Assembly: GCF_017569205.1 (NCBI RefSeq)
Contig: NZ_CP071870.1
Span: 2,232,001-2,296,000, forward strand
Length of the DNA stretch: 64,000 nt
Direction of reading: 5' to 3'
Origin: Propioniciclava sp. MC1595
GTDB lineage: Bacteria > Actinomycetota > Actinomycetes > Propionibacteriales > Propionibacteriaceae
In this document: piece after piece, positions 1-64,000 of the stretch
Position numbering within the stretch: position 1 is the stretch's first letter
Layout: the number at the start of each line of letters is the position of its first letter
Notes under the pieces: model-generated
What the model saw: the letters and a program-made list of their open reading frames with translations, nothing else
Told to the model about the DNA's origin: nothing
Database searches by the model: none
Program-made: the position numbers and the translations under genes

Positions 1-558
1 GATGATGCCGGTCTCGGCCTTCTTCACGTCGAAGTCGGCGGCCTGCAGCAGCTTGAGCAGGATGTTCTCGACGTCCTCCCCCACGTACCCCGCCTCGGTC
101 AGCGCGGTCGCGTCGGCCATGGCGAACGGCACGTTCAGCATGCGCGCCAGCGTCTGCGCCAGGTAGGTCTTGCCGCAGCCGGTCGGGCCGATGAGCAGGA
201 TGTTGCTCTTGCCGAGCTCGACGAGCTCGTCCTCGGCGGCCCGACGCGGGCTGCTGGCCTGGGCCTGGACCCGCTTGTAGTGGTTGTACACGGCGACGGC
301 TAGCGCCTTCTTGGCGACCGGCTGCCCGATGACGTAGGAGTCGAGGAAAGCCACGATGTCTCGCGGCTTCGGCAGCTCCTCCAGCAGGCCCACGTCGGTG
401 GCCTCGGAGAACTCCTCCTCGATGATCTCGTTGCACAGCTCGATGCACTCGTCGCAGATGTACACACCCGGACCCGCGATGAGCTTGCGCACCTGCTTCT
501 GGCTCTTGCCGCAGAACGAGCACTTGAGCAGGTCGGAGGTCTCCCCGATGCGAGCCAT
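1..558 (-). CDS. clpX: ATP-dependent Clp protease ATP-binding subunit ClpX (partial, C-terminus outside window)
   Basis: AAA+ unfoldase that recognises substrates and feeds them to ClpP in the cytoplasm. The N-terminal 186 residues are present. A four-cysteine zinc-binding domain is visible (Cys13, Cys16, Cys35, Cys38), followed by the start of the AAA+ module with Walker A GPTGCGKT at about 126-133 and the family motif GYVGEDVE further on. The ATG start gives the standard MARIGE-type N-terminus. It lies downstream of clpP1-clpP2 on the same strand, the usual actinobacterial order, 37 bp after clpP2. The reading frame runs off the left edge of the window, so nothing can be said about the Walker B, sensor or pore-loop regions. 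Confidence 0.97.
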
Positions 559-595
559 GCTGCTCTCCCCTCTCCTTCGTCGCCGTGTCAGCGCG

Positions 596-1243
596 TCAGC
601 GGATGTCCTTCAGGGACGTGAAGATCTCGTCGACCAGGCCGTACTCCTTGGCCTCCTGGGCCGTCAGGTACTTGTCGCGCTCGATGTCGCGGCTGATCTG
701 CTCGACGCTCTGGCCGGTGTCGTTGGCGAGCATCTGCTCCATCAGCGAGCGGATGCGCAGGATCTCGCGGGCCTGGATCTCGAGGTCGGAGCCCTGCCCG
801 TAGCCGCCCTCGGTGGCCGGCTGGTGGATCAGGATGCGGCTGTTCGGCAGGGCGAACCGCTTGCCCTTGGCGCCGGCGGCCAGCAGCACCGCGGCGGCCG
901 AGGCCGCTTGGCCCAGGCAGACCGTCGACACGTCGGGCTTGATGTACTGCATGGTGTCGTAGATCGCCGTCAGCGCGGTGAACGAGCCACCGGGGCTGTT
1001 GATGTACATCGAGATCGGGCGCTCCGGGTCCATCGACTGCAGCACGAGCAGCTGCGCCATGACCGCGTTGGCGATCTCGTCGGAGATCGGGGTGCCGAGG
1101 AAGATGATCCGGTCCTCGAACAGCTTGGTGTAGGGGTCGATGCGACGGACGCCGTAGCTCGTCCGCTCCTCCCACTGGGGGATGTAGTAGTTCATCGACG
1201 GGACCATCGGGGCGAGGCCCTCGGGCATCTGGTTCATCTGCAT
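596..1243 (-). CDS. clpP2: ATP-dependent Clp protease proteolytic subunit ClpP2
   Basis: Serine peptidase subunit of about 215 residues. The catalytic triad can be placed at Ser115 (in GQAASAAA), His140 (in LIHQPA) and Asp190 (in IERDKY); the oxyanion strand motif NSPGGS is at 82-87. Actinobacterial ClpP1 and ClpP2 form mixed two-ring tetradecamers that work with ClpX or ClpC. The start is taken at MQMNQM; a second in-frame ATG two codons later is equally possible, and the N-terminal 20 residues are probably a processed propeptide. It begins 8 bp after the clpP1 stop, so the two genes are co-transcribed and clpX follows. Confidence 0.96.
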
Positions 1244-1251
1244 GTCAGTCC

Positions 1252-1908
1252 TCACTGGTTCGGTGCGTCGTCGCCGGCGATCTGGGCTGCGCGCTCGTAG
1301 ACGTGGTCGATGAACCCGTACTCGAGGGCCTGCTGCGCGGTGAACCAGCGGTCGCGGTCGGAGTCGGCCTCGATCTGCTCCACCGGCTGGCCGGTGTGCT
1401 CGGCGATCAGCTCGGCCATCTCCTTCTTCGTGGCGATGATCTGCTCGGCCAGGATCTTGATGTCGGACGCCGTGCCGCCCAGGCCGCCGGAGGGCTGGTG
1501 CATCATGATGCGCGCGTGCGGCAGCGCGTAGCGCTTGCCCTTGGTGCCGGCGCTCAGCAGGAACTGGCCCATCGAGGCCGCCAGGCCCATCGCGACGGTG
1601 GCCACGTCGTTGCTGATCCACTGCATGGTGTCGAAGATCGCCATTCCGGCGGTCACCGAACCGCCCGGGGAGTTGATGTAGAGGTAGATGTCCTTCTCCG
1701 GGTCCTCCGCGTTCAGCAGCAGCAGCTGAGCGCAGATCGCGTTCGCGTTCTCGTCGCGGACCTCGGAACCGAGGAAGATGATCCGGTTCGCCAGGAGCGC
1801 CTGGTACACGGAGTCGTTCATGCCGACGCCCGAGGCGCCGGCCGCGGCCTGCAGGCCGGGAAGCTTGTTTTCGGTCACGAACGTGACGCTACCCGCTGCC
1901 GCCGACAT
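1252..1908 (-). CDS. clpP1: ATP-dependent Clp protease proteolytic subunit ClpP1
   Basis: First gene of the clpP1-clpP2-clpX cluster. The product of about 218 residues shows the ClpP fold signatures [10 protein letters not shown] and ARIMMHQP; the triad is placed at Ser112, His137 and Asp186. The annotated start gives a 29-residue leader before an internal methionine ([10 protein letters not shown], residue 30) that aligns better with typical ClpP1 N-termini, so the true start may be downstream or the leader may be a propeptide. ClpP1 partners ClpP2 in a heteromeric peptidase. A hairpin at about 1945-1975 separates it from the trigger factor gene upstream. Confidence 0.96.
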
Positions 1909-1944
1909 TTCGGAGAGCGCGGCGCCGGTGTTCGCTGACGGCAG

Positions 1945-1975
1945 ACGCGCGGCCCCCGGAGCGGGGACCGCGCGT
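1945..1975. terminator. Candidate terminator after the trigger factor gene
   Basis: GC-rich inverted repeat: left arm ACGCGCGGCCCC and right arm GGGGACCGCGCGT pair with one bulge. It lies between the trigger factor stop (1999) and the clpP1 start (1908), both on the minus strand. There is no clear U-tract, so it may be an inefficient or Rho-assisted terminator. Confidence 0.45.
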
Positions 1976-1998
1976 CGTGGCGTCGGTGGCGGAGTGGC

Positions 1999-3549
1999 TC
2001 AGGCCTCCTCGGCCGGGGCCTCCTCCGCCTTCTTCTTGGCCGAGGCCTTCTTGGCGGGCGCCTTCTTGGCCGGCTTGGCCTCCTCGGCGGCGTCCTCGGC
2101 AGGAGCGTCGGCCTCGGCCTCGGCGTCCTTCTTCGGGGCGGCCTTCTTGGCCGGGGCCTTCTTCGCGGGGGCCTTCTTGGCCGGGGCCGCGGGCGCTTCG
2201 ACCGTCTCGTCGATGGTGCCGTCGGGGCGGACTGCGGCCACGTTGACCACGTTGCCGTCGGAGTCGGTCACGACCGCACCGGCGACGACCTCGCGCAGCA
2301 CCTTGCCGCGGCGGATCTCGCCCATCCACTCAGGAGCGTGGTTGTGCTCCATCATGTGCTGCATCTCCTGCTCGGGAGACGTACCGGCCTGCTGCGCGCG
2401 GCGGAAGATCATCTCGGTGAGCTCGTTCTGGTCGACACCCACCTCGTTGTCGTCGGCCAGCTTGTCGAGGATGATCTGCGCCTTGAGCGAGGTCTCGGCG
2501 TTCGTGGCGACCTGCGCCCAGAACTCCTCCTCGGTCGAGGCGGTCTCGTCCTCGTTGTCCTCGAGGTAGCGCTCGAGGGTGTAGCCGGCGCGCGCGAGCT
2601 GGTCGGAGATCTGCTGCTTGCGGCCCTCGATCTCGTTGGCGAGCATCGCCTCGGGCAGCTCGAACGGCGTCTTGGCCACCAGGTCGGTGATCACGGCGTC
2701 GGAGGCGGCGTTGACCTGATCGACGCGGGCCATGCGCTGCACGGCCTCGGCCAGGTCGGCCTTCATCTCGTCGACGGTGTCGAACTCGGACACCATCTGG
2801 GCGAACTCGTCGTCCAGCTCGGGCAGGGACTCGGTCTGGACCTTGGTGACGGTGACCTTGATGTCGGCCTTCTCGCCCTTGGCGGGGCCGCCGACCAGCT
2901 CGGAGGTGAACTCCACCTCGTCGCCGGCGGACTTGCCGGTCACGGCCTCGTCGAGCCCGTCGAGCATGCCGCCCGAACCGACCTTGTAGGACAGGCCCTC
3001 GGCGGAACCGTCCTCGATCGGCTCGCCGTCCTTGGAGGCGACCAGGTCGATGATGACCACGTCACCGGCCTCCGCGGCACCCTCCTTGTCGGAGCGGGTG
3101 GCGAAGCGCTGGCGCATGACCTCGATGCGCTCGTCGACCTCACCGTCGGTGGCGACCAGCGCGGGCACCTCGACCGACAGGTCGGAGTAGGCCGGGACCT
3201 CGAAGTCGGGACGCACGTCGAGCTCGGCGGTGAACTCCACCAGCTCGTTGTCCTCCAGCTTGGTCACGTCGACCTCGGGCTGGCCCAGCGGGACGAGCTC
3301 GTTCTCGGCGACGGCCTGGCCGTAGGCGTCGGGCAGGGCGGCGTTGATGGCCTCCTGGAGCACCGTGCCGCGGCCGAACCGCTGGTCGATGATCGCGGCG
3401 GGCACCTTCCCCTTGCGGAAGCCCGGGATGTTCACCTGCGCGGCGATGTCCTTGTACGCCTTGTCCAGGTGGGGCTTGAGGTCGGCGAAGGGGATCTCGA
3501 TGGTGAGCTTGACCCGCGAGGGGCCGAGCTTCTCGACGGTGCTGGGCAC
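1999..3549 (-). CDS. tig: Trigger factor (ribosome-associated chaperone and prolyl isomerase) with Lys/Ala/Pro-rich tail
   Basis: Ribosome-docked chaperone that shields nascent chains. The 516-residue product begins with the ribosome-binding domain (ribosome-contact loop with the GFRKGK signature near 43-48), then an FKBP-type prolyl isomerase domain at roughly 150-240 and the helical chaperone arms. Typical trigger factors are about 430-470 residues; here the last 65 or so residues are a low-complexity tail of repeated APAKK units mixed with acidic Ala/Glu stretches, resembling the basic tails of actinobacterial histone-like proteins. It stands upstream of the clp cluster and downstream of a tRNA-Gly gene, the common actinobacterial neighbourhood. 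Start ATG at 3549 gives MPSTVEKLGPSRVKL, a good match to the family. Confidence 0.95.
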   Translation of the reverse strand: MPSTVEKLGPSRVKLTIEIPFADLKPHLDKAYKDIAAQVNIPGFRKGKVPAAIIDQRFGRGTVLQEAINAALPDAYGQAVAENELVPLGQPEVDVTKLEDNELVEFTAELDVRPDFEVPAYSDLSVEVPALVATDGEVDERIEVMRQRFATRSDKEGAAEAGDVVIIDLVASKDGEPIEDGSAEGLSYKVGSGGMLDGLDEAVTGKSAGDEVEFTSELVGGPAKGEKADIKVTVTKVQTESLPELDDEFAQMVSEFDTVDEMKADLAEAVQRMARVDQVNAASDAVITDLVAKTPFELPEAMLANEIEGRKQQISDQLARAGYTLERYLEDNEDETASTEEEFWAQVATNAETSLKAQIILDKLADDNEVGVDQNELTEMIFRRAQQAGTSPEQEMQHMMEHNHAPEWMGEIRRGKVLREVVAGAVVTDSDGNVVNVAAVRPDGTIDETVEAPAAPAKKAPAKKAPAKKAAPKKDAEAEADAPAEDAAEEAKPAKKAPAKKASAKKKAEEAPAEEA

Positions 3550-3595
3550 TTGGTTGACTCCTGTGGTGTGTCGACGGTTCGGTTGAGACCTTCGG

Positions 3596-3666
3596 AGCGG
3601 ATGACGGGAATCGAACCCGCGTAGCCAGTTTGGAAGACTGGGGCTCTACCATTGAGCTACATCCGC
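3596..3666 (-). tRNA. tRNA-Gly (anticodon TCC)
   Basis: A cloverleaf can be drawn by eye: acceptor stem GCGGATG/CATCCGC, D-arm with the AATGGTAGAGC loop region, anticodon stem CCAGT/ACTGG enclosing loop CTTCCAA (anticodon TCC), and T-arm with GGGTTCGATTCCC. The discriminator base is U and no CCA is encoded. It lies just upstream of the trigger factor gene on the same strand. Confidence 0.95.
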
Positions 3667-3701
3667 GTGCGCTCACGCGCCGCTACAGCCTAGCGGATAT
3701 C

Positions 3702-4001
3702 TCAGAAACTCCCGCGCGGCCAACTCTGCGCCGAACCGTGGTCGTCGAAGCGCTCCCCGCGGCTCCGCCCGCCCCCCTTCAGGCCCCGAACAAACGCCGC
3801 CACGTCGGCGCGGGCGATCCCGTCGCCCTGCGGCGCGACCGGCAGCCCGGACGCCCCGGGCTCGGCCCGGTCGACGGGTTGGGCCCCCAGCTGGAGCAAC
3901 CACGTGCGGACCTGCGCGCCCGCCGGACCCGCCGGGTCGTACGCCACGCGCGGCCGGTCGCCGTGCGGCTGGTCGGCTCCTGTAGACTCCGGGAGGTTCA
4001 C
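3702..4001 (-). CDS. Possible small hypothetical protein between two tRNA genes
   Basis: An open frame of 99 codons with a GTG start at the first base of the tRNA-Pro gene (opposite strand) is the only plausible coding content of the 334-bp stretch between the two tRNAs. The part around residues 25-75 (AGAQVRTWLLQLGAQ ... IARADVAAFV) faintly recalls the small helical C-terminal domain of Lsr2-type proteins, but I cannot assign it. There is no convincing ribosome binding site and the C-terminus is low complexity. In DNA this GC-rich, a frame of this length occurs often by chance, so this is a weak call. Confidence 0.25.
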   Translation of the reverse strand: MNLPESTGADQPHGDRPRVAYDPAGPAGAQVRTWLLQLGAQPVDRAEPGASGLPVAPQGDGIARADVAAFVRGLKGGGRSRGERFDDHGSAQSWPRGSF

Positions 4002-4073
4002 GGGGCGTAGCGTAGTGGCTAGCGCGCCTGCTTTGGGAGCAGGAGATCGCAGGTTCGAGTCCTGTCGCCCCGA
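4001..4073 (+). tRNA. tRNA-Pro (anticodon TGG)
   Basis: Cloverleaf by eye: acceptor CGGGGCG/CGCCCCG, D-arm region GTAGCGTAGTGGCTAGCGC, anticodon stem CCTGC/GCAGG around loop TTTGGGA (anticodon TGG), T-arm CAGGTTCGAGTCCTG and discriminator A. The next three bases (4074-4076) are CCA, so the 3' end is encoded in the genome. Confidence 0.95.
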
Positions 4074-4086
4074 CCAGAACCCCTTG

Positions 4087-4443
4087 TCAGCCCTCGATGA
4101 AGGGCCGGACGCGCTCGGTCGGGCGCCCGATGATCGCGCGGTCCCCCTTGACCAGGACGGGCCGCTCCATCAGCTCGGGGTGCGCCTCCAGCACGTCGAC
4201 GACCTGCTCGGCCGTCTCCACGTCGGACGCCGTGAGTCCCAGCTCCTTGAACCGCGGGTCGCGGCGCACGAGCGCGCCCGGGGCGTCCTCCAGCATCGCC
4301 AGCAGCCGGACCAGCCCGGCGCGGTCGAGTGGCTCCTTGAGGTACTGCACGACCGTGGGTACGACGCCAGCCCCGGCCACCTCGTCCAGCGCCTGGCGCG
4401 ACTTCGAGCAGCGGGGGTTGTGGAAGATCGTCACCTCGGCCAT
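4087..4443 (-). CDS. ArsC/Spx-family thioredoxin-fold protein (arsenate reductase-like)
   Basis: A 118-residue cytoplasmic protein with a thioredoxin-like fold. The N-terminus carries the glutaredoxin-linked ArsC signature NPRCSKSR with the nucleophilic Cys12, and the C-terminal half has the conserved RPVLVKGDRAIIGRP segment in which an arginine normally binds oxyanion. In the ArsC family this enzyme reduces arsenate to arsenite using a thiol donor, but close relatives (YffB/YfgD type) have no proven arsenate activity. No ars operon genes (ArsR, ArsB/Acr3) are nearby, so a resistance role is unsupported and a general redox role is as likely. Confidence 0.85.
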   Translation of the reverse strand: MAEVTIFHNPRCSKSRQALDEVAGAGVVPTVVQYLKEPLDRAGLVRLLAMLEDAPGALVRRDPRFKELGLTASDVETAEQVVDVLEAHPELMERPVLVKGDRAIIGRPTERVRPFIEG

Positions 4444-4452
4444 GGCGCGACC

Positions 4453-5046
4453 CTATCGCCGGGGCGGCCCGGGCGAGGGCGAGCGCCCCGGGGGGTTCGA
4501 CGTGGGTGCCGGGTCCTGCGGCTCCGTCGTGGGGTCAGGTGACGGCGGCTGGGTCGTCGGATCGGGGGACGGCGGCTGCGTCGTCGGGTCAGGGGACGGC
4601 GCGCTCGACGTCGGCGCCGGGGTCGGCCGGGCGGACGTCGGCGCCGGGGCGGGCGGCCTCGACGTCCGCGTCGCGGTCGGGCGCGGCGCGCTGGAGGTCG
4701 GCCGCGAGGTTGCGGTGGTCCGGGCGGACGGGGTGACACTCGGGGACGCCGACGGCGTGGGGGACGGGCTCACCAGGGGCGTCGGGTCGGGGGTGGGCGT
4801 GTCCTCAGCCGTGGGCGAGGGCGAGGGCGAGGCCGTCGGGGAGAAGGGGGCCGACACGGCCGGCTGCCCCCAGGGGTCGGGCGGCGGCGGGCGCAGGGCC
4901 GCGTCGACGACCGCCCACACGAGGAACACCACCGCCAGGACGGCGCCGACGCTCACGGCGTAGACCCACCACGGGATCATCCACCAGTGGAAGCCCCCGT
5001 GCCGGCGCATCTCGCGTCGCAGTTCACCCAGGGCCATGGGGAGCAT
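4453..5046 (-). CDS. Membrane-anchored Pro/Ser/Thr-rich protein of unknown function
   Basis: Product of about 197 residues. A short basic N-terminus (MLPMALGELRREMRRHGG) is followed by one hydrophobic segment (YAVSVGAVLAVVFLVWAVV, about residues 32-50), after which the chain is almost entirely Pro, Ser, Thr, Ala and Asp. This suggests a protein tethered by its N-terminus with an extended, wall-spanning outer part. Near the C-terminus a 9-residue unit (SPDPTTQPP) is repeated three times, the last copy variant. The start could also be the ATG at 5037; the one chosen has a G-run upstream. It ends 9 bp before the ArsC-like gene on the same strand, so they may be co-transcribed. No function can be assigned. 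Confidence 0.7.
   Translation of the reverse strand: MLPMALGELRREMRRHGGFHWWMIPWWVYAVSVGAVLAVVFLVWAVVDAALRPPPPDPWGQPAVSAPFSPTASPSPSPTAEDTPTPDPTPLVSPSPTPSASPSVTPSARTTATSRPTSSAPRPTATRTSRPPAPAPTSARPTPAPTSSAPSPDPTTQPPSPDPTTQPPSPDPTTEPQDPAPTSNPPGRSPSPGPPRR
4526..4606. repeat. Three tandem 27-bp repeats inside a Pro-rich gene
   Basis: Three adjacent 27-bp units, each starting GTCGT and containing GGGGAC or GGTGAC, encode the SPDPTTQPP-type repeats of the Pro-rich membrane protein. Copies differ at a few positions. Being a whole number of codons, copy-number change would keep the frame. Confidence 0.8.
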
Positions 5047-5110
5047 TCTGGCAAACACCCCCCGCACCGGCGCGCCCCGTTCGCCCGAGGTCTCGACCCC
5101 AGCACGAGGG

Positions 5111-6547
5111 TCAGGCCCCGATCTCGCCCAGCACGAGCCACGCCAGTCCGTCGTAGGCGGGGTGCAACCCGTCGGCGTGGTCGGCCAGCAGCAGGGCCGA
5201 GGCCCGCTCGGCTGCCTCGGACGCCCGGGCCCGGACCGCCCAGTGCTCGGGCACCAGCCGCAGCAGCGCGGCGCGCAGGCCGGCCTCGGCCTCCCCCAGC
5301 CCGACCGGTTGCCCGGGCAGGCGTCCGCCGCCGAAGCCGTTGGCCAGGCCCAGCACCGACGGCGTCCACGTCGCCTCGTCCCCGCCGCCCAGCAGCCCGG
5401 CCTCCATGCCATCGCCCAGCACCGCGGTCAGGTCCAGGGGTGGGACGCCCAGCCGCAGGGTGGCCAGCCACAGCCGGGTGGCGACGATCCCGCGACCCGG
5501 CTCGGCCGGCGAGGCGGACAGCGCCTCGCACGCCTGGGCGAGCAGCGCCTCGTCGAGCGTCTCGGTGGCCACGATCCCGGCGGCAGCCATCCCGAACAGG
5601 TCGCCGCGGGCGAGCCAGTCCTCGCGCTCGAGCCAGTCGAGGGCGGCCTCGGGGTCCAGCACGGCGCGCCGGGCGAGGGCGGCGGCGACGAGCGCACCGG
5701 TGGCCGACGGCACGGCCGACGGGCGGCGCGACTTCAGGGCCGTGACCAGCTCGGCGAGGAAGGGTTCGAGGGCCGGGGTGAACGTGACGCGCAACCGCTG
5801 CACGCCCCGGACGCCGTGCACCGCCACCTCGCGGTGTCCGGGTCCACCTGTGAGCACGCACGCAGTGTCCTCGGTCGCCAACCGCACCCCGGGGCCGGGC
5901 ACGACGGCCAGGTCGGGGGTCTCCAGCCGCACCTCGTCGTTCGGGGCCACGACGAGGTCGGGCAGCCAGTCCGGCAGCCCGGCGGCCGCAGCGTCGGCGT
6001 CCGGGACCTCGGCGAGGTCGAGCGTGGTCTGGTGGCGGCCGAAGGCCCGCAGCGACCCGGTCGGGTGCGCGAGGTGGAGGGCGGCGACACCGTCCCCCAA
6101 CCCCTCGCCGCGGCGGTCAGTGGCGGTGAACGCCGGCCGGTCGGCGGCCACGCGCAGGAAGCCCTGCCGGACCCGCACGCGCAGGCACGGCCCGACCGCG
6201 TCGGTCGGCGCCACGAGCACGAACCCCTCGGTGTCGGAGCCCCAGGCCCAGCCGCACCAGCCGGGCGCGACCGTCACGGCCATGCCCAGGGCGGGCAGTG
6301 CGCGTTCGACGTCGGCGCTGTTGTCGAGGGTCACGGTGGTGGTCCAGCCGCCGTCGTCGGGGAGGTGGCGCAGGCGGGCGGTGAACGAGTCGGCCGTGGT
6401 GAGGCGCGCCTCGGTGTCGTCGGGCTCCCAGCCGTCGACCGGGTCACCGGGCAGGCCGAAGGAGAACTCGGCCACCGACGCCCCACCGTGCCGGACCAGC
6501 AGGCCGCGGCCGCCGCCGGTCACCACGCAGGTGAAGCCCCAGGTCAC
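5111..6547 (-). CDS. Hypothetical protein translationally coupled to the Nei-type glycosylase
   Basis: A 478-residue protein I do not recognise. The N-terminal half (about 1-290) looks beta-rich, with alternating hydrophobic residues and many Gly/Asp turns; the C-terminal half is largely alpha-helical and Ala/Leu-rich, for example around 310-400. There is no signal peptide, membrane segment, or obvious nucleotide-binding or metal motif. The GTG start overlaps the stop of the upstream glycosylase gene by 4 bp (GTGA), so the two proteins are made together. The long intact frame, the coupling and the absence of internal low-complexity sequence support a real gene. A role alongside base-excision repair is only a guess from position. 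Confidence 0.75.
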   Translation of the reverse strand: MTWGFTCVVTGGGRGLLVRHGGASVAEFSFGLPGDPVDGWEPDDTEARLTTADSFTARLRHLPDDGGWTTTVTLDNSADVERALPALGMAVTVAPGWCGWAWGSDTEGFVLVAPTDAVGPCLRVRVRQGFLRVAADRPAFTATDRRGEGLGDGVAALHLAHPTGSLRAFGRHQTTLDLAEVPDADAAAAGLPDWLPDLVVAPNDEVRLETPDLAVVPGPGVRLATEDTACVLTGGPGHREVAVHGVRGVQRLRVTFTPALEPFLAELVTALKSRRPSAVPSATGALVAAALARRAVLDPEAALDWLEREDWLARGDLFGMAAAGIVATETLDEALLAQACEALSASPAEPGRGIVATRLWLATLRLGVPPLDLTAVLGDGMEAGLLGGGDEATWTPSVLGLANGFGGGRLPGQPVGLGEAEAGLRAALLRLVPEHWAVRARASEAAERASALLLADHADGLHPAYDGLAWLVLGEIGA

Positions 6548-7383
6548 GAGCCGGGCACCTCCACGACCCCGGACGCCCCGGGCGGCTGGCAGACGCCGCA
6601 CCAGTAGAGGTTGCGGCCGGCGAGGTCGGCGGTGGACACCGGCGTCCCGCAGACGTGGCACGGCAGGTCGGCGCGGCGGTAGACGTACACCTCGCCGCCG
6701 TGCCGGTCGACGCGGGGGTCGCGGCCGGTGGCCTCGGGGGTGTGGTCCTCGGCGACGGTGTCGATGCGGCCCACCTCGACGGCGGCGCGCATGAGGGCGA
6801 CGAGGTCGGCCCACACGGCGTCGAAGACCGGGCGCGGCAGCCGGTTGCCCGGCAGCATCGGGTCGAGGCGGTGCCGGTAGAGGACCTCGGCGCGGAAGAT
6901 GTTGCCGACGCCGGCGAAGGCCTTCTGGTCCATGAGCAGCGCCGCGATCGACTTGCGCGAGCGCGACACCACCGCCCAGGCGCGCTCGGGGTCGGCGTCG
7001 GTGCGGATGGGGTCGGGGCCGGAGTCGGTCACGACCGCCTCCCGCTCCCCCGGCGTGATCAGGCGGCACCACTGGGGGCCGCGCAGGTCGGCCGCGAGGC
7101 GTCCGTCGGTGATGCGCAGGCGCAGGGTGTCGGGGTTGGGCGGCGGGAAGTCCTCCGAGAAGCGGAACTTGCCGATGAGGCCGAGGTGGATCCAGACCGT
7201 GCCCGGGTCGAAGTCGACCAGCAGGTGCTTGCCGACCGAGTCGGCCCCGGTGAGCACCTGCCCGTCCAGCAGGGCGACCGCCTCGGCGAACCGTCCCTGC
7301 GGCGAGCTGACCGCCACCGGACGCCCCCCGAACTCGTGCGTGAGGGCGCGGGCGAGGCGGTGCGTGACGTGTCCCTCGGGCAT
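6544..7383 (-). CDS. nei: Fpg/Nei-family DNA glycosylase/AP lyase (endonuclease VIII-like)
   Basis: Base-excision repair enzyme that removes oxidised bases and cleaves the abasic site. At 279 residues it has the typical length. After removal of Met1 the N-terminus is PEGHV, giving the catalytic Pro and Glu; the PEGH-T/V-xHR start is characteristic of the Nei rather than the MutM branch. A lysine for beta-elimination is present in the SVGKHLL motif, the H2TH region sits in the middle (DQKAFAGVGNIFRAE), and the C-terminus has a zinc finger with two CxxC pairs (CHVC and CGVC). It is upstream of and overlaps the unknown 478-residue gene. The oxidised-pyrimidine preference is inferred from the family. 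Confidence 0.92.
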   Translation of the reverse strand: MPEGHVTHRLARALTHEFGGRPVAVSSPQGRFAEAVALLDGQVLTGADSVGKHLLVDFDPGTVWIHLGLIGKFRFSEDFPPPNPDTLRLRITDGRLAADLRGPQWCRLITPGEREAVVTDSGPDPIRTDADPERAWAVVSRSRKSIAALLMDQKAFAGVGNIFRAEVLYRHRLDPMLPGNRLPRPVFDAVWADLVALMRAAVEVGRIDTVAEDHTPEATGRDPRVDRHGGEVYVYRRADLPCHVCGTPVSTADLAGRNLYWCGVCQPPGASGVVEVPGS

Positions 7384-7421
7384 GGCGGGCAGTGTAGTCG
7401 CGGCGCCGCTAGGATCCGGAC

Positions 7422-8078
7422 GTGGCTGAGCACACCCCCCAGCGAGCCGCGTCCCGGCTCGAGACCTGGCGCAAGCGGTACGCGCTGGTCTCCGACATCC
7501 TCACCCCGCAGCGCCTCGGCCTGCTCGGCGCCGTGGCCCTGCTGGGCGTGTTGGGCGCGTTCGGCGGGTGGCAGGCGGTCGAGGGCGTGGACGCCCCCGA
7601 GGTGCCCCTGGCCAAGGTTGGCGAGCCGGTCGACGTCGCCCCCTTCGAGATCACGGTCCGCCGCGCGCGGCACTTCGACGAGCTCCGCCCGGCCTTCTAC
7701 CCCACCGACGGGTACCGCTACCTCGTGGTGTCGCTGGACGTCACCTCGCACAACAAGACCCCCGTCGCGGGCCTCGACTTCAAGCCGGCGATCACGGTGG
7801 ACGCCGACCGCCTGCAGACCGTCGGGGACCGGCCCGAGGCCCCGCGCCTCCTGCGCGGGGTGGACGCCCTGGACGCCCGCTCGTTCCAGCCGGGACTGAC
7901 GACCTCGACGATCGTGGTGTGGCAGCAGGCCGACAGCACGCCGGTGCCGGCCGAGGTCACGGTGACGCTGTCGGCACAGACGTGGCGGCAGTCCGTCATG
8001 GACGGGGGCTGGCGCTGGTCCGATCCTGCGCCGGTGGCCCGGGTGACGCTGCCCGTCGAGGCGCTGGAGGCCCCCTGA
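7422..8078 (+). CDS. Single-pass membrane protein with extracytoplasmic beta-sandwich-like domain
   Basis: First of three overlapping genes. The 218-residue product has a basic N-terminus, one hydrophobic segment (LGLLGAVALLGVLGAFGG, about residues 30-47) and an outside domain. The stretch YLVVSLDVTSHNKTPVAGLDF resembles the conserved core of DUF4352-type immunoglobulin-like domains, where a strand of the form 'vvvdvtvkN' precedes a ligand-facing loop; that match is from memory and weak. GTG start at 7422; the divergent Nei-type gene begins 38 bp away. Its stop overlaps the next start by one base (TGATG), implying coupled translation. Function unknown. Confidence 0.75.
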   Translation: MAEHTPQRAASRLETWRKRYALVSDILTPQRLGLLGAVALLGVLGAFGGWQAVEGVDAPEVPLAKVGEPVDVAPFEITVRRARHFDELRPAFYPTDGYRYLVVSLDVTSHNKTPVAGLDFKPAITVDADRLQTVGDRPEAPRLLRGVDALDARSFQPGLTTSTIVVWQQADSTPVPAEVTVTLSAQTWRQSVMDGGWRWSDPAPVARVTLPVEALEAP

Positions 8079-8662
8079 TGAGGTTCACCCGCGACGGCCT
8101 CCTCACCGCGATCCTGGTGGTCGCGGCCCTGTTCGTCGGCTCCACCCTGACCCAGTACCTGCCCAAGCCGGACGACTTCCGCGACGACCCGTTCCCCGTC
8201 GCCGGCGCCTTCGGCGAGCCCGTGCGGCTCCGCAACGCCGACATCACCGTGACGAAGGTCCAGGCGGCCAGGACCGTCGAGCTTTTCGGCCAGGTCGCCG
8301 CCACCGACGGCGTGTGGCTCGTCCTCGACGTGACGTACGCGCCCCGGCACGAGCCGGGCGTACTCGTCGGCTCCCAGCCCCTGCTGTCGGCCCCCGACGG
8401 CCGACGGTTTGGCGGGCTGCAGGCGATCACGAACAACTGCGGGCCCGCGAACCCGGGCCTGCCCGTGGCCTGCCAGCTGCCGATCGAGGTGCCCGCCGAC
8501 GCCCTGGAGGGGCTCGTCCTGACCATCCCCGCCGAGAACGGCCAGTGGGAGAACGACGAGGTGACCGAGATCGACCTCGGGATCACGGCCGAGCGCGCGG
8601 CGGAGTTGCGGGCCAGCGAGGCCCAGGTGACCCTGCAGGAGCCGACGGTGGTGCGGCCGTGA
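8078..8662 (+). CDS. Membrane-anchored protein, second gene of a three-gene cassette
   Basis: A 194-residue product with an N-terminal membrane anchor (LLTAILVVAALFVGSTLTQYL, about 8-28) and an extracytoplasmic domain. The segment GVWLVLDVTYAPRH at about residues 85-98 parallels the VSLDVTSHNK segment of the upstream protein, suggesting that both carry related beta-sandwich domains. Two cysteines (in NNCGPA and ACQLP) could form a disulfide outside the cell. The ATG sits in the stop of the preceding gene, and the stop overlaps the next GTG start. I cannot name a function. Confidence 0.75.
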   Translation: MRFTRDGLLTAILVVAALFVGSTLTQYLPKPDDFRDDPFPVAGAFGEPVRLRNADITVTKVQAARTVELFGQVAATDGVWLVLDVTYAPRHEPGVLVGSQPLLSAPDGRRFGGLQAITNNCGPANPGLPVACQLPIEVPADALEGLVLTIPAENGQWENDEVTEIDLGITAERAAELRASEAQVTLQEPTVVRP

Positions 8663-9282
8663 ACGCGACGTGGTGGCGGCGCAACCGCTTCTGGCTGGCC
8701 CTGCTGGTCCCCCTGCTGTTCCTCGCGGTGGTGGCCTCGTCGTTCCGGCTGGTGAACATCTACCTGCCCTGGGACTGGACCCGGCCGATCGTCGCGCACG
8801 ACACGTCCGGCACGCTACGCCAGGACTTCCTGGGCTTCGACGACGTGCGGCGCGAGCGCGAGGTGCGGGTGCAGGTCCTGTCGGCGGTCCCCCAGCAGGT
8901 CCACGGCGACGCGAAGGCGGCCGCCGGAGCGGTGCTGTGGCGGATCCTGCTCGAGTTCGAGGCGGCCCCCGACCAGTTCCTCGACAGCTGCACCATCGAG
9001 TTGCAGGACGCCGAGGGCACGCGGTACGGCCACGAGGGTGGCATGGAGTCCGTCGACGGCTCGGGCACGCCGTGGGAGGCGCGGCTCGCGCAGCGCTGCG
9101 TCCCGGAGTCCGCGCCGGGTCCGACGCTCGAGCCCTTCACCGGGAAGCTGGTCCCCTCGCCGGTCGAACGATCGCGCACGTGGCGCCTGGAGTACCTGAT
9201 CGCCACCCCCGAGGCGGTCGAGCCGACCGCCCTCCGGGTCGGGTGGCACTACCCGGAGTACCTCGTCCTCGAGGTGCCCTGA
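8659..9282 (+). CDS. Membrane-anchored protein, third gene of the cassette
   Basis: A 207-residue product whose GTG start overlaps the previous stop (GTGA). The N-terminus is WWRRNRF followed by a hydrophobic helix (WLALLVPLLFLAVVASSF, about 12-29), so it is a type II membrane protein or lipoprotein-like anchor without a lipobox cysteine. The outside domain has two cysteines (DSCTIEL and QRCVPES) separated by 36 residues that could be disulfide-bonded. All three proteins of this cassette share the same layout: short basic tail, one helix, beta-rich domain. It ends 1 bp from the convergent polytopic membrane protein gene. Function unknown. Confidence 0.75.
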   Translation: MNATWWRRNRFWLALLVPLLFLAVVASSFRLVNIYLPWDWTRPIVAHDTSGTLRQDFLGFDDVRREREVRVQVLSAVPQQVHGDAKAAAGAVLWRILLEFEAAPDQFLDSCTIELQDAEGTRYGHEGGMESVDGSGTPWEARLAQRCVPESAPGPTLEPFTGKLVPSPVERSRTWRLEYLIATPEAVEPTALRVGWHYPEYLVLEVP

Positions 9283-9283
9283 G

Positions 9284-10570
9284 TCAGGCGGACGACGGCT
9301 CCTCCGCCGCGGCGGCCTGCGCCGCCGCCGCGGCCTCGGACCGCTTCTGGGCCGTGACGATGACGTTCACCGCACCCGCGAGCAGCGCGAGCACGACGAC
9401 GTAGTAGACGGCCCCCTCGGCCAGCTGGATGTAGGGCTCCATGGCATACGCGCGCTGGGCCCCGCCGGGGCCGATGAAGGTGCGCACCGCCCACGCCGAG
9501 GCCACCTGGATCTGGTTCGCGACCACGAACACCACGCAGAACAGCACCATCGGCAGGACGCCGGCGCTGGCCACCTTGCCGATGGCGCAGAGGGCCGACT
9601 GGATGGGGCTCGTCACCGGCTCCACGACGTGGTTGACCGCACGGCGCACCGGCTGCGGGATCCGCTTGATCCGCTCGGTGACCTCCTCGTGCGTCTCGAT
9701 GCGGAACTCCTTCTGCGCGAGCTTGTGGCCGTAGACGGACGCCCCGATGGCCAGCCAGGCGACCGGGACCACCACGAGGGACCCGAGGTTGCCGATCAGC
9801 GCGCCGACCGCGTTGAAGGGCGCCTGGATCCACGCCTCCCAGCCCTGGACCGTCGCCACCACCTGCTCCCACAGGTCGACCAGGCCGGCGATGAGACGGC
9901 GCGAGGTCACCCACTCGGTGATCTTGTCGAGCTCGGTGGTGAGGGCGTTGGCGAGCGTCATCATCCACAGCACCTCGAGGTAGACCGCCACCCCCGCCCA
10001 GGCCAGGCGGCGCTGCGCCAGGCCCATCAGCGTGATCACCTTGCGCGCGGCGAGCGCCCCGACCACGAACAGGACGATCGTCCAGCCGGGCGCGTAGTCG
10101 GCACGGCCCCAGTCGATGCTCTGGATGTTGGTGTTGGTCCACTCGTCGAGGGTGCTGTCGTAGAGGAACACGCGCACGTCCTGGCGCAGCAGGCCCGCCG
10201 ACGCGTACACGGCCAGGAACGGGATGAGCACCTGGGCGGCGACGGTGAGGTCGTCCATCCACCGCTGCCGGGGCGACAGGGGCTCGACGAGGTCGCGGAA
10301 GGCGGGCAGGGTCGGCGCCATCGCGCGCAGCATGAGCACGAACGACAGCAGGGTGCCCATGGGGGCCAGGGGCAGCAGGAGGACCGCGACCGTGGGGCTC
10401 CAGTCGGAGATCTCGACGACCAGCCACAGCACTGCCATGCGCCACGACCAGCCCGCCAGGAACAGCCCGAGCAGCTGCGGCCAGTGCGCGGCCAGGACCC
10501 GTCCCGCGTCGCGGAACAGGAGGCCGAACCCGCGCAGGGCGTCCGTGAGGAGGTGGGTCACGGTCGTCAA
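9284..10570 (-). CDS. Polytopic membrane protein of unknown function
   Basis: A 428-residue protein with about seven or eight hydrophobic segments, among them LLGLFLAGWSWRMAVLWLVV, VAVLLLPLAPMGTLLSFVLML, LVVVPVAWLAIGASVYG and VLPMVLFCVVFVVANQI, and one near the C-terminus (AVYYVVVLALLAGAVNVIV) ending in an Ala/Glu-rich tail. I find no transporter signature, ATP-binding motif or catalytic motif. It is convergent with the three-gene membrane cassette and followed on its own strand only by intergenic DNA, with rpiB upstream 6 bp away on the same strand. It may belong functionally with the cassette, but only proximity suggests this. Confidence 0.8.
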   Translation of the reverse strand: MTTVTHLLTDALRGFGLLFRDAGRVLAAHWPQLLGLFLAGWSWRMAVLWLVVEISDWSPTVAVLLLPLAPMGTLLSFVLMLRAMAPTLPAFRDLVEPLSPRQRWMDDLTVAAQVLIPFLAVYASAGLLRQDVRVFLYDSTLDEWTNTNIQSIDWGRADYAPGWTIVLFVVGALAARKVITLMGLAQRRLAWAGVAVYLEVLWMMTLANALTTELDKITEWVTSRRLIAGLVDLWEQVVATVQGWEAWIQAPFNAVGALIGNLGSLVVVPVAWLAIGASVYGHKLAQKEFRIETHEEVTERIKRIPQPVRRAVNHVVEPVTSPIQSALCAIGKVASAGVLPMVLFCVVFVVANQIQVASAWAVRTFIGPGGAQRAYAMEPYIQLAEGAVYYVVVLALLAGAVNVIVTAQKRSEAAAAAQAAAAEEPSSA

Positions 10571-10576
10571 GCTAGT

Positions 10577-11032
10577 TCACCTGCGGTGTTCGTCCTCGTA
10601 GGCGTCCAGCATCTCGATGCGGCGGATGTGGCGCGGGTCCTCGGAGAACGGGGTCTCGAGGAACACCTTGGCCATCTCCAGCGCGTCGGCGAGGCTCTGC
10701 ATGCGGCCGCCGAGCGCGAGCACGTTGGCGTTGTTGTGCTCGCGGGTGAGGCGGGCCATCACGGTGTTGTACGCGAGGCCGGCGCGGACGCCCTTCACCT
10801 TGTTGGCCGCGATCTGCTCGCCGTTCCCGGAGCCGCCCAGGACGATGCCCAGCGAGCCGGGGTCGGCGACGACCGCCTCGGCGGCGGGGATGACGAAGGT
10901 CGGGTAGTCGTCCTGTGCGTCGTAGGTGGGGGCACCGTGGTCGACGACCTCGTGGCCGAGGGCGGTCAGTTCCTTGACCAGGAACTGCTTGAGGTCGAAG
11001 GCCGCGTGGTCGGTGGCAATGTGAACGCGCAT
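10577..11032 (-). CDS. rpiB: Ribose-5-phosphate isomerase B
   Basis: Interconverts ribose 5-phosphate and ribulose 5-phosphate in the pentose-phosphate pathway. The 151-residue length fits the RpiB/LacAB family. The N-terminus MRVHIATDHAAFDLK carries the phosphate-binding Asp/His pair, and the conserved GGSGNGEQIAANKVKG loop contains Glu72 where enteric RpiB has the catalytic Cys. That substitution is typical of actinobacterial (Mycobacterium-type) enzymes, in which a Glu acts as base. The start was set at the ATG giving MRVHIATD; an upstream GTG would add six atypical residues. It could supply ribose 5-phosphate from the ribulose 5-phosphate made by the gnd product 14 kb away. Confidence 0.93.
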   Translation of the reverse strand: MRVHIATDHAAFDLKQFLVKELTALGHEVVDHGAPTYDAQDDYPTFVIPAAEAVVADPGSLGIVLGGSGNGEQIAANKVKGVRAGLAYNTVMARLTREHNNANVLALGGRMQSLADALEMAKVFLETPFSEDPRHIRRIEMLDAYEDEHRR

Positions 11033-11071
11033 GCGGCCAGTCTGGCCCACGGCGCCCCACCGTGCACGGCT

Positions 11072-11674
11072 TCAGTCGAAGATCGGTCCCACGGTCCGGG
11101 TGCGCTTGAGCTCGAAGAAGCCCTCGTACTCGGTCACGAGCGCGAAGCCGTCGAACAGGCGCCCGGCCTGGTCGCCCTTCGGCGCGGGCGAGATGACCGG
11201 CCCGAACAACCCCTTGCCGTTGAGGTGGATCACAGGGGTGCCCACCTCGTCGCCCACCGGGTCCATGCCCTCGTGGTGGCTGCGGCGCAGCTCGTCGTCG
11301 TGCTCGTCGGTCTCGCCGAGGTCGGCCAGCGAGGTCGGGAGGCCCACGTCGGCCAGCGCGCCCTCGATGGCGCCGCGGCCCTGCTCCTGCCCACCCGGGT
11401 GGTAGCGGGTGCCGATCGCGGTGTAGAAGTCGCGCAGGGCCTGCTGCCCGTGCGCGCGCTCCACGGCCATCGCCACCCGGACCCCGGCCCAGCCGGCGTC
11501 CATCAACTCCCGGTAGCCGGGGTCGAGGTCGCGGCCCTCGTTGAGCACCGAGAGGCTCATCACGTGGAAGCGCAGGTCGATGTCCCGCACCTTCTCCACC
11601 TCGAGCAGCCACCGGGAGGTCATCCAGGCCCAGGGGCAGAGCGGATCGAACCAGAGGTCAACCTTCTGAGTCAT
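11072..11674 (-). CDS. DsbA-fold oxidoreductase related to mycobacterial mycothiol-dependent reductase Rv2466c
   Basis: A 200-residue cytoplasmic thioredoxin-fold protein that aligns along its length with what I remember of Rv2466c: [14 protein letters not shown] at the start, [11 protein letters not shown], the [22 protein letters not shown] core with the cis-proline, and the ending [13 protein letters not shown]. Rv2466c has a CPWC active site; here it reads CPWA, so only the N-terminal cysteine (about Cys13) remains and the chemistry would be monothiol, consistent with a mixed disulfide to mycothiol. The substrate is unknown. It lies 39 bp upstream of rpiB on the same strand. Confidence 0.88.
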
Positions 11675-11786
11675 GCCGGCCAGCGTAGCGGGGCACCCAC
11701 ACTGAAATGTTGCAGCGGGACGCCGGGGGAGGCGGCCGCTAGGGTGGCGGGGTCACTCCCCTGTCACCACACGAGGATCGAGCCGC

Positions 11787-14372
11787 ATGTTCCGCGCCAA
11801 CATCACCCGCGACGAGGCCAACGCCCGCAGCGCCCAGCTCCACGTCGAGAGCTACGAGGTCGTCGTCGACCTCACCGGCCGGCGCCCCGACGGGACGCCG
11901 CTGGCCGACGGTGCCGCCACCTTCACCTCCACCACGACCGTGCGCTTCGGTTCGATCGCCTGCGTCACCAACGCCAACCTCATCGCCGACGAGCTGATCG
12001 CCGCGACGCTGGACGGGGAGCCGGTCCCGGCCGAGGCCTTCGACGGCGAGCACCTGACGCTCGAGCTGTCCGAGGGCGACCACGTCCTCGAGACCACCTC
12101 GGTGATGCGCTACTCCCGCACCGGTGAGGGCCTCCACCGCTTCGTCGACCCCACCGACGACCGGGTCTACCTCTACTCGCAGTTCGAGGTCGCCGACGCC
12201 CGCCGCATGTTCGCCACGTTCGAGCAGCCCGACCTCAAGGCCACCTTCCAGTTCACGGTGCTGGCCCCGCAGGAGTGGACGGTCCTGTCCAACTCCCCCG
12301 CCGTGGAGCCCGCCGCGGTCGACGACCGGTTCGCCCGCTGGGAGTTCGCGCCCACCGCGCGGATCTCGACCTACATCACTGCCGTGTGCTCCGGCGAGTT
12401 CCACTCGGTGACCGACGTCCACACCCGCGCCGACGGCAGCGAGATCCCGCTGTCGATCCACGTGCGCCGGTCCCTGGCCGACCACCTCGACGCCGCCCGC
12501 ATCTTCGAGACCACCAAGCGGGGCTTCGACGTGTTCGAGCACCACTTCGGCCGCCCCTACCCCTTCGAGGACTACGCGCAGGTGTTCGTGCCCGAGTTCA
12601 ACTTCGGGGCCATGGAGAACGCCGGCTGCGTGACGTTCCGCGACGAGTACATCTTCCGCTCGCGCCAGACCGTGGCCGCCTACGAGGGCCGTGACAACAC
12701 GATCCTGCACGAGATGGCCCACATGTGGTTCGGCGACCTGGTCACGATGACCTGGTGGGACGACCTCTGGCTGAACGAGTCCTTCGCCGAGTGGGCGTCC
12801 CACTTCGCGCAGGAGGAGATCCGCGCGCAGTTCGACGACCGCGCCAACCCGTGGGCGACGTTCTGCAACAGCCGCAAGACCTGGGCCTACCGCCAGGACC
12901 AGCTGCCCTCGACCCACCCGATCGCCGCCGACATGTACGACCTCGAGGCGGTCGAGCTGAACTTCGACGGCATCACCTACGCCAAGGGCGCCTCGGCGCT
13001 GCGCCAGCTGGTGGCGTTCGTGGGCAAGGACGACTTCCTCGCCGGCGTGCGCAGCTACTTCGCCGAGCACGCCTGGGGCAACACCCAACTCGACGACCTG
13101 CTCCACCACCTCCAGGTGGCCTCGGGCCGCGACCTGTCGTTCTTCACGACCCAGTGGCTGCAGACCGCCGGCGTGAACACGCTGGCCGCCGACTGGGACG
13201 CCGACGCCGAGGGCGTCTTCAGCCGCTTCGGCATCCGCCAGTGGGCCCACGCCGACTGGCCGACCCTGCGCCGCCACCGCGTCGCGGTCGGCTTCTACAA
13301 CGTGGTCGACGGTGTCCTGACCCGCACCCAGCGGTTCGAGTTCGACATAGACGGCGAGTACACCGACGTGCCCGAGGTCGTGGGCCAGACGCGTCCCGAC
13401 CTGATGCTGCTCAACGACGACGACCTCACCTACGCCAAGATCCGCCTCGACGCGCGGTCGCTGTCGACGCTCGTGGACAACATCCACGTGCTCGACGACG
13501 AGCTCGCCCGGGCGCTGGCCTGGGGCGCCACGTGGGACCTGACCCGCGACGGCGAGATGGCCGCCGCCGACTACGTCGAGCTCGTGCTGCGCGGCGTCGG
13601 GGTCGAGACCGACCTCACCGCCGTCAACGCCCTGCTGCTCCAGGCGCGCACCGCGATCGACTACTACGCCCCGCGCGCCGACCGCCGCGCCCTGGCCGAC
13701 CGGTTCACCGGCGGCCTGGCCCGCCTGCTCAAGGAGGCCGAGCCCGGTTCGGACCACCAGCTCTCGATCGCCCGCGCCCTGGCGCTGTCGATCAACGACG
13801 CCGACGGCGCGGCCGTGCTGCGCGCCTGGCTCGACGGCACCGAGGCCCCCGAGGGCCTGGCCATCGACACCGACCTGCGCTGGCGCCTGCTGACCGAGCT
13901 CGCCCGCGTGGGCGCGGCCGGCGAGGCCGAGATCGCGGCCGAGGCCGAGCGCGACCGCACGGCGACAGGCGCCGAGAAGGCGGCCGGGGCCCGGGCGGCG
14001 TCCAAGGACGCCGCGGCCAAGGCCGAGGCGTGGGCCGCCGCGACCGAGCGCGACACCCCGAACGAGACCCACTTCCAGATCTGCTCCCAGTTCTGGCAGC
14101 TCGACCAGGACGAGGTGCTGGCGCCCTACGCCGACCTCTACCTCGACGTGGTCGACGCGATCGGGTCCGGCCGCGGCACCTGGGCGACGGCGTCCACCAC
14201 GATCCGCCAGCACGTGCTCGGGCTGCTGTTCCCGCGCCCGCTGGCCGACCGGGCGTTCATCGCGAAGCTCGACGGGTTCCTCGAGGGTCGCCAGCTGCCC
14301 GACTCGGTGCGCCGCCTCGTCAGCGAGCGTCGCGACGACGCCGTGCGGGCCCTGAACAACCAGGAGCGCTGA
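11787..14372 (+). CDS. pepN: Aminopeptidase N (M1 family zinc metallopeptidase)
   Basis: Cytoplasmic zinc aminopeptidase that trims N-terminal residues from peptides. The 861-residue length is standard for actinobacterial PepN. The exopeptidase motif GAMEN is at 274-278, the zinc site HEMAH at 308-312, and the third ligand Glu331 lies in LNESFAEW. The C-terminal half is the usual helical ERAP1-like domain, here with an Ala/Lys/Glu-rich insertion at about 715-755. Start ATG 11787 follows a short leader (ACGAGGATCGAGCCGC). It is divergent from the DsbA-like gene and followed 28 bp later by the Nif3-like gene, so the two probably share a transcript. Confidence 0.96.
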   Translation: MFRANITRDEANARSAQLHVESYEVVVDLTGRRPDGTPLADGAATFTSTTTVRFGSIACVTNANLIADELIAATLDGEPVPAEAFDGEHLTLELSEGDHVLETTSVMRYSRTGEGLHRFVDPTDDRVYLYSQFEVADARRMFATFEQPDLKATFQFTVLAPQEWTVLSNSPAVEPAAVDDRFARWEFAPTARISTYITAVCSGEFHSVTDVHTRADGSEIPLSIHVRRSLADHLDAARIFETTKRGFDVFEHHFGRPYPFEDYAQVFVPEFNFGAMENAGCVTFRDEYIFRSRQTVAAYEGRDNTILHEMAHMWFGDLVTMTWWDDLWLNESFAEWASHFAQEEIRAQFDDRANPWATFCNSRKTWAYRQDQLPSTHPIAADMYDLEAVELNFDGITYAKGASALRQLVAFVGKDDFLAGVRSYFAEHAWGNTQLDDLLHHLQVASGRDLSFFTTQWLQTAGVNTLAADWDADAEGVFSRFGIRQWAHADWPTLRRHRVAVGFYNVVDGVLTRTQRFEFDIDGEYTDVPEVVGQTRPDLMLLNDDDLTYAKIRLDARSLSTLVDNIHVLDDELARALAWGATWDLTRDGEMAAADYVELVLRGVGVETDLTAVNALLLQARTAIDYYAPRADRRALADRFTGGLARLLKEAEPGSDHQLSIARALALSINDADGAAVLRAWLDGTEAPEGLAIDTDLRWRLLTELARVGAAGEAEIAAEAERDRTATGAEKAAGARAASKDAAAKAEAWAAATERDTPNETHFQICSQFWQLDQDEVLAPYADLYLDVVDAIGSGRGTWATASTTIRQHVLGLLFPRPLADRAFIAKLDGFLEGRQLPDSVRRLVSERRDDAVRALNNQER

Positions 14373-14400
14373 GCCACCCCGGCCCGGTAGCGTCGGGGCC

Positions 14401-15531
14401 ATGCCCACTGTCGCGACGATCACCGGGTGGCTCGAGGCCGCCTATCCCCCAGCCCTCGCCGAGGACTGGGACCGGGTCGGGCTCGCCGTCGGCGACCCCG
14501 GCGCCGAGGTCGACCACGTGCTCTTCGCCGTCGACGTCACCGACGCCGTGGTCGAGCAGGCGGTCGCGGTCGGCGCCCAGCTGGTCGTGAGCCACCACCC
14601 CCTGCTCCTGCGGGGCGTGCACGCCCTGCGCACCGACCAGCCGAAGGGGCGCGTGGTCGCCGCCCTGCTGCGCGCCGGGATCGCCCAGTTCGCGGCGCAC
14701 ACGAACGCCGACTCCGCCCCCGGCGGGGTCGCCGACACCCTCGCCGCGGCCTGCGGCCTGGTCGACCTGCGCCCGCTGCTGCCGGTGCCGACCGAGCTGC
14801 TCGACAAGGTGGTCACGTTCGTCCCGACCCCCCAGACCCAGCAAGTCATCGACGCGCTCGCGAAGGCGGGCGCGGGGGCGATCGGCGACTACGACCGCTG
14901 CGCCTTCACGAGCCCCGGCACGGGCACGTTCCGGCCGCTGGCCGGAGCCAACCCCACCATCGGCAGCGTGGGCGCGATCGAGGAGGTCGAGGAGACACGC
15001 GTCGAGATGGCCCTCCCCCGCGGCCGGCGGTCAGCGGTGCTGGCCGCGCTGCGGGCGTCCCACCCCTACGAGGAACCCGCCTTCGACGTCATCGAACTGG
15101 CGGGCGAGCCGTCGGGGCGGGGGCTGGGCAGGATCGGCCGGCTCCCCGAGCCGATGACGGCCGCCGCGTTCGCCGAGCGCCTGGCGGCGTCCGTGCCCGC
15201 GACCGCCGGTGGGGTGAAGCTGGGCGGCGACCCCGACCGGATGCTGGACACCGTCGCCGTGCTCGGCGGCGCCGGGGACTCGATGCTGGACGCCGCGCGC
15301 GCGGCCGGGGTCGACTGCTACGTGACCGGTGACCTGCGCCACCACCCGGCGCAGGACTTCCTGGCGCACGCGGGCGCGCCGGTGCTCGTGGACGTGCCGC
15401 ACTGGGCGGCCGAGTGGACGTGGTTGCCGGCCGCCGAGCGGGTGCTCGAGGCGGCGGCTGCGGACGCCGGTGTCCGCGTGGGGTCGACGGTGTCGCGGAT
15501 CGTCACCGATCCCTGGGTGGCGCGGTACTAG
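14401..15531 (+). CDS. Nif3-like dinuclear metal centre protein (YqfO/NIF3 family)
   Basis: A 376-residue member of the NIF3/YqfO family, often listed as GTP cyclohydrolase I type 2-like but of unsettled function. Conserved metal-binding features are visible: the VSHHPLLLRG motif near 63-72, AAHTNADSA near 99-107 and the C-terminal TGDLRHHPAQDF plus DVPHW. The length indicates the long form with an inserted central domain (residues about 130-230, the YqfO-type insert containing SHPYEEPAFDV). Family members form hexameric toroids with two metal ions per subunit. Its stop codon overlaps that of the small gene on the other strand. Confidence 0.9.
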   Translation: MPTVATITGWLEAAYPPALAEDWDRVGLAVGDPGAEVDHVLFAVDVTDAVVEQAVAVGAQLVVSHHPLLLRGVHALRTDQPKGRVVAALLRAGIAQFAAHTNADSAPGGVADTLAAACGLVDLRPLLPVPTELLDKVVTFVPTPQTQQVIDALAKAGAGAIGDYDRCAFTSPGTGTFRPLAGANPTIGSVGAIEEVEETRVEMALPRGRRSAVLAALRASHPYEEPAFDVIELAGEPSGRGLGRIGRLPEPMTAAAFAERLAASVPATAGGVKLGGDPDRMLDTVAVLGGAGDSMLDAARAAGVDCYVTGDLRHHPAQDFLAHAGAPVLVDVPHWAAEWTWLPAAERVLEAAAADAGVRVGSTVSRIVTDPWVARY

Positions 15532-15716
15532 GCGCGCTCGAGCTCCTTGCCCTGGGACTTGCGCAGCCAGTGCGGGCCCATGAAGAACAGCGTCACCGCG
15601 GCCGCCATCGCGACCGGGATCGCGACGATGATCAGGAAGCTGTCCATGAGGGTCGGCGAGTAGACCTCGGGCCAGCCCGGCAGGTGGTGGGTCGGGATCA
15701 GGGCGAGATGCGACAT
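15528..15716 (-). CDS. Small single-pass membrane protein (62 aa)
   Basis: Short gene convergent with the Nif3-like gene; the two stops share a CTAG palindrome. The product has a polar N-terminus (MSHLALIPTHHLPGWPEVY), one clear transmembrane helix (SFLIIVAIPVAMAAAVTLFFMG, about 26-47) and a basic tail ending KSQGKELERA, so the C-terminus is probably inside. The start lies 66 bp from the divergent pyrR start, leaving room for shared promoter DNA. I do not know a function; intact small membrane proteins of this layout are common in actinobacteria. Confidence 0.6.
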   Translation of the reverse strand: MSHLALIPTHHLPGWPEVYSPTLMDSFLIIVAIPVAMAAAVTLFFMGPHWLRKSQGKELERA

Positions 15717-15782
15717 GGCCGAAATGGTAGCGGACAGTTGGGGTAGATTGACTGCCGCAATGAGCGGCGGAGGAGCAACTCG

Positions 15783-16334
15783 GTGAGTGCAGACGGTGGG
15801 GCCCGGGTCATCTGGGACAGCGACGACGTCAATCGGGCCTTGAAGCGCATCGCCCACCAGGTGCTCGAGAGCAACCGCGGGGCCGAGGGACTGGTGCTGC
15901 TGGGCATCCGCACCCGGGGCATCCCGCTCGCGCGCCGGCTCGGGGCGTTCATCTCCGAGGCCGAGGGCGTCGAGGTTCCGGTCGGCGAGCTCGACATCAC
16001 GATGTACCGCGACGACCTCCGCAGGAACCCGACCCGCGCGGTCGGCCCCACGCGCATCCCGGTCGACCTGACGGGTCGCACGGTCGTGCTGGTCGACGAC
16101 GTGCTCTACTCGGGCCGCACGATAGCCGCGGCGATGGACGCGCTGAAGGACCTGGGCCGCCCCCGCGTGGTGCGCCTGGCGGTCCTGATCGACCGCGGCC
16201 ACCGCGAACTGCCCATCCAGGCCGACCACGTCGGCAAGGACCTCCCGACCAGCTCGGCCGAGCACGTGCGCGTGACCGTCGCCGAGATCGACGGCGAGGA
16301 CCTGGTCACGCTGAGCCAGACCAAGGAGTCCTGA
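15783..16334 (+). CDS. pyrR: Bifunctional pyr operon regulator / uracil phosphoribosyltransferase PyrR
   Basis: In many bacteria PyrR binds UMP and pyr mRNA to attenuate the operon, and also has weak uracil phosphoribosyltransferase activity. The 183-residue product has the type I PRTase fold with the PRPP-binding loop [13 protein letters not shown] at 101-113. GTG start, with GGAGGAG about 6 bases upstream. Its stop overlaps the pyrB start by one base (TGATG), and it heads pyrR-pyrB-pyrC. I could not identify a PyrR-responsive anti-antiterminator in the short 66-bp upstream region; actinobacterial PyrR is thought to act at the translation level near the start site. Confidence 0.95.
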
Positions 16335-17272
16335 TGCGCCACCTGCTGAGCGCCGCCGACCTGTCCGCCGACGAGGTCGCCTCTCTGCTGGACGTCGCCG
16401 AGGAGATGCACGAGGTGCAGCGGCGGCCGATCAAGAAGCTGCCCGCCCTGCGCGGCCGCACGATCATCAACATGTTCTTCGAGGACTCGACCCGCACCCG
16501 CACCTCCTTCGAGATCGCGGGCAAGTGGATGAGCGCCGACACCATCAACGTGTCGGGCAAGGGGTCGTCGGTCTCCAAGGGCGAGTCCCTGCGCGACACG
16601 ATGATGACGCTGGACGCCATGGGCGTGGACTGCTTCGTCATCCGGCACGCGTCCTCGGGCGCCGTCGCCCAAGCGGCGGGCTGGGTGCGCGCGTCCGTCG
16701 TCAACGCCGGGGACGGCCAGCACGAGCACCCCACCCAGGCCCTGCTGGACGCCTACACGATGCGCCAGCACTTCCGCGCCACCCCGGGGGTCAGCGACTC
16801 CTTCGAGGGCAAGCGGATCGTCATCGTCGGCGACCTGCTCCACTCGCGAGTGGTGCGCTCGAACGTGCTGCTGCAGCGCACCCTCGGCGGCCAGGTCACC
16901 CTCGTCGCTCCCCCGACCCTGCTGCCGACCGGCGTCGACACGTGGGGCGTGAGGGTCACCCAGGACCTCGACGCGGCGCTCGCCGACGCCGACGTCGTGA
17001 TGATGCTGCGCGTGCAGCGCGAGCGCATGTCGGGCGGGTTCTTCCCGACCGCGCGCGAGTACTCCGCGGGCTACGGGCTGACCGCCGAGCGGCTGGCCGC
17101 CCTGCGGCCGACCGCGGCGATCATGCACCCGGGGCCGATGAACCGCGGCGTGGAGATCTCCAGCGAGGCGGCCGACGCGGCGTCCTCGCGGGTGCTGGAC
17201 CAGGTGTCGGCCGGTGTGGCCGTCCGCATGAGCGTGCTGTACCACCTGCTGGGTGGAGAGGGAGAAGCCTGA
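16334..17272 (+). CDS. pyrB: Aspartate carbamoyltransferase catalytic subunit
   Basis: Condenses carbamoyl phosphate with aspartate, the first committed step of pyrimidine synthesis. The 312-residue protein shows the carbamoyl-phosphate loop [12 protein letters not shown] near 50-61, the 'HPTQALLD' motif near 135-142 and the aspartate-side segment [12 protein letters not shown]. No regulatory chain (pyrI) is present nearby; actinobacterial enzymes often assemble instead with dihydroorotase (PyrC), whose gene follows directly with a one-base stop/start overlap. Start ATG overlaps the pyrR stop. Confidence 0.97.
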
Positions 17273-18537
17273 TGAGCCTTGTCATCACCGGAGCCACGCT
17301 CGCCGACGGGTCGGCGCTCGACTTCGCGGTCGTCGACGGAAGGATCGCCGCGGCGTCCGACGCCCCGTCCGACGCCGAGCGCGTCGACGCCGCCGGCCTG
17401 GTCGCGCTGCCCGGCCTGGTCGACCTGCACACCCACCTGCGCGAGCCGGGCAAGGAGGACGCCGAGACCGTGGCGTCCGGCACCCGCGCTGCCGCGCGCG
17501 GCGGCTACACCGCCGTGTTCGCCATGCCGAACCTCACCCCGGCGACCGACACCGCCGAGGCCGCCCAGTACGTCGCCGAGCTCGGACGCCGCGACGGCCA
17601 CTGCGAGGTCGTCCCGATCGGCGCCGTGACCAAGGGTCGCGACGGCGTGGAGCTCGCCGAGCTCGGGCTGATGGCCGAGCACGGCGTCCGGGTGTTCTCC
17701 GACGACGGCGCGTGCGTGCACGACTCGCTGATCATGCGCCGGGCGCTGACCTACCTGAAGCCCTACGACGGCGTCGTCGCCCAGCACGCGCAGGACCCGC
17801 GCCTGGCCGGGCCGTCGGCGTGCTGCCACGAGTCGGAGGTCTCCGGACGTCTCGGCCTGCCGGCGTGGCCGTCGGTCGCCGAGTCGGTGATCATCGCCCG
17901 CGACGTGCAGCTGGCCGAGTTCACCGGCGGGCGCTACCACGCCTGCCACATCTCGACCGCCGAGAGCGTCGACATCATCCGCTGGGCGAAGAAGCGCGGC
18001 AAGGCCGACATCACCGCCGAGGTGACCCCCCACCACCTGCTGCTGGACACCCCGCACGTGGAGTCGTTCGACACCACCTACAAGGTGAACCCGCCGCTGC
18101 GCACCAACGAGCACATCGAGGCGCTGCGCGAGGCCCTGGTCGACGGCACGATCGACATCGTCGGCACCGACCACGCGCCGCACACGCAGGAGGACAAGGA
18201 CCACCCGTTCGACGTGGCCTCCCCCGGCATGCTCGGCCTCGAGGAGGCCCTGGCCGTGGTCATGGAGCTGTTCGTCAGCACCGGCCGCATGGACTGGGCG
18301 TCCGTGGTCGACCGCATGTCGACCGCGCCGGCCCGCATCGGCCGCCTGCCGCACCAGGGGCGTCCGGTCGCCGTCGGGGAGCCGGCCAACCTCGTGCTCG
18401 TCGACCCCAGCCGCCGGGCCACGGTCGACCGGTCGCGCTCGGCCTCGAAGTCGCGCAACAACCCCTACCACGGCCTCGACCTGCCCGACCCGGTGCAGAT
18501 GACGGTGTGGGCGGGGAAGGTCACCTTCCGCCGCTGA
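17272..18537 (+). CDS. pyrC: Dihydroorotase (type I, class II)
   Basis: Zinc enzyme that cyclises carbamoyl-aspartate to dihydroorotate. The 421-residue protein has the amidohydrolase signatures DLHTHLREPG (about 44-53) and GTDHAPHTQED (about 298-308), as well as AQHAQDP and HACHISTAE contributing metal-binding histidines. The long (type I) form fits the actinobacterial pattern in which PyrB and PyrC form a dodecamer. The ATG overlaps the pyrB stop. The operon ends at a strong hairpin (18551-18594). carA/carB, pyrD and pyrF, which often follow, are not in this window after pyrC. Confidence 0.97.
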   Translation: MSLVITGATLADGSALDFAVVDGRIAAASDAPSDAERVDAAGLVALPGLVDLHTHLREPGKEDAETVASGTRAAARGGYTAVFAMPNLTPATDTAEAAQYVAELGRRDGHCEVVPIGAVTKGRDGVELAELGLMAEHGVRVFSDDGACVHDSLIMRRALTYLKPYDGVVAQHAQDPRLAGPSACCHESEVSGRLGLPAWPSVAESVIIARDVQLAEFTGGRYHACHISTAESVDIIRWAKKRGKADITAEVTPHHLLLDTPHVESFDTTYKVNPPLRTNEHIEALREALVDGTIDIVGTDHAPHTQEDKDHPFDVASPGMLGLEEALAVVMELFVSTGRMDWASVVDRMSTAPARIGRLPHQGRPVAVGEPANLVLVDPSRRATVDRSRSASKSRNNPYHGLDLPDPVQMTVWAGKVTFRR

Positions 18538-18550
18538 GGACCGGACAAAG

Positions 18551-18594
18551 AACGCTCCCCACGTGATGCAGGTGCGCATCAGGTGGGGAGCGTT
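18551..18594. terminator. Bidirectional terminator between pyrC and the hexuronate/polyol dehydrogenase gene
   Basis: Perfect 12-bp inverted repeat AACGCTCCCCAC / GTGGGGAGCGTT with a 20-base loop that itself contains a GATGC/GCATC pair. It lies between two convergent genes and is preceded by A-rich and followed by short T-containing sequence, so it can act in both directions. Confidence 0.85.
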
Positions 18595-18609
18595 CCTCGT
18601 CGTGGACGG

Positions 18610-19980
18610 TCAGGCGGCAGCGGCCTCAAGCTCGCGGGCCAGCGCCAGGATGGACGCCCGGGCGGCCGGGTCGGGGATCTTGAGGTAGTCGCACGCCTTC
18701 TCGACCGACTCCTCCAGCGTGCCCTCGCCGAAGCCCTTGACCGCGTCGGCGTTGGCATCCTGGAACGGGGCACCCACGCCGCGCAGGTGCAGCACCCAGG
18801 CGGCCACGGCGCGCTCGGCACCGATCGGCTCGCCGCCCGCGGCGCGCTCGGCGTTCAGCGCGGGCACGATGCGGATCGGGATCTTCACCGAGCCGTCGGC
18901 CGCGATGCGGGCGAGCTGGTCCTTCATGCGGGGGTTCCCGAAGCGCTCGAGCAGGGCGGCGCGGTAGTCGGCGACCTCCTGGGCGGGCAGCGGCAGGTGC
19001 TTCGCGGCGACGTCCCACCAGTCGTTGACCCAGCCGTTGACCACGGGGTCGGAGATGGCCTCGTACACGGTCGGGCGCCCGACGATCGTGGCCGCGTACG
19101 CCATCAGCGAGTGCGAGCCGTTGAGCAGCCAGAGCTTGCGCAACTCGTGCGGGGTGATGTCGTCGACGAAGTTGGCGCCGGCGTCCTCCCAGCGGGGGCG
19201 TCCGGCCCTGAAGTCGCCCGCGATGACCCACTCGGTGAAGGGCTCGGTGGCGACCGCCGCCGGGTCCTCGACGTCGGTGTCGCCGGTGATGGCCTGCAGG
19301 GCCTCCTCCGAGATCGACGGGGTGATCCGGTCGACCATCGTGGTGGCGAAGCCGACGTTCTCCTCGACCCACGCGGCCAGGGACGGGTCGACCAGCACCG
19401 CGACGTCGCGGACCACGTGGGCGACCATCTCGCCGTTGTCGGGCACGTTGTCGCACGGGCAGAAGGTGATCGGGCCCGCACCGGCCTCGCGGCGGACGAT
19501 CAGGCCGGCGGCGAACTTGCCGGGGGCCGTCTTCACGTCGGCGAGGTTCCCGGCCTTGATGGCCTCGATGTCGGCCTGCACGGCCGGGTTGTCGGCGTCC
19601 AGACCGCCGCCGGGCTTGGGCATGTACCCGGCCTCGGTGATGGTCGAGGTGACGATCGCCAGCTCGGGGCTGCGGAAGTACTCGAGCAACTGCTCGACGT
19701 CGGTGCCGGAGTGGGTCGCCGAGAGCGAGCTGATCACCTGGTAGTCGTTGCCCTCGGGGTTCTGCACCACGAGGGTGAACAGGTTGTCCTGCTTCTGCAT
19801 CTCGGGCACGATGCCCAGCGAGCGGCCGGTGAACGCGGCGATGCCCCAGTCGGCGGCGTCGGGCGCACGGTCGGTGTACATCGCCTGGTGGGCGCGGAAG
19901 AAGTTGCCCATGCCGAGGTGGACGATGCGGACGGGGGCGACGGGGCGTCCGTCCTGCGAGCGGGAGAGTCGACGAGCCAC
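18610..19980 (-). CDS. Mannitol dehydrogenase-family NAD-dependent oxidoreductase, probably fructuronate reductase (UxuB-like)
   Basis: A 456-residue polyol-specific long-chain dehydrogenase. The N-terminal nucleotide-binding region contains HLGMGNFFRAHQ, and the family catalytic motif K-x4-N-G-x-H is at Lys282, Asn287 and His290. Family members include mannitol 2-dehydrogenase, D-arabinitol dehydrogenase, fructuronate reductase and tagaturonate reductase. Sequence alone does not decide between them. The linked uronate isomerase (UxaC) points to fructuronate reductase, which interconverts D-fructuronate and D-mannonate. It is divergent from the LarA-family gene across a 180-bp region, and convergent with pyrC. 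Confidence 0.85.
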   Translation of the reverse strand: MARRLSRSQDGRPVAPVRIVHLGMGNFFRAHQAMYTDRAPDAADWGIAAFTGRSLGIVPEMQKQDNLFTLVVQNPEGNDYQVISSLSATHSGTDVEQLLEYFRSPELAIVTSTITEAGYMPKPGGGLDADNPAVQADIEAIKAGNLADVKTAPGKFAAGLIVRREAGAGPITFCPCDNVPDNGEMVAHVVRDVAVLVDPSLAAWVEENVGFATTMVDRITPSISEEALQAITGDTDVEDPAAVATEPFTEWVIAGDFRAGRPRWEDAGANFVDDITPHELRKLWLLNGSHSLMAYAATIVGRPTVYEAISDPVVNGWVNDWWDVAAKHLPLPAQEVADYRAALLERFGNPRMKDQLARIAADGSVKIPIRIVPALNAERAAGGEPIGAERAVAAWVLHLRGVGAPFQDANADAVKGFGEGTLEESVEKACDYLKIPDPAARASILALARELEAAAA

Positions 19981-20160
19981 GAGAGGTTCCTTTCCGAGCA
20001 GCGGTGCAAGGGGTGATCCGTGTTGGTCCCGACCCTAGGCCCCAGCCCGGCCCCACGCGCGCAGTCTCCCGAAGTTGCCACGGCGGCTGCCCCGATTCCC
20101 GCTTCGGCGCGGGCGTCCCGGTCTAGGCTGGCCCCACCGGACCGGACCCAGGAGGCACCC

Positions 20161-21459
20161 GTGAGCACCGACGTCAGCCGCGCACGCACCACCCTCGAGG
20201 CAGTCACCATCGGCGGCCCGCACCAGACCGTCAGCGACGCCGAGCTGGACGCCTTCGTCGCCGAGCAGTTCGCCCGCGTCGACTTCGACGGCAAGAAGGT
20301 CGTGCTGGTCGTGCCCGACGGCACCCGCAGCTGCCCGCTGCGGCTCATGGTCAGCACCGCCCACAAGTACCTCATCGACCGCGTCGCCTCGCTGACCTGC
20401 GTGATCGCCCTGGGCACCCACTCCTACATGGAGCCCGACGAGATCGACGCCTGGTTCGGGATCGGGGAGGGCGAGACCCTGGAGTCGGTCTACCCGGGCA
20501 TGACGATCGTGAACCACGAGTTCCTCGACCCCGAGATGATCGTGGACATCGGCACCCTGACGGCCGCCCAGATCAAGGAGCTGTCGAACGGCTCCATGGA
20601 GGAGGACGTGGTGGTCGAGATGAACCGCCACGTCGTCGAGGCCGACATCAACCTGGTCATCGGCCCGGTGTTCCCGCACGAGGTCGTGGGCATCTCGGGC
20701 GGCAACAAGTACTTCATCCCCGGCTGCTCGACCCACGACGCGATCGACCTCTCCCACTGGGTGGGCGCCCTCATCGGCGTCGAGGACATGATCGGCTCCC
20801 CCGGCGTCACCCCGGTGCGCAAGATCATCAACGCGGGCGTCGACCTGATCCCCAACGACAAGTACGCCCTGTGCATCGTCGTCCAGTCGGGCACGGGCGA
20901 GCTCGAGTCGGCCACCTTCGGCGACACCGAGTCGTCGTGGGCGGACGCCGCGGACATCGCCGCCGAGAGCCACGTCGTCTACGTCGACGAGCCCTTCACC
21001 AAGGTGCTCGCGATGATGCCGACCCGTTACGACGACATCTGGACCGCCGCCAAGGGCTGCTACAAGATGCAGCCGGCCATGGCCGACGGCGGCGAGGTCA
21101 TCATCTACGCGCCGCACGTCACCGAGGTCTCCGAGCAGCACCCCGAGATCTACGACATCGGCTACCACTCGATCCCCTACTTCACCAAGCAGTGGGACAA
21201 GTTCAAGGACGTACCCAAGGGCGTCCTGGCCCACTCGACGCACGTGCGTGGCGCGGGCGACTACGACCCCGAGACGGGCGTCGAGACCAACCGCATCAAG
21301 GTGACGCTGTGCACCCAGATCCCGGAGGAGGTCTGCCGGTCGGTGAACCTCGGCTACCTGCCGCTGGACGCCGTGGACGTCGAGGCGTGGAAGGCCGACC
21401 CCAACGTGTTCGTCCAGGAGAACGCCGGCGAGGTGCTGTACCGCCTGCGCAAGAAGTGA
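20161..21459 (+). CDS. LarA-superfamily nickel-pincer-dependent hydroxyacid racemase/epimerase (DUF2088)
   Basis: A 432-residue protein with the LarA fold signatures: DGTRSCPL near 47-54, the ALGTHSYM motif (LarA GTH-type histidine) near 81-88, and FPHEVVGISGGNKYFIPG near 172-189, which contains the histidine and the lysine that in lactate racemase anchor the nickel-pincer nucleotide. LarA relatives act on lactate, malate, 2-hydroxyglutarate and, as I recall, D-gluconate (2-epimerase). Neighbouring uronate isomerase, UxuB-like and Gnd genes make a sugar acid the likeliest substrate. GTG start chosen, with GGAGGCACCC just upstream. The cofactor maturation genes larB, larC and larE are not in this window. 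Followed by a terminator hairpin. Confidence 0.82.
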   Translation: MSTDVSRARTTLEAVTIGGPHQTVSDAELDAFVAEQFARVDFDGKKVVLVVPDGTRSCPLRLMVSTAHKYLIDRVASLTCVIALGTHSYMEPDEIDAWFGIGEGETLESVYPGMTIVNHEFLDPEMIVDIGTLTAAQIKELSNGSMEEDVVVEMNRHVVEADINLVIGPVFPHEVVGISGGNKYFIPGCSTHDAIDLSHWVGALIGVEDMIGSPGVTPVRKIINAGVDLIPNDKYALCIVVQSGTGELESATFGDTESSWADAADIAAESHVVYVDEPFTKVLAMMPTRYDDIWTAAKGCYKMQPAMADGGEVIIYAPHVTEVSEQHPEIYDIGYHSIPYFTKQWDKFKDVPKGVLAHSTHVRGAGDYDPETGVETNRIKVTLCTQIPEEVCRSVNLGYLPLDAVDVEAWKADPNVFVQENAGEVLYRLRKK

Positions 21460-21470
21460 GGCCCTGACAC

Positions 21471-21502
21471 GAGCGGCCCCCGGATCACTCCGGGGGCCGC
21501 TC
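21471..21502. terminator. Terminator between the LarA-family gene and lacI-type gene
   Basis: Perfect 14-bp stem GAGCGGCCCCCGGA / TCCGGGGGCCGCTC with a 4-base loop, followed on the plus strand by GTTGCGTGTTG. It separates two convergent genes and can serve both. Confidence 0.88.
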
Positions 21503-21522
21503 GTTGCGTGTTGGGTCCGGGG

Positions 21523-22527
21523 TTACGCAGGTCCGGTGCTGTGCCGGACGATGAGCCGCACGGGCACGGAGACCGGGGCGGTCTCGGCCGACTTGTGGCC
21601 GGCCAGCGACGACACGACGTAGCGCACGGCCGAGTCGCCCAACATGGTCAGCGGGGCGGCGACGGTGGTGAGCCCGGGGGTCACCAGCGCGGAGGCGAAG
21701 ATGTTGTCGAAGCCGATGATGCTGATCTGTTCGGGCACCTTGATGCCGCGCTCGGCCAGGCCCTGCATGAGGCCGATCGCCATGAGGTCGTTGAAGCACA
21801 CGACGGCCTTCAGCCGGCGGGCGGCGATGACCTCGGCGGCGCCGCGACCGCCCTGCAGGGTGGGCGCGAAGGGGCCGACGCGGTGTTCAGTGAAGCCCAG
21901 CTCCTTGGCCGAGTCGCGCATCGCGCGCCAGCGCATGCCGTCGGCCCAGGACGCCTCGGGCCCGGCCAGGTAGGTGATGTTGCGGTGGCCGAGGGCCAGC
22001 AGGTGCTCGGTGGCCTTGCGGACGCCGTGGGCCATGTCGGGGATGATGCAGTGCAGGCCGGCCACGCGCCGGTTCAGGATCACCACGGGAAGTTGCTTGG
22101 CGACCGTGCGCAGCTCGGTGTCGGACAGCCGGGAGCTGGCCACGATCAGGCCGTCGAGCAGCGGCAGGGAGCGGCGCAGCATCTCACGCTCGAGCGCCTC
22201 GGACTCCTGCGCGTCGTTCAGGGTGACCACGAAGCCCGCCTCGGCGGCCGCAGCCTGGCAGCCACGGATCACACGGAAGTTGAAGGGGTTGGTGATGTCG
22301 GCCACCGCCAGGCCCAGCACCTTGGTGGTGCTCTTGGCCGCCGTCCGGGACACCTCGCGGCTCCGGTAGCCCAGCTCCTCGGCGACCTGCCGGATCTTCT
22401 CGGCCGTCTGGGCGCTCACCCGGCCCGGGCGCGAGAAGGCGCGTGACACGGTGGAGGGGCTCACACCGGCGACGCGTGCGACGTCGTAGATGGTGGCATC
22501 TGACCCCGTGCCCGGCTCATTGACCAT
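21523..22527 (-). CDS. LacI-family transcriptional regulator of the sugar-acid locus
   Basis: A 334-residue repressor/activator. Residues about 11-65 form the LacI helix-turn-helix with IYDVARVAGVSPSTVSRAFS and the hinge-type YRSREVSRTAAKS; the rest is a periplasmic-binding-protein-like effector domain (LGLAVADITNPFNF, IIGFDN, TTVAAPL). The start is the ATG giving MVNEPGTGSD. It lies between the LarA-family gene (convergent) and uxaC (same strand, upstream), and its own promoter region carries the GTTGC repeats also seen between uxaC and gnd, suggesting autoregulation and control of the locus. The effector is probably a hexuronate or aldonate, inferred from context only. Confidence 0.9.
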   Translation of the reverse strand: MVNEPGTGSDATIYDVARVAGVSPSTVSRAFSRPGRVSAQTAEKIRQVAEELGYRSREVSRTAAKSTTKVLGLAVADITNPFNFRVIRGCQAAAAEAGFVVTLNDAQESEALEREMLRRSLPLLDGLIVASSRLSDTELRTVAKQLPVVILNRRVAGLHCIIPDMAHGVRKATEHLLALGHRNITYLAGPEASWADGMRWRAMRDSAKELGFTEHRVGPFAPTLQGGRGAAEVIAARRLKAVVCFNDLMAIGLMQGLAERGIKVPEQISIIGFDNIFASALVTPGLTTVAAPLTMLGDSAVRYVVSSLAGHKSAETAPVSVPVRLIVRHSTGPA

Positions 22528-22540
22528 GGTCGAAACCCTA

Positions 22541-22563
22541 GCAACCCGGCAACTCCGTGCAAC
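22541..22563 (-). promoter_or_regulatory. Candidate operator: GTTGC direct repeats upstream of the lacI-type gene
   Basis: On the minus strand this reads three GTTGC units (GTTGCACGGA-GTTGCCGG-GTTGC) with the first two spaced exactly 10 bp apart, about 14 bp upstream of the LacI-family start. A very similar array lies between uxaC and gnd. Shared sequence at two promoters of one locus suggests a regulator binding site; no classic LacI palindrome is evident. Confidence 0.4.
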
Positions 22564-22576
22564 GAAGTTTGGAGAA

Positions 22577-22627
22577 CTTCCGGCCCCGGGCGGACGAGGG
22601 TACCCTTCGCCCGCCCGGGGCCGGAAG
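22577..22627. terminator. Terminator downstream of uxaC
   Basis: Long GC-rich hairpin with arms CTTCCGGCCCCGGGCGG and CCGCCCGGGGCCGGAAG around a 17-base loop. It is between the uxaC stop (22645) and the LacI-type start (22527), both on the minus strand, and is followed in that direction by TCTCCAAACTTCG. Confidence 0.85.
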
Positions 22628-22644
22628 CGCCGGGGAGTGCCCGA

Positions 22645-24063
22645 TCAGCTGGGGATGTTGAAGGCCTTCCTGGGCAGCGTCGAGGTCAGGTCGAACGCCG
22701 TCTGCTCGGCCTCGTCGATCTCGAGGCGGCCCTCGACGACCAGCTCGGCCAGATGCGAGACGTCGCACCGGCGGGCGACGTCGTGGCGGGCCGGGATCGA
22801 CATGAACGCGCGGGTGTCGTCGATGAAGCCGGTCGTCTTGTAGAAGGTGCCGTACTCGGTGAGCGCCTTGCGCCAGCGCTTGATCGCGTCCGGCGCGTCG
22901 ATGAACCACCACGGGGGGCCGACGTACACGGACGGGTAGAACCCGGCGAGCGGGCCGACCTCGCGGCTGTAGACGGTCTCGTCCATGCCGAACAGGATGA
23001 TGCGGAAGTTCGGGTGCGTCCCGAACGCGTTCAGGACCGGGCGGAGGGCCTCCACGACCTCGAAGCTGAGCGGGATGTCGCCTCCGACGTCGGCGCCGAA
23101 CCGCTCGAACGTCGGCTGGTGGTGGTTGCGGGCCACGGCCGGGTGGTAGGTCATGACGAGGCCGTCGTCGGACGCCATCCGGGCCTGCTCGAACATGAAC
23201 GCGCGGCGCAGCGCGGTGCACTCCTCCGCGGACGCCTCGCCCCGTCGGGCGCGCGCGTAGACGGCCTCGGCGTCCTCGAGCGGGGCCATGACCATGTCGA
23301 CGTGGGCGTGGTCGGTCGAGGTGGCGCCCATGCTCTTGAAGAACGCGCGGCGGTTCTCCATGGCCGACACCCAGCCACCCCACGTCCCGGTGTCGATGCC
23401 CGTCTTCTCGGCGAGGGCGTCCATGAGGTCGTTCCAGTCCTCGCGCGCGGGCTCGAGGTACTTGTCGGGACGGAAGGTCGGCACGACCGTGCGGGTGAAC
23501 GACGCGTCGTCACGGAGCTTGGCGTGGTGCTCGAGGTCGTCCAGGGGGTCGTCGGTGGTGGCGATGAACTCGATGTCGAAGCGGTCCATGAGCGCGCGCG
23601 GACGGAACTCCGGGGTGCGCAGCTTCTCGGCGATCGTGTCGTAGATCCGGTCGGCCGTCTCCTCCGACGGGCGCACGTCGACACCGAAGATGTCGACCAG
23701 CTCGGCCTCCATCCAGAACTTCATCGGGGTGCCGCGGTAGAGGTACCAGTGCTTGCAGAAGATCCTCCAGGCGTTGCGGGCCTGCTCCGCGCTGAAGTCG
23801 TCGCGGCCCATGGGCACGCCCAGGTCGGCCAGGTCGACGCCCTGGCCGTGCATGATGCGGTTGACGTAGTGGTCGGGCGTGAGCAGCAGGTTGGTCGGGT
23901 CCGGGAACTCGAGGTCGTCCGCGATCCACACCGGCGGGACGTGGCCGTGCGGCGAGAGGATCGGGAGGTCCTTGATCTGCTCGTAGAGCTTGCGGGCGAC
24001 CGCGCGCGTCTGCGGTTCAGCCGGGAACAGCCGGTCGGGATTCAGGGTCAACGGCACTGTCAT
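22645..24063 (-). CDS. uxaC: Uronate isomerase (glucuronate/galacturonate isomerase)
   Basis: Amidohydrolase-superfamily isomerase converting D-glucuronate to D-fructuronate (or D-galacturonate to D-tagaturonate). The 472-residue product has the hallmark N-terminal PILSPHGHVPP metal-binding motif (about 32-42), then the HWYLYRGTP segment, FIATTDDPLDDLEHH and MTYHPAVARNHH further on, all conserved in UxaC. Start set at ATG 24063 (MTVPLTLNPDRLF). It is divergent from gnd across 138 bp containing GTTGC repeats. No hexuronate transporter, UxuA or KDG kinase gene is nearby. Confidence 0.95.
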   Translation of the reverse strand: MTVPLTLNPDRLFPAEPQTRAVARKLYEQIKDLPILSPHGHVPPVWIADDLEFPDPTNLLLTPDHYVNRIMHGQGVDLADLGVPMGRDDFSAEQARNAWRIFCKHWYLYRGTPMKFWMEAELVDIFGVDVRPSEETADRIYDTIAEKLRTPEFRPRALMDRFDIEFIATTDDPLDDLEHHAKLRDDASFTRTVVPTFRPDKYLEPAREDWNDLMDALAEKTGIDTGTWGGWVSAMENRRAFFKSMGATSTDHAHVDMVMAPLEDAEAVYARARRGEASAEECTALRRAFMFEQARMASDDGLVMTYHPAVARNHHQPTFERFGADVGGDIPLSFEVVEALRPVLNAFGTHPNFRIILFGMDETVYSREVGPLAGFYPSVYVGPPWWFIDAPDAIKRWRKALTEYGTFYKTTGFIDDTRAFMSIPARHDVARRCDVSHLAELVVEGRLEIDEAEQTAFDLTSTLPRKAFNIPS

Positions 24064-24092
24064 GCCCGCCATTCTGTCCCGCATCCGCAGTT

Positions 24093-24117
24093 GTTGCAGG
24101 GGGTTGCCGGGGGTTGC
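24093..24117 (+). promoter_or_regulatory. Candidate operator: GTTGC direct repeats between uxaC and gnd
   Basis: Three GTTGC units start at 24093, 24103 and 24113, exactly 10 bp apart (GTTGCAGGGG-GTTGCCGGGG-GTTGC), and match the array upstream of the LacI-family gene. Ten-bp spacing places them on one face of the helix. They sit in the divergent uxaC/gnd promoter region and could control both genes. Confidence 0.45.
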
Positions 24118-24201
24118 GGCGCTTTGGGGGCAAAACGCCTCCGGGTCCGGAGAGCTGGGGCAAGATGAGGCGTGATCGGTCCCCAACAGAAGGAAGCACA
24201 C

Positions 24202-25650
24202 ATGAGCGAGAAGACTGGCATCGCGCAGATCGGCGTCGTCGGCATGGCGGTCATGGGCTCCAACCTGGCCCGCAACTTCGCCAGCAAGGGCTTCAAGACC
24301 GCGATCTTCAACCGGTCCTACGCCAAGACCGCGGCCGTCCTCGAGGCCCACCCCGAGGCCGAGTTCGTCGCCTCCGAGTCGGTCGAGGAGTTCGTCGACT
24401 CCCTCGAGAAGCCCCGCCGCATCATCATGATGGTCAAGGCCGGCCCCGCAACCGACGCCACGATCGAGGCGCTCCTGCCCTTCCTGGACCAGGGCGACAT
24501 CGTCATCGACGGCGGCAACACCTACTTCCCCGACACCCGTCGCCGGGAGAAGATGATGGCCGAGAAGGGCTTCAACTTCATCGGCTGCGGCATCTCCGGC
24601 GGTGAGGAGGGCGCGCTGCTCGGCCCGTCGATGATGCCCGGTGGCCCGAAGGACTCCTACGCCCACGTCGGCCCCATCCTCGAGAAGGTCGCCGCCCAGT
24701 ACGACGGAGAGCCCTGCTGCACCTGGATCGGCACCGACGGCGCCGGCCACTTCGTGAAGATGGTGCACAACGGCATCGAGTACGCCGACATGCAGTTCAT
24801 CGGTGAGGCCTACGACCTGCTCAAGGGCGTCGGGCTGTCCGCCGCCGAGGCCGCCGACGTCTTCGCCCAGTGGAACACCGGCGACCTCGACTCCTACCTG
24901 ATCGAGATCACCTCCGAGGTGCTGCGCCAGGTGGACGCCGAGACCGGCAAGCCGCTCGTCGACGTGATCGTGGACGCCGCCGGCATGAAGGGCACCGGCA
25001 CCTGGACCGTGCAGGAGGCGCTGAACCTCGGCGTCCCGGCCGCGGCCATCGCCGAGTCCGTCTTCGCCCGCGCCGCCTCCAGCTCGCCCGAGCTGCGGCA
25101 GGCCGCCCGCAAGGCCCTGACCGGCCCTGACGGCACAGTGCAGGTCGACGACCGCGACGCCTTCGTCGAGGACGTCCGCCAGGCCCTGTGGTCGGCGAAG
25201 GTCATCGCGTACGCCCAGGGCCTGCACCTGATCAAGGTCGCCGGCCAGGAGTACGGCTGGGACATCGACGTGGCCGCCTGCGCCCGCATCTGGCGCGCCG
25301 GCTGCATCATCCGCGCCAAGCTGCTCGACCGCATCTCCAACGAGTACGCGGCCGGCAACCTGGAGACCCTGCTCGAGGCCCCCTCGATCAGCCAGGGCCT
25401 GGCCGACGCCAACGGGTCGTGGCGCCGCGTCGTGGCCAAGGCCACCGAGGCCGGCGTGCCGATCCCGGGCTTCGCCTCGGCGCTGTCGTACTACGACATC
25501 GTCCGCGCGGACCGCACCAACGCCGCCATGACGCAGGGGCTGCGCGACTTCTTCGGGTCGCACACCTACAAGCGGATCGACAAGGAGGGTACGTTCCACA
25601 CCAACTGGAGCGGTGACCGCACCGAGTCCGAGGCCGTCGACACCCACTGA
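24202..25650 (+). CDS. gnd: 6-phosphogluconate dehydrogenase (decarboxylating)
   Basis: Oxidatively decarboxylates 6-phosphogluconate to ribulose 5-phosphate, normally with NADP. The 482-residue length is that of the long homodimeric form. Features include the Rossmann motif VVGMAVMGSNLARNFASKGF (about 12-31), the family signature region with GISGGEEGA (about 132-140), and the catalytic lysine in GHFVKMVHNGIEY. The ATG at 24202 lies behind AAGGAAG. In this locus it stands divergent from uxaC, and so may be induced with sugar-acid use. A gluconate kinase is not visible in the window. Confidence 0.95.
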   Translation: MSEKTGIAQIGVVGMAVMGSNLARNFASKGFKTAIFNRSYAKTAAVLEAHPEAEFVASESVEEFVDSLEKPRRIIMMVKAGPATDATIEALLPFLDQGDIVIDGGNTYFPDTRRREKMMAEKGFNFIGCGISGGEEGALLGPSMMPGGPKDSYAHVGPILEKVAAQYDGEPCCTWIGTDGAGHFVKMVHNGIEYADMQFIGEAYDLLKGVGLSAAEAADVFAQWNTGDLDSYLIEITSEVLRQVDAETGKPLVDVIVDAAGMKGTGTWTVQEALNLGVPAAAIAESVFARAASSSPELRQAARKALTGPDGTVQVDDRDAFVEDVRQALWSAKVIAYAQGLHLIKVAGQEYGWDIDVAACARIWRAGCIIRAKLLDRISNEYAAGNLETLLEAPSISQGLADANGSWRRVVAKATEAGVPIPGFASALSYYDIVRADRTNAAMTQGLRDFFGSHTYKRIDKEGTFHTNWSGDRTESEAVDTH

Positions 25651-25661
25651 CGCACCCCGCC

Positions 25662-25692
25662 GTGTGCCCCGGGCCTTGTGCCCGGGGCACAC
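25662..25692. terminator. Terminator downstream of gnd
   Basis: Perfect 13-bp stem GTGTGCCCCGGGC / GCCCGGGGCACAC with a 5-base loop, starting 11 bp after the gnd stop and before the DUF2510-type gene. Confidence 0.85.
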
Positions 25693-25715
25693 TGGTGTCC
25701 GGAGGTGGTTGACCG

Positions 25716-26474
25716 ATGACCCAGGCCCCGCAGGCGGTGCCCGCCGGCTGGTACCCGTCCCCCGACGGGGCGCCCGTGCACCGCTGGTGGGACGGCACCA
25801 TGTGGACCGACGCCACCCATCCGCCCCAGGCCCCCGCACAGCCGGATCCGGTGGAGCGGGTGGAGCCGGTGGCGGTCGAGCCCGGGCCCGCGGCGTCCGG
25901 CTGGCCGGCCCCCGCCCCGCCGAGCCTGGGCCCGCTCGCGCTGGTCACCCGCGTGTTCGTCGCCCTCGCCGGGCTCGGCCTGCCGCTCGCCTGGGGCGCG
26001 CAAGCCTGGCGCCTGTCCGACCCGCCGGAGTGGCTGACCGAGAACGTCGCGGTGGGGCTCACCGGGGCCGCCTCCGGGCTGCTGCTGGTGGCCGGGCTGT
26101 TCTGGATGGTGTGGCAGTACCGGGTGGCGAAGGCGTTCCCGCCCGGGACGCCGCGGCGCACGCCCGGCTGGCAGGTGCTGTCCTGGCTGGTGCCGGTGGG
26201 GCTGTGGTGGCTGCCGTACCAGAACGTCGCCGACCTGACCCGCCTGTCGACCGGACGCCGCCCCGGCTGGCTCCCCGCGTGGTGGGCCCTGTGGGTGGTC
26301 GGGAGCCTCGGTGCCGGCATCGGCGCCGCACTGGCGTCGACCTCCCCCGGCGTGGGGACGTGGGTCGCGATCGCCGGCGGGCTGGTGCTGCTGGCGGCGG
26401 TCCCGTTCGCGTGGCTGCTGGTGACGCGGGTGACCGCGGCAATCGCCGGCACCCGGGAACACCCGGACGCCTGA
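25716..26474 (+). CDS. DUF2510/DUF4328 membrane protein
   Basis: A 252-residue actinobacterial membrane protein. The N-terminus carries the DUF2510 motif AGWYPSPDG-x5-RWWDGTMWTD (about 9-31), a short cytoplasmic domain thought to mediate protein contacts. A Pro/Ala linker leads to four or five transmembrane segments with the DUF4328 signature region (WQYRVAKAFPP, then WQVLSWLVPVGLWWLPYQNVADL). No catalytic residues are evident. It sits behind the gnd terminator and 16 bp before the FrnE-like gene. Function unknown. Confidence 0.85.
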   Translation: MTQAPQAVPAGWYPSPDGAPVHRWWDGTMWTDATHPPQAPAQPDPVERVEPVAVEPGPAASGWPAPAPPSLGPLALVTRVFVALAGLGLPLAWGAQAWRLSDPPEWLTENVAVGLTGAASGLLLVAGLFWMVWQYRVAKAFPPGTPRRTPGWQVLSWLVPVGLWWLPYQNVADLTRLSTGRRPGWLPAWWALWVVGSLGAGIGAALASTSPGVGTWVAIAGGLVLLAAVPFAWLLVTRVTAAIAGTREHPDA

Positions 26475-26490
26475 CGGGGTTGGGCCGGAC

Positions 26491-27219
26491 ATGAAGATCG
26501 ACATCTGGTCCGACATCGCCTGCCCGTGGTGCTACATCGGCCTCACCCGCTTCGAGCGCGCGCTCGCCTCCTTCGAGCACCGCGACGGCGTCGAGGTGAC
26601 CCTGCACAGCTTCCAGCTCGACCCGTCGCTGCCCGACGCCTACGACGGCACCGAGACTCAGTACCTCGCCCAGCGCAAGGGCATGCCCGAGGCCACGGTG
26701 CGGCAGATGTTCGGTCAGGTGGCGCAGGCGGCCGCCTCCGAGGGCCTGACGATGGACTTCGACTCCCTCGCCGTGGCGAACTCCCGCCGCGCCCACCGGC
26801 TGCTGCACGCCGCGGCGTCCGTGTCGCCGGCCATCGCGTGGGAGCTCAAGCGGTCCCTCTTCAAGGCCCACTTCACCGACGGTGAGTCGATCTCGGACGC
26901 CGACGTGCTGGTCCGCCTCGCGACCGGCGTCGGCCTCGACGAGGGCGTGGCGCGCGCCGCGCTCGAGGACGAGGCCCTGGACGCCGAGGTCGCCGGCGAC
27001 ATCGACGCGGCCCGCTCGATGGGCATCAGCGGCGTCCCGTTCTTCGTGCTGCACGAGAAGTACGGCATCTCGGGGGCGCAGCCGTTCGAGGTGTTCACCC
27101 AGGCGATCGCCCAGGTCTGGGACGAGGCGCACCCCAAGCCGGCGTTCGAGACCCTGACGATCCCCGGCCTGAAGCAGGACACCACCGGCCCCGCCTGCGG
27201 CCCCGAGGGCTGCGACTGA
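26491..27219 (+). CDS. DsbA-family oxidoreductase, FrnE type
   Basis: A 242-residue cytoplasmic thioredoxin-fold protein with inserted helical domain. The active-site motif CPWCYIG is at Cys11 and Cys14, the cis-Pro segment is ISGVPFFVLHEKYGISGAQ near 180-200, and the tail has further cysteines (CGPEGC). FrnE-like proteins are disulfide oxidoreductases/isomerases, and the superfamily also includes 2-hydroxychromene-2-carboxylate isomerase. No signal peptide, so it acts inside the cell. The substrate is unknown. Confidence 0.9.
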   Translation: MKIDIWSDIACPWCYIGLTRFERALASFEHRDGVEVTLHSFQLDPSLPDAYDGTETQYLAQRKGMPEATVRQMFGQVAQAAASEGLTMDFDSLAVANSRRAHRLLHAAASVSPAIAWELKRSLFKAHFTDGESISDADVLVRLATGVGLDEGVARAALEDEALDAEVAGDIDAARSMGISGVPFFVLHEKYGISGAQPFEVFTQAIAQVWDEAHPKPAFETLTIPGLKQDTTGPACGPEGCD

Positions 27220-27230
27220 CCGCAACCCCC

Positions 27231-27353
27231 GTCGGCCCGAACTCCTGCCAACCCGATCGCATGGGCCGAACTCATGCCGGCCGCTGACTTGGTTGCGCGA
27301 TCCGACCTCCCAGCGCAACTGACTCATGGTGCGGCGTGAGTTCGGTCCACCGG
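27231..27353. repeat. Left flank repeats around the AbiEi-like gene
   Basis: Three copies of a motif with consensus near CCGAACTCATGCCG: a degenerate direct copy at about 27237-27250 (CCCGAACTCCTGCC), a direct copy at 27265-27279 (GCCGAACTCATGCCG), and an inverted copy at about 27334-27346 (GCGTGAGTTCGGT). The last two face each other about 55 bp apart and could fold as a long imperfect hairpin. Matching copies lie on the other side of the gene. This 160-bp intergenic stretch contains no gene. Confidence 0.65.
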
Positions 27354-27379
27354 CAGAGGGGCCCACGTGACGGCCACCC

Positions 27380-28333
27380 TCACTCGCGGCCCCGGAAGTG
27401 GGCGCGCCACGCGTCCCGCAAGTGCGGAACGCCCATGCCACGTTCGCGCATCACGGCGACGATCCGCGCCAAGGCCGCTCCCGGCGACGTGAACAGGTCG
27501 TCGCTGACCGCCACCCAGAGGCGCCACCCCAGAGCAGCCAGTTCCTCGCGGCGCCGGACGTCGGCGGCGTACTGGTGACGGGAGGTCGCGTGCTGCTTCC
27601 CGTCGTACTCGATGCCCACCTTCTGGTCGGAGTACCCCAGGTCGATCCGGCGCACCACGTCCCCCCGCTCGTCGCGGATCTTGATGTTCACCTCGGGTTC
27701 GGGGAGTCCGGCGAGCACGATGAGGAGGCGGAGCCGCGTCTCCATCGGTGACTCGACCCCCGCGCGAACCAACCGGGCGGCCTCGCGCGCCCTCCGACCC
27801 CGGCCCTCCTCCTCCGCGGCCCGGACCAGAGCCTCCGGGGTGGTCCGCCCACGGTGCACCAAGGAATCGCCCACGGCCACGAGGTCGACCAGGCCGAGGC
27901 ATGCGGACAGGTCGAGGAAGGTGTCCACGGGTGATGTCACCGGCAGTCCCCGGAACCGCTGCGGCACGTGGGTCGAGCGATGCACGATCACGCCTGGGAT
28001 CGTGGACCGGTGCCTCGTGGGTTCGATGCTCGCGTGGAGGTGTTCCTCGTCGGGTACGACGGCACCGAACAGGCGGGCAGCCGTGTGATCCGACACGAAT
28101 GCCCCGTCACCCGCCACCAGAATGACGGCCTCCGCCTCGTGCCACGACTGCGGGCGCACGGTCGCCAAGATGTGCACGCTTCGGACGATCCGCCTGAACT
28201 CCGGCGAGTAGAGCCGCCGCTTCGAGACACCGGACGCCGCGGCATCCCGGGTGCGAAAGGGACGGCGGATGTCGACCGGCTCGGGAGTTCGCGGCGGCCG
28301 GGGACGGGGCCGATGCGGGGGTGGGTGGGCCAT
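27380..28333 (-). CDS. AbiEi-antitoxin-like protein with C-terminal PD-(D/E)XK endonuclease-like domain (DUF559-type)
   Basis: A 317-residue protein. The first 190 or so residues match the actinobacterial AbiEi-like layout: a basic N-terminus, a predicted winged-helix region around SGVSKRRLYSPEFRRIVRSVH, then SDHTAARLFG and a ...VHRSTHVPQRFRGLPVTSPVDTFLDL core. The C-terminal part has Asp231 in RRIDLGY and E242-Y-D-G-K at 242-246 followed by QH, the D...ExDG pattern of DUF559/very-short-patch-repair-like nucleases. Start ATG 28333 is preceded by CTGGAGGGT. There is no AbiEii toxin partner or restriction-methylase gene beside it. Both flanks carry repeated motifs. Activity and target are unknown; many genomes hold several such genes. 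Confidence 0.75.
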   Translation of the reverse strand: MAHPPPHRPRPRPPRTPEPVDIRRPFRTRDAAASGVSKRRLYSPEFRRIVRSVHILATVRPQSWHEAEAVILVAGDGAFVSDHTAARLFGAVVPDEEHLHASIEPTRHRSTIPGVIVHRSTHVPQRFRGLPVTSPVDTFLDLSACLGLVDLVAVGDSLVHRGRTTPEALVRAAEEEGRGRRAREAARLVRAGVESPMETRLRLLIVLAGLPEPEVNIKIRDERGDVVRRIDLGYSDQKVGIEYDGKQHATSRHQYAADVRRREELAALGWRLWVAVSDDLFTSPGAALARIVAVMRERGMGVPHLRDAWRAHFRGRE

Positions 28334-28452
28334 ACCCTCCAGCCTCGACCACCCCCGAGGCCTGTCGCAGCACTGGCCGATACATCTGTGGACAACTGCT
28401 GTTCTCGGTGTGCTCCCGCGCGGCAGATCCCGCCCCGGATACTCCATCCTCC

Positions 28453-28545
28453 GCGACGAACTCATGCACGTGGGTGAGTCCGCAACGGGAAACGGCCGAA
28501 TCCGGGCACCGAGTCACGCCGCGGCATGAGTTTGGTCGACCTGCC
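28453..28545. repeat. Right flank repeats around the AbiEi-like gene
   Basis: A direct copy of the motif at about 28455-28468 (GACGAACTCATGCA) and an inverted copy at 28523-28540 (GGCATGAGTTTGGTCGAC) face each other about 55 bp apart, repeating the arrangement on the left flank. GACTCATGGTGCGGCGTGAGTT on the left and GAGTCACGCCGCGGCATGAGTT on the right are also alike. No gene is seen in the 211-bp stretch 28334-28544. Confidence 0.65.
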
Positions 28546-29378
28546 TAGCCCCGGCCCCCCAGCGCTGCGTAGGCGGCGTCGAGGAGCGGCTCGGGCGGGC
28601 ACGAGCGACCTGTCATGAGCCGGATCTGGTCGAGGGCCTGGCCGACGAGCAGGTCGATGCCCGACAGCTGGACGATCCCGGCGGCGCGGGCGGCCCGGTC
28701 GAGCTCGGTCGGGTAGTGGTTGTAGGTGGCGTCGAAGCAGGCGTCCACCAACCGCACCAGCCCCCCGGCAACCTCGCTCGCCAGCGGCGCCGAGACGGTC
28801 GAGACGAGCACATCGGCCGCCGGGGCGTCCGGCACCGTGCCCCACGGCCCGTACGACAACCGGACGCCCAGGGTGCGGCCGAGCTCCTCCAGCGACGCGC
28901 GCGCGTTGTCCTCGGACCGGGCCAGGACCAGCGCGTCCCGGACCCCCATCTCCGCCAGGGCGTAGAGCGCCGAGCGGGCGGTGGCCCCGTTCCCCAGCAG
29001 GAGCGCCGAGGACGCGGACCCGACCCCGGCGCGCGCGAACGCGCCGACCAGGCCCGTGACGTCGGTGTTCTCCACCAGCGGCGAGCCCTCGTTGAACAGG
29101 AAGGTGTTGCCCGAGCCGAGCAGCCGGGCCCGGTCGGAGGCCTCGCCCAACCCCAGGAGCACCTGCTTCAGCGGGGCGGTGCACGACAGGCCGACCCACT
29201 CCGGCCCGCAGCCGGCGACGAAGGCGGCGAGCTCGTCCTCGTCGACCTCGTGCCGCCCGTAGGTCCACTCCCCCGAGATGCCGAGCACCTCGTACGCCCG
29301 GGTGTGGATCAGGGGGCTCAGCGAGTGGGCGATCGGCTGGCCGAGCACCGCGCAGCGGTGGGGCCCCGGTCCGGTCAC
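28545..29378 (-). CDS. aroE: Shikimate dehydrogenase (or shikimate dehydrogenase-like protein)
   Basis: Reduces 3-dehydroshikimate to shikimate with NADPH. The 277-residue protein has the AroE pattern: LGQPIAHSLSPLIH at the N-terminus (substrate-binding Ser residues), SCTAPLKQ near 66-73 supplying the catalytic Lys, ENTDVTG near 101-107 with the Asn/Asp pair, and a glycine-rich NADP loop LLLGNGATARSALYAL. The catalytic region normally reads NVTxPxK or SVTMPLK, and here is SCTAPLK, so minor drift. The GTG start overlaps the stop of the upstream thioesterase by 4 bp. No other aromatic-pathway gene is close. Confidence 0.88.
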   Translation of the reverse strand: MTGPGPHRCAVLGQPIAHSLSPLIHTRAYEVLGISGEWTYGRHEVDEDELAAFVAGCGPEWVGLSCTAPLKQVLLGLGEASDRARLLGSGNTFLFNEGSPLVENTDVTGLVGAFARAGVGSASSALLLGNGATARSALYALAEMGVRDALVLARSEDNARASLEELGRTLGVRLSYGPWGTVPDAPAADVLVSTVSAPLASEVAGGLVRLVDACFDATYNHYPTELDRAARAAGIVQLSGIDLLVGQALDQIRLMTGRSCPPEPLLDAAYAALGGRG

Positions 29379-30253
29379 AGGAGGGCCCGCCCCGTCGGCG
29401 TGGCCGGCCAGGTGCGGGCGGCCTCGACCATCGCGTCGGGCAGCGGCTGCGGGCGGCCCTGGGCGTCCCCGTGCACCAGGACGGTGGTCGAGCGCGACTT
29501 CACCGAGCCGTCCAGCGGGTCGACGATCTCGGCCGCCACGGTCATCGACGTGCGGCCGGTCGACCCGATCGCGGTGTGCACCTCGTAGGGCTCGAGCCGG
29601 TGCACGATCTGGCCGGTGTAGCGCATGTCCTGGCGCACGACCATCCACGCGTGCTCGACCTCGTCGTGCGGGTTCATCCGGATCGAGTTGGCCAGCAGCG
29701 GCGTCTTCAGCGCGACCCGCGCCTCGGCGACGTAGTCGTAGAACCGGGTGTTGTTGGCGTGGCCGTAGGCGTCCAGGTCCGACCAGCGCACCTGGAACGA
29801 CAGCGTGTGGTGGTCGGGGCCCACGTCGAACGACCCCACCTCCCGCATCGGCTCGAGCTCCACCTGGCGCTCGAGGAACCAGGCCCGCTCGGCGTCGGAC
29901 AGGCGCGCGGGGCGTCCGGCCTGGAAGTCGAAGTTGGCCAGCAGCGTCCGCGCGCGGCCGACCACCGTGTCGCCCTGCCGCACCACGTAGCCCACGGTGA
30001 AGCGCGCCGCACCGACGTCACCGACCGACAGCTCGATGTCGAGCGGCTCGGGGGTGAAGAAGATCGGCGCGACGTACTCGACCTGGTGGCCGACCACGAT
30101 GATCCCGTTGCCGAGCAGGTGCGCGTTCGGCCCCGTCAGCAGGAACGCGACGCGCGCCTCCTGCAGGTAGTCGACGATCGCGGCGTTGTTGGCGTGCCCC
30201 TGCGCGTCGAGGTCGACCCAGCGCAGGGGCACGCGAACCCGGTAGGGCTCCAA
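29375..30253 (-). CDS. Double hotdog acyl-CoA thioesterase
   Basis: A 292-residue protein made of two hotdog domains. Each begins with the 4-hydroxybenzoyl-CoA-thioesterase-type motif: residues about 4-25 (RVPLRWVDLDAQGHANNAA) and about 155-175 (FQVRWSDLDAYGHANNTRF), where the Asp is the usual catalytic or substrate-orienting residue. Such proteins hydrolyse acyl-CoA thioesters in the cytoplasm; chain-length preference cannot be read. The start is taken as TTG at 30253, one base after the fadD stop, because the N-terminal motif begins at once. Its position between fadD and aroE in one transcript suggests lipid-linked metabolism. Confidence 0.85.
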   Translation of the reverse strand: MEPYRVRVPLRWVDLDAQGHANNAAIVDYLQEARVAFLLTGPNAHLLGNGIIVVGHQVEYVAPIFFTPEPLDIELSVGDVGAARFTVGYVVRQGDTVVGRARTLLANFDFQAGRPARLSDAERAWFLERQVELEPMREVGSFDVGPDHHTLSFQVRWSDLDAYGHANNTRFYDYVAEARVALKTPLLANSIRMNPHDEVEHAWMVVRQDMRYTGQIVHRLEPYEVHTAIGSTGRTSMTVAAEIVDPLDGSVKSRSTTVLVHGDAQGRPQPLPDAMVEAARTWPATPTGRALL

Positions 30254-30254
30254 C

Positions 30255-32069
30255 TCAGTCCTCTTCCTCCGCGTCGTAGAGGGACTCGACCAGGTCGGCG
30301 TACCGCTTGGCGACGGCGCCACGGCGCAGCTTCATGTTCGCCGTGACGCCGCCCTCCTCGACGGTGAGCTCGTGGTCGAGGACCGCGTAGCGCTTGACCG
30401 TCTCCCAGCGCTCGAGCTTCGCGTTCGCGCGGGCCAGGAACCGGTCGATCGACGCCCGGAACTCGGGCAGCTGCGTCAGCTCGGCGTAGCTCATGCCCTC
30501 CTTGCCGTGGCGCTGCGCCCAGCTCTCCATGGCGCCCGGGTCGATGGTGAACAGGGCGGAGATGTACTTCTTCCCGTCGCCGACCGCGACCGCCTGCGAC
30601 ACGTAGGGGATGTTGGCGGCCATCGTGCCCTCGACCTTCTGCGGGGCGACGAACTTGCCGCCCGAGGTCTTCATCAGGTCCTTCTTGCGGTCGGTGATCT
30701 TGAGGTAGCCGTCCGCGTCCAGCTCACCGATGTCGCCCGTGTGGTACCAGCCGTCGACGAGCACCTCGGCGGTCTGCTCGGGGTCCTTGTGGTAGCCGCG
30801 CATGATGCCGGGGCCCTTGATGAGCACCTCGCCGTCCTCGGCGATCCGCAGCTCGGTGCCGGGAAGGGCCGGGCCGACCGTGCCGAAGCGGGGCTTGCTC
30901 GGCTCGTTGACGCAGGCGACCGCGGAGGTCTCGGTCGAACCGTAGCCCTCCACGATCACGATGCCGGCCGAGTAGAACCACTCCTGCACCTGCGAGCTGA
31001 GCTTGGCCGCACCCGAGATGAGGAACTCGATGTTGCCGCCCAGGCGCTGCTGCAGCTTGGAGAAGACCAGCTTGTCGGCGATCTTGTACTGCACCCCGAG
31101 CATGCCGGGCAGCTTCTCGCCCTTGACGCGGTACGGGTTCGACTCACGACCCACGTGGAACGCCCACCGCGCGATCTGGCCCTTCACGCCGCCGGCCGAC
31201 TTGGCCTTCACCGCGTTGCGGACCTTCTCGAAGATGCGGGGGGCGCCGCACATGAACGACGGCTGGGTGATGCCGAGCCCGTCGACGATCTTGTCGAGGC
31301 GTCCGTCGACGACCGACGCGAAGCCCACCTGCAGCTGGATCATCATGACGGCCTTGCCGAAGACGTGGCTCAGCGGCAGCCAGAAGTACTGCAGCGAGTC
31401 GGCCCCGATGATGTTGAGGCTGTCGACGGCGACGCCCTCGTAGGTCCAGCTGCTGTGCAGCAGCTCGACGCCCTTGGGCAGGCCCGTGGTGCCGGAGGTG
31501 TAGATGAGGGTGGCCAGCGTGTCGGGGGTGGTGGCCGCCACGGCGTCGTCCATCGCGGAAGGGTTCTCGGCGAGCAGGGCGCGGCCCTTCTCGCGCAGCA
31601 TCTCCTTGCTGATGGTGCCCTCGGCGGTGCCGTCGAGCAGGATCACCTCGCGGATCTGGTCCCCCGGCACGAGCTCGCGCAGCTTCTCGAGCTGCTCGAC
31701 GTTCTCGGCCACGAAGTACTTCGACTCGGAGTGCGTGATGATGTGCGCGAACTCGGGGCCCGTGGTGTTCGGGTAGACGGTGGTCGTGGCGCCGCCGGCG
31801 CAGTTGATCGCCAGGTCGAGCAGCACCCACTCGTAGCGGGTGTTCGAGGCGATCGCGACGCGCTCCTCGGGCTGGAGCCCGATGGCCAGCAGGCCTGCGC
31901 CGACCTCCCAGACGACCTGCCGCATCTGTGCCCAGGTGAGGCTCACCCAGTTCTCCTGGGCATCGGGGTACCGAATGGCCTCGTTGTCGGGCGTGGCCGC
32001 CACGCGCCAGTTGAACATCGCGCCCACCGTCGGCGGCCGGTTGTCCAGCAGTGTCTGGATGTCGGTCAT
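30255..32069 (-). CDS. fadD: Long-chain fatty acid-CoA ligase
   Basis: AMP-forming acyl-CoA synthetase of 604 residues. The ATP-binding P-loop YTSGTTGLPKG (about 180-190), VEGYGSTETS (A5 motif), the YHTGDIGELDADGYLKITDRKKDLMKTSGGKFV region (A7-A8, including the hinge Asp) and a C-terminal lysine region are all present. The length and the LPLSHVFGK segment fit the FadD15-like long-chain branch of actinobacteria. It activates fatty acids for beta-oxidation or lipid synthesis at the membrane face. It is the first gene of fadD-thioesterase-aroE and diverges from the marR-type gene, with a palindrome between them. Confidence 0.93.
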   Translation of the reverse strand: MTDIQTLLDNRPPTVGAMFNWRVAATPDNEAIRYPDAQENWVSLTWAQMRQVVWEVGAGLLAIGLQPEERVAIASNTRYEWVLLDLAINCAGGATTTVYPNTTGPEFAHIITHSESKYFVAENVEQLEKLRELVPGDQIREVILLDGTAEGTISKEMLREKGRALLAENPSAMDDAVAATTPDTLATLIYTSGTTGLPKGVELLHSSWTYEGVAVDSLNIIGADSLQYFWLPLSHVFGKAVMMIQLQVGFASVVDGRLDKIVDGLGITQPSFMCGAPRIFEKVRNAVKAKSAGGVKGQIARWAFHVGRESNPYRVKGEKLPGMLGVQYKIADKLVFSKLQQRLGGNIEFLISGAAKLSSQVQEWFYSAGIVIVEGYGSTETSAVACVNEPSKPRFGTVGPALPGTELRIAEDGEVLIKGPGIMRGYHKDPEQTAEVLVDGWYHTGDIGELDADGYLKITDRKKDLMKTSGGKFVAPQKVEGTMAANIPYVSQAVAVGDGKKYISALFTIDPGAMESWAQRHGKEGMSYAELTQLPEFRASIDRFLARANAKLERWETVKRYAVLDHELTVEEGGVTANMKLRRGAVAKRYADLVESLYDAEEED

Positions 32070-32142
32070 CGTCGTCCTGTCCCAGGCGGAGCCCGGCGCC
32101 CACCTGTCTGTTTCCGGGTCAGTGTAGAGGCCGGGACCCAAC

Positions 32143-32159
32143 GATTGAACTGTCAAATC
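32143..32159. promoter_or_regulatory. Candidate MarR-type operator between fadD and the marR-type gene
   Basis: Imperfect palindrome GATTGAACTGTCAAATC with exact arms TTGA-N4-TCAA. It lies just upstream of the marR start and in the divergent 106-bp promoter region, where MarR proteins usually bind. A TATGCT -10-like element (32164-32169) sits only about 7 bp before the ATG with no Shine-Dalgarno sequence, so the marR mRNA may be leaderless. Confidence 0.4.
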
Positions 32160-32175
32160 CGACTATGCTTGCGGT

Positions 32176-32634
32176 ATGTCGACCCCGTCCTCCACCCGTT
32201 GGCTCTCCAGCGGGCAGCAGAAGGTGTGGCGCGCCTGGTTGGACGCGGTGGCGCGGATCGACTCCCACCTCGACGAGGTCCTCCGCCCGTTCGGCCTCGA
32301 CCTGGGCGAGTACGAGATCTTGGTCCGCCTGTCGGAGGCCCCCGAGCGCCGCATGCGGATGAGCGACCTGGCCGACGCCGCCCGGCAGTCCCGCTCCCGC
32401 CTGACCCACACCGTCGCGCGCATGGAGAAGAAGGGCCTGCTGAACCGGGCACCCTGCGCCAACGACCGCCGCGGCGTGATCGCGATCCTCACCGACGAGG
32501 GCTTCGGCCTCCTCGAGACCGCCGCGCCCGCCCACGTCGACTCGGTGCGCGAGGTGCTGGTCGACGTCGTCGACCCGGCCGACTTCGAGGCACTGGGACG
32601 CGCGATGAACGCGGTCAACCAGGTGGCAGACTGA
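32176..32634 (+). CDS. MarR-family transcriptional regulator
   Basis: A 152-residue winged-helix regulator. The central DNA-binding part contains MRMSDLADAARQSRSRLTHTVARMEKKGLL (about 59-88) followed by the wing with NDRRGVIAILTDEG; flanking helices form the dimer interface. MarR proteins usually bind small aromatic or acyl ligands and repress adjacent genes. Here the neighbours are divergent fadD and, 5 bp downstream, the FAD/Fe-S dehydrogenase, both plausible targets. The ATG start lacks a ribosome binding site. Confidence 0.9.
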   Translation: MSTPSSTRWLSSGQQKVWRAWLDAVARIDSHLDEVLRPFGLDLGEYEILVRLSEAPERRMRMSDLADAARQSRSRLTHTVARMEKKGLLNRAPCANDRRGVIAILTDEGFGLLETAAPAHVDSVREVLVDVVDPADFEALGRAMNAVNQVAD

Positions 32635-32639
32635 CCAAG

Positions 32640-35450
32640 GTGACCACCGTCGCCGCCGACACGATCCCTGGCCTGGACGACAGCACCCTGACGCGGGCCC
32701 TGTACTCCACCGACGCCTCGCTCTACCGCGTCGTCCCGCAGGGGGTCGCCCACCCGCGCACGGTCGGTGAGCTCGAGGCCGTCGTGGACGCCGCGCGCGC
32801 GGCCCGCGTGCCCCTCACCACCCGAGGCGCAGGGACGTCCTGCGCCGGGAACGCGGTCGGCCCCGGCGTCGTCGTCGACGTGGCCCGCCACCTCACCGCC
32901 ATCCACGCCATCGACGCCGAGGCACGCACCGCCGTCGTCGACCCCGGCGTCGTGCAGGACGTGCTGTCCCGCACCGCCCAGCAGGTCGGCCTGCGCTACG
33001 GCCCCGACCCCTCCACGTTCACCCGCTGCACGATCGGCGGCATGATCGGCAACAACGCCTGCGGCCCACGCGCGCTGGGGTACGGCCGCTCCTCCGACAA
33101 CGTCGTCGCGCTCGACGTCATCACCGGCACCGGCGAGCGGCTCAGCCTCGACTCGCGGGCCGACCTCACGGCGTCCGACTCCCCCACGCTGCGGGCGCTG
33201 CACGAGCTGGTCATGGCCAACCTGGGCACCATCCGCACCCAGTTCGGCACCTTCTCCCGGCAGGTGTCGGGCTACTCGCTGGAGTGGCTGCTGCCCGAGA
33301 ACGGCTTCGACGTCGCCAAGTTCCTCGCCGGCAGCGAGGGCACCCTCGCGGTCATCACCCGCGCCACCGTGCGGCTCGTGGCCGACGCCCCGTACAAGAC
33401 CATGCTCGCCCTCGGCTACCCGACGATGCCGGACGCCGCGGACGCCATGCCGGCGATCCTCCCCTTCTCCCCCACCGCCGTCGAGGGGATGGACCGGCGC
33501 ATCGTCGACGTCGTCTCCCGCGCTCTGGGGGCGGACGCCGTGCCGCGCCTGCCCGAGGGCGACGGCTGGGTGTTCGTCGAGTTGGCCGACGACGACGTCG
33601 ACCGCCTGGCCGAGCGTGCCCGGGGACTGCTCGCGGCGTCCGGCTGCCTGGACGGCGAGGTGGTGGACGACTTGGTCGTCGCCGCCGCCCTGTGGAAGAT
33701 CCGCGCCGACGGCGCGGGCCTGGCCGGGGTCAGCCTGGAGCGGCCCGCCCACGCCGGCTGGGAGGACGCCGCCGTGCCGCCGGCCCGCCTGGGCGACTAC
33801 CTGCGCGACTTCGACGCACTGCTGCGCCGGCACGAGCTGCAGGGGCTCCCCTACGGCCACTTCGGCGACGGCTGCGTGCACTGCCGCATCGACTTCCCGC
33901 TCACGCAGGTCCCCGACGGGGCCGCCCGCTACCGGGCCTTCATCGAGGAGGCGGCCGACCTGGCCGCGTCCTACGGGGGGTCGATGTCGGGCGAGCACGG
34001 CGACGGCCGAGCCCGCTCCGAGCTCCTCCCCCGGATGTACTCCCCCGAGGCCCTGGAGCTGTTCGCGGCTGTCAAGCGCATCTTCGACCCCGACAACCTG
34101 CTCAACCCGGGCGTCCTGGTCGACCCCGCGCCCTTCGACGCCGACCTCCGCGCGCCGACGATGCGGCGCTCCCCGCTGTTCCGTACGCACCGCCAGTTCG
34201 TCGACGACGTGCACCGCTGCACCGGCGTCGGCAAGTGCGTCGCCTCGACCGGCAGCCACGTGATGTGCCCCAGCTGGCAGGCCACGCGCGAGGAGAAGGA
34301 CGCCACCCGCGGCCGGGCCCGCGTCCTGCAGGAGATGGTCAACGGCACGCTGGTGACCGACGGCTGGCGCTCGGCCGAGGTGCACGCGGCGCTCGACCTG
34401 TGCCTGTCCTGCAAGGGTTGCTCGCGCGACTGCCCCACCGGCACCGACATGGCCGCCTACAAGTCGCGCGTGCAGTACGAGGCCTTCAAGGGCCGGCTGC
34501 GCCCGCGCGACCACTACACGATGGGCTGGCTGCCGATGTGGGGGCGCCTGGTCTCCTCCAACCCCGTGTTTCCCAGGCTGATGAACGTCGTGATGCAGAC
34601 CCCGGGCATCACCAACGTCCTCAAGCTCGTGGCCGGCATCGACCAGCACCGCGGCATGCCCCGCTTCGCGAAGGGCTCGAACCGCGCGGCCGCCCGCGCC
34701 CAGGTCGAGGGACGCCGTGCCCTGCCCGGCGCGGCCCCGACCGCCAAGGGCGAGGTCGTGCTCTGGGTGGACTCCTTCAGCGACGCCTTCGAGGGCGACC
34801 ACGTCGCGGCGATGGCCGCCGTGCTCATCGAGAACGGCTGGACGCCCCGCCTGCTCGAGCGCAAGGCCTGCTGCGGCCTGACCTGGATCACGACGGGCCA
34901 GCTCGACGGTGCGGTCAAGGAGCTCCGCAACGCCACCGACGTGCTCCACGAGTACGTCTCCCGCGGGGCGAAGATCGTGGGCACCGAGCCCAGCTGCATC
35001 GCCGTGTGGCGCTCCGACGCCCTCGAGCTCCTCCACGACGACCCCCGGGTCGCCGAGGTCGCCGCCAACGTCGTCACGCTCGCCGAGTTCCTCGCGGCCG
35101 ACCCCGACTTCACGATGCCCGACCTGACCGGGCACACCGTGGTCGCGCAGCCGCACTGCCACGAGGCGTCCGTCATGGGCTGGGCCGCGGAGCAGCGGCT
35201 GCTGGTCGCCTCGGGCGCGACGATCGTGCGCGTCAACGGGTGCTGCGGCCTGGCCGGCAACCACGGCATGATCGCCGGGCACTACGACTTCTCAGTGAAG
35301 GTCTTCGAGACCAACCTCGGCCCCGCGCTCGACGCCGCCCCCGCGGGCGCGATCGTGCTGGCCGACGGGTTCTCCTGCCGCACGCAGCTGCAGGACCTCC
35401 AAGCGCGTCAGGCCCTCACCTTCGCCGAGCTGCTGGTCGCCCACGCATGA
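32640..35450 (+). CDS. Fused FAD-binding oxidase / Fe-S dehydrogenase (D-2-hydroxyacid dehydrogenase type)
   Basis: A 936-residue single-chain enzyme joining a GlcD/Dld-like flavoprotein and a GlcF-like Fe-S subunit. Order of domains: FAD_binding_4 (about 35-250, with TTRGAGTSCAG and the GGMIGNNACGPRALGYG signature), FAD-oxidase C-terminal domain (to about 500, ending GDGRARSELLPRM), two 4Fe-4S cysteine clusters (CTGVGKC near 526 and CLSCKGCSRDCPTG near 587), and two CCG-type cysteine motifs (ACCGLTW, NGCCGLAGNHG). Such enzymes oxidise D-lactate, glycolate or D-2-hydroxyglutarate and pass electrons to the membrane quinone pool. GTG start, 5 bp after the MarR gene. Substrate not decidable from sequence. 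Confidence 0.9.
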   Translation: MTTVAADTIPGLDDSTLTRALYSTDASLYRVVPQGVAHPRTVGELEAVVDAARAARVPLTTRGAGTSCAGNAVGPGVVVDVARHLTAIHAIDAEARTAVVDPGVVQDVLSRTAQQVGLRYGPDPSTFTRCTIGGMIGNNACGPRALGYGRSSDNVVALDVITGTGERLSLDSRADLTASDSPTLRALHELVMANLGTIRTQFGTFSRQVSGYSLEWLLPENGFDVAKFLAGSEGTLAVITRATVRLVADAPYKTMLALGYPTMPDAADAMPAILPFSPTAVEGMDRRIVDVVSRALGADAVPRLPEGDGWVFVELADDDVDRLAERARGLLAASGCLDGEVVDDLVVAAALWKIRADGAGLAGVSLERPAHAGWEDAAVPPARLGDYLRDFDALLRRHELQGLPYGHFGDGCVHCRIDFPLTQVPDGAARYRAFIEEAADLAASYGGSMSGEHGDGRARSELLPRMYSPEALELFAAVKRIFDPDNLLNPGVLVDPAPFDADLRAPTMRRSPLFRTHRQFVDDVHRCTGVGKCVASTGSHVMCPSWQATREEKDATRGRARVLQEMVNGTLVTDGWRSAEVHAALDLCLSCKGCSRDCPTGTDMAAYKSRVQYEAFKGRLRPRDHYTMGWLPMWGRLVSSNPVFPRLMNVVMQTPGITNVLKLVAGIDQHRGMPRFAKGSNRAAARAQVEGRRALPGAAPTAKGEVVLWVDSFSDAFEGDHVAAMAAVLIENGWTPRLLERKACCGLTWITTGQLDGAVKELRNATDVLHEYVSRGAKIVGTEPSCIAVWRSDALELLHDDPRVAEVAANVVTLAEFLAADPDFTMPDLTGHTVVAQPHCHEASVMGWAAEQRLLVASGATIVRVNGCCGLAGNHGMIAGHYDFSVKVFETNLGPALDAAPAGAIVLADGFSCRTQLQDLQARQALTFAELLVAHA

Positions 35451-36007
35451 GCGGGGCGGCCCACCTGCACGCCGACGCCGTCGCCACCCTCACCGACTGG
35501 GTGCCGCCGTCCCCGGGGCAGGCCGCGCTCGCCCAGTCCTACCTGGCGTTCCTCGCCGCCCGCCCCGACGCGTGCGAGCGGTCCTGCGCGCCGGGGCACC
35601 TCACGGCGTCCGCGCTCGTGTTCAGCCACGACCTGTCCCACGTCGCCCTCGTCCTGCACCGGATCGTCGGGGCCTGGCTCCAGCCGGGCGGCCACGGGGA
35701 GGCGTCCGACGCCTCGCTGCGGGCGGCGGCCGAACGCGAGGTGCGCGAGGAACTCGGCCTGGCGGTCGACCTCGACCCCAGCCCGGTGCACCTGGACTGC
35801 CACCCGATCACCTGCCGCGGGTACACCCACCTCACCCGCCACCTCGACGTGCGCTTCGTCGGGCGCGCGTCCGAGGGCGCGGCCCTCGTGCTGTCCGACG
35901 AGTCCCACCGGGTGGCGTGGTGGCCGGTGGCCGACCTCCCCGGCGACGTCTTCGACGAGGTCCGCGAGCTCGTGCAGTCCGGCCTTGTCAGGCTCTCACG
36001 GCCCTGA
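35447..36007 (+). CDS. NUDIX hydrolase
   Basis: A 186-residue protein. The Nudix box pattern is visible at about 83-105, where GGHGEASDASLRAAAEREVREELGL supplies the Gly, Glu and REVREELG residues that bind metal and nucleotide diphosphate. The substrate is unknown; the lipid/acid neighbours give no clear hint. The ATG overlaps the stop of the FAD/Fe-S dehydrogenase (ATGA), so the genes are co-translated. It is convergent with the HdeD-like gene 44 bp away. Confidence 0.88.
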   Translation: MSGAAHLHADAVATLTDWVPPSPGQAALAQSYLAFLAARPDACERSCAPGHLTASALVFSHDLSHVALVLHRIVGAWLQPGGHGEASDASLRAAAEREVREELGLAVDLDPSPVHLDCHPITCRGYTHLTRHLDVRFVGRASEGAALVLSDESHRVAWWPVADLPGDVFDEVRELVQSGLVRLSRP

Positions 36008-36051
36008 CACGGCCGACGGCCCTGCGCCGGACCAGCGCCTGAGCGGGTGGG

Positions 36052-36567
36052 TCAGCGCCCGGCGGTTCGCACCACGACGATGCCGCCGACCAGCAGGTCG
36101 CAGCCCAGCAGGAAGGCGACGCCCGCGAGGGAGGCGGGCACGACGTCGGTGAGCAGCACCAGCCCGAGGAACAGCGAGACCAGGCCGGCCAACAGCAGCG
36201 GGCGCCAGGCGGCGAGGAACTCGCGGGCGGCGCCGAGGCGGACCAGGCCCAGGGCGAGGAGCACCACGGCGGCCAGGAGCTGGACGGTGGGCACCTCCAG
36301 CGTGGGGAACCGGACCACGGCCATGCCGAAGGCGAGCATGAGGGCGCCGGGGACGAGCTCGGTCCAGAACGAGAGGGTCGTCGTCGGGACGAACGCGGCG
36401 ACGAGGCCGAGGGCCCCGGCCAGGAGGGCCACGGCGCCCAGGGCGTAGAGCGAGGGCACCAGGCTCATCAGGCCCGCGGCGACCAAGATCACCCCACCCA
36501 CGACCCACAGCACGCCCAGCGCGACCGCCGCCGGGTTCGGTCGGTGGGTCGTGTCGCGGCGGGCCAT
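36052..36567 (-). CDS. HdeD-like (DUF308) small membrane protein
   Basis: A 171-residue protein composed almost entirely of six hydrophobic helices, for example ALGVLWVVGGVILVAAGLM, LYALGAVALLAGALGLVAAF and LAGLVSLFLGLVLLTDVVP, separated by very short loops. The layout with repeated pairs of helices is that of the DUF308/HdeD family, where members are linked to acid or envelope stress without a known biochemical activity. Assigned from hydrophobic pattern, so the family name is tentative. Its start is 10 bp from the ccdA stop, same strand, so it is the last gene of the dsbA-like/ccdA unit. Confidence 0.65.
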   Translation of the reverse strand: MARRDTTHRPNPAAVALGVLWVVGGVILVAAGLMSLVPSLYALGAVALLAGALGLVAAFVPTTTLSFWTELVPGALMLAFGMAVVRFPTLEVPTVQLLAAVVLLALGLVRLGAAREFLAAWRPLLLAGLVSLFLGLVLLTDVVPASLAGVAFLLGCDLLVGGIVVVRTAGR

Positions 36568-36577
36568 GGGCGACACC

Positions 36578-37405
36578 CTACGTCCGCGCGCGGCGCGCCG
36601 CGAAGCGATCGGCGGACCACACCAGCAGCCCGGCGAGCGCGAACAGGGCCACGACGACCGCGATGTCGCTCCAGCCGCCGGCGTCGCCGGCCAGGATGCG
36701 GGTCTCGAGGTCCTGCTGCTCTGCCGCGCCGAGGACGCCGCCGAGGCTGCCCAGCCCCTCGGTGGCCCAGAACAGGATGCCGAGGCCGACGAACAGCCCG
36801 CCCGAGACGAGGTTGCCGACGGTGGTGTGCACCGGGCCCAGCTGGACGGGCCGCGGCTTGAGCCACGAGCGCCGGCCGAGGTCGAACGCCTCCCAGACCA
36901 GGGCCAGGACGACCAAGGGCACGACCATCCCGACCGCGAAGATGGCCAGCAGCAGGCCGCCGCGGACGGCGTCCCCGCCGAGGGCGGCCACGGTGAGCAC
37001 CGAGCCGAGGATCGGGCCGGCGCACGTGCCGGCCACGCCGTACACGGTGCCGAGGACGTACACCGACAGCGCACTCGTGGGGTCGGCGCCGGGCCGGGCG
37101 CGACCCGGCAGCGGGATCGTGATGCCGAGGGCCTGGACCAGGCCGAGCACGATGATCAGGACGGCGGCCACGGCGATGAAGACCTCGCGGTGCGCGTTGA
37201 ACAGCGCCCCGACGCTGCCGGCGGCCGCTCCCAGCGGCACGAGGGTCGTGATCAGGCCCAGGTAGAACAGCGCGGTGCGGCCGAGCAGCGCGCGGCGGCT
37301 GGCGAAGGCGTAGGCGAAGAATGCCGGCAGCAGCATCACCGAGCAGGGGCTGACGATCGTGGCCACGCCGCCGAGGAGGGCGCCGAGGTAGCCGATGTCG
37401 AGCAT
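36578..37405 (-). CDS. ccdA: CcdA-type thiol-disulfide transporter membrane protein
   Basis: A 275-residue polytopic protein that shuttles reducing equivalents from cytoplasmic thioredoxin across the membrane. The N-terminal VSPCSVMLLPAFFAY and the middle GTCAGPILGSVLTV hold the pair of cysteines typical of CcdA/DsbD-beta proteins; about six to seven membrane helices. The ATG overlaps the stop of the upstream DsbA-like gene (ATGA). No cytochrome c biogenesis genes (ccsA/resB) are adjacent, so the likely electron recipient is the DsbA-like partner or another extracytoplasmic thioredoxin. Confidence 0.9.
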   Translation of the reverse strand: MLDIGYLGALLGGVATIVSPCSVMLLPAFFAYAFASRRALLGRTALFYLGLITTLVPLGAAAGSVGALFNAHREVFIAVAAVLIIVLGLVQALGITIPLPGRARPGADPTSALSVYVLGTVYGVAGTCAGPILGSVLTVAALGGDAVRGGLLLAIFAVGMVVPLVVLALVWEAFDLGRRSWLKPRPVQLGPVHTTVGNLVSGGLFVGLGILFWATEGLGSLGGVLGAAEQQDLETRILAGDAGGWSDIAVVVALFALAGLLVWSADRFAARRART

Positions 37406-38193
37406 CAGCGCGCGAGCTCCTGGGCGATCAGGCTCTCGAAGACCTCGGTCGGCTGGGCGCCGCTGATGGCCTGCCCGCCGATCACGAAGAAGGGGGTGCC
37501 CGAGATGCCGAGCTGGCGGGCCTCGGCGGAGTCGGCTGCCACGGCCTCGAGGAGGGCCGGGTCGGACAGCGCGGTCTCGAACGCGGTCATGTCGGGCACG
37601 CCGGCGGTCTGCGCGAAGGCCAGGATGTCGTCGCGCTGGATGTCGGGGTGCCCGCTCGGGGGCGCGGCGGCGAACACGGCGTCCTGGAACTCCCAGAAGC
37701 GGCCCTGCTGCCCGGCGGCGCGCGCGGCGACGGCGGTCGCGTCGGACTGCTCGCCGAACAGCGACAGGTCACGGAACTCGATGCGCAGCGTGCCGTCCTC
37801 GACGTACTTGGCCAGCGCGGGCATCGTGCGCTGGTGCCACACGGCACAGAAGGGGCACCGGTAGTCCGACCAGTTGGTCATGACCACCTTGGCGTCCACC
37901 TTCCCCATCGCCAGGGGGTCGTTGGGGTCGCGGCGGGGCAGGTCGAGCAGGAACCGCTCCAGCTCGGGGTTCGGCTGGGGGGGCGTGGACGCCGCGGGCT
38001 CGGGCGTCGCCTGCGCGGCGTCGGCGGACGCGGTGGCCGTCTGCGCCGGTGCGGCCGGCTGGGTGAGAGGCCGCACCTGCATGCCGAGCAGGAAGGCCAG
38101 GCCCACGCTGAGGACCCACGCCACGATGAGGCGCCCCCGGCGGTTGCTGGGGGCGTCGGGCGCGGGCGTGGGAGGCGTGGCGATGCTGGACAT
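37405..38193 (-). CDS. Membrane-anchored DsbA/DsbG-like thiol oxidoreductase
   Basis: A 262-residue protein with a short basic N-terminus, one membrane anchor (LIVAWVLSVGLAFLLGMQV, about 22-40), an Ala/Pro/Thr-rich linker and a thioredoxin-fold domain carrying the active site RCPFCAVW (about Cys118/Cys121) and the cis-Pro segment ISGTPFFVIGG near 237-247. It would act outside the membrane in disulfide formation or isomerisation. It is translationally coupled with ccdA, which could keep it reduced. ATG 38193 (MSSIATP) preferred over a start three codons upstream. Confidence 0.9.
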   Translation of the reverse strand: MSSIATPPTPAPDAPSNRRGRLIVAWVLSVGLAFLLGMQVRPLTQPAAPAQTATASADAAQATPEPAASTPPQPNPELERFLLDLPRRDPNDPLAMGKVDAKVVMTNWSDYRCPFCAVWHQRTMPALAKYVEDGTLRIEFRDLSLFGEQSDATAVAARAAGQQGRFWEFQDAVFAAAPPSGHPDIQRDDILAFAQTAGVPDMTAFETALSDPALLEAVAADSAEARQLGISGTPFFVIGGQAISGAQPTEVFESLIAQELAR

Positions 38194-38310
38194 ACCCCCC
38201 ACGGTACAAGGTGGTCTCCCCCGCGGCGCCCGGTGACTGACCGGCGGGCCGCGTCCCTATACTGGGGCCCGACTCCATTCCCACACACCAAGACCTCACA
38301 AGGACGGTTC

Positions 38311-39993
<1,683 letters not shown>

Positions 39994-40010
39994 CGAATTC
40001 TGGTTCGCGC

Positions 40011-40045
40011 CGGCCCCGGGGGATGACCACCGTCCCCCGGGGCCG
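40011..40045. terminator. Bidirectional terminator between ettA and the ssb-type gene
   Basis: 13-bp stem CGGCCCCGGGGGA / TCCCCCGGGGCCG with a 9-base loop in the 59 bp between two convergent genes. Confidence 0.85.
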
Positions 40046-40052
40046 ACCCGTC

Positions 40053-40559
40053 TCAGCCCAGCGTGGTGACCTCACCGGTCGCCGGGTCGACGGCCTCGCC
40101 TTCGTCGAAGCCCTCCTCGACCATCATCGCCTCGAACTGGCGCGCCTCGTACTCGGCCCGCGCCGCGTCGGCGTCGGACTCGTTGGGTGCACTCGGGTCC
40201 TGTCGGATCCGGGCGCGCTCGAACAGCGCCGACCCGCGGCGGAGGTCGTGCCCCACCCACTTCGCGTCGATCGCGTACTCGTACTTCTGCACGTTGTTCT
40301 GGTCGACCCAGCGGTCGAGGCGCAGCTTGCCGCCGAGGACGACCGCGTCGCCCTTGCGGATGCTGTCGCGCACGTGCACCGCGAGCCGGCGCCAGCAGGT
40401 GACGCGGTACCAGGTCGTCGCCTCCTCCTGCCACCGCCCGTCGCGGAACACCGACGGCGTCACGCCCAGGCTGAAGCTGGCCCGGCCCTCGTACCGCTCG
40501 TCCTCGTGCCACTCCACGTTGTTGCCGACGTTGCCGGCGACCATGATCTGCGCCTCCAT
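40053..40559 (-). CDS. ssb: Single-stranded DNA-binding protein paralog
   Basis: A 168-residue OB-fold protein. Residues about 1-110 match SSB, with MVAGNVGNNVEW, WYRVTCWRRLAVHVRDSIRKGDAVVLGGKL and a YEYAIDAKWVGHDLRRG segment. The usual acidic C-terminal tip (DDDIPF-type) that recruits repair proteins is missing; instead the tail is Glu/Asp-rich and ends GEVTTLG. The replicative SSB normally lies with rpsF and rpsR, which are not here, so this is probably the secondary actinobacterial SSB (SsbB-like). The ATG overlaps nothing; the divergent YceI-like gene starts 139 bp away. Confidence 0.88.
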   Translation of the reverse strand: MEAQIMVAGNVGNNVEWHEDERYEGRASFSLGVTPSVFRDGRWQEEATTWYRVTCWRRLAVHVRDSIRKGDAVVLGGKLRLDRWVDQNNVQKYEYAIDAKWVGHDLRRGSALFERARIRQDPSAPNESDADAARAEYEARQFEAMMVEEGFDEGEAVDPATGEVTTLG

Positions 40560-40698
40560 GGCGGACCCCTTCCTGTCGTTGTGGGAGTTGCCCGGAACCT
40601 TGGGCGGCAGGCGGTAGTTTGGTGCAATCACTTCCCGGGATTGTGGAAAACTCGGGTCAGTCCGACCACGACCCTGTGGACAGAAGGGGAGACACCTG

Positions 40699-41259
40699 GT
40701 GCTCGCACTCACCGAACTCGACGGGATGTACCACCTGGACCCCGCGCACAGCAGCATCGCGTTCGTCGCGCGCCACGCCGGGATCGCGAAGGTGCGCGGC
40801 ACCTTCGAGTCCTTCCACGGCTGGGCGCTCATCGACGGGGCGCAGCCCGAGCACTCCGCCCTCCTGGTGAGCGTCAAGGTCAGCAGCATCAACTCCCGCG
40901 ACGCCAACCGTGACGGACACCTCCGCAGTCCCGACTTCTTCGACGTCGCCCGGTTCCCGGCCATCACCTTCGTGGGCACCGACTTCCGCATCACGGGCGA
41001 GAACCTCGTGGAGGTCGACGGCGACCTGACGGTGCGCGACGTCACCCGCCCGGTGCGGGTGTCCTTCGAGTACGAGGGCGGCGCCAAGGACCCGTTCGGC
41101 AACGAGCGCATCGGCTTCACCGGTTCGACGACGATCAGCCGCGCCGACTTCGGCCTGACGTGGAACGCCGTGCTCGAGACCGGCGGCGTCCTGGTCTCCG
41201 ACGCCGTGAAGCTCGAGTTCGAGGTGTCCGCCATCAAGCAGGCGGACGCCCCGCACTAG
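40699..41259 (+). CDS. YceI-family lipid/isoprenoid-binding-like protein
   Basis: A 186-residue lipocalin-like beta-barrel protein. The family pattern is clear: YHLDPAHSSIAFVARHAGIAKVRGTF at the start, then DANRDGHLRSPDFFDVARFPAITF, DLTVRDVTRPVRV and GFTGSTTISRADFGLTWN. YceI proteins bind isoprenoid quinones or lipids in structures. There is no signal peptide, as in many actinobacterial members, so it is probably cytoplasmic. GTG start used; the motif region begins 11 residues later. It is convergent with the dynamin-like GTPase pair. Confidence 0.9.
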   Translation: MLALTELDGMYHLDPAHSSIAFVARHAGIAKVRGTFESFHGWALIDGAQPEHSALLVSVKVSSINSRDANRDGHLRSPDFFDVARFPAITFVGTDFRITGENLVEVDGDLTVRDVTRPVRVSFEYEGGAKDPFGNERIGFTGSTTISRADFGLTWNAVLETGGVLVSDAVKLEFEVSAIKQADAPH

Positions 41260-41266
41260 GCCGCGC

Positions 41267-42877
41267 TCAGCGCGCCTTCGCCGTCGCCTCGCGCGCGGCC
41301 ACCAAGCGGTCGAGCTCGGCCTGGATCGGGCCGACCACCTCGACGGCGGTCACCTCGGCGATCGAGTCGGTCAGCGCCTTGCGCGCCTGGCGCGCCTTGA
41401 CCCGCGCGCCGGCCTCGACGAACACCCGGCTGAGCAGGGCGAGCACGATTCCCCCGGCGAGGCCACCCGCCGCGAGCAGCGTCTGGACCGGCCAGCCCTG
41501 CCAGCTGATGACCGGCAGGTCCATCGGCACCTGGGCGAACGCCAGCACGAACGGCAGGGCCAGCCACACCACGCCCACGATCAGGGCCAGGAAGAACACC
41601 CACTGCAGGATCGTGACCAGCACCCACCAGCCGTGGCCCCGGTCCATCTCGAGGTCGGTGGAGGCCACCGCCCCGTCGAGCCGGTCGGCGAGCAGCTTGT
41701 CGTTGCCGCGGGCGACCGAGCGGATCTGGTCCGACCAGCCGCGCGGCACGCCCGCGGTCGCCACGTCCAGGACGCCGCGCAGCGAGGCGTCCAGTCGCGC
41801 CTTCTGCACCGAGGTGGCCTTGGGCAGCGACGTGCGGCTGACGTCGGTGGGGCTGAGCTCGCGCGGGGACAGGCCCAGGCGCAGCTTGCGCAACGGGTCG
41901 GGCTTCAGCCGCTTCAGCCAGCTGACCATCGGCCAACCGGTGGCGATCGTCCCCCGGTGGCGCCACGCCTTGAGGACGCCGTCGACGACGACCGGCACCG
42001 CGGCGGCCTCCGCCATCGACTCGTTGAGGCGGTCCACCACCCCGCGGTCGAGGCGCGGAACAGGCTGGTCCCCCAGCTCCTCGGCGAGCAGCGCCGCCTG
42101 GCGCGTCACGTCAGCGGAGAAGCGCTGCACCTTGGCCGCCTTGGCGTGTGCGACCTCGGCGAGCAGGGCGCGCAGCTCGGCAACGCCCTCGCCGGTGAGC
42201 GCCGACATCGCCATGACGCGGGTGCGCTGCAGCCCCTGGGAGTCGAGCAGGCGGCGCAGGTCGGCCAGGGCCGCCCGGCGCTGCTCGTCGGTGAACCGGT
42301 CGACCTGGTTGAGGACGACGACCATGACCTCGGCGTGGTCGACCAGCGGCTTGAGGTAGCCGTCGTGCAGGGCCGCGTCAGCGTACTTCTGCGGGTCGAC
42401 GATCCACACCAGCATGTCGACCAGCTCAACGAGGCGGTCGACGGTGAGCCGGTGGCTGACCTCGGTGGAGTCGTGGTCGGGCAGGTCGAGCAGCACCAGG
42501 TCGGCGAGGTCGGACTCCCCCGCCGGGACGAGGCTGCGCCGGCTGACCCCGAGCCAGTCGAGCAGCTCGACGGGCTGCTCGGTGCCCCACGAGACGGACA
42601 TGGCCTCGCTCGTGGTGGGCCGGGTCACACCCGTGCGGGCCAGCTGGGTGCCGGTGACGGCGTTGAACGTGGACGACTTGCCCGAGCCGGTGGCGCCGGC
42701 CAGCGCGACGACCGTGTGGTCGCCGGCGATCGAGAGACGGTGGCCGGCCCGGTCGACCAGCTCGTCGGCGGCGTCCACCACCTCGTCGGACGCCCTCCCG
42801 CGGGCGAGGTCGATGGCCTCGTCCAGGTGCTGGAGGCGCACTGCGATGCTGGCGCCGTGCCTGCGGTCACGCTTCAT
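41267..42877 (-). CDS. Dynamin-like/YfjP-type membrane GTPase (second of a pair)
   Basis: A 536-residue P-loop GTPase. G1 is GATGSGKSS (about 61-69), followed by a switch region with TRPTTSEA; the G3 position reads LLDLPDHDS, with DLPD instead of the standard DxxG, and G4 reads LNQVDRF (NQVD for NKxD). Two hydrophobic hairpin-like segments in the C-terminal third (WWVLVTILQWVFFLALIVGVVWL and LLAAGGLAGGIVLALLS) could insert in membrane. Actinobacterial tandem pairs of such proteins, DynA/DynB in Streptomyces, work at the division septum; homology here is inferred from layout. Its start overlaps the end of the other GTPase by 11 bp. Confidence 0.8.
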   Translation of the reverse strand: MKRDRRHGASIAVRLQHLDEAIDLARGRASDEVVDAADELVDRAGHRLSIAGDHTVVALAGATGSGKSSTFNAVTGTQLARTGVTRPTTSEAMSVSWGTEQPVELLDWLGVSRRSLVPAGESDLADLVLLDLPDHDSTEVSHRLTVDRLVELVDMLVWIVDPQKYADAALHDGYLKPLVDHAEVMVVVLNQVDRFTDEQRRAALADLRRLLDSQGLQRTRVMAMSALTGEGVAELRALLAEVAHAKAAKVQRFSADVTRQAALLAEELGDQPVPRLDRGVVDRLNESMAEAAAVPVVVDGVLKAWRHRGTIATGWPMVSWLKRLKPDPLRKLRLGLSPRELSPTDVSRTSLPKATSVQKARLDASLRGVLDVATAGVPRGWSDQIRSVARGNDKLLADRLDGAVASTDLEMDRGHGWWVLVTILQWVFFLALIVGVVWLALPFVLAFAQVPMDLPVISWQGWPVQTLLAAGGLAGGIVLALLSRVFVEAGARVKARQARKALTDSIAEVTAVEVVGPIQAELDRLVAAREATAKAR

Positions 42878-44711
42878 CGCGCACCTCCACGCGGTACCCC
42901 TCGTCGAGCGGGCGGGGGTCGAGGACCTCGCCGGTCAGCGTGGGGCCCGGCTGCGCCTCCACCGCCAGGCGGGCGGGGTCGAGCTCGGCGCGCGGGGCGC
43001 CCATCGGAAGCGCCGTGGTCTCGGCCCGCTGGGCCGAGAGGGCCTGCGTGGCCTCGCGCACCTCGGTGGCGATGGCGGAGTCGGCGCCGGTCTCGGCAAT
43101 CGCGCGCAGGTAGCGGTTGAGCTCGGCCGACATCAGACCCTGGATGTGCTCGTCGAGCCGGTCCTTGGCCTGCTTGGCGAGCCTGCGGACGGCGTCCTCA
43201 CCGAACACCGCCTCGAGCAGGCGCTGCGCCAGCAGCGCGGTGCCGCCGGCCACGCCGACCTCGGCGCCGGTGATGCCGCCGGTCTGGCTGAAGACCACGA
43301 CCATCAGCGCGACGCCGATGCCGTTCACACCGAGCGCGAGGTAGCGGGCGGTGTTGCGCTTGGACGCCCCCACCTCGGACACGATGTCGAGCACGTCGCC
43401 CTGCCAGTCGCGGATGGCCTTCGACACGGCCGCGGAGAACTCCGGCGAGCTGTGGGACAGGTCCTCCCGGCTGGACTGCAGCACCTGGCGCCCGGCCGCG
43501 TTGGCGGCCCAGGCGGCCTCGGCGCGCTCGGCGGCGGCGTCGCCCTCCTCACGGACGAGCGCCTCCAGCCCCGACTCGACGGCCAGCTTGACCTCGTTGG
43601 CCTGCGGGGGTTCGCCCTTGAGGGTCGACCAGATCTTGTCGCGCAGCCAGCCGATCTTCTGCTCGACGGCGCGCATGAACTCGCCGGTGCCCACGAAGTC
43701 CTGCCAGCGCGCGAGCACCTCGCCACGCAGCAGGGTGCCGTCGGCGGTCTGGACGCCGATGGTGCGGACGGCCTCGGCGTAGCTCTTCTCGGCGTCGGCG
43801 CGCAGCTGGCCGAGGGCCTCGACCTGGCCGTCCACGGCGTCCGCGATGCCGGGCGAGCGGGCGACGAGCGAGCCGATCGCCCCGTCCAGGGTCTGCAACA
43901 CGACGGCCTGCCGGCTGACCTGGTCGGCGGCCAGCGTGGCCAGCCAGGACCGGATCGGGGAGACGGCGGCGTCAGGGAGGAGGCCCTGGGCGTCCACGGT
44001 CGTCTCGGGGACCGCGAACAGCGGCGAGTGGGCCAGCCCGCGCTCGGTCATGAGGCGGCCCAGATGCGGGGGCACCTCCCCCATCGCGGCGGGCGGGACC
44101 CGCTGGAGGACGACCGCCACGGCGGCGGCGCGGTCGGCGGCGGCGCGCAGGTACTCCCACGGCACGGCGTCGGCGTAGCGGGCGGCGGAGGTGACGAACA
44201 TCCAGAGGTCGGCCGCGGCGAGCAGCTGGGCGGCCAGGGCCCGGTTCTCGGCGACGACGGAGTCGATGTCGGGGGCGTCCAGCAGGGCGAGGCCCGGGGG
44301 CAGCGACGGCTCGGCGACGAGCTGCAGCGTGCTGGTGTCGTGCGCCTGGTCGAAGGAGCGGCCCAGCCCGGGGAGGATGCGCTCGGAGGAGAAGTACTCC
44401 AGGTCGCCGGGGTGGTGCACGAGGACCGGGCTGCGCGTCGTCGGCCGGATCACGCCGGGCCGGGACACCTCGCGCCCCACCAGCGAGTTCACCAGCGTCG
44501 ACTTGCCCGCGCCGGTGGAGCCGCCGATGACGGCCAGCAGCGGGGCGTCCAGCGTCGCCAACCGGGGCAGGACGTAGTCGTCGAGCTGGGTGACCAGGTC
44601 GCGGGCGGACTTGCCCGCCTCCGCGCTGCCCGGGAGGCCCAGCGGCAGCCTGACCGCGGCCAAGGCGTCCCGCAGTCGGACCAGTGCCTCGGCGAGTGCC
44701 GCAGTGCTCAT
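42867..44711 (-). CDS. Dynamin-like membrane GTPase (first of a pair)
   Basis: A 614-residue protein. The P-loop GGSTGAGKST lies at about 63-72; the G3 position reads LLDAPDIDSV (DAPD, no Gly), and no NKxD-type G4 is obvious after it (VVLQRVPPAA). A long helical region follows, with a membrane-type hairpin at about 450-500 (LALGVNGIGVALMVVVF, then GVAGGTALLAQRLL). This combination of GTPase head, helical stalk and central hydrophobic hairpin resembles bacterial dynamin-like proteins. It is first in a two-gene unit with the next GTPase and lies 6 bp downstream of the PrsW-like gene on the same strand, so all three may be co-expressed. Confidence 0.8.
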   Translation of the reverse strand: MSTAALAEALVRLRDALAAVRLPLGLPGSAEAGKSARDLVTQLDDYVLPRLATLDAPLLAVIGGSTGAGKSTLVNSLVGREVSRPGVIRPTTRSPVLVHHPGDLEYFSSERILPGLGRSFDQAHDTSTLQLVAEPSLPPGLALLDAPDIDSVVAENRALAAQLLAAADLWMFVTSAARYADAVPWEYLRAAADRAAAVAVVLQRVPPAAMGEVPPHLGRLMTERGLAHSPLFAVPETTVDAQGLLPDAAVSPIRSWLATLAADQVSRQAVVLQTLDGAIGSLVARSPGIADAVDGQVEALGQLRADAEKSYAEAVRTIGVQTADGTLLRGEVLARWQDFVGTGEFMRAVEQKIGWLRDKIWSTLKGEPPQANEVKLAVESGLEALVREEGDAAAERAEAAWAANAAGRQVLQSSREDLSHSSPEFSAAVSKAIRDWQGDVLDIVSEVGASKRNTARYLALGVNGIGVALMVVVFSQTGGITGAEVGVAGGTALLAQRLLEAVFGEDAVRRLAKQAKDRLDEHIQGLMSAELNRYLRAIAETGADSAIATEVREATQALSAQRAETTALPMGAPRAELDPARLAVEAQPGPTLTGEVLDPRPLDEGYRVEVRDEA

Positions 44712-44717
44712 GCCTTC

Positions 44718-46106
44718 CTACCCTTTCGGTGGCGCCCACCGGGGGTCGACCGGCGAGTACTGCGGTGAGCCTATCGGGCCTTGCCCGCTCGGGGCAGCAA
44801 GCCGGGAGGCACGGCGGCGCCGCCACCACTGCACCGGGTTGGGCAGCTTGGGCAGGTGGAAGCGCTGGACCTTCGGGTCGGTGACCGCGATCGGCCACAG
44901 CTCACGGGCGCGGTCGAGCAGTTCGCGCTCGCGACCGTGGCCCGCGGCGTCCACGAGCCCGCGGAGCTGGGAGTCGCGCAGGTGGACCAGGTCGGCCATC
45001 GTGCGCTGGAGCCGGAACGTCGCCAGCAACGGACGCCAGCCGTGGCTGACCGCGTTGAACAGGCTGTGCCAGCGGGTGCGCTGCCGGCTGAACGCCACGA
45101 GGGCCTCCTCGGGGAGCCAGCCCATCGCGACGTAGTCGGTGAGGCGGGCCCGGTGGCGGCGTCCCTCGGCGAGCGCCTGCCGCACGAGGTGGATGAGCAG
45201 GGAGACCATGCCGATCCAGCCGACGACGGCCATGACGTTGGGGTCCATGCCGGTGCTGGCCATGAAGTTGAACACCATGTGGGCGCCCGCGGCGAGCAGG
45301 AAGCCGGCCAGCGGGGCGAGGATGCGCACCACCTTGCTGGCCGAGCGCAGGGCGATGATGAGCCCGATGCCGGCCAGGACCGTGAACAACGGGTGGCCGA
45401 ACGCGGTCTTGAGCCCGCGCAGCATCACGATCTCGGCGAGCGCGGCCTCGGGGTCGCCGGTCTCGATCGTCGTGGAGGAGTACACGATGACGCGGCTGTA
45501 GTAGAGGATGTTCTCGGTGAAGGCGAAGCCGGCGCCCGACAGCCCGGCCAGCGCCACCGCCTGCAGGCGGGTGACCAGCCGGTTGCGCAGGGCCATCGCG
45601 ATCAGGAACAGGATCGTGGCCTTGGTGGCCTCCTCCACGAACGGGGCGACGAACACCGCCGCGCGGGCGCCGGTGGCGGGGTCGCCGTTGCCGACGATCG
45701 CCATCTCCTGGCCCGCCCAGGTGTTGATCACCATCGAGGACGCCGTGCTCACGCACGCGCCCCAGCCCAGCGCCAGCCACCACAGCACCGGCCGCATGGG
45801 CCGGAACCGGTCGACGAGGAGGAACACCCCGATCCAGGCGGCCAGCGTGGGCAGGGCGAGTTGCGCCGAGCGGCGGATCGCCGACGCGTTCAACCCCGGG
45901 ATCACGCCCCCCTCGACGGGCGTCTCCTGGATGGAGGTCTGGTACATCCACAGCAGGCAGGCCGCGTAGATGAGGGTGGCACCGAGCGTCACCCACGTCC
46001 ACGGGCTGGCGAGGGTGCGCCTGGCCCAGTGCTGCCTCGGCCCGGTGGGCTCGACCGGCAACCCGTTCGCGCGGCGTTCGCGCAGCGCGAGGTGGTCGAG
46101 ACTCAT
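44718..46106 (-). CDS. PrsW-like intramembrane protease family protein
   Basis: A 462-residue polytopic protein with about eight membrane helices. The PrsW family motifs are recognisable: FVEEATKATILF (about 190-201, EE-x3-K), GAGFAFTENILYYS (about 223-236, E in a FxxxE context) and GAHMVFNFMAS with the His and Asn. PrsW in Bacillus cleaves the anti-sigma factor RsiW within the membrane. Here no sigma/anti-sigma pair is adjacent. The C-terminal 120 residues are cytoplasmic, basic and unlike classic PrsW. Followed by the two dynamin-like GTPases on the same strand; divergent from the cobI riboswitch. Confidence 0.83.
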   Translation of the reverse strand: MSLDHLALRERRANGLPVEPTGPRQHWARRTLASPWTWVTLGATLIYAACLLWMYQTSIQETPVEGGVIPGLNASAIRRSAQLALPTLAAWIGVFLLVDRFRPMRPVLWWLALGWGACVSTASSMVINTWAGQEMAIVGNGDPATGARAAVFVAPFVEEATKATILFLIAMALRNRLVTRLQAVALAGLSGAGFAFTENILYYSRVIVYSSTTIETGDPEAALAEIVMLRGLKTAFGHPLFTVLAGIGLIIALRSASKVVRILAPLAGFLLAAGAHMVFNFMASTGMDPNVMAVVGWIGMVSLLIHLVRQALAEGRRHRARLTDYVAMGWLPEEALVAFSRQRTRWHSLFNAVSHGWRPLLATFRLQRTMADLVHLRDSQLRGLVDAAGHGRERELLDRARELWPIAVTDPKVQRFHLPKLPNPVQWWRRRRASRLAAPSGQGPIGSPQYSPVDPRWAPPKG

Positions 46107-46164
46107 GCGCCCCAGCGTAGTCGGGAAGACCGACGGCGTGCCCGGCAGCTTCACAGTGGTAGTT

Positions 46165-46277
46165 TGACGGCGTCGGCCGATGGCCGGCGCGTCGAATCCA
46201 GCGAAGTCGGTGTGATCCCGATGCTGTCGCGCAACGGTGATGCCCCGATCGAGGGGACGAGCCCGGTCGCCTGGCCC
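46165..46277 (+). promoter_or_regulatory. Cobalamin riboswitch upstream of cobI
   Basis: The core matches the cobalamin aptamer: GAAGTCGGTGTGATCCCGATGCTGTCGCGCAACGGTGA, split here as GTCGGTG, ATCCCGA, GCTG and CGCAAC elements (46202-46240), then a CCCCGATCGAGGGG stem and ACGAGCCCGGTCGCCTGG. Downstream, CTCCG (46294-46298) can pair with CGGAG (46309-46313), burying the cobI Shine-Dalgarno GGAGAGG, so translational control is likely. The outer boundaries are estimated. Confidence 0.75.
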
Positions 46278-46322
46278 GGCGCCCCATCGTGGCCTCCGCA
46301 GCAGGGGCCGGAGAGGCATGCG

Positions 46323-47063
46323 ATGTCCCGCCGCTTGATAGGGGTCGGCGTTGGTCCGGGCGATCCCGATCTTCTCACCCTCAAAGCCCACCGCATTGTC
46401 AGCACTGCGGATGTCGTTCTGGTCCCCGCAACCGAGGCGTCCGGCGACGGACCCGGACGCGCCGAACGTGTGCTCGCCGCCGCCTGCCCGGAGGCCTCCT
46501 CGAGGATCGTTCGTGTGCCTTTCAGCATGAGTGACCCGTCCGGCGTGACCGCGCGCCGGGAGGCTGCGTGGCGGACGTCTGCCGCGGTCGCCTGCGACGC
46601 CTTCGAGACCGGGGCCGACGTGGTGGCGTTCGCGACCGTGGGCGATCCCAGCGTGTACTCGACGTTCAGCTACCTGGCCGACGCCGTCCTCGAACGGTTC
46701 GGCGACGTCGAGGTCGAGGTGGTGCCGGGCATCACGGCGATGCAGGCGCTGGCCGCGGCGTCCCGGACGCCGTTGGTCGAGGGGGATGAGCGTTTGGGTC
46801 TCGTCCCGGTCAAGCGCGGCGTCGGCGACCTGGCCGCGCTGGGAGCCGAGGCGGACACGATCGTCGCCTACAAGATCGGCCGGCACTACGCCGAGCTGCG
46901 CGAGTACGTCGACATGTTGGGCGAGGACGCCGACGCGATCGTGGGCATCAACGTGGGGACGCCCGAGCAGGTCATCGGCTCCCCCGCCGACTTCGACGAG
47001 GTGCCCTACTTCGGGACCATGATCATCACCGGGCGCCGCGCCCAGCGAGGAGGCAGGCTGTGA
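46323..47063 (+). CDS. cobI: Precorrin-2 C20-methyltransferase
   Basis: S-adenosylmethionine-dependent class III methyltransferase that makes precorrin-3A (or cobalt-factor III) from precorrin-2/cobalt-factor II in corrin synthesis. The 246-residue product has the N-terminal GVGVGPGDPDLLTLKA, the ATVGDPSVYSTFSYL active-site loop and VPGITAMQALAA. Equivalent to CbiL. Start ATG 46323 is 10 bases after GGAGAGG; an overlapping ATG at 46318 is out of frame. The stop overlaps the cobM GTG start (4 bp). Heads cobI-cobM-cbiEGH-cbiX/met8 under a cobalamin riboswitch. Confidence 0.94.
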   Translation: MSRRLIGVGVGPGDPDLLTLKAHRIVSTADVVLVPATEASGDGPGRAERVLAAACPEASSRIVRVPFSMSDPSGVTARREAAWRTSAAVACDAFETGADVVAFATVGDPSVYSTFSYLADAVLERFGDVEVEVVPGITAMQALAAASRTPLVEGDERLGLVPVKRGVGDLAALGAEADTIVAYKIGRHYAELREYVDMLGEDADAIVGINVGTPEQVIGSPADFDEVPYFGTMIITGRRAQRGGRL

Positions 47064-47872
47064 AGGGAAAGGTCGTCTTCGTCGGGGCCGGTCCAGGCGC
47101 CCCCGACCTGATCACGGTGCGCGGCGCGCGCGTCCTCGCCGAGGCCGACATCATCATCTGGGCGTCCTCGCTGGTCAGCCCCGATCTGGTCGCCGGCCAC
47201 AAGCGCGGTGCCGAGTTGATCGACTCCGCCTCCGCCTCGCTGGAAGACCTCACCCCGCTGTACGAGCGGGCCCGCGACGAGGGCCTGCTGGTGGCTCGGG
47301 TGCACACCGGAGACCCGGCCATCTACGGGGCCACCGCCGAGCAACGCGACCAGTGCCGCGCGGTCGGCATCGCGTTCGAGTCGATCCCGGGGGTGTCCGC
47401 CTTCTCGGCGGCTGCCGCCGCGGCGGAGGTCGAGTTGACGCTGCCCGAGGTGGCCCAGTCGTTGATCCTCACCCGCCTCGAGGGCGGCCGGACGCCCATG
47501 CCGCCGCGCGAGCGCGTCCGGGAATTTGCGCGCCACGGCACCACGATGGCGCTGTACCTGTCGGCCGCGCGCAACCGGGCCCTGCAGGAGGAACTGCTCG
47601 CCGGCGGGTACCCGCCCGAAACGCCCGTGATCATCGGGCACAAGGTGAGCTGGCCCGACGAGGTGCTGATTCGGTGTCGTCTGGACGAGCTGTCGGCCAC
47701 GATGAAGGACCACCACTGGTGGAAGCACACGGTGATCCTGGTCGGCCCTGCCCTGGCCGAGGCCCCCGTGGCGAAGCGCTCGCACCTGTACCACCCCGGT
47801 TTCCGGCACGAGTACCGTGCCGCCGACCCGGACGCCGCCGACGACCTGCGCACGAAGGGGGCCCGGGCATGA
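47060..47872 (+). CDS. cobM: Precorrin-4 C11-methyltransferase (CobM/CbiF)
   Basis: Methylates C11 of the corrin precursor. A 270-residue class III methyltransferase with FVGAGPGAPDLITVRG, VHTGDPAIYGATAEQ and IPGVSAFSAAAAA motifs, all standard for CobM/CbiF, and the substrate region LTRLEGGRTPMPPRE typical of this subfamily. The GTG start overlaps the cobI stop and the stop overlaps the next ATG, giving tight coupling. Confidence 0.95.
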   Translation: MKGKVVFVGAGPGAPDLITVRGARVLAEADIIIWASSLVSPDLVAGHKRGAELIDSASASLEDLTPLYERARDEGLLVARVHTGDPAIYGATAEQRDQCRAVGIAFESIPGVSAFSAAAAAAEVELTLPEVAQSLILTRLEGGRTPMPPRERVREFARHGTTMALYLSAARNRALQEELLAGGYPPETPVIIGHKVSWPDEVLIRCRLDELSATMKDHHWWKHTVILVGPALAEAPVAKRSHLYHPGFRHEYRAADPDAADDLRTKGARA

Positions 47873-50349
47873 TCACCGTGTTCGGCTACCTGGGCTCCCC
47901 CCGCCCTTCGCTGGTGGACGCCCTCGCCACAGCTTCCCTGGTGGTCGGCGGGCTGCGCCATTTGGACGCGCTCGGCGTCCCGGAACCCCGACGCGTGGTC
48001 CTGGGTCCCATCACCCCGGCGATCGAGGCACTGTCTGCGTTGCAGGACGGCGAGGACGCCGTGGTCATCGCGTCCGGCGACCCACTGTTCTACGGCGTCG
48101 TGCGGCGGATCCGCATGGCAGGACTGCCCGTGCGTGTCGTGCCCGAGGTGGGCTCGCTGCCGGCCGCGTTCGCCGCAGTGGCCCTGCCCTGGGACGACGC
48201 CCTGTTCGTGTCCGCCCACGGCAATGACCCGACCCCGGCGCTGTTGGCGTGCGGGGAGCACCCGAAGGTCGGCGTCCTGACCGACCACCGGACGGGACTG
48301 CCACAGATCGTCTCTGCGACCACCGGGCTGGGGCGCTGGTACGTGTTGGCCGAGCGGCTGGGCGAGGCCGACGAGCGGGTCCGCGTGCTGAACGAAGCCG
48401 AAGCGCTGCGCGTCACCGAGCCGGCCCAGCCACACGTGGTGCTGGTGCTGGCCCACCATCCTGATGACCCCGCGGCCCTCGGCACCCAGTCCGGCCTCGC
48501 CGGCGCGGCCCCCGCGGCCACCCGTCCGGCGTCGGCACCGGCCCCGGTGCGCCCCGCTGACCGTGCCGCCCGCGTGCTCGGCCAACTCACCAACTCTCCC
48601 GCCGCGCGGGCCCACGCCGACGCCATCGATGCAGCCCTGGGGGCGACTCGGCGCTACGACGGCAAGGCGTCCGAGCACCTCGCCGCCGCGTGGGCCGAGT
48701 GCGACCTGATCATCAGCCACCTCGCCCTCGGCGCCACCACCCGGCTGATCGCGCCCCTTCTCGCCGACAAGAAGACCGACCCGGGCGTGGTGGTGGTCGA
48801 CGAGGCCGCTGCGTTCGTCGTGCCCCTGGTCGGTGGACACGTCGGCGGCGCCAATGAACTGGCCCGCCGAGTAGCGGACATCCTCGGCGCGACCCCGGCG
48901 GTCACCACGGCCACCGACGCCACGGGTATCCCGGGACTGGACACACTCGGCTGGGCCACCTCCGGCGATCTCGCCGGCGTCACCCGCGCCCTGCTCGACG
49001 GGGCGCCCGTGCAACTTGTCCGCGAACAGCCGTGGCCGCTCCCGCCGCTGCCGACGAACGTCCGCGAGCCGGGGGTCGCGCGCGTTGAGCGCCGAGGTAC
49101 CCACGAGACCGAGCTCCCCGATCTCGGCGACCCGGCCGCCCGCATCGTGGTCTCGGACGCTGAGGCTCCGCCGCCCGACTCCGCCGCCCACGACCTGCCG
49201 ACCGTGACCCTCCACCCCAAGAGCCTGGTCGTCGGCATGGGCTGCAACCGCGGCACTCCTGCCACCACGCTCGACGCCCTGCTCAGCCAAACCCTCGCCG
49301 AGAGCGGGTGGGCGCGGGCGTCGATCACGGCGCTGACCAGCGTGGACGCCAAGGCCGACGAGCCGGGCCTGATCCAGCTGGCCGCCCAACTCGGGGTGCC
49401 GTTCATCACCTACCCCGCAGACGTCCTCGCGGACGTCACCGTCCCCAACCCGAGCGACGCCCCGCAGGCGGCGGTGGGCACGCCGAGCGTGGCGGAGGCG
49501 TCCGTGGTCGCGCACGGAGCGGACCTCATCGTCGAGAAGCACAAGAATGGCGAGGCGACCATCGCGATCGGCCGAATCGCCCCCACCGGCACGCTGGCCG
49601 TCGTAGGGCTCGGCCCGGGTGCCGACGACCTGTTGACGCCCCGCGCCCGCGACGTCCTGCGCGCATCCGCCGTGGTGGTCGGGTACCGGCCCTATGTTGC
49701 GCAGATCCGGCATCTGTTGCGCCCCGGAACCGAGATCATGGCCATCGGCATGGGCACCGAGGAGCACCGCATCGAGTTCGCCATCGCCAAGGCCCGGGAG
49801 GGCCGCTCGGTGTCGCTGGTCTGCGGCGGCGACCCGGCGATCTACGCGATGGCCTCACCGCTGCTCGAGAAGGGCACCGGGGGCGTGGACGTCCAGGTGG
49901 TGCCGGGCGTGACCGCTGAGTTGGCGGCGTCGGCGATCCTCGGTGCGCCGCTGGGGCACGACCACGTCACGATCTCGCTCAGCGACCTGCACACCGATTG
50001 GTACACCATCGAGCGTCGCCTGCAGGCAGCAGCCGACGGCGATTTCGTGGTCGCGCTGTACAACCCGCGCAGTAAGAAGCGGCTGGCGCACCTGCCCCGC
50101 GCCCTGGAGATCCTGGGCGCACGGCGTCCACCCACGACACCGGTCGCCGTCGTGCAGGATGCCTCCCGCCCGAACCAGAACCACCGCGTCGCCGCGCTGG
50201 CCGACTTCGACCCGGACTGGGTCGACATGCACTCGATCGTGATCGTGGGATCGTCCACGACCAAGCTCGTGCCGACGGGACAAGGGGCGTCCGCGATGGT
50301 GACCCCGCGGGACTACCACTGGATGAACCCCGACAAGGAGCCCCTGTGA
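47869..50349 (+). CDS. cbiEGH: CbiE-CbiG-CbiH triple-domain corrin biosynthesis protein
   Basis: An 826-residue fusion of three enzymes. Residues about 1-195 are CbiE, the C5-methyltransferase (VVGGLRHLDAL, VIASGDPLFYG, DALFVSAHG). About 235-565 is CbiG, cobalt-precorrin-5A hydrolase, which opens the ring A lactone and releases acetaldehyde (KASEHLAAAWAECDLIISHLALGATTR, GGHVGGANELA, VVGMGCNRGTP, VDAKADEPGL). About 570-826 is CbiH/CobJ, the C17-methyltransferase and ring-contraction enzyme (AVVGLGPGADDLLTPRA, CGGDPAIYAMASPLLE, VPGVTAELAA, YNPRSKKR). CbiG and early cobalt insertion are marks of the anaerobic route. Linkers are Ala/Pro-rich. Overlaps neighbours on both sides by 4 bp. Confidence 0.95.
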   Translation: MITVFGYLGSPRPSLVDALATASLVVGGLRHLDALGVPEPRRVVLGPITPAIEALSALQDGEDAVVIASGDPLFYGVVRRIRMAGLPVRVVPEVGSLPAAFAAVALPWDDALFVSAHGNDPTPALLACGEHPKVGVLTDHRTGLPQIVSATTGLGRWYVLAERLGEADERVRVLNEAEALRVTEPAQPHVVLVLAHHPDDPAALGTQSGLAGAAPAATRPASAPAPVRPADRAARVLGQLTNSPAARAHADAIDAALGATRRYDGKASEHLAAAWAECDLIISHLALGATTRLIAPLLADKKTDPGVVVVDEAAAFVVPLVGGHVGGANELARRVADILGATPAVTTATDATGIPGLDTLGWATSGDLAGVTRALLDGAPVQLVREQPWPLPPLPTNVREPGVARVERRGTHETELPDLGDPAARIVVSDAEAPPPDSAAHDLPTVTLHPKSLVVGMGCNRGTPATTLDALLSQTLAESGWARASITALTSVDAKADEPGLIQLAAQLGVPFITYPADVLADVTVPNPSDAPQAAVGTPSVAEASVVAHGADLIVEKHKNGEATIAIGRIAPTGTLAVVGLGPGADDLLTPRARDVLRASAVVVGYRPYVAQIRHLLRPGTEIMAIGMGTEEHRIEFAIAKAREGRSVSLVCGGDPAIYAMASPLLEKGTGGVDVQVVPGVTAELAASAILGAPLGHDHVTISLSDLHTDWYTIERRLQAAADGDFVVALYNPRSKKRLAHLPRALEILGARRPPTTPVAVVQDASRPNQNHRVAALADFDPDWVDMHSIVIVGSSTTKLVPTGQGASAMVTPRDYHWMNPDKEPL

Positions 50350-51587
50350 ACAACCCTGCGCTCGTCATCGCGATCCACGGCACCCGCTCCGCCGAGGGCC
50401 AGGCCGTCGGCCGCGCCCTCACACAGCGGGTGGCCGCCATGCTGTCCGACGTCGACGTCCGGGACGCCTACGTCGAGCTCGACACCCCCACCATCGCCGA
50501 TGCGCTGGCGTCCGCGCTCGAGACGCAGCCCGACCGACGCGCCGTCGTCGTGCCGCTGATGCTGGGCCAGGGCGGCCACGTGTTGGAGGACATCCCTGAG
50601 GCGGTCGCCGAGGGCCGCGCCCGTGTGGGTTCCGCGACGGTCATCACGACCCCGCACCTGGGCCCGGACTCCCGCCTGCGCGCGGCCGTCATCGAGCGCG
50701 TCGCGGCGCAGCTCGGCGACTGGACGCCCGAGCAGGTCGGCGTCGTCTTCCTCGGTCGCGGGTGTTCGGTGACCCGGGCCAACGCCGATCACGCGCGCCT
50801 GACCCGGGTTGTCGGGGAGGAGGGCGGTTACGGGTTCACGGTGCCCGCCTACATCCAGGTGGTGCGTCCGTCGCTGATCGACGCGCTGAACCAGCTCAAG
50901 GCGGTGGGGTTCCAGCGCATCGTGATCGCGCCGAACTACATGTTCCCCGGCCGGCTGCAGAACTCGGCGGCCAAACAGGCGGCAGACTGGGCGACCAACC
51001 ACGGGATCGAGGTCCGGCTGGCCGACGTCATCGGCGACTGCGACGCTCTGGCCGAGGTCGTCGTCGACCGCTATCGGACGGGCGCCGCCAAGGCATCGGC
51101 CGGGCGGCGGGGACTGCACACATCGTCCGGGGAAGGTTCGCCGATGTACCTGGCCGGGCTCGACCTGCGCGGCCGCCGGGTGCTCATGGCCGGTGCGGGC
51201 ACGGTCGCCGCACGCCGCGTTCCCGCACTGCTCGCCGCGGGCGCCGATCTGCACGTCGTCGCCCTCGCTGCCTGCCCCGACCTCGAGGCCTGGGCGTCCG
51301 GTGGTGCCCTCACGCTTGAGCTGCGTCCGGTGAAAGAGTCCGACGTGGAAGGCGCCCGGTACGCCATCGCCGCCACCGACGATCCGGACGCCAACGCGAT
51401 GGTCGCCGACGCCTGCGAGGCGCGTGGCATCTTCTGCGTGCGCGCCGACCGGTCCGACGCCGGCACCGCCCGGACGCCGGCCACCGGCACATTCGAGGGC
51501 CTCACCGTGGGCGTCATCGGCGACCGCGTGCCCCATCGCTCGAAGCGGGCCCGGGACGCCGCCGTCGCGGCCATCGCGTCCTTGTGA
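50346..51587 (+). CDS. cbiX: Sirohydrochlorin cobaltochelatase CbiX fused to precorrin-2 dehydrogenase (Met8/CysG N-terminal type)
   Basis: A 413-residue bifunctional protein. Residues about 1-245 are a long, two-module CbiX: IHGTR with the metal His in the first half and a related second half (VVFLGRGCS, IVIAPNYMFPGRL). After a linker, residues about 262-413 form an NAD-dependent precorrin-2 dehydrogenase: MYLAGLDLRGRRVLMAGAGTVAARRVPALLAAGA, then IAATDDPDANAMVADACEARGIFCVRAD. Together they turn precorrin-2 into sirohydrochlorin and insert cobalt early. The GTG start overlaps the cbiEGH stop (GTGA). In this fold the short dehydrogenase lacks the CysG dimerisation/chelatase tail. Confidence 0.92.
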   Translation: MNNPALVIAIHGTRSAEGQAVGRALTQRVAAMLSDVDVRDAYVELDTPTIADALASALETQPDRRAVVVPLMLGQGGHVLEDIPEAVAEGRARVGSATVITTPHLGPDSRLRAAVIERVAAQLGDWTPEQVGVVFLGRGCSVTRANADHARLTRVVGEEGGYGFTVPAYIQVVRPSLIDALNQLKAVGFQRIVIAPNYMFPGRLQNSAAKQAADWATNHGIEVRLADVIGDCDALAEVVVDRYRTGAAKASAGRRGLHTSSGEGSPMYLAGLDLRGRRVLMAGAGTVAARRVPALLAAGADLHVVALAACPDLEAWASGGALTLELRPVKESDVEGARYAIAATDDPDANAMVADACEARGIFCVRADRSDAGTARTPATGTFEGLTVGVIGDRVPHRSKRARDAAVAAIASL

Positions 51588-51663
51588 GACTGCCCCACCG
51601 GCGACCCGACGCCCCGGTGCGGCCGACTCCGGCCGACTCCGGGCAGCCGGGCGGGGCTTTACA

Positions 51664-51695
51664 GATTACATCGATGTGATTACTATCCGTAGTGC
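51664..51695 (+). promoter_or_regulatory. Palindromes in the nrd promoter region (possible NrdR box)
   Basis: Two dyads lie just before the nrd riboswitch: ATTACATCGATGTGAT with the exact core ACATCGATGT (51668-51677), and ACTATCCGTAGT (51682-51693). The second shares CTAT-N3-TAGTG with the NrdR box consensus. NrdR usually needs two boxes about 31 bp centre to centre, and I cannot find a good second box at that distance, so the assignment is tentative. Confidence 0.3.
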
Positions 51696-51886
51696 TGGTT
51701 CGCCAAGACACCCACAACATGTAGGGGTTGAGGCGAGGCAAGAGGGAACCCGGTGCGAATCCGGGACTGCCCCGCAGCGGTAAGAGGGAACGAACGGCGA
51801 CATCAAGCACTGGCCGCACGGCTGGGAAGCGTCGCCCACTAGGCAAGCGCGTCCGCGCCCGCCCTCGAGTCCGAAGACCTGCCAGC
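51693..51886 (+). promoter_or_regulatory. Cobalamin riboswitch upstream of nrdHIEF
   Basis: Strong match to the adenosylcobalamin aptamer: P1 arms GCTGG (51693-51697) and CCAGC (51882-51886), then GGCAAGAGGGAA, CCGGTGCGAATCCGGGACTG, CCCCGCAGCGGTAAG, and the 3' box GAGTCCGAAGACCTGCC. It lies in the 396-bp leader of nrdH and should repress the B12-independent ribonucleotide reductase when cobalamin is abundant, a logic known from Streptomyces nrdABS. Confidence 0.95.
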
Positions 51887-51887
51887 G

Positions 51888-51905
51888 ACCGGGCTCGCCC
51901 GGTTT
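51888..51905 (+). terminator. Candidate riboswitch terminator hairpin in the nrd leader
   Basis: Right after the aptamer, ACCGGG-CTCG-CCCGGT is followed by TTTCC: a short GC-rich hairpin with a minimal U-run. It may end transcription in the ligand-bound state, though the U-tract is weak. Confidence 0.4.
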
Positions 51906-51953
51906 CCGACCATCGGTCTCGTGGGAAGACCAGGGCGCTGTGCGCTCCCCTGC

Positions 51954-51976
51954 CCTCGAGTCCCCTTGCTTCGAGG
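51954..51976 (+). promoter_or_regulatory. Shine-Dalgarno-sequestering hairpin before nrdH
   Basis: CCTCGA (51954-51959) pairs perfectly with TCGAGG (51971-51976), the latter containing the start of the nrdH Shine-Dalgarno GAGGAGAG. The left arm belongs to a 12-mer GCCCTCGAGTCC that also occurs at 51861-51872 within the aptamer, so the SD arm has two alternative partners. Confidence 0.45.
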
Positions 51977-51983
51977 AGAGAGC

Positions 51984-52232
51984 ATGTCGACCAGCACCAT
52001 CACCGTCTACAGCAAGCCCGCCTGCGTTCAGTGCACGGCAACCTACCGCGCCATGGACAAGCTCGGCCTCCACTACGAGGTGATCGACCTCGCCGAGGAC
52101 GAGGCTGCCCTGCTCGACGTGATGGCGATGGGCTACCAGCAGGTTCCGGTCGTGGTCGACGGCGATGACCACTGGGCCGGTTTCCGCCCGGACCGCATCA
52201 AGGCTGCGGCGCAGCGCCTCCACGTCGCCTGA
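51984..52232 (+). CDS. nrdH: Glutaredoxin-like NrdH redoxin
   Basis: Electron donor for class Ib ribonucleotide reductase. The 82-residue protein has the glutaredoxin-like fold with active site CVQC (Cys14 and Cys17), the QQVPVVV cis-Pro segment and the C-terminal [10 protein letters not shown] motif typical of NrdH, which is reduced by thioredoxin reductase rather than glutathione. ATG behind GAGGAGAG. First gene of nrdHIEF, under the cobalamin riboswitch. Confidence 0.96.
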
Positions 52233-52246
52233 GCGCGCGACCTGCC

Positions 52247-52629
52247 GTGCGCGTCGTCTACTTCTCGTCGGCGTCGGAAAACACCCACCGCTTCGTGCAG
52301 AAGCTGCGGGTGGATGCCGCCCGCATCCCGCTGCGCGCCCACGATGAGCCGCTGACGGTCCAGGATCCGTACGTGCTCATCGTGCCGACCTACGGGGGCG
52401 GCAACACCGGCGGGGCTGTGCCCAAGCAGGTGATTCGGTTCCTCAACAACCCGGACAACCGGGCCCTCCTGCGCGGGGTGATCTCCGCCGGTAACACCAA
52501 CTTCGGCGAGGCCTACTGCCTGGCCGGCGACATCGTGGCCCGCAAGTGCCACGTGCCGCACCTCGACCGCTTCGAACTGCTGGGCACGCCCGACGACGTC
52601 GAGCGCATCCACGAAAGGCTCTTGCACCC

Positions 52630-52633
<4 letters not shown>
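52247..52633 (+). CDS. nrdI: Class Ib ribonucleotide reductase flavodoxin NrdI
   Basis: Flavodoxin-like protein that generates the oxidant used to build the dimanganese-tyrosyl cofactor in NrdF. The 128-residue product shows [15 protein letters not shown] (FMN phosphate loop), [23 protein letters not shown] and [21 protein letters not shown] start 14 bp after nrdH; its stop overlaps the nrdE ATG. Confidence 0.95.
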
Positions 52634-55784
<3,151 letters not shown>

Positions 55785-55788
55785 GCGA

Positions 55789-56568
55789 TCAACCGCCGCG
55801 CGCCGGCTCCCGGTCCCGACGCCGGAGCAGGTAGGTGTCGAACACCCACCCGAGGCGCGCGGCGGCGTCCGCACGCACCCGGATGATCTCCTCGGCCACG
55901 TCCCCCAACGGGCCGCTGACCAACAGTTGCTCAGGCGTACCCAGGTACGCACCCCAGTAGATGTCGAGCCCGGCCGGGTCAATGGACGCGAACGCCTGCT
56001 TGCCGTCGAGCATCACCACCACGTCGTCCACGCCCTCGGGCATACCGCTCGCCAGCATGCGCGCGGGCGAGATCTGCACGGCCCTGCCCTGCCGGTTCAG
56101 CGGAATCCGATGCGCCGCGGCCAGCGCCAACACGCTGCTCACACCGGGGATCACCCGGTAGGTGATCTCCTCGGACGCCGACGCCACCAGGTGTTCCACG
56201 ATCGCCAGCGTGCTCTCGTACAGGCTCGGGTCGCCCCAGACCAGGAAGCCGCCACTCTGCCCCTCGCCCAGGTGACCAGCGACCGCCTGGCCCCACGACT
56301 CCAGTCGATGCGCCCGCCAGGCAGCCACAGCCGCCGGATAGTCGGGCACCGACTGCCACGGCCGGGGCGGGTCGAGCAGTTCGACCATCGTCAGCGGACG
56401 GGTCCGGTGCCGCTCGATGATCGAACGCCGCGCCTCGACGAGGTCGTCGTACTCGCGCTCCTTGACGACGACGAACAGGACGTCGATCTCCTGGATCGCG
56501 CGGACGGCCGCGAGGGTCACCCACTCCGGATCCCCGGCTCCGACCCCGATCAGCACCAGCTCACGCAT
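55789..56568 (-). CDS. cobF: Precorrin-6A synthase (deacetylating), precorrin-5 C1-methyltransferase
   Basis: Class III methyltransferase of 259 residues that in the aerobic pathway methylates C1 and removes the acyl group from precorrin-5. The CobF-specific start LVLIGVGAGDPEWVTLAAVRAI and KEREYDDLVEARRSIIERH are clear, as are VWGDPSLYESTLAI and IPGVSSVLALAAAHRIPLNR. Its presence among anaerobic-route genes (CbiG, CbiX) is unusual: there CbiD normally supplies the C1 methyl group, and no cbiD is seen here. The ATG overlaps the cbiC end by 8 bp. Convergent with nrdF. Confidence 0.92.
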   Translation of the reverse strand: MRELVLIGVGAGDPEWVTLAAVRAIQEIDVLFVVVKEREYDDLVEARRSIIERHRTRPLTMVELLDPPRPWQSVPDYPAAVAAWRAHRLESWGQAVAGHLGEGQSGGFLVWGDPSLYESTLAIVEHLVASASEEITYRVIPGVSSVLALAAAHRIPLNRQGRAVQISPARMLASGMPEGVDDVVVMLDGKQAFASIDPAGLDIYWGAYLGTPEQLLVSGPLGDVAEEIIRVRADAAARLGWVFDTYLLRRRDREPARGG

Positions 56569-57229
56569 CGGTGCGGGCCTCGTTGGTGGTCTCGGCGGTC
56601 GAGGCGATGGCGTTCACGGCCGCCACCGCGATCGCAGACCCGCCCCGGCGTCCGAGCACCGTGATGAAGTCGAGGCCGAACGGGTTCTTGGCCAGGGCCG
56701 CCTTCGACTCGGCGGCACCCACGAATCCGACCGGGATACCGACCACGGCGGCCGGCTTCAGACCCGTGTCGCGCACCACCTCGAGCAGCCGGAACAACGA
56801 CGTGGGTGCGTTGCCGATCGCCACCACGGCGCCCTCGAGCCGGGGCTTCCACCATTCGACGGCAGCGGCCGTCTTGGTCGTGCCGAGTTCGTCGGCGAGC
56901 TCCGCCAGCCCGGGTGTGCCCAGATGGCAGATGACGTCGTTGTCGCGGGGCAGGCGGGACCGGATGATCCCGGTGGCGACCATCGACGAGTCGCACAGGA
57001 TCGGCGCGCCCGCCACGAGCGCGGCCCGTGCCGCAGTGACCACGCCGGGTGTCCACGCGATGTCCTCGACCAGGTTCGTCTGCGCCGCAGCGTGGATCAT
57101 GCGGGCCACCACCTTGGCCACGTCGTCAGGAAAGCGCCCAAGATCGGACTCCTCCCGGATCAGGCGGAACGACTCGGCGTAGATCGCAGCGCCGTCGGTG
57201 AGGTAGTCGTAGGAGGGGGCGTCCGGCAT
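56561..57229 (-). CDS. cbiC: Precorrin-8X methylmutase (cobalt-precorrin-8 methylmutase)
   Basis: Moves the C11 methyl group to C12 to form hydrogenobyrinate or cobyrinate. The 222-residue product has the CobH/CbiC pattern: [12 protein letters not shown] near the start, [15 protein letters not shown] with the catalytic histidine, [28 protein letters not shown] and [13 protein letters not shown]. Start at MPDAPSYDY is preceded by AAAGGAAC; an upstream GTG would run into the cbiM riboswitch DNA. It is followed by cobF on the same strand and divergent from cbiM. Confidence 0.93.
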
Positions 57230-57279
57230 GGAGTTCCTTTCGGGTGTGTGGGAGGGTGGGGACACCATTTCATATCGCC

Positions 57280-57368
57280 CGACGAGCACCGAGGAAGCCG
57301 GTTCAAAGCCGGCACGGTCGCGCCACTGTGTCCCGCCTCAGGCGGGGAGTCAGGAACTCGCCTCGTCG
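57280..57368 (+). promoter_or_regulatory. Cobalamin riboswitch (short, GGTCGCGCCACTGT type) upstream of cbiM
   Basis: Terminal stem CGACGAG (57280-57286) / CTCGTCG (57362-57368) encloses GGAAGCCGGTTCAAAGCC, ACGGTCGCGCCACTGTG, a CCCGCCTCAGGCGGG hairpin and AGTCAGGAACTC. This is the compact cobalamin-riboswitch variant often found before cobalt transporter genes, distinct from the larger aptamers at cobI and nrdH. It should lower cobalt uptake when corrinoid is plentiful. Confidence 0.9.
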
Positions 57369-57413
57369 GACCAGGATCGAGACGCGCAATCTCGAGAAAG
57401 GACGAGTGCACCC

Positions 57414-58094
57414 ATGCACATCGCCGAAGGATTCCTCCCTGTCGCGCACTGCGTGGCCTGGGGGATTGCCTCGGCTCCCTTCGTGATCCACGGCGCCCGC
57501 GCCGTCATCCAGGAGTCGACCAAGAACCCCGAATCAAAGCTGCTGCTGGCTGCCGCCGGCGCGTTCACGTTCGTGCTGAGCGCCATCAAGTTGCCCAGCG
57601 TCACTGGGAGTTCCTCGCACCCCACCGGTACCGGGGCGGGGGCCATCTTGTTCAAGCCGCCCGTCATGGCCTTCCTCGGCACGGTGGTGCTGCTGTTCCA
57701 GGCGTTGCTGCTCGCCCATGGCGGCCTCACGACGCTGGGCGCCAACGTGTTCTCGATGGCGATTGCCGGCCCATGGGCGGCCTACGCGGTGTGGCGCCTC
57801 GTGCGTGTTGGCAAGGGCCCGATGGAGCTGGGCGTCTTCCTCGCCATGGCGGTGGCCGACCTGGTCACCTACTGCGTCACCTCGCTGCAGCTCGCCCTGG
57901 CCTACCCCGACCCCGACCTCCTCGGGGCGCTGGCCAAGTTCGCGGGCGTGTTCGCGCTCACCCAGATTCCTCTGGCGCTCATGGAGGGGCTGGTCGGCGT
58001 GCTGCTGTTCCGGTTCCTGGTCAAGGTGGCCGCGCCTGAGCTGGCGCGCCGCGGACTGATCAACACCGCCCAGAAGGAGGCCGCCCATGCGTAA
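57414..58094 (+). CDS. cbiM: Cobalt ECF transporter substrate-binding membrane protein CbiM
   Basis: Core S component of the cobalt ECF transporter. The 226-residue protein begins [13 protein letters not shown], whose N-terminal Met-His chelates the metal, followed by about six helices with [19 protein letters not shown] and [34 protein letters not shown], all CbiM hallmarks. Stop overlaps cbiN by 8 bp. Imports cobalt for the surrounding corrin pathway. Confidence 0.96.
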
Positions 58095-58416
58095 GGACAA
58101 CCCATGGGTCACCCCGATCCTGCTCGCCCTGCTCGTCGCCCTGTTCGCGCTCTCGTTCGTGTTGGCGCCCCGCCCCGGCTCGGCTGACGAAGAGGCCTTC
58201 GGCGGCACCGACGCGGCCGTCACCGCCCAGTTGGAAGAGGCCGGGCACGAGCCATGGTTCACGCCGATCTTCGAGCCGGGCTCCGGTGAGATCGAGTCGG
58301 GCCTGTTCGCACTGCAGGCCGCGCTGGGCGCCGGCGTGTTGGGCTACGCGCTGGGCAATCTGCGCGGCCGCAAGGTCGAGCGTGAGGCGCGCGACAAGGC
58401 CCCCGCAGGGTCCTGA
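58087..58416 (+). CDS. cbiN: Cobalt ECF transporter auxiliary protein CbiN
   Basis: A 109-residue protein with a membrane helix at each end ([18 protein letters not shown] and [20 protein letters not shown]) and an extracytoplasmic loop containing [11 protein letters not shown] and [19 protein letters not shown], the conserved CbiN pattern. It assists metal loading into CbiM. ATG lies inside the end of cbiM; the stop overlaps the cbiQ start by one base. Confidence 0.95.
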
Positions 58417-59180
58417 TGGCCCACATGACGGCCCTCGACGACGCCGCCTGGCAGGGGCCGTGGCGGCGCGTCCGGGTCGGCGAGAAGGTCGTGCTGAGCG
58501 TCGCCCTCCTCACCACCGCGCTGGTGGCCCCGCCGTGGCCGGGCTGTGCCCTGGTCGCCATGGCCTGCCTCGTGCTCATCTGCGGACCCGCCCACGTTCC
58601 GCCACGGACGTTGAGGCTCGCCATGGCGGCCCCGCTGCCCTTCCTGGTGATCGGCGGCGTCACCGTCGCCGTCGTTCTCGGCGGGACGCCCACAGCCACC
58701 GCCCTGTTCACGTGGGGGCCGCTGTGGGCCGACCCGGCGACCGTCACCAAGGGAATCACAGTATTCTCACGCGGGGTCGCGGGCACGCTGTCGATCATGC
58801 TGCTGGCCACCACCACGCCCATGGTCGATCTGCTGACGTGGCTGCGGCACCTGCGGGTTCCCGCGGCATTGGTCGAGATCGCCTCACTCACCTACCGCCT
58901 GTTGTTCGTGCTGCTCAGCTCGGCCCTTGCCATTCGTGCCGCGCAGACGGCCCGTCTCGGACGCCCCACGCTCGCGACCGCGGCAACCGCCATGGGCGCC
59001 CTGCTCGTCCGGTCCTGGACGCGAGCGTCCCGGTTGCAGGCCGGCTTGGAAGGGCGCGGCTACGTCGACGACCTGACCACGCTGGCCGTCGCACGCCGCG
59101 CCTCGCCCACGTTCATGGCGACTACGGCGCTCGTCCTCGCCGGGATCTGGCTGGCCGTCGTGGCCGTGAGCGTGCTGTGA
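58416..59180 (+). CDS. cbiQ: Cobalt ECF transporter T component CbiQ
   Basis: A 254-residue energy-coupling membrane protein that links the ATPase to CbiM. Several helices in the N-terminal two thirds, and the coupling helices with the Ala-Arg-Gly type signature (RSWTRASRLQAGLEGRGY, about 194-211). The ATG overlaps the cbiN stop. GTGA overlap with cbiO follows. Confidence 0.93.
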   Translation: MAHMTALDDAAWQGPWRRVRVGEKVVLSVALLTTALVAPPWPGCALVAMACLVLICGPAHVPPRTLRLAMAAPLPFLVIGGVTVAVVLGGTPTATALFTWGPLWADPATVTKGITVFSRGVAGTLSIMLLATTTPMVDLLTWLRHLRVPAALVEIASLTYRLLFVLLSSALAIRAAQTARLGRPTLATAATAMGALLVRSWTRASRLQAGLEGRGYVDDLTTLAVARRASPTFMATTALVLAGIWLAVVAVSVL

Positions 59181-59989
59181 AGCTCGTGGCGCGCGATCTC
59201 GTCGCCGGCTACCCAGGCCACCAGCCGGTGCTGCGCGGCGCATCAGTGACCCTGCCCAGCGGGGGGCGCATCGCCCTGCTCGGGGCGAACGGCTGCGGGA
59301 AAACCACCCTCCTTCGATGCCTGTCGGGCGCGCACCAACCCACCGAGGGCACCATCCATCGGGACGCCACCCCGCTCGACCACGGGCGCCGCGGCCTGCG
59401 TGCGCACCGCGAAGCGGTCCAACTCGTGCTGCAGGATCCAGCCGACCAGCTCTTCTCGGCAGATGTGGCCCAAGACGTGAGTTTCGGCCCGCTGAACATG
59501 GGGCTGCCCGCCGACGAAGTCGGCGCCCGCGTGGCCGACACGCTGCAACGCCTCGGCATCACCCACCTCGCCGAGCGCGCCACCCACCACCTCAGCTATG
59601 GCGAACAGAAGAAGGCGGCCATCGCCGGGGCGGTCGCCATGCGACCCGCCGTGCTGCTGCTCGACGAACCGACCGCCGGACTCGATCCGGTCGGAGTCGC
59701 CGACATGCGCGCCATCCTCGACGACCTCCACGCCGACGGCACCACCCTGCTCGTGGCGACCCACGACGTCGACTTCGCCCTGGCCTGGGCCGAGGACGCC
59801 GCGGTGATCCACGACGGCGCCGTCACGCAGGGGCCCGTTGACCGGATCCTCGCCGACACCACTCTGGTGGCCCAAGCCCGACTCGAGGCCCCCGGCCCGC
59901 TTCAGTTGGCGCGGCTGCTGGGCCTGACCGAACACCCCCGCACGATCGCGGAAGCGGCCGCCCTCATCGCGAACAGGACCATTGGGTGA
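59177..59989 (+). CDS. cbiO: Cobalt ECF transporter ATP-binding protein CbiO
   Basis: ABC-type ATPase of 270 residues. Walker A GANGCGKT (about 37-44), Q-loop VLQDPADQLFSA, signature LSYGEQKK, Walker B VLLLDEPTAGLDP and the switch histidine in VATHDVD. The QDPADQLF segment is typical of ECF ATPases. GTG start overlaps the cbiQ stop. The 3' end overlaps the convergent cbiT by 26 bp. Confidence 0.95.
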   Translation: MKLVARDLVAGYPGHQPVLRGASVTLPSGGRIALLGANGCGKTTLLRCLSGAHQPTEGTIHRDATPLDHGRRGLRAHREAVQLVLQDPADQLFSADVAQDVSFGPLNMGLPADEVGARVADTLQRLGITHLAERATHHLSYGEQKKAAIAGAVAMRPAVLLLDEPTAGLDPVGVADMRAILDDLHADGTTLLVATHDVDFALAWAEDAAVIHDGAVTQGPVDRILADTTLVAQARLEAPGPLQLARLLGLTEHPRTIAEAAALIANRTIG

Positions 59990-60530
59990 CCGCGCGATAC
60001 GGCGTCCAACCCAGGAACCGCCCGATGGGCTCGGCCACCTCAACGCCCAGCCGGACCAATTGCCCCCCGTGGGCGCGAAACGCATCGACCAGCAACGCCT
60101 CAGTCTCGACGGTGACCGCATGCACGACGAGGCGCCCACCCGGGCGCAGGGCGTCCCAACACGCCTCGAGGACACCCGAGCTGGTGCCACCACCGATGAA
60201 AACCGCGTCGGGTCGCGGCAGGTCGACGACCAGAACCGCCGCGTCCCCCACGCGCACCTCGACCTGCCCGGGGGCCAACCGCTCCACATTGGCCCGGGCC
60301 CGATCAGCGCGCTCAGGGTTGCGCTCCAGCCCGATCGCCGTCGCACCGGCCGCGGCGCGACACCACTCGATCGCCATCGAGCCCGAGCCGGTGCCGACGT
60401 CCCACAACAACTCCCCCGGCCGGGGGCGCAGCAAGGCGAACGCGCTCGCCCGCTGGTGCTGCTTCGTGATCAGCCCGTCATGCTCGTACGCTTCGTCGGG
60501 CAACCCCGGTGTGCTTCCCCAGTCGTCCAC
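59964..60530 (-). CDS. cbiT: Precorrin-6Y C15-methyltransferase (decarboxylating), CbiT
   Basis: A 188-residue class I SAM methyltransferase that methylates C15 and decarboxylates the C12 acetate side chain. PDEAYEHDGLITKQHQRA at the N-terminus is the CbiT substrate loop; LLWDVGTGSGSMAIEW is the SAM-binding motif I; PDAVFIGGGTS follows. Its partner C5-methyltransferase domain (CbiE) is in the cbiEGH fusion, so the CobL-type activities are split. GTG start. Only 24 bp separate it from the divergent cobA. Confidence 0.93.
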   Translation of the reverse strand: MDDWGSTPGLPDEAYEHDGLITKQHQRASAFALLRPRPGELLWDVGTGSGSMAIEWCRAAAGATAIGLERNPERADRARANVERLAPGQVEVRVGDAAVLVVDLPRPDAVFIGGGTSSGVLEACWDALRPGGRLVVHAVTVETEALLVDAFRAHGGQLVRLGVEVAEPIGRFLGWTPYRAVTQWSCSR

Positions 60531-60554
60531 GAGCCAGACCCTACAAGGAGCCCG

Positions 60555-61298
60555 ATGACCACCTCAGCCCACACCACTCCGGGCAGCGTCACCCTCGTTG
60601 GGGGCGGCCCCGGCGACCCCGACTTGCTCACCCTCGCCGGCCTGCGCGCGCTGCAGTCGGCCGACATCATCCTCACCGACCACCTCGCTCCGGATGTGAG
60701 CACGCTGGTCAACGGCACCGAGGTCGTCAACGTCGGCAAGACCCCGCACGGCCCAGCGACCCCGCAGGAGGAGATCAACGCCCTGCTCATCGAGCACGCC
60801 CGGGCGGGGCGGCACGTCGTACGGCTCAAGGGTGGCGACCCGTTCGTGTTCGGGCGCGGCGGTGAGGAGTTCATCGCGTGCGCGGACGCCGGCGTCGCTG
60901 TCGCCGTCGTCCCCGGCGTCACGTCGGCGGTCGCGGCCCCCGAGCTGGCGGGCATCCCGGTCACGCACCGGGGCGTGTCGCAGGGGTTCACGGTGGTGTC
61001 GGGGCACGTCGCTCCCGACGACCCGCACTGCCACATCGACTGGGCAGCCCTCGCGCAGAGCGGGACCACGCTGGTGCTCCTGATGGGGGTGCGCCATCTG
61101 CCGGCCATCGCGGCGGCGCTGGCCGAGGGTGGCCTCCCCGCAGACACGCCCGCCGCGGTCGTGACCAAGGCAGCCAGCCCCGCCATGCAGGTCGTGCGCG
61201 GCACGCTGGCCACGATCGCCGACCTGGCGGTCAGCAACAGCGTGCGGCCCCCGTCCGTCACCGTCATCGGGGACGTGGCCGGGCTGGACCTGCGGTGA
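60555..61298 (+). CDS. cobA: Uroporphyrinogen-III C-methyltransferase (SUMT)
   Basis: Adds methyl groups at C2 and C7 of uroporphyrinogen III to make precorrin-2, the entry to corrin and siroheme. The 247-residue monofunctional enzyme has LVGGGPGDPDLLTLAGLRAL, VVRLKGGDPFVFGRGGEE (active site) and VPGVTSAVAAPELAGIPVTHRG. ATG behind AAGGAG. The 3' end overlaps convergent cbiJ by 35 bp. Works with the Met8 domain of the CbiX fusion. Confidence 0.96.
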   Translation: MTTSAHTTPGSVTLVGGGPGDPDLLTLAGLRALQSADIILTDHLAPDVSTLVNGTEVVNVGKTPHGPATPQEEINALLIEHARAGRHVVRLKGGDPFVFGRGGEEFIACADAGVAVAVVPGVTSAVAAPELAGIPVTHRGVSQGFTVVSGHVAPDDPHCHIDWAALAQSGTTLVLLMGVRHLPAIAAALAEGGLPADTPAAVVTKAASPAMQVVRGTLATIADLAVSNSVRPPSVTVIGDVAGLDLR

Positions 61299-62031
61299 GC
61301 GCCGCGCTGGCCCACCGGATGGCGGCGTCGGTGTCGGTGAGCCTCGGGATGCCGTCAGGGTCGGCCGGGCGCGTGATCATCACGACCTGCACCCCCAGCG
61401 TCGCCGCCGCATCGAGCTTGGCGGCGGTGCCGGCTCCGCCGGAATCCTTGGTCACGAGCACGCGCACGCCTCGGTCGGCCATGAGGGCGTGCTCGGCAGC
61501 CGCGTCGAACGGCCCCCGGGCGACCACCAGTTCCCAACCGTTGGGGGTGACCCAGCCGGCGGTCGGCTCTGTGACCCGGGCGACCACGTCGTGCAGCTCC
61601 CGGTACGCCGCCAGCTCCTGGCGTCCGACCGTGAGCAGGACCCGACCCTTCCCGGCCGCCCCACGGACGGCCGCCGCATGGTCGGGCACGCACAGCCACG
61701 ACGCGGCGTCGGGGCGCTCCAGCCACGACGGCCGCACCCACCGCGCCACCGGAACCCCGGCGCGGGTGCAGGCCTCGACGGCGTTGACCGTCATCCGCTG
61801 CGCGAACGGGTGCGTGGCGTCCACGACCGCGCCGACGTCGTGCTCGCGCAGCCAGGCGGCCAGCCCGTCGGCGCCGCCGAACCCACCGACGCGCACGCCC
61901 TCGTGCACAGCCCGGCCCCGAGCCGCCGCCGTCCGGCCCGCCACCGACTCCACCACCTCCAGCCCGGACGCCCGCAGCGCCTGCGCCGCCGCCTGCCCGT
62001 CGCCGGTGCCGGCGAGCACGAGAACCCTCAT
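61264..62031 (-). CDS. cbiJ: Precorrin-6A reductase (cobalt-precorrin-6A reductase)
   Basis: NADPH-dependent reduction of precorrin-6A to 6B. The 255-residue protein starts MRVLVLAGTGDGQAAAQAL (nucleotide loop) and shows DATHPFAQRMTVNAVEAC, RWVRPSWLERP, LLTVGRQELAAY and TKDSGGAGTAAKLDAA, all standard for CobK/CbiJ. Start ATG 62031 chosen because the motif follows at once. Divergent from cbiB across 33 bp. Its substrate is what CobF produces. Confidence 0.94.
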   Translation of the reverse strand: MRVLVLAGTGDGQAAAQALRASGLEVVESVAGRTAAARGRAVHEGVRVGGFGGADGLAAWLREHDVGAVVDATHPFAQRMTVNAVEACTRAGVPVARWVRPSWLERPDAASWLCVPDHAAAVRGAAGKGRVLLTVGRQELAAYRELHDVVARVTEPTAGWVTPNGWELVVARGPFDAAAEHALMADRGVRVLVTKDSGGAGTAAKLDAAATLGVQVVMITRPADPDGIPRLTDTDAAIRWASAALTAGPARPRPR

Positions 62032-62064
62032 GGTCCCCGACCCTAACCGCCCGCGCGGTGCCCG

Positions 62065-63009
62065 ATGAGCCGCGCCCTCGGCCTGGTGCTCGGCGTCGCC
62101 GCCGACGCGGTCCTCGGCGACCCACGGCGCGGCCATCCCGTCGCCGCCTTCGGGTCGTGGGCAGCGACGGTTGAGCGGGAACTGTACGCCGACTCACGCT
62201 CACGCGGCGCCGCCTTCACCGCGGTCGCGGTCGCACCCGTCCTGGCGTGCGGTGTCGCCGCCGAACGGCTGACCCGCCGCCACCCGGTCGCGCACACCCT
62301 GGCCACCGCCGTTGTCACCTGGGCGTGCCTCGGGGCCCGGTCGCTCGCCCGCGAGGGTCACGCCATGGCAGACCGGCTCGCCACCGGCGACCTGGGCGCT
62401 GCCCGCGCCCAACTCCCGAACCTGTGCGGGCGCTCCCCCGACGGCCTGTCCACCGATGACCTGGGCCGGGCCACCGTCGAGTCCCTGGCCGAGAACACCA
62501 ACGACGCCGTCGTCGCCACCCTGTGCTGGGCGGCGGTGGCGGGCATGCCAGGCATGGCCGCCCATCGGGCCGTCAACACCCTGGATGCCATGGTCGGCCA
62601 CCGCAACGACCGCTACGCCCACTTCGGCACCGCCTCGGCTCACCTGGACGACCTGCTCGGCTGGGCGTCCGCCCGGCTCACCGGCGCGCTCGCCTGCGCC
62701 GTCGCCCCGCTGGCCGGCGGCATCCCCCTCCGGGCCGCCACCACCATGCTGCGCGACGCCGCCGACCACCCCAGCCCCAACGGTGGCTGGTGCGAGGCGG
62801 CGTGGGCCGGGGCGTTGGGCGTCCGGCTCGGCGGCGCCAACACCTATGGTGACCGCGTCGAGGTCCGCGGTACGTTGGGCAACCCCGACTGGCCCCACCC
62901 GAGCGCCGGGGACGTCCGTCAGGCGGCCCGCCTGGTCACCGCCGTCACGGCTGCGGCCACGGCCCTGGCGGCCACCACCGCCGCCCTCGTCACCAGGAGG
63001 ACCCGATGA
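62065..63009 (+). CDS. cbiB: Adenosylcobinamide-phosphate synthase (CbiB/CobD)
   Basis: Integral membrane enzyme of 314 residues that attaches the aminopropanol arm to adenosylcobyric acid. Motifs: VAADAVLGDPRRGHPVAAFG at the N-terminus, GRSPDGLSTDDLGRATVESLAENTNDAVVATLCW, and NTLDAMVGHRNDRYAHFGTASAHLDD, characteristic of CbiB. About four to five helices, with an Ala-rich C-terminal helix. The stop overlaps the cbiP ATG (ATGA). Confidence 0.95.
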   Translation: MSRALGLVLGVAADAVLGDPRRGHPVAAFGSWAATVERELYADSRSRGAAFTAVAVAPVLACGVAAERLTRRHPVAHTLATAVVTWACLGARSLAREGHAMADRLATGDLGAARAQLPNLCGRSPDGLSTDDLGRATVESLAENTNDAVVATLCWAAVAGMPGMAAHRAVNTLDAMVGHRNDRYAHFGTASAHLDDLLGWASARLTGALACAVAPLAGGIPLRAATTMLRDAADHPSPNGGWCEAAWAGALGVRLGGANTYGDRVEVRGTLGNPDWPHPSAGDVRQAARLVTAVTAAATALAATTAALVTRRTR

Positions 63010-64000
63010 CCGGCCTGCTCATCGCCGGCACCAGCTCGGACGCCGGCAAGTCGCTCGTCGTCACCGGCCTGTGCCGTGCCTTCGCCCGCCGCGGCCTGAC
63101 GGTCACGCCGTTCAAGGCGCAGAACATGTCGAACAACTCCGCGATCTGCGCCGACGGCGGCGAGATCGGCCGCGCCCAGTGCCTGCAGGCGCAGGCGGCG
63201 GGCGTCGAGCCGTCCACCCTGCTCAACCCGGTGTTGCTCAAGCCCGGCAGCGACCGGCGCGCCCACGTCGTGCTGCGGGGCCGGGACGCCGGCGTCCTCG
63301 AGGCCGGTGAGTACGCCACCGGCCGGGCCCACCTGGCCGAGTCCGCCTACGCCGCCTACGCCGAGCTCGCCGGCAAACACGACCTGGTCGTGGTCGAGGG
63401 GGCCGGGTCGCCAGCCGAGATCAACCTGCGCGAACGCGACTACGTCAACATGGGGTTGGCCAGGCGTTTCGACCTCCCGGTGGTCATCGTTGGCGACATC
63501 GACCGCGGTGGCGTCCTCGCCAGCCTGTACGGCACCTGGGCGCTGCTCGAGCCCGCCGACCAGCGCCTGTTGTCCGGATACGTGATCAACAAGTTCCGTG
63601 GCGACCAGACGGTGCTGGACCCCGGCCTGGCCGAGATCACCCGCCGCACCGGCCTGCCGTGTTTCGGTGTGCTGCCCTGGCTCGACGGCGTCTGGCTCGA
63701 CGGCGAGGACGCCCTCGACATCGCCCGCTGGTCCGCAGGGGCCCGGCACCGCGAGGGCCACGAGCTGCGGGTGGCGGTGCTCCGCCTGCCCCGGATCTCC
63801 AACTCCACCGACGTCGAGGCGCTGGCCGCGACGCCGGGGGTGCGCGTCGACGTGACCACCGACCCGGCCGTGGCGGCAGCGTCCGACCTGCTGGTCGTGC
63901 CGGGCACGCGCGCGACGCTGAACGACCTCGCCTGGCTGCGCGACCGTGGCCTCGACCAAGTGGTGAAGAAGCGGCATGCGTCCGGACGCCCCACGCTCGG
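63006..64000 (+). CDS. cbiP: Cobyric acid synthase (partial, C-terminus outside window)
   Basis: Glutamine-dependent amidation of adenosylcobyrinic a,c-diamide to adenosylcobyric acid (CbiP/CobQ). The first 331 residues are present: the ATP-binding GTSSDAGKSLVVTGLCR, FKAQNMSNNS, VLLKPGSDRRAHVVLRG, VVVEGAGSPAEINLRERDYVNMGLA and VIVGDIDRGGVLASLYG, ending in the linker and the start of the glutamine amidotransferase domain (LLVVPGTRATLNDLAWLRD). The catalytic Cys/His lie beyond the right edge. ATG overlaps the cbiB stop. Confidence 0.96.
   Translation, partial: MTGLLIAGTSSDAGKSLVVTGLCRAFARRGLTVTPFKAQNMSNNSAICADGGEIGRAQCLQAQAAGVEPSTLLNPVLLKPGSDRRAHVVLRGRDAGVLEAGEYATGRAHLAESAYAAYAELAGKHDLVVVEGAGSPAEINLRERDYVNMGLARRFDLPVVIVGDIDRGGVLASLYGTWALLEPADQRLLSGYVINKFRGDQTVLDPGLAEITRRTGLPCFGVLPWLDGVWLDGEDALDIARWSAGARHREGHELRVAVLRLPRISNSTDVEALAATPGVRVDVTTDPAVAAASDLLVVPGTRATLNDLAWLRDRGLDQVVKKRHASGRPTL

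Follow-up and report, generated by a model that had tools for sequence, protein, structure and literature searches.

A probable glucuronate route to pentose phosphate through a LarA-family epimerase in Propioniciclava and related actinobacteria

Genes and promoter repeats of the locus

The window, a 64,000-nucleotide stretch of DNA from a Propioniciclava-like genome, holds five genes between positions 18610 and 25650, which code for a UxuB-like dehydrogenase, a LarA-family protein, a LacI regulator, UxaC, and Gnd. An earlier reading, made from the letters of the sequence only, had placed these five at one locus, and profile matches and coordinates bear this out. The genes and the promoter features between them are as follows.

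18610..19980, minus strand: UxuB-like long-chain dehydrogenase, probable D-fructuronate reductase (Mannitol_dh, 140.7 bits; Mannitol_dh_C, 91.9 bits; role from context)
20074..20079, plus strand: single GTTGCC half-site in the divergent uxuB/larA region (GTTGCC is present in 10 of 11 such regions)
20161..21459, plus strand: LarA-family protein (Lar_N; 4NAR closest), probable D-mannonate/D-gluconate 2-epimerase or 6-phosphomannonate 2-epimerase
21523..22527, minus strand: LacI-family regulator (LacI and Peripla_BP_3), probable repressor of the locus
22549..22563, minus strand: GTTGC-N5-GTTGC repeat ahead of lacI, from the repeat count in the window
22645..24063, minus strand (start at 24063 or 24072): UxaC, glucuronate isomerase (NCBIfam, 529.7 bits; cut-off 387)
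24093..24117, plus strand: three GTTGC words in 10-bp steps in the uxaC/gnd intergenic region, which make up two overlapping GTTGC-N5-GTTGC repeats
24202..25650, plus strand: Gnd, decarboxylating NADP-dependent 6-phosphogluconate dehydrogenase (698.1 bits; cut-off 413)

The window locus therefore brings together uxaC, a fructuronate reductase gene (identity by context), a GntE-type larA, and gnd. The larA gene starts with GTG and has AGGAGG ahead of it. The dehydrogenase scores 254.1 bits against the fructuronate reductase model (cut-off 603) and 252.7 bits against the D-arabinitol dehydrogenase model (cut-off 600); since the two scores are nearly equal and both fall below the cut-off, its role is drawn from the gene context. 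The window gnd is the only gene in the genome above the TIGR00873 cut-off, so it has a housekeeping role as well.

The GTTGC-N5-GTTGC repeat occurs three times in the window compared to 0.04 copies expected. Of 282 regions, 23 hold a LacI operator palindrome with a central CG, where simple letter shuffles give about 9, and none of the three window regions does; this search was replaced by an unbiased 6-mer count of promoter regions, which ranked GTTGCC first. The 18-mer matches that emerged when promoters were compared in pairs were largely noise, yet the repeated GTTGC word was visible among them, and an alignment of six Propioniciclava uxuB/larA regions gave nothing informative. Ahead of gnd, the motif is present in 5 of 9 regions when gnd stands alone, in 10 of 12 when it is with lacI, and in 3 of 4 when it is with uxaC, compared to 72 of 454 control regions. 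It is weak at lone larA (13/35) and uxuB (4/15) genes. Copies of the repeat with one mismatch in the stretches of this genome that were examined, for example in stretches L184 and L193, have neighbor genes without an evident connection to the pathway and were set aside. The LacI protein probably controls uxaC, gnd, uxuB, larA, and its own gene by binding at these predicted GTTGC-type sites.

The LarA-family protein and its distribution

The window LarA protein matches PF09861 (Lar_N) at 71.2 bits, and its AlphaFold model (pLDDT 89.6) finds LarA-family entries as its best structure matches. A protein of Propioniciclava sinopodophylli is 94% identical to it. Among the LarA-family sequences and structures compared, 4NAR was first by sequence at 220 bits, with the next two at 29 and 26, and also closest by fold (TM 0.86/0.88). 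This entry is GntE2 of Thermotoga maritima, which PMC7583248 describes as a demonstrated mannonate/gluconate epimerase. Residues D53, R56, H87, H173, K183, H199, and K298 correspond to the catalytic and cofactor residues D72, R75, H108, H174, K184, H200, and K298 of LarA and are kept in 110 of 110 full-length members of the clade. According to the same source (PMC7583248), the hexonate 2-epimerase groups 18, 19, and 20 (GntE) have E-V/S in the loop after the catalytic His and a W in helix 11. The corresponding E174-V175, in the loop past the catalytic His, and W294, in helix 11, are found in all 110 clade members as well. The NCBIfam model for hexonate 2-epimerase group 18 (NF052594) gives 173.2 bits against a cut-off of 500, so the protein is not filed in that group, yet this is the best of six models. 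Genes for the nickel-pincer cofactor, larC-larE-larB, stand next to one another at about 1,410.1-1,413.0 kb of the genome, all above their NCBIfam cut-offs. The sequence-only reading had left the placement of the protein to be checked; by sequence, signature, and 4NAR fold, it sides with the hexonate epimerases and not with lactate or malate racemases. It is probably a nickel-pincer D-mannonate/D-gluconate 2-epimerase or 6-phosphomannonate 2-epimerase.

The distribution of these genes was surveyed in 97 genomes of the family and 14 control genomes and at 79 LarA loci; the counts are raw as to kinship. Among the 97 genomes, UxaC is present in 42 of the 43 with LarA, and LarA is present in 42 of the 57 with UxaC compared to 1 of the 40 without it. 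UxuA shows the inverse trend, being found in 6 of 42 genomes with both UxaC and LarA and in 9 of 15 with UxaC but no LarA. The same holds for gene neighborhoods. Of the 42 genomes with both LarA and UxaC, 31 have the two genes no more than 6 kb apart. UxuA and UxaC are this close in 7 of the 9 genomes that have the pair but no LarA, and in none of the 6 that also have LarA. LarA and UxuA thus replace each other beside UxaC in the relatives. The window genome fits this pattern: the absence of a mannonate dehydratase had been remarked on at the locus, and a search of the whole single-contig genome with PF03786 (E 0.001) also gives no UxuA match, whereas 5 of the 14 control genomes do match.

The partners at the 79 LarA loci include UxaC (45), UxuB (44), LacI (39), any of LarB/C/E (34), Gnd (20), and beta-glucuronidase (9), and 14 loci have no partner gene at all. 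UxaC and the UxuB-like gene are both near LarA at 40 loci, in some cases with a 4-base overlap. Clusters in the relatives also hold a glucuronide transporter, beta-glucuronidase, lar cofactor genes, and gluconokinase-like FGGY kinases. Since the same genes are found together across actinobacterial genera and families, the grouping is not due to chance. Judging by these conserved gene clusters, a route of the LarA type would be frequent in this actinobacterial group.

The proposed route and its alternatives

In the proposed route, UxaC would convert D-glucuronate to D-fructuronate, which the UxuB-like enzyme would reduce to D-mannonate. The nickel-pincer LarA-family enzyme would then invert C2 to give D-gluconate, a kinase would form 6-phosphogluconate, and Gnd would oxidize and decarboxylate this to ribulose 5-phosphate. 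The entry of hexuronates into the pentose-phosphate pathway through a LarA epimerase was the central suggestion of the sequence-only reading, and it gains support from the UxuA/LarA exchange, the kinases in the clusters, and the motif ahead of gnd. We give a probability of roughly 0.85 to glucuronate reaching pentose phosphate in a way that bypasses mannonate dehydratase, with kinase and epimerase acting in either order. That the epimerase acts before the kinase is the order we favor, with moderate confidence. We infer all of the substrates, the kinase, this order, and the binding of the motif by LacI.

The kinase is the missing piece. No gluconate kinase had been seen in the window, and none is recognized in the whole genome by TIGR01313, FGGY, or PfkB searches. 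The gluconokinase model TIGR01313 has no match there at E 0.001, and there is no ortholog of the FGGY kinase found in the relatives' clusters. The three FGGY_C proteins of the genome are a glycerol kinase, a xylulokinase-like protein (below the cut-off), and a third without a family assignment. This third protein, encoded at 288,977-290,494 of the genome, is a candidate kinase for the route. It is present in 18 of the 43 LarA genomes compared to 5 of the 54 others; the same-genus genomes G034, G052, and G082 have LarA and lack it. There are 14 PfkB matches in the genome. Eight of them (one in an unchecked frame) were compared with the cluster-type kinase, and only the KDG-kinase-like one matched the relatives' PfkB, at 29%. 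Across the relatives, an FGGY kinase lies within the cluster at 14 of 79 LarA loci, among them that of Knoellia, at 15602-17131 of locus L100. In 6 of 6 such kinases scanned, gntK_FGGY is the best model, with every score below its cut-off. GntK is rarer with LarA (9/43) than without it (25/54), and 18 of the 43 LarA genomes lack all three of the kinase types searched for.

The order of kinase and epimerase could also be reversed. In this case, LarA would be a 6-phosphomannonate/6-phosphogluconate 2-epimerase feeding Gnd, and no free gluconate would be formed, a reading that we consider possible but rather unlikely. Lactobacillus suebicus is described as phosphorylating first, with the genes not assigned (PMC6978723), and the cluster kinases, gluconokinase-like as they are, stay below the gntK_FGGY cut-off. 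GntE1 has a KM of 120 mM with free mannonate according to PMC7583248, whose authors questioned whether this is the natural substrate of the enzyme. All 110 clade members have S359, T360, H361, R378, and H327, at positions that align with V, I, N, E, and D of 4NAR. Phosphorylation before epimerization would explain both the high KM of GntE1 and these clade-specific residues. However, T. maritima GntE2 acts on free mannonate (PMC7583248), and the portions of the literature on the family that we drew on mention no phosphorylated substrate for a LarA enzyme.

Another dehydratase, such as a broad galactonate dehydratase, might instead turn mannonate into KDG for a kinase and an aldolase, leaving LarA to act on another hydroxyacid such as an aldarate. 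The earlier reading had noted no KDG kinase or aldolase, which holds for the locus but not for the genome as a whole, where, at about 883.3-886.0 kb, a galactonate dehydratase gene is followed by those of an Eda-family aldolase and a KDG/KDGal-kinase-like protein. The authors of the GntE1 study also proposed aldarates such as glucarate or mannarate for their enzyme (PMC7583248). Against this, the dehydratase scores 550.4 with the galactonate model (cut-off 311) and 211.3 with ManD (cut-off 550), and the presence of UxuB next to LarA, and of Gnd in the cluster, suits mannonate and 6-phosphogluconate rather than aldarates. The galactonate operon also lies far from the locus, and no GTTGC-N5-GTTGC repeat occurs in its stretch even with one mismatch allowed. 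With UxuA absent, there is thus no sign of uxuA or KDG genes co-regulated with the locus, which the earlier reading had named as the finding that would speak against it, and we regard this explanation as quite improbable. The Edd model TIGR01196 matches in 93 of 97 genomes, none above the cut-off, and in all 14 controls, so these matches are read as IlvD relatives. Least probable of all is that the neighbors share no pathway, the dehydrogenase being a polyol dehydrogenase (it scores equally as a D-arabinitol dehydrogenase) and gnd a housekeeping gene (the genome has only one in full), since UxaC and the UxuB-like gene recur together near LarA and gnd upstream regions carry the motif above controls.

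The preferred route, from glucuronate through mannonate to 6-phosphogluconate, would end in pentose phosphate and NADPH rather than in pyruvate and glyceraldehyde phosphate. It would need nickel and, in some relatives, begin at beta-glucuronidase. It offers a likely in vivo role for a widespread actinobacterial nickel-pincer group, of which the C. glutamicum relative has been assayed with its role unsettled. It also predicts that many actinobacteria with UxaC and without UxuA send glucuronate to the pentose-phosphate pathway, and it narrows the search for the missing genes of mannonate kinase and 6-phosphomannonate epimerase.

Comparison with known systems

The sequence-only reading made the route seem newer than it is, as its outline is known from the T. 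maritima proposal and from the demonstrated kinase-first version of L. suebicus. For the T. maritima gnd-uxaRED-gntEK operon, conversion of mannonate to gluconate and then 6-phosphogluconate has been proposed (Rodionova et al. 2012, as related in PMC3750489, PMC6978723, and PMC7583248). As these sources describe it, the operon resembles the window locus in placing gnd and a gntE of the LarA family under the control of a single hexuronate regulator. That regulator is the GntR-family UxaR, whereas the window has a LacI protein. The T. maritima operon serves galacturonate and pectin through UxaE and includes gntK, and the window locus has no kinase. T. maritima also has a kdgA-kdgK-uxuB-uxuA operon, in contrast to the window genome with no recognizable UxuA, and it is in the window's relatives that the cluster includes beta-glucuronidase and the lar cofactor genes.

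In L. suebicus, mannonate kinase and 6-phosphomannonate 2-epimerase likewise take mannonate to 6-phosphogluconate for 6-phosphogluconate dehydrogenase, but phosphorylation comes first and the pathway serves galacturonate and the phosphoketolase pathway (PMC6978723). Another actinobacterial LarA-family hexonate epimerase is GntE1 (LarAH19) of Corynebacterium glutamicum, for which PMC7583248 notes a uronic-acid gene context and leaves the native substrate open. As a control genome, C. glutamicum matched UxaC and LarC and did not match UxuA or PF01081; a literature search gave nothing usable on its growth on glucuronate or on Propioniciclava. The Ashwell (isomerase) pathway, UxaC-UxuB-UxuA-KdgK-KdgA, has its first two steps in common with the window locus, where UxuA is missing and a LarA-family gene is in its place. 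Compared to these systems, the locus appears to be a well-supported actinobacterial variant of the glucuronate route, with its activity predicted from sequences and structure models.

Gene content of the locus and of the host genome

The sequence-only reading placed genes for a UxuB-like dehydrogenase, a LarA-family protein, a LacI regulator, UxaC and Gnd at 18610-25650 of the window, and all five are present there. Curated models firmly identify UxaC and Gnd, and this gnd is the only one above cut-off in the host genome (3.43 Mb, one contig), which has one shorter gnd-like match at another place. The LarA-family gene runs from 20161 to 21459, with a GTG start preceded by AGGAGG. The dehydrogenase is a member of the mannitol-dehydrogenase family. 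Scores alone do not reveal its substrate, since the models for fructuronate reductase (254.1 bits, cut-off 603) and D-arabinitol dehydrogenase (252.7 bits, cut-off 600) are near-equal and both stay below cut-off.

The reactions of the UxaC, UxuB and Gnd families are established and presumably apply at this locus. In the most likely route, UxaC would convert glucuronate to fructuronate, the UxuB-like enzyme would convert fructuronate to mannonate, and a nickel-dependent LarA-family enzyme would invert C2; phosphorylation would follow, with a final oxidative decarboxylation by Gnd. Glucuronate would in this way reach the pentose-phosphate pathway without the mannonate dehydratase UxuA.

The claimed lack of UxuA was borne out by a search of the whole genome, which contains neither UxuA, nor a thermoresistant gluconokinase, nor an Edd above its cut-off. 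KDG kinase and aldolase, also claimed to be missing, are indeed missing from the locus but not from the genome. A galactonate dehydratase gene (550.4 bits, cut-off 311) is followed immediately by an Eda-family aldolase (TIGR01182, 161.7 bits against a cut-off of 156.05) and a KDG/KDGal-kinase-like gene (152.2 bits, under the cut-off of 400), and the three genes ahead of the set resemble, by eye, those for a binding protein plus two permeases. The row is taken as a galactonate operon separate from the locus:

About 880.2-886.0 kb of the genome (fetched stretch L180:12248-17986): apparent D-galactonate operon; dehydratase, aldolase and kinase-like gene by scores

Elsewhere in the window, the lowest G+C (0.647 vs about 0.72, at 52000-56000) coincides with class Ib ribonucleotide reductase genes (52630-55784). 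Cobalamin-biosynthesis genes at 47869-51587 include a CbiG/tetrapyrrole-methylase fusion and a CbiX/NAD-binding fusion. At 32640-35450 lies a 936-aa FAD-linked oxidase, whose cysteine-rich C-terminal half resembles, by eye, the fused iron-sulfur subunit of some D-lactate-type dehydrogenases.

The LarA-family protein and its substrate

The closest named relative of the LarA protein is that of Propioniciclava sinopodophylli (94% identity). For the window protein, NCBIfam ranks the putative hexonate epimerase model first (173 bits, below the cut-off of 500), followed by malate racemase (86 and 63 bits) and lactate racemase (57). By sequence, the closest solved structure is 4NAR (220 bits; the next ones reach 29 and 26), and the AlphaFold model (pLDDT 89.6) is also nearest to it, at TM 0.86/0.88, with other LarA-family structures at 0.74 or less by query length. 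4NAR is GntE2 of T. maritima, described as a demonstrated D-mannonate/D-gluconate epimerase (PMC7583248). When 116 clade sequences were collected and the six shorter than 380 aa excluded, the catalytic and cofactor residues were conserved in all 110 full-length members, as were the E-V loop and W given as the signature of the hexonate groups (PMC7583248). The host genome carries larC, larE and larB consecutively, so the nickel-pincer cofactor can be made.

The order of the two middle steps could also be the reverse, with mannonate phosphorylated first and the LarA protein acting on the phosphorylated product. This is the order described for L. suebicus (PMC6978723), and the KM of C. glutamicum GntE1 on free mannonate is 120 mM, which the authors took as a hint that its native substrate is a different one (PMC7583248). 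At the five positions occupied by V, I, N, E and D in 4NAR, the clade has S359, T360, H361, R378 and H327; these residues are compatible with a phosphorylated substrate but are no proof of one, and the reversed order is considered rather unlikely.

Distribution, neighbourhood and promoter motif

The replacement of UxuA by LarA was traced through 97 genomes of the Propionibacteriaceae, taking 48% identity or more as the mark of a LarA ortholog. Matches occur in 49 genomes: 43 orthologs, one fragment and five distant relatives only (30-33% identity). UxaC is found in 57 genomes and UxuA above cut-off in 20. Of the 57 genomes with UxaC, 42 have LarA, versus 1 of the remaining 40; among UxaC genomes, UxuA occurs in 6 of 42 with LarA versus 9 of 15 without (Fisher 0.0013, which ignores kinship), and five of the six double carriers come from one genus. 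Six UxaC genomes have neither gene, and four of these (G002, G021, G043 and G060) carry a distant LarA relative (30-33% identity) that may represent another LarA group with the same role. Gene position is more telling than presence counts for the replacement of UxuA. In 31 of 42 genomes LarA and UxaC are no more than 6 kb apart, and UxuA is as close to UxaC in 7 of 9 genomes without LarA and 0 of 6 with it; pairs split between contigs (5, 1 and 2 genomes, respectively) were scored as not near.

From a scan of public genomes with 565 confirmed matches the best 80 were retained, almost all of them with actinobacterial titles; 78 of these (two without a called LarA were dropped) and the window gave 79 loci. 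Within nine genes of LarA in these loci were UxaC (45), UxuB (44; both in 40), LacI (39), at least one of LarB/C/E (34), Gnd (20), FGGY kinase (14), beta-glucuronidase (9), GPH transporter (8) and PfkB kinase (3), with protein-cluster names assigned from scanned representatives only and members taken along; 14 loci had none of these partners. One transporter exceeds the glucuronide-transporter cut-off (552.1 vs 528), and two beta-glucuronidases exceed theirs. For example, in Knoellia (locus L100) Gnd, FGGY kinase and LarC are consecutive with gaps of at most 1 bp, next to LarA, UxaC, UxuB and beta-glucuronidase. The genes for FGGY kinase, UxuB and UxaC share 4-base overlaps in Streptomyces sp. 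B-S-A6 (L092), and in L082, L104 and L111 Gnd is followed after 15-16 bp by LarE and then LarB. A search of the 1868 genes called in 120 loci and the window gave no UxuA-like protein. Five loci of Kribbella and a Streptomyces-titled relative (L132, L136, L139, L144 and L146) have LarA orthologs in another setting, which is conserved among them and lacks hexuronate and lar genes; the neighbours are a flavin monooxygenase-like gene, cystathionine beta-synthase and a GDSL lipase.

When 6-mers were counted in an unbiased way in the intergenic regions ahead of pathway genes, GTTGCC ranked first: it occurred 192 times, where control regions from these loci predict 38, and was present in 111 of 169 target regions versus 73 of 474 controls. 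Each set of identical regions entered once, and these counts include near-copies from related species and species duplicated between family genomes and named contigs. The motif is found ahead of larA/uxaC (33/36), larA/uxuB (10/11), gnd/lacI (10/12), uxaC (10/13), gnd/uxaC (3/4), lacI (17/25), gnd alone (5/9), larA alone (13/35) and uxuB alone (4/15), versus larC (0/8), larE (1/8), larB (0/4), FGGY kinase (0/1) and controls (72/454). GTTGC pairs favour an exact 10-bp spacing (49; runner-up spacing 8), and there are 10 inverted pairs, GCAAC-N2-GTTGC. The window holds three exact GTTGC-N5-GTTGC copies (0.04 expected; none of 100 shuffles reached three), one before lacI and two overlapping between uxaC and gnd. 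The LacI protein of the locus probably binds this type of repeat.

The kinase step and known systems

The kinase step is the weak point of the proposed route. Of the 43 LarA genomes, 18 have none of the three kinase types sought, three of them from the host's genus, and in the family GntK is rarer with LarA (9/43) than without (25/54). The FGGY kinase of the clusters has gntK_FGGY as its top model in all six scanned cases, each under the cut-off of 648.55. The host has only an unassigned, orphan FGGY protein, which is a candidate for the missing kinase:

288,977-290,494 of the host genome (fetched stretch L184:5978-7495): orphan FGGY kinase, by model scores

Its xylulokinase and gluconokinase scores are near-equal, with both cut-offs far out of reach, and 23 of the 97 genomes of the family have it, 18 of which also have LarA. 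A PfkB-type kinase lies close to UxaC, LarA or Gnd in a few relatives. In a variant cluster (L059, L060 and L061), Gnd, PfkB kinase and LarA are consecutive, with a GPH symporter and lar genes close by, a beta-glucuronidase in L060 and L061, and UxaC/UxuB not adjacent to the row; this suggests a different kinase type.

The pathway is already known in outline, because a GntE/GntK/Gnd route was proposed for T. maritima on genome context, where the gnd-uxaRED-gntEK operon is part of the UxaR regulon (PMC3750489, PMC6978723), and GntE activity was demonstrated in vitro (PMC7583248); a eukaryotic GntE has been added (PMC11770544). C. glutamicum, reported to lack the Entner-Doudoroff pathway (PMC2230225), served as a control genome and matched UxaC and LarC, and neither UxuA nor PF01081. 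Since searches of open-licence PMC papers gave no description of the actinobacterial cluster, what seems to be new is its spread and organisation in actinobacteria, the replacement of UxuA, the motif in the promoters and the way in which genes for the cofactor, kinase and glucuronidase are bundled with it.
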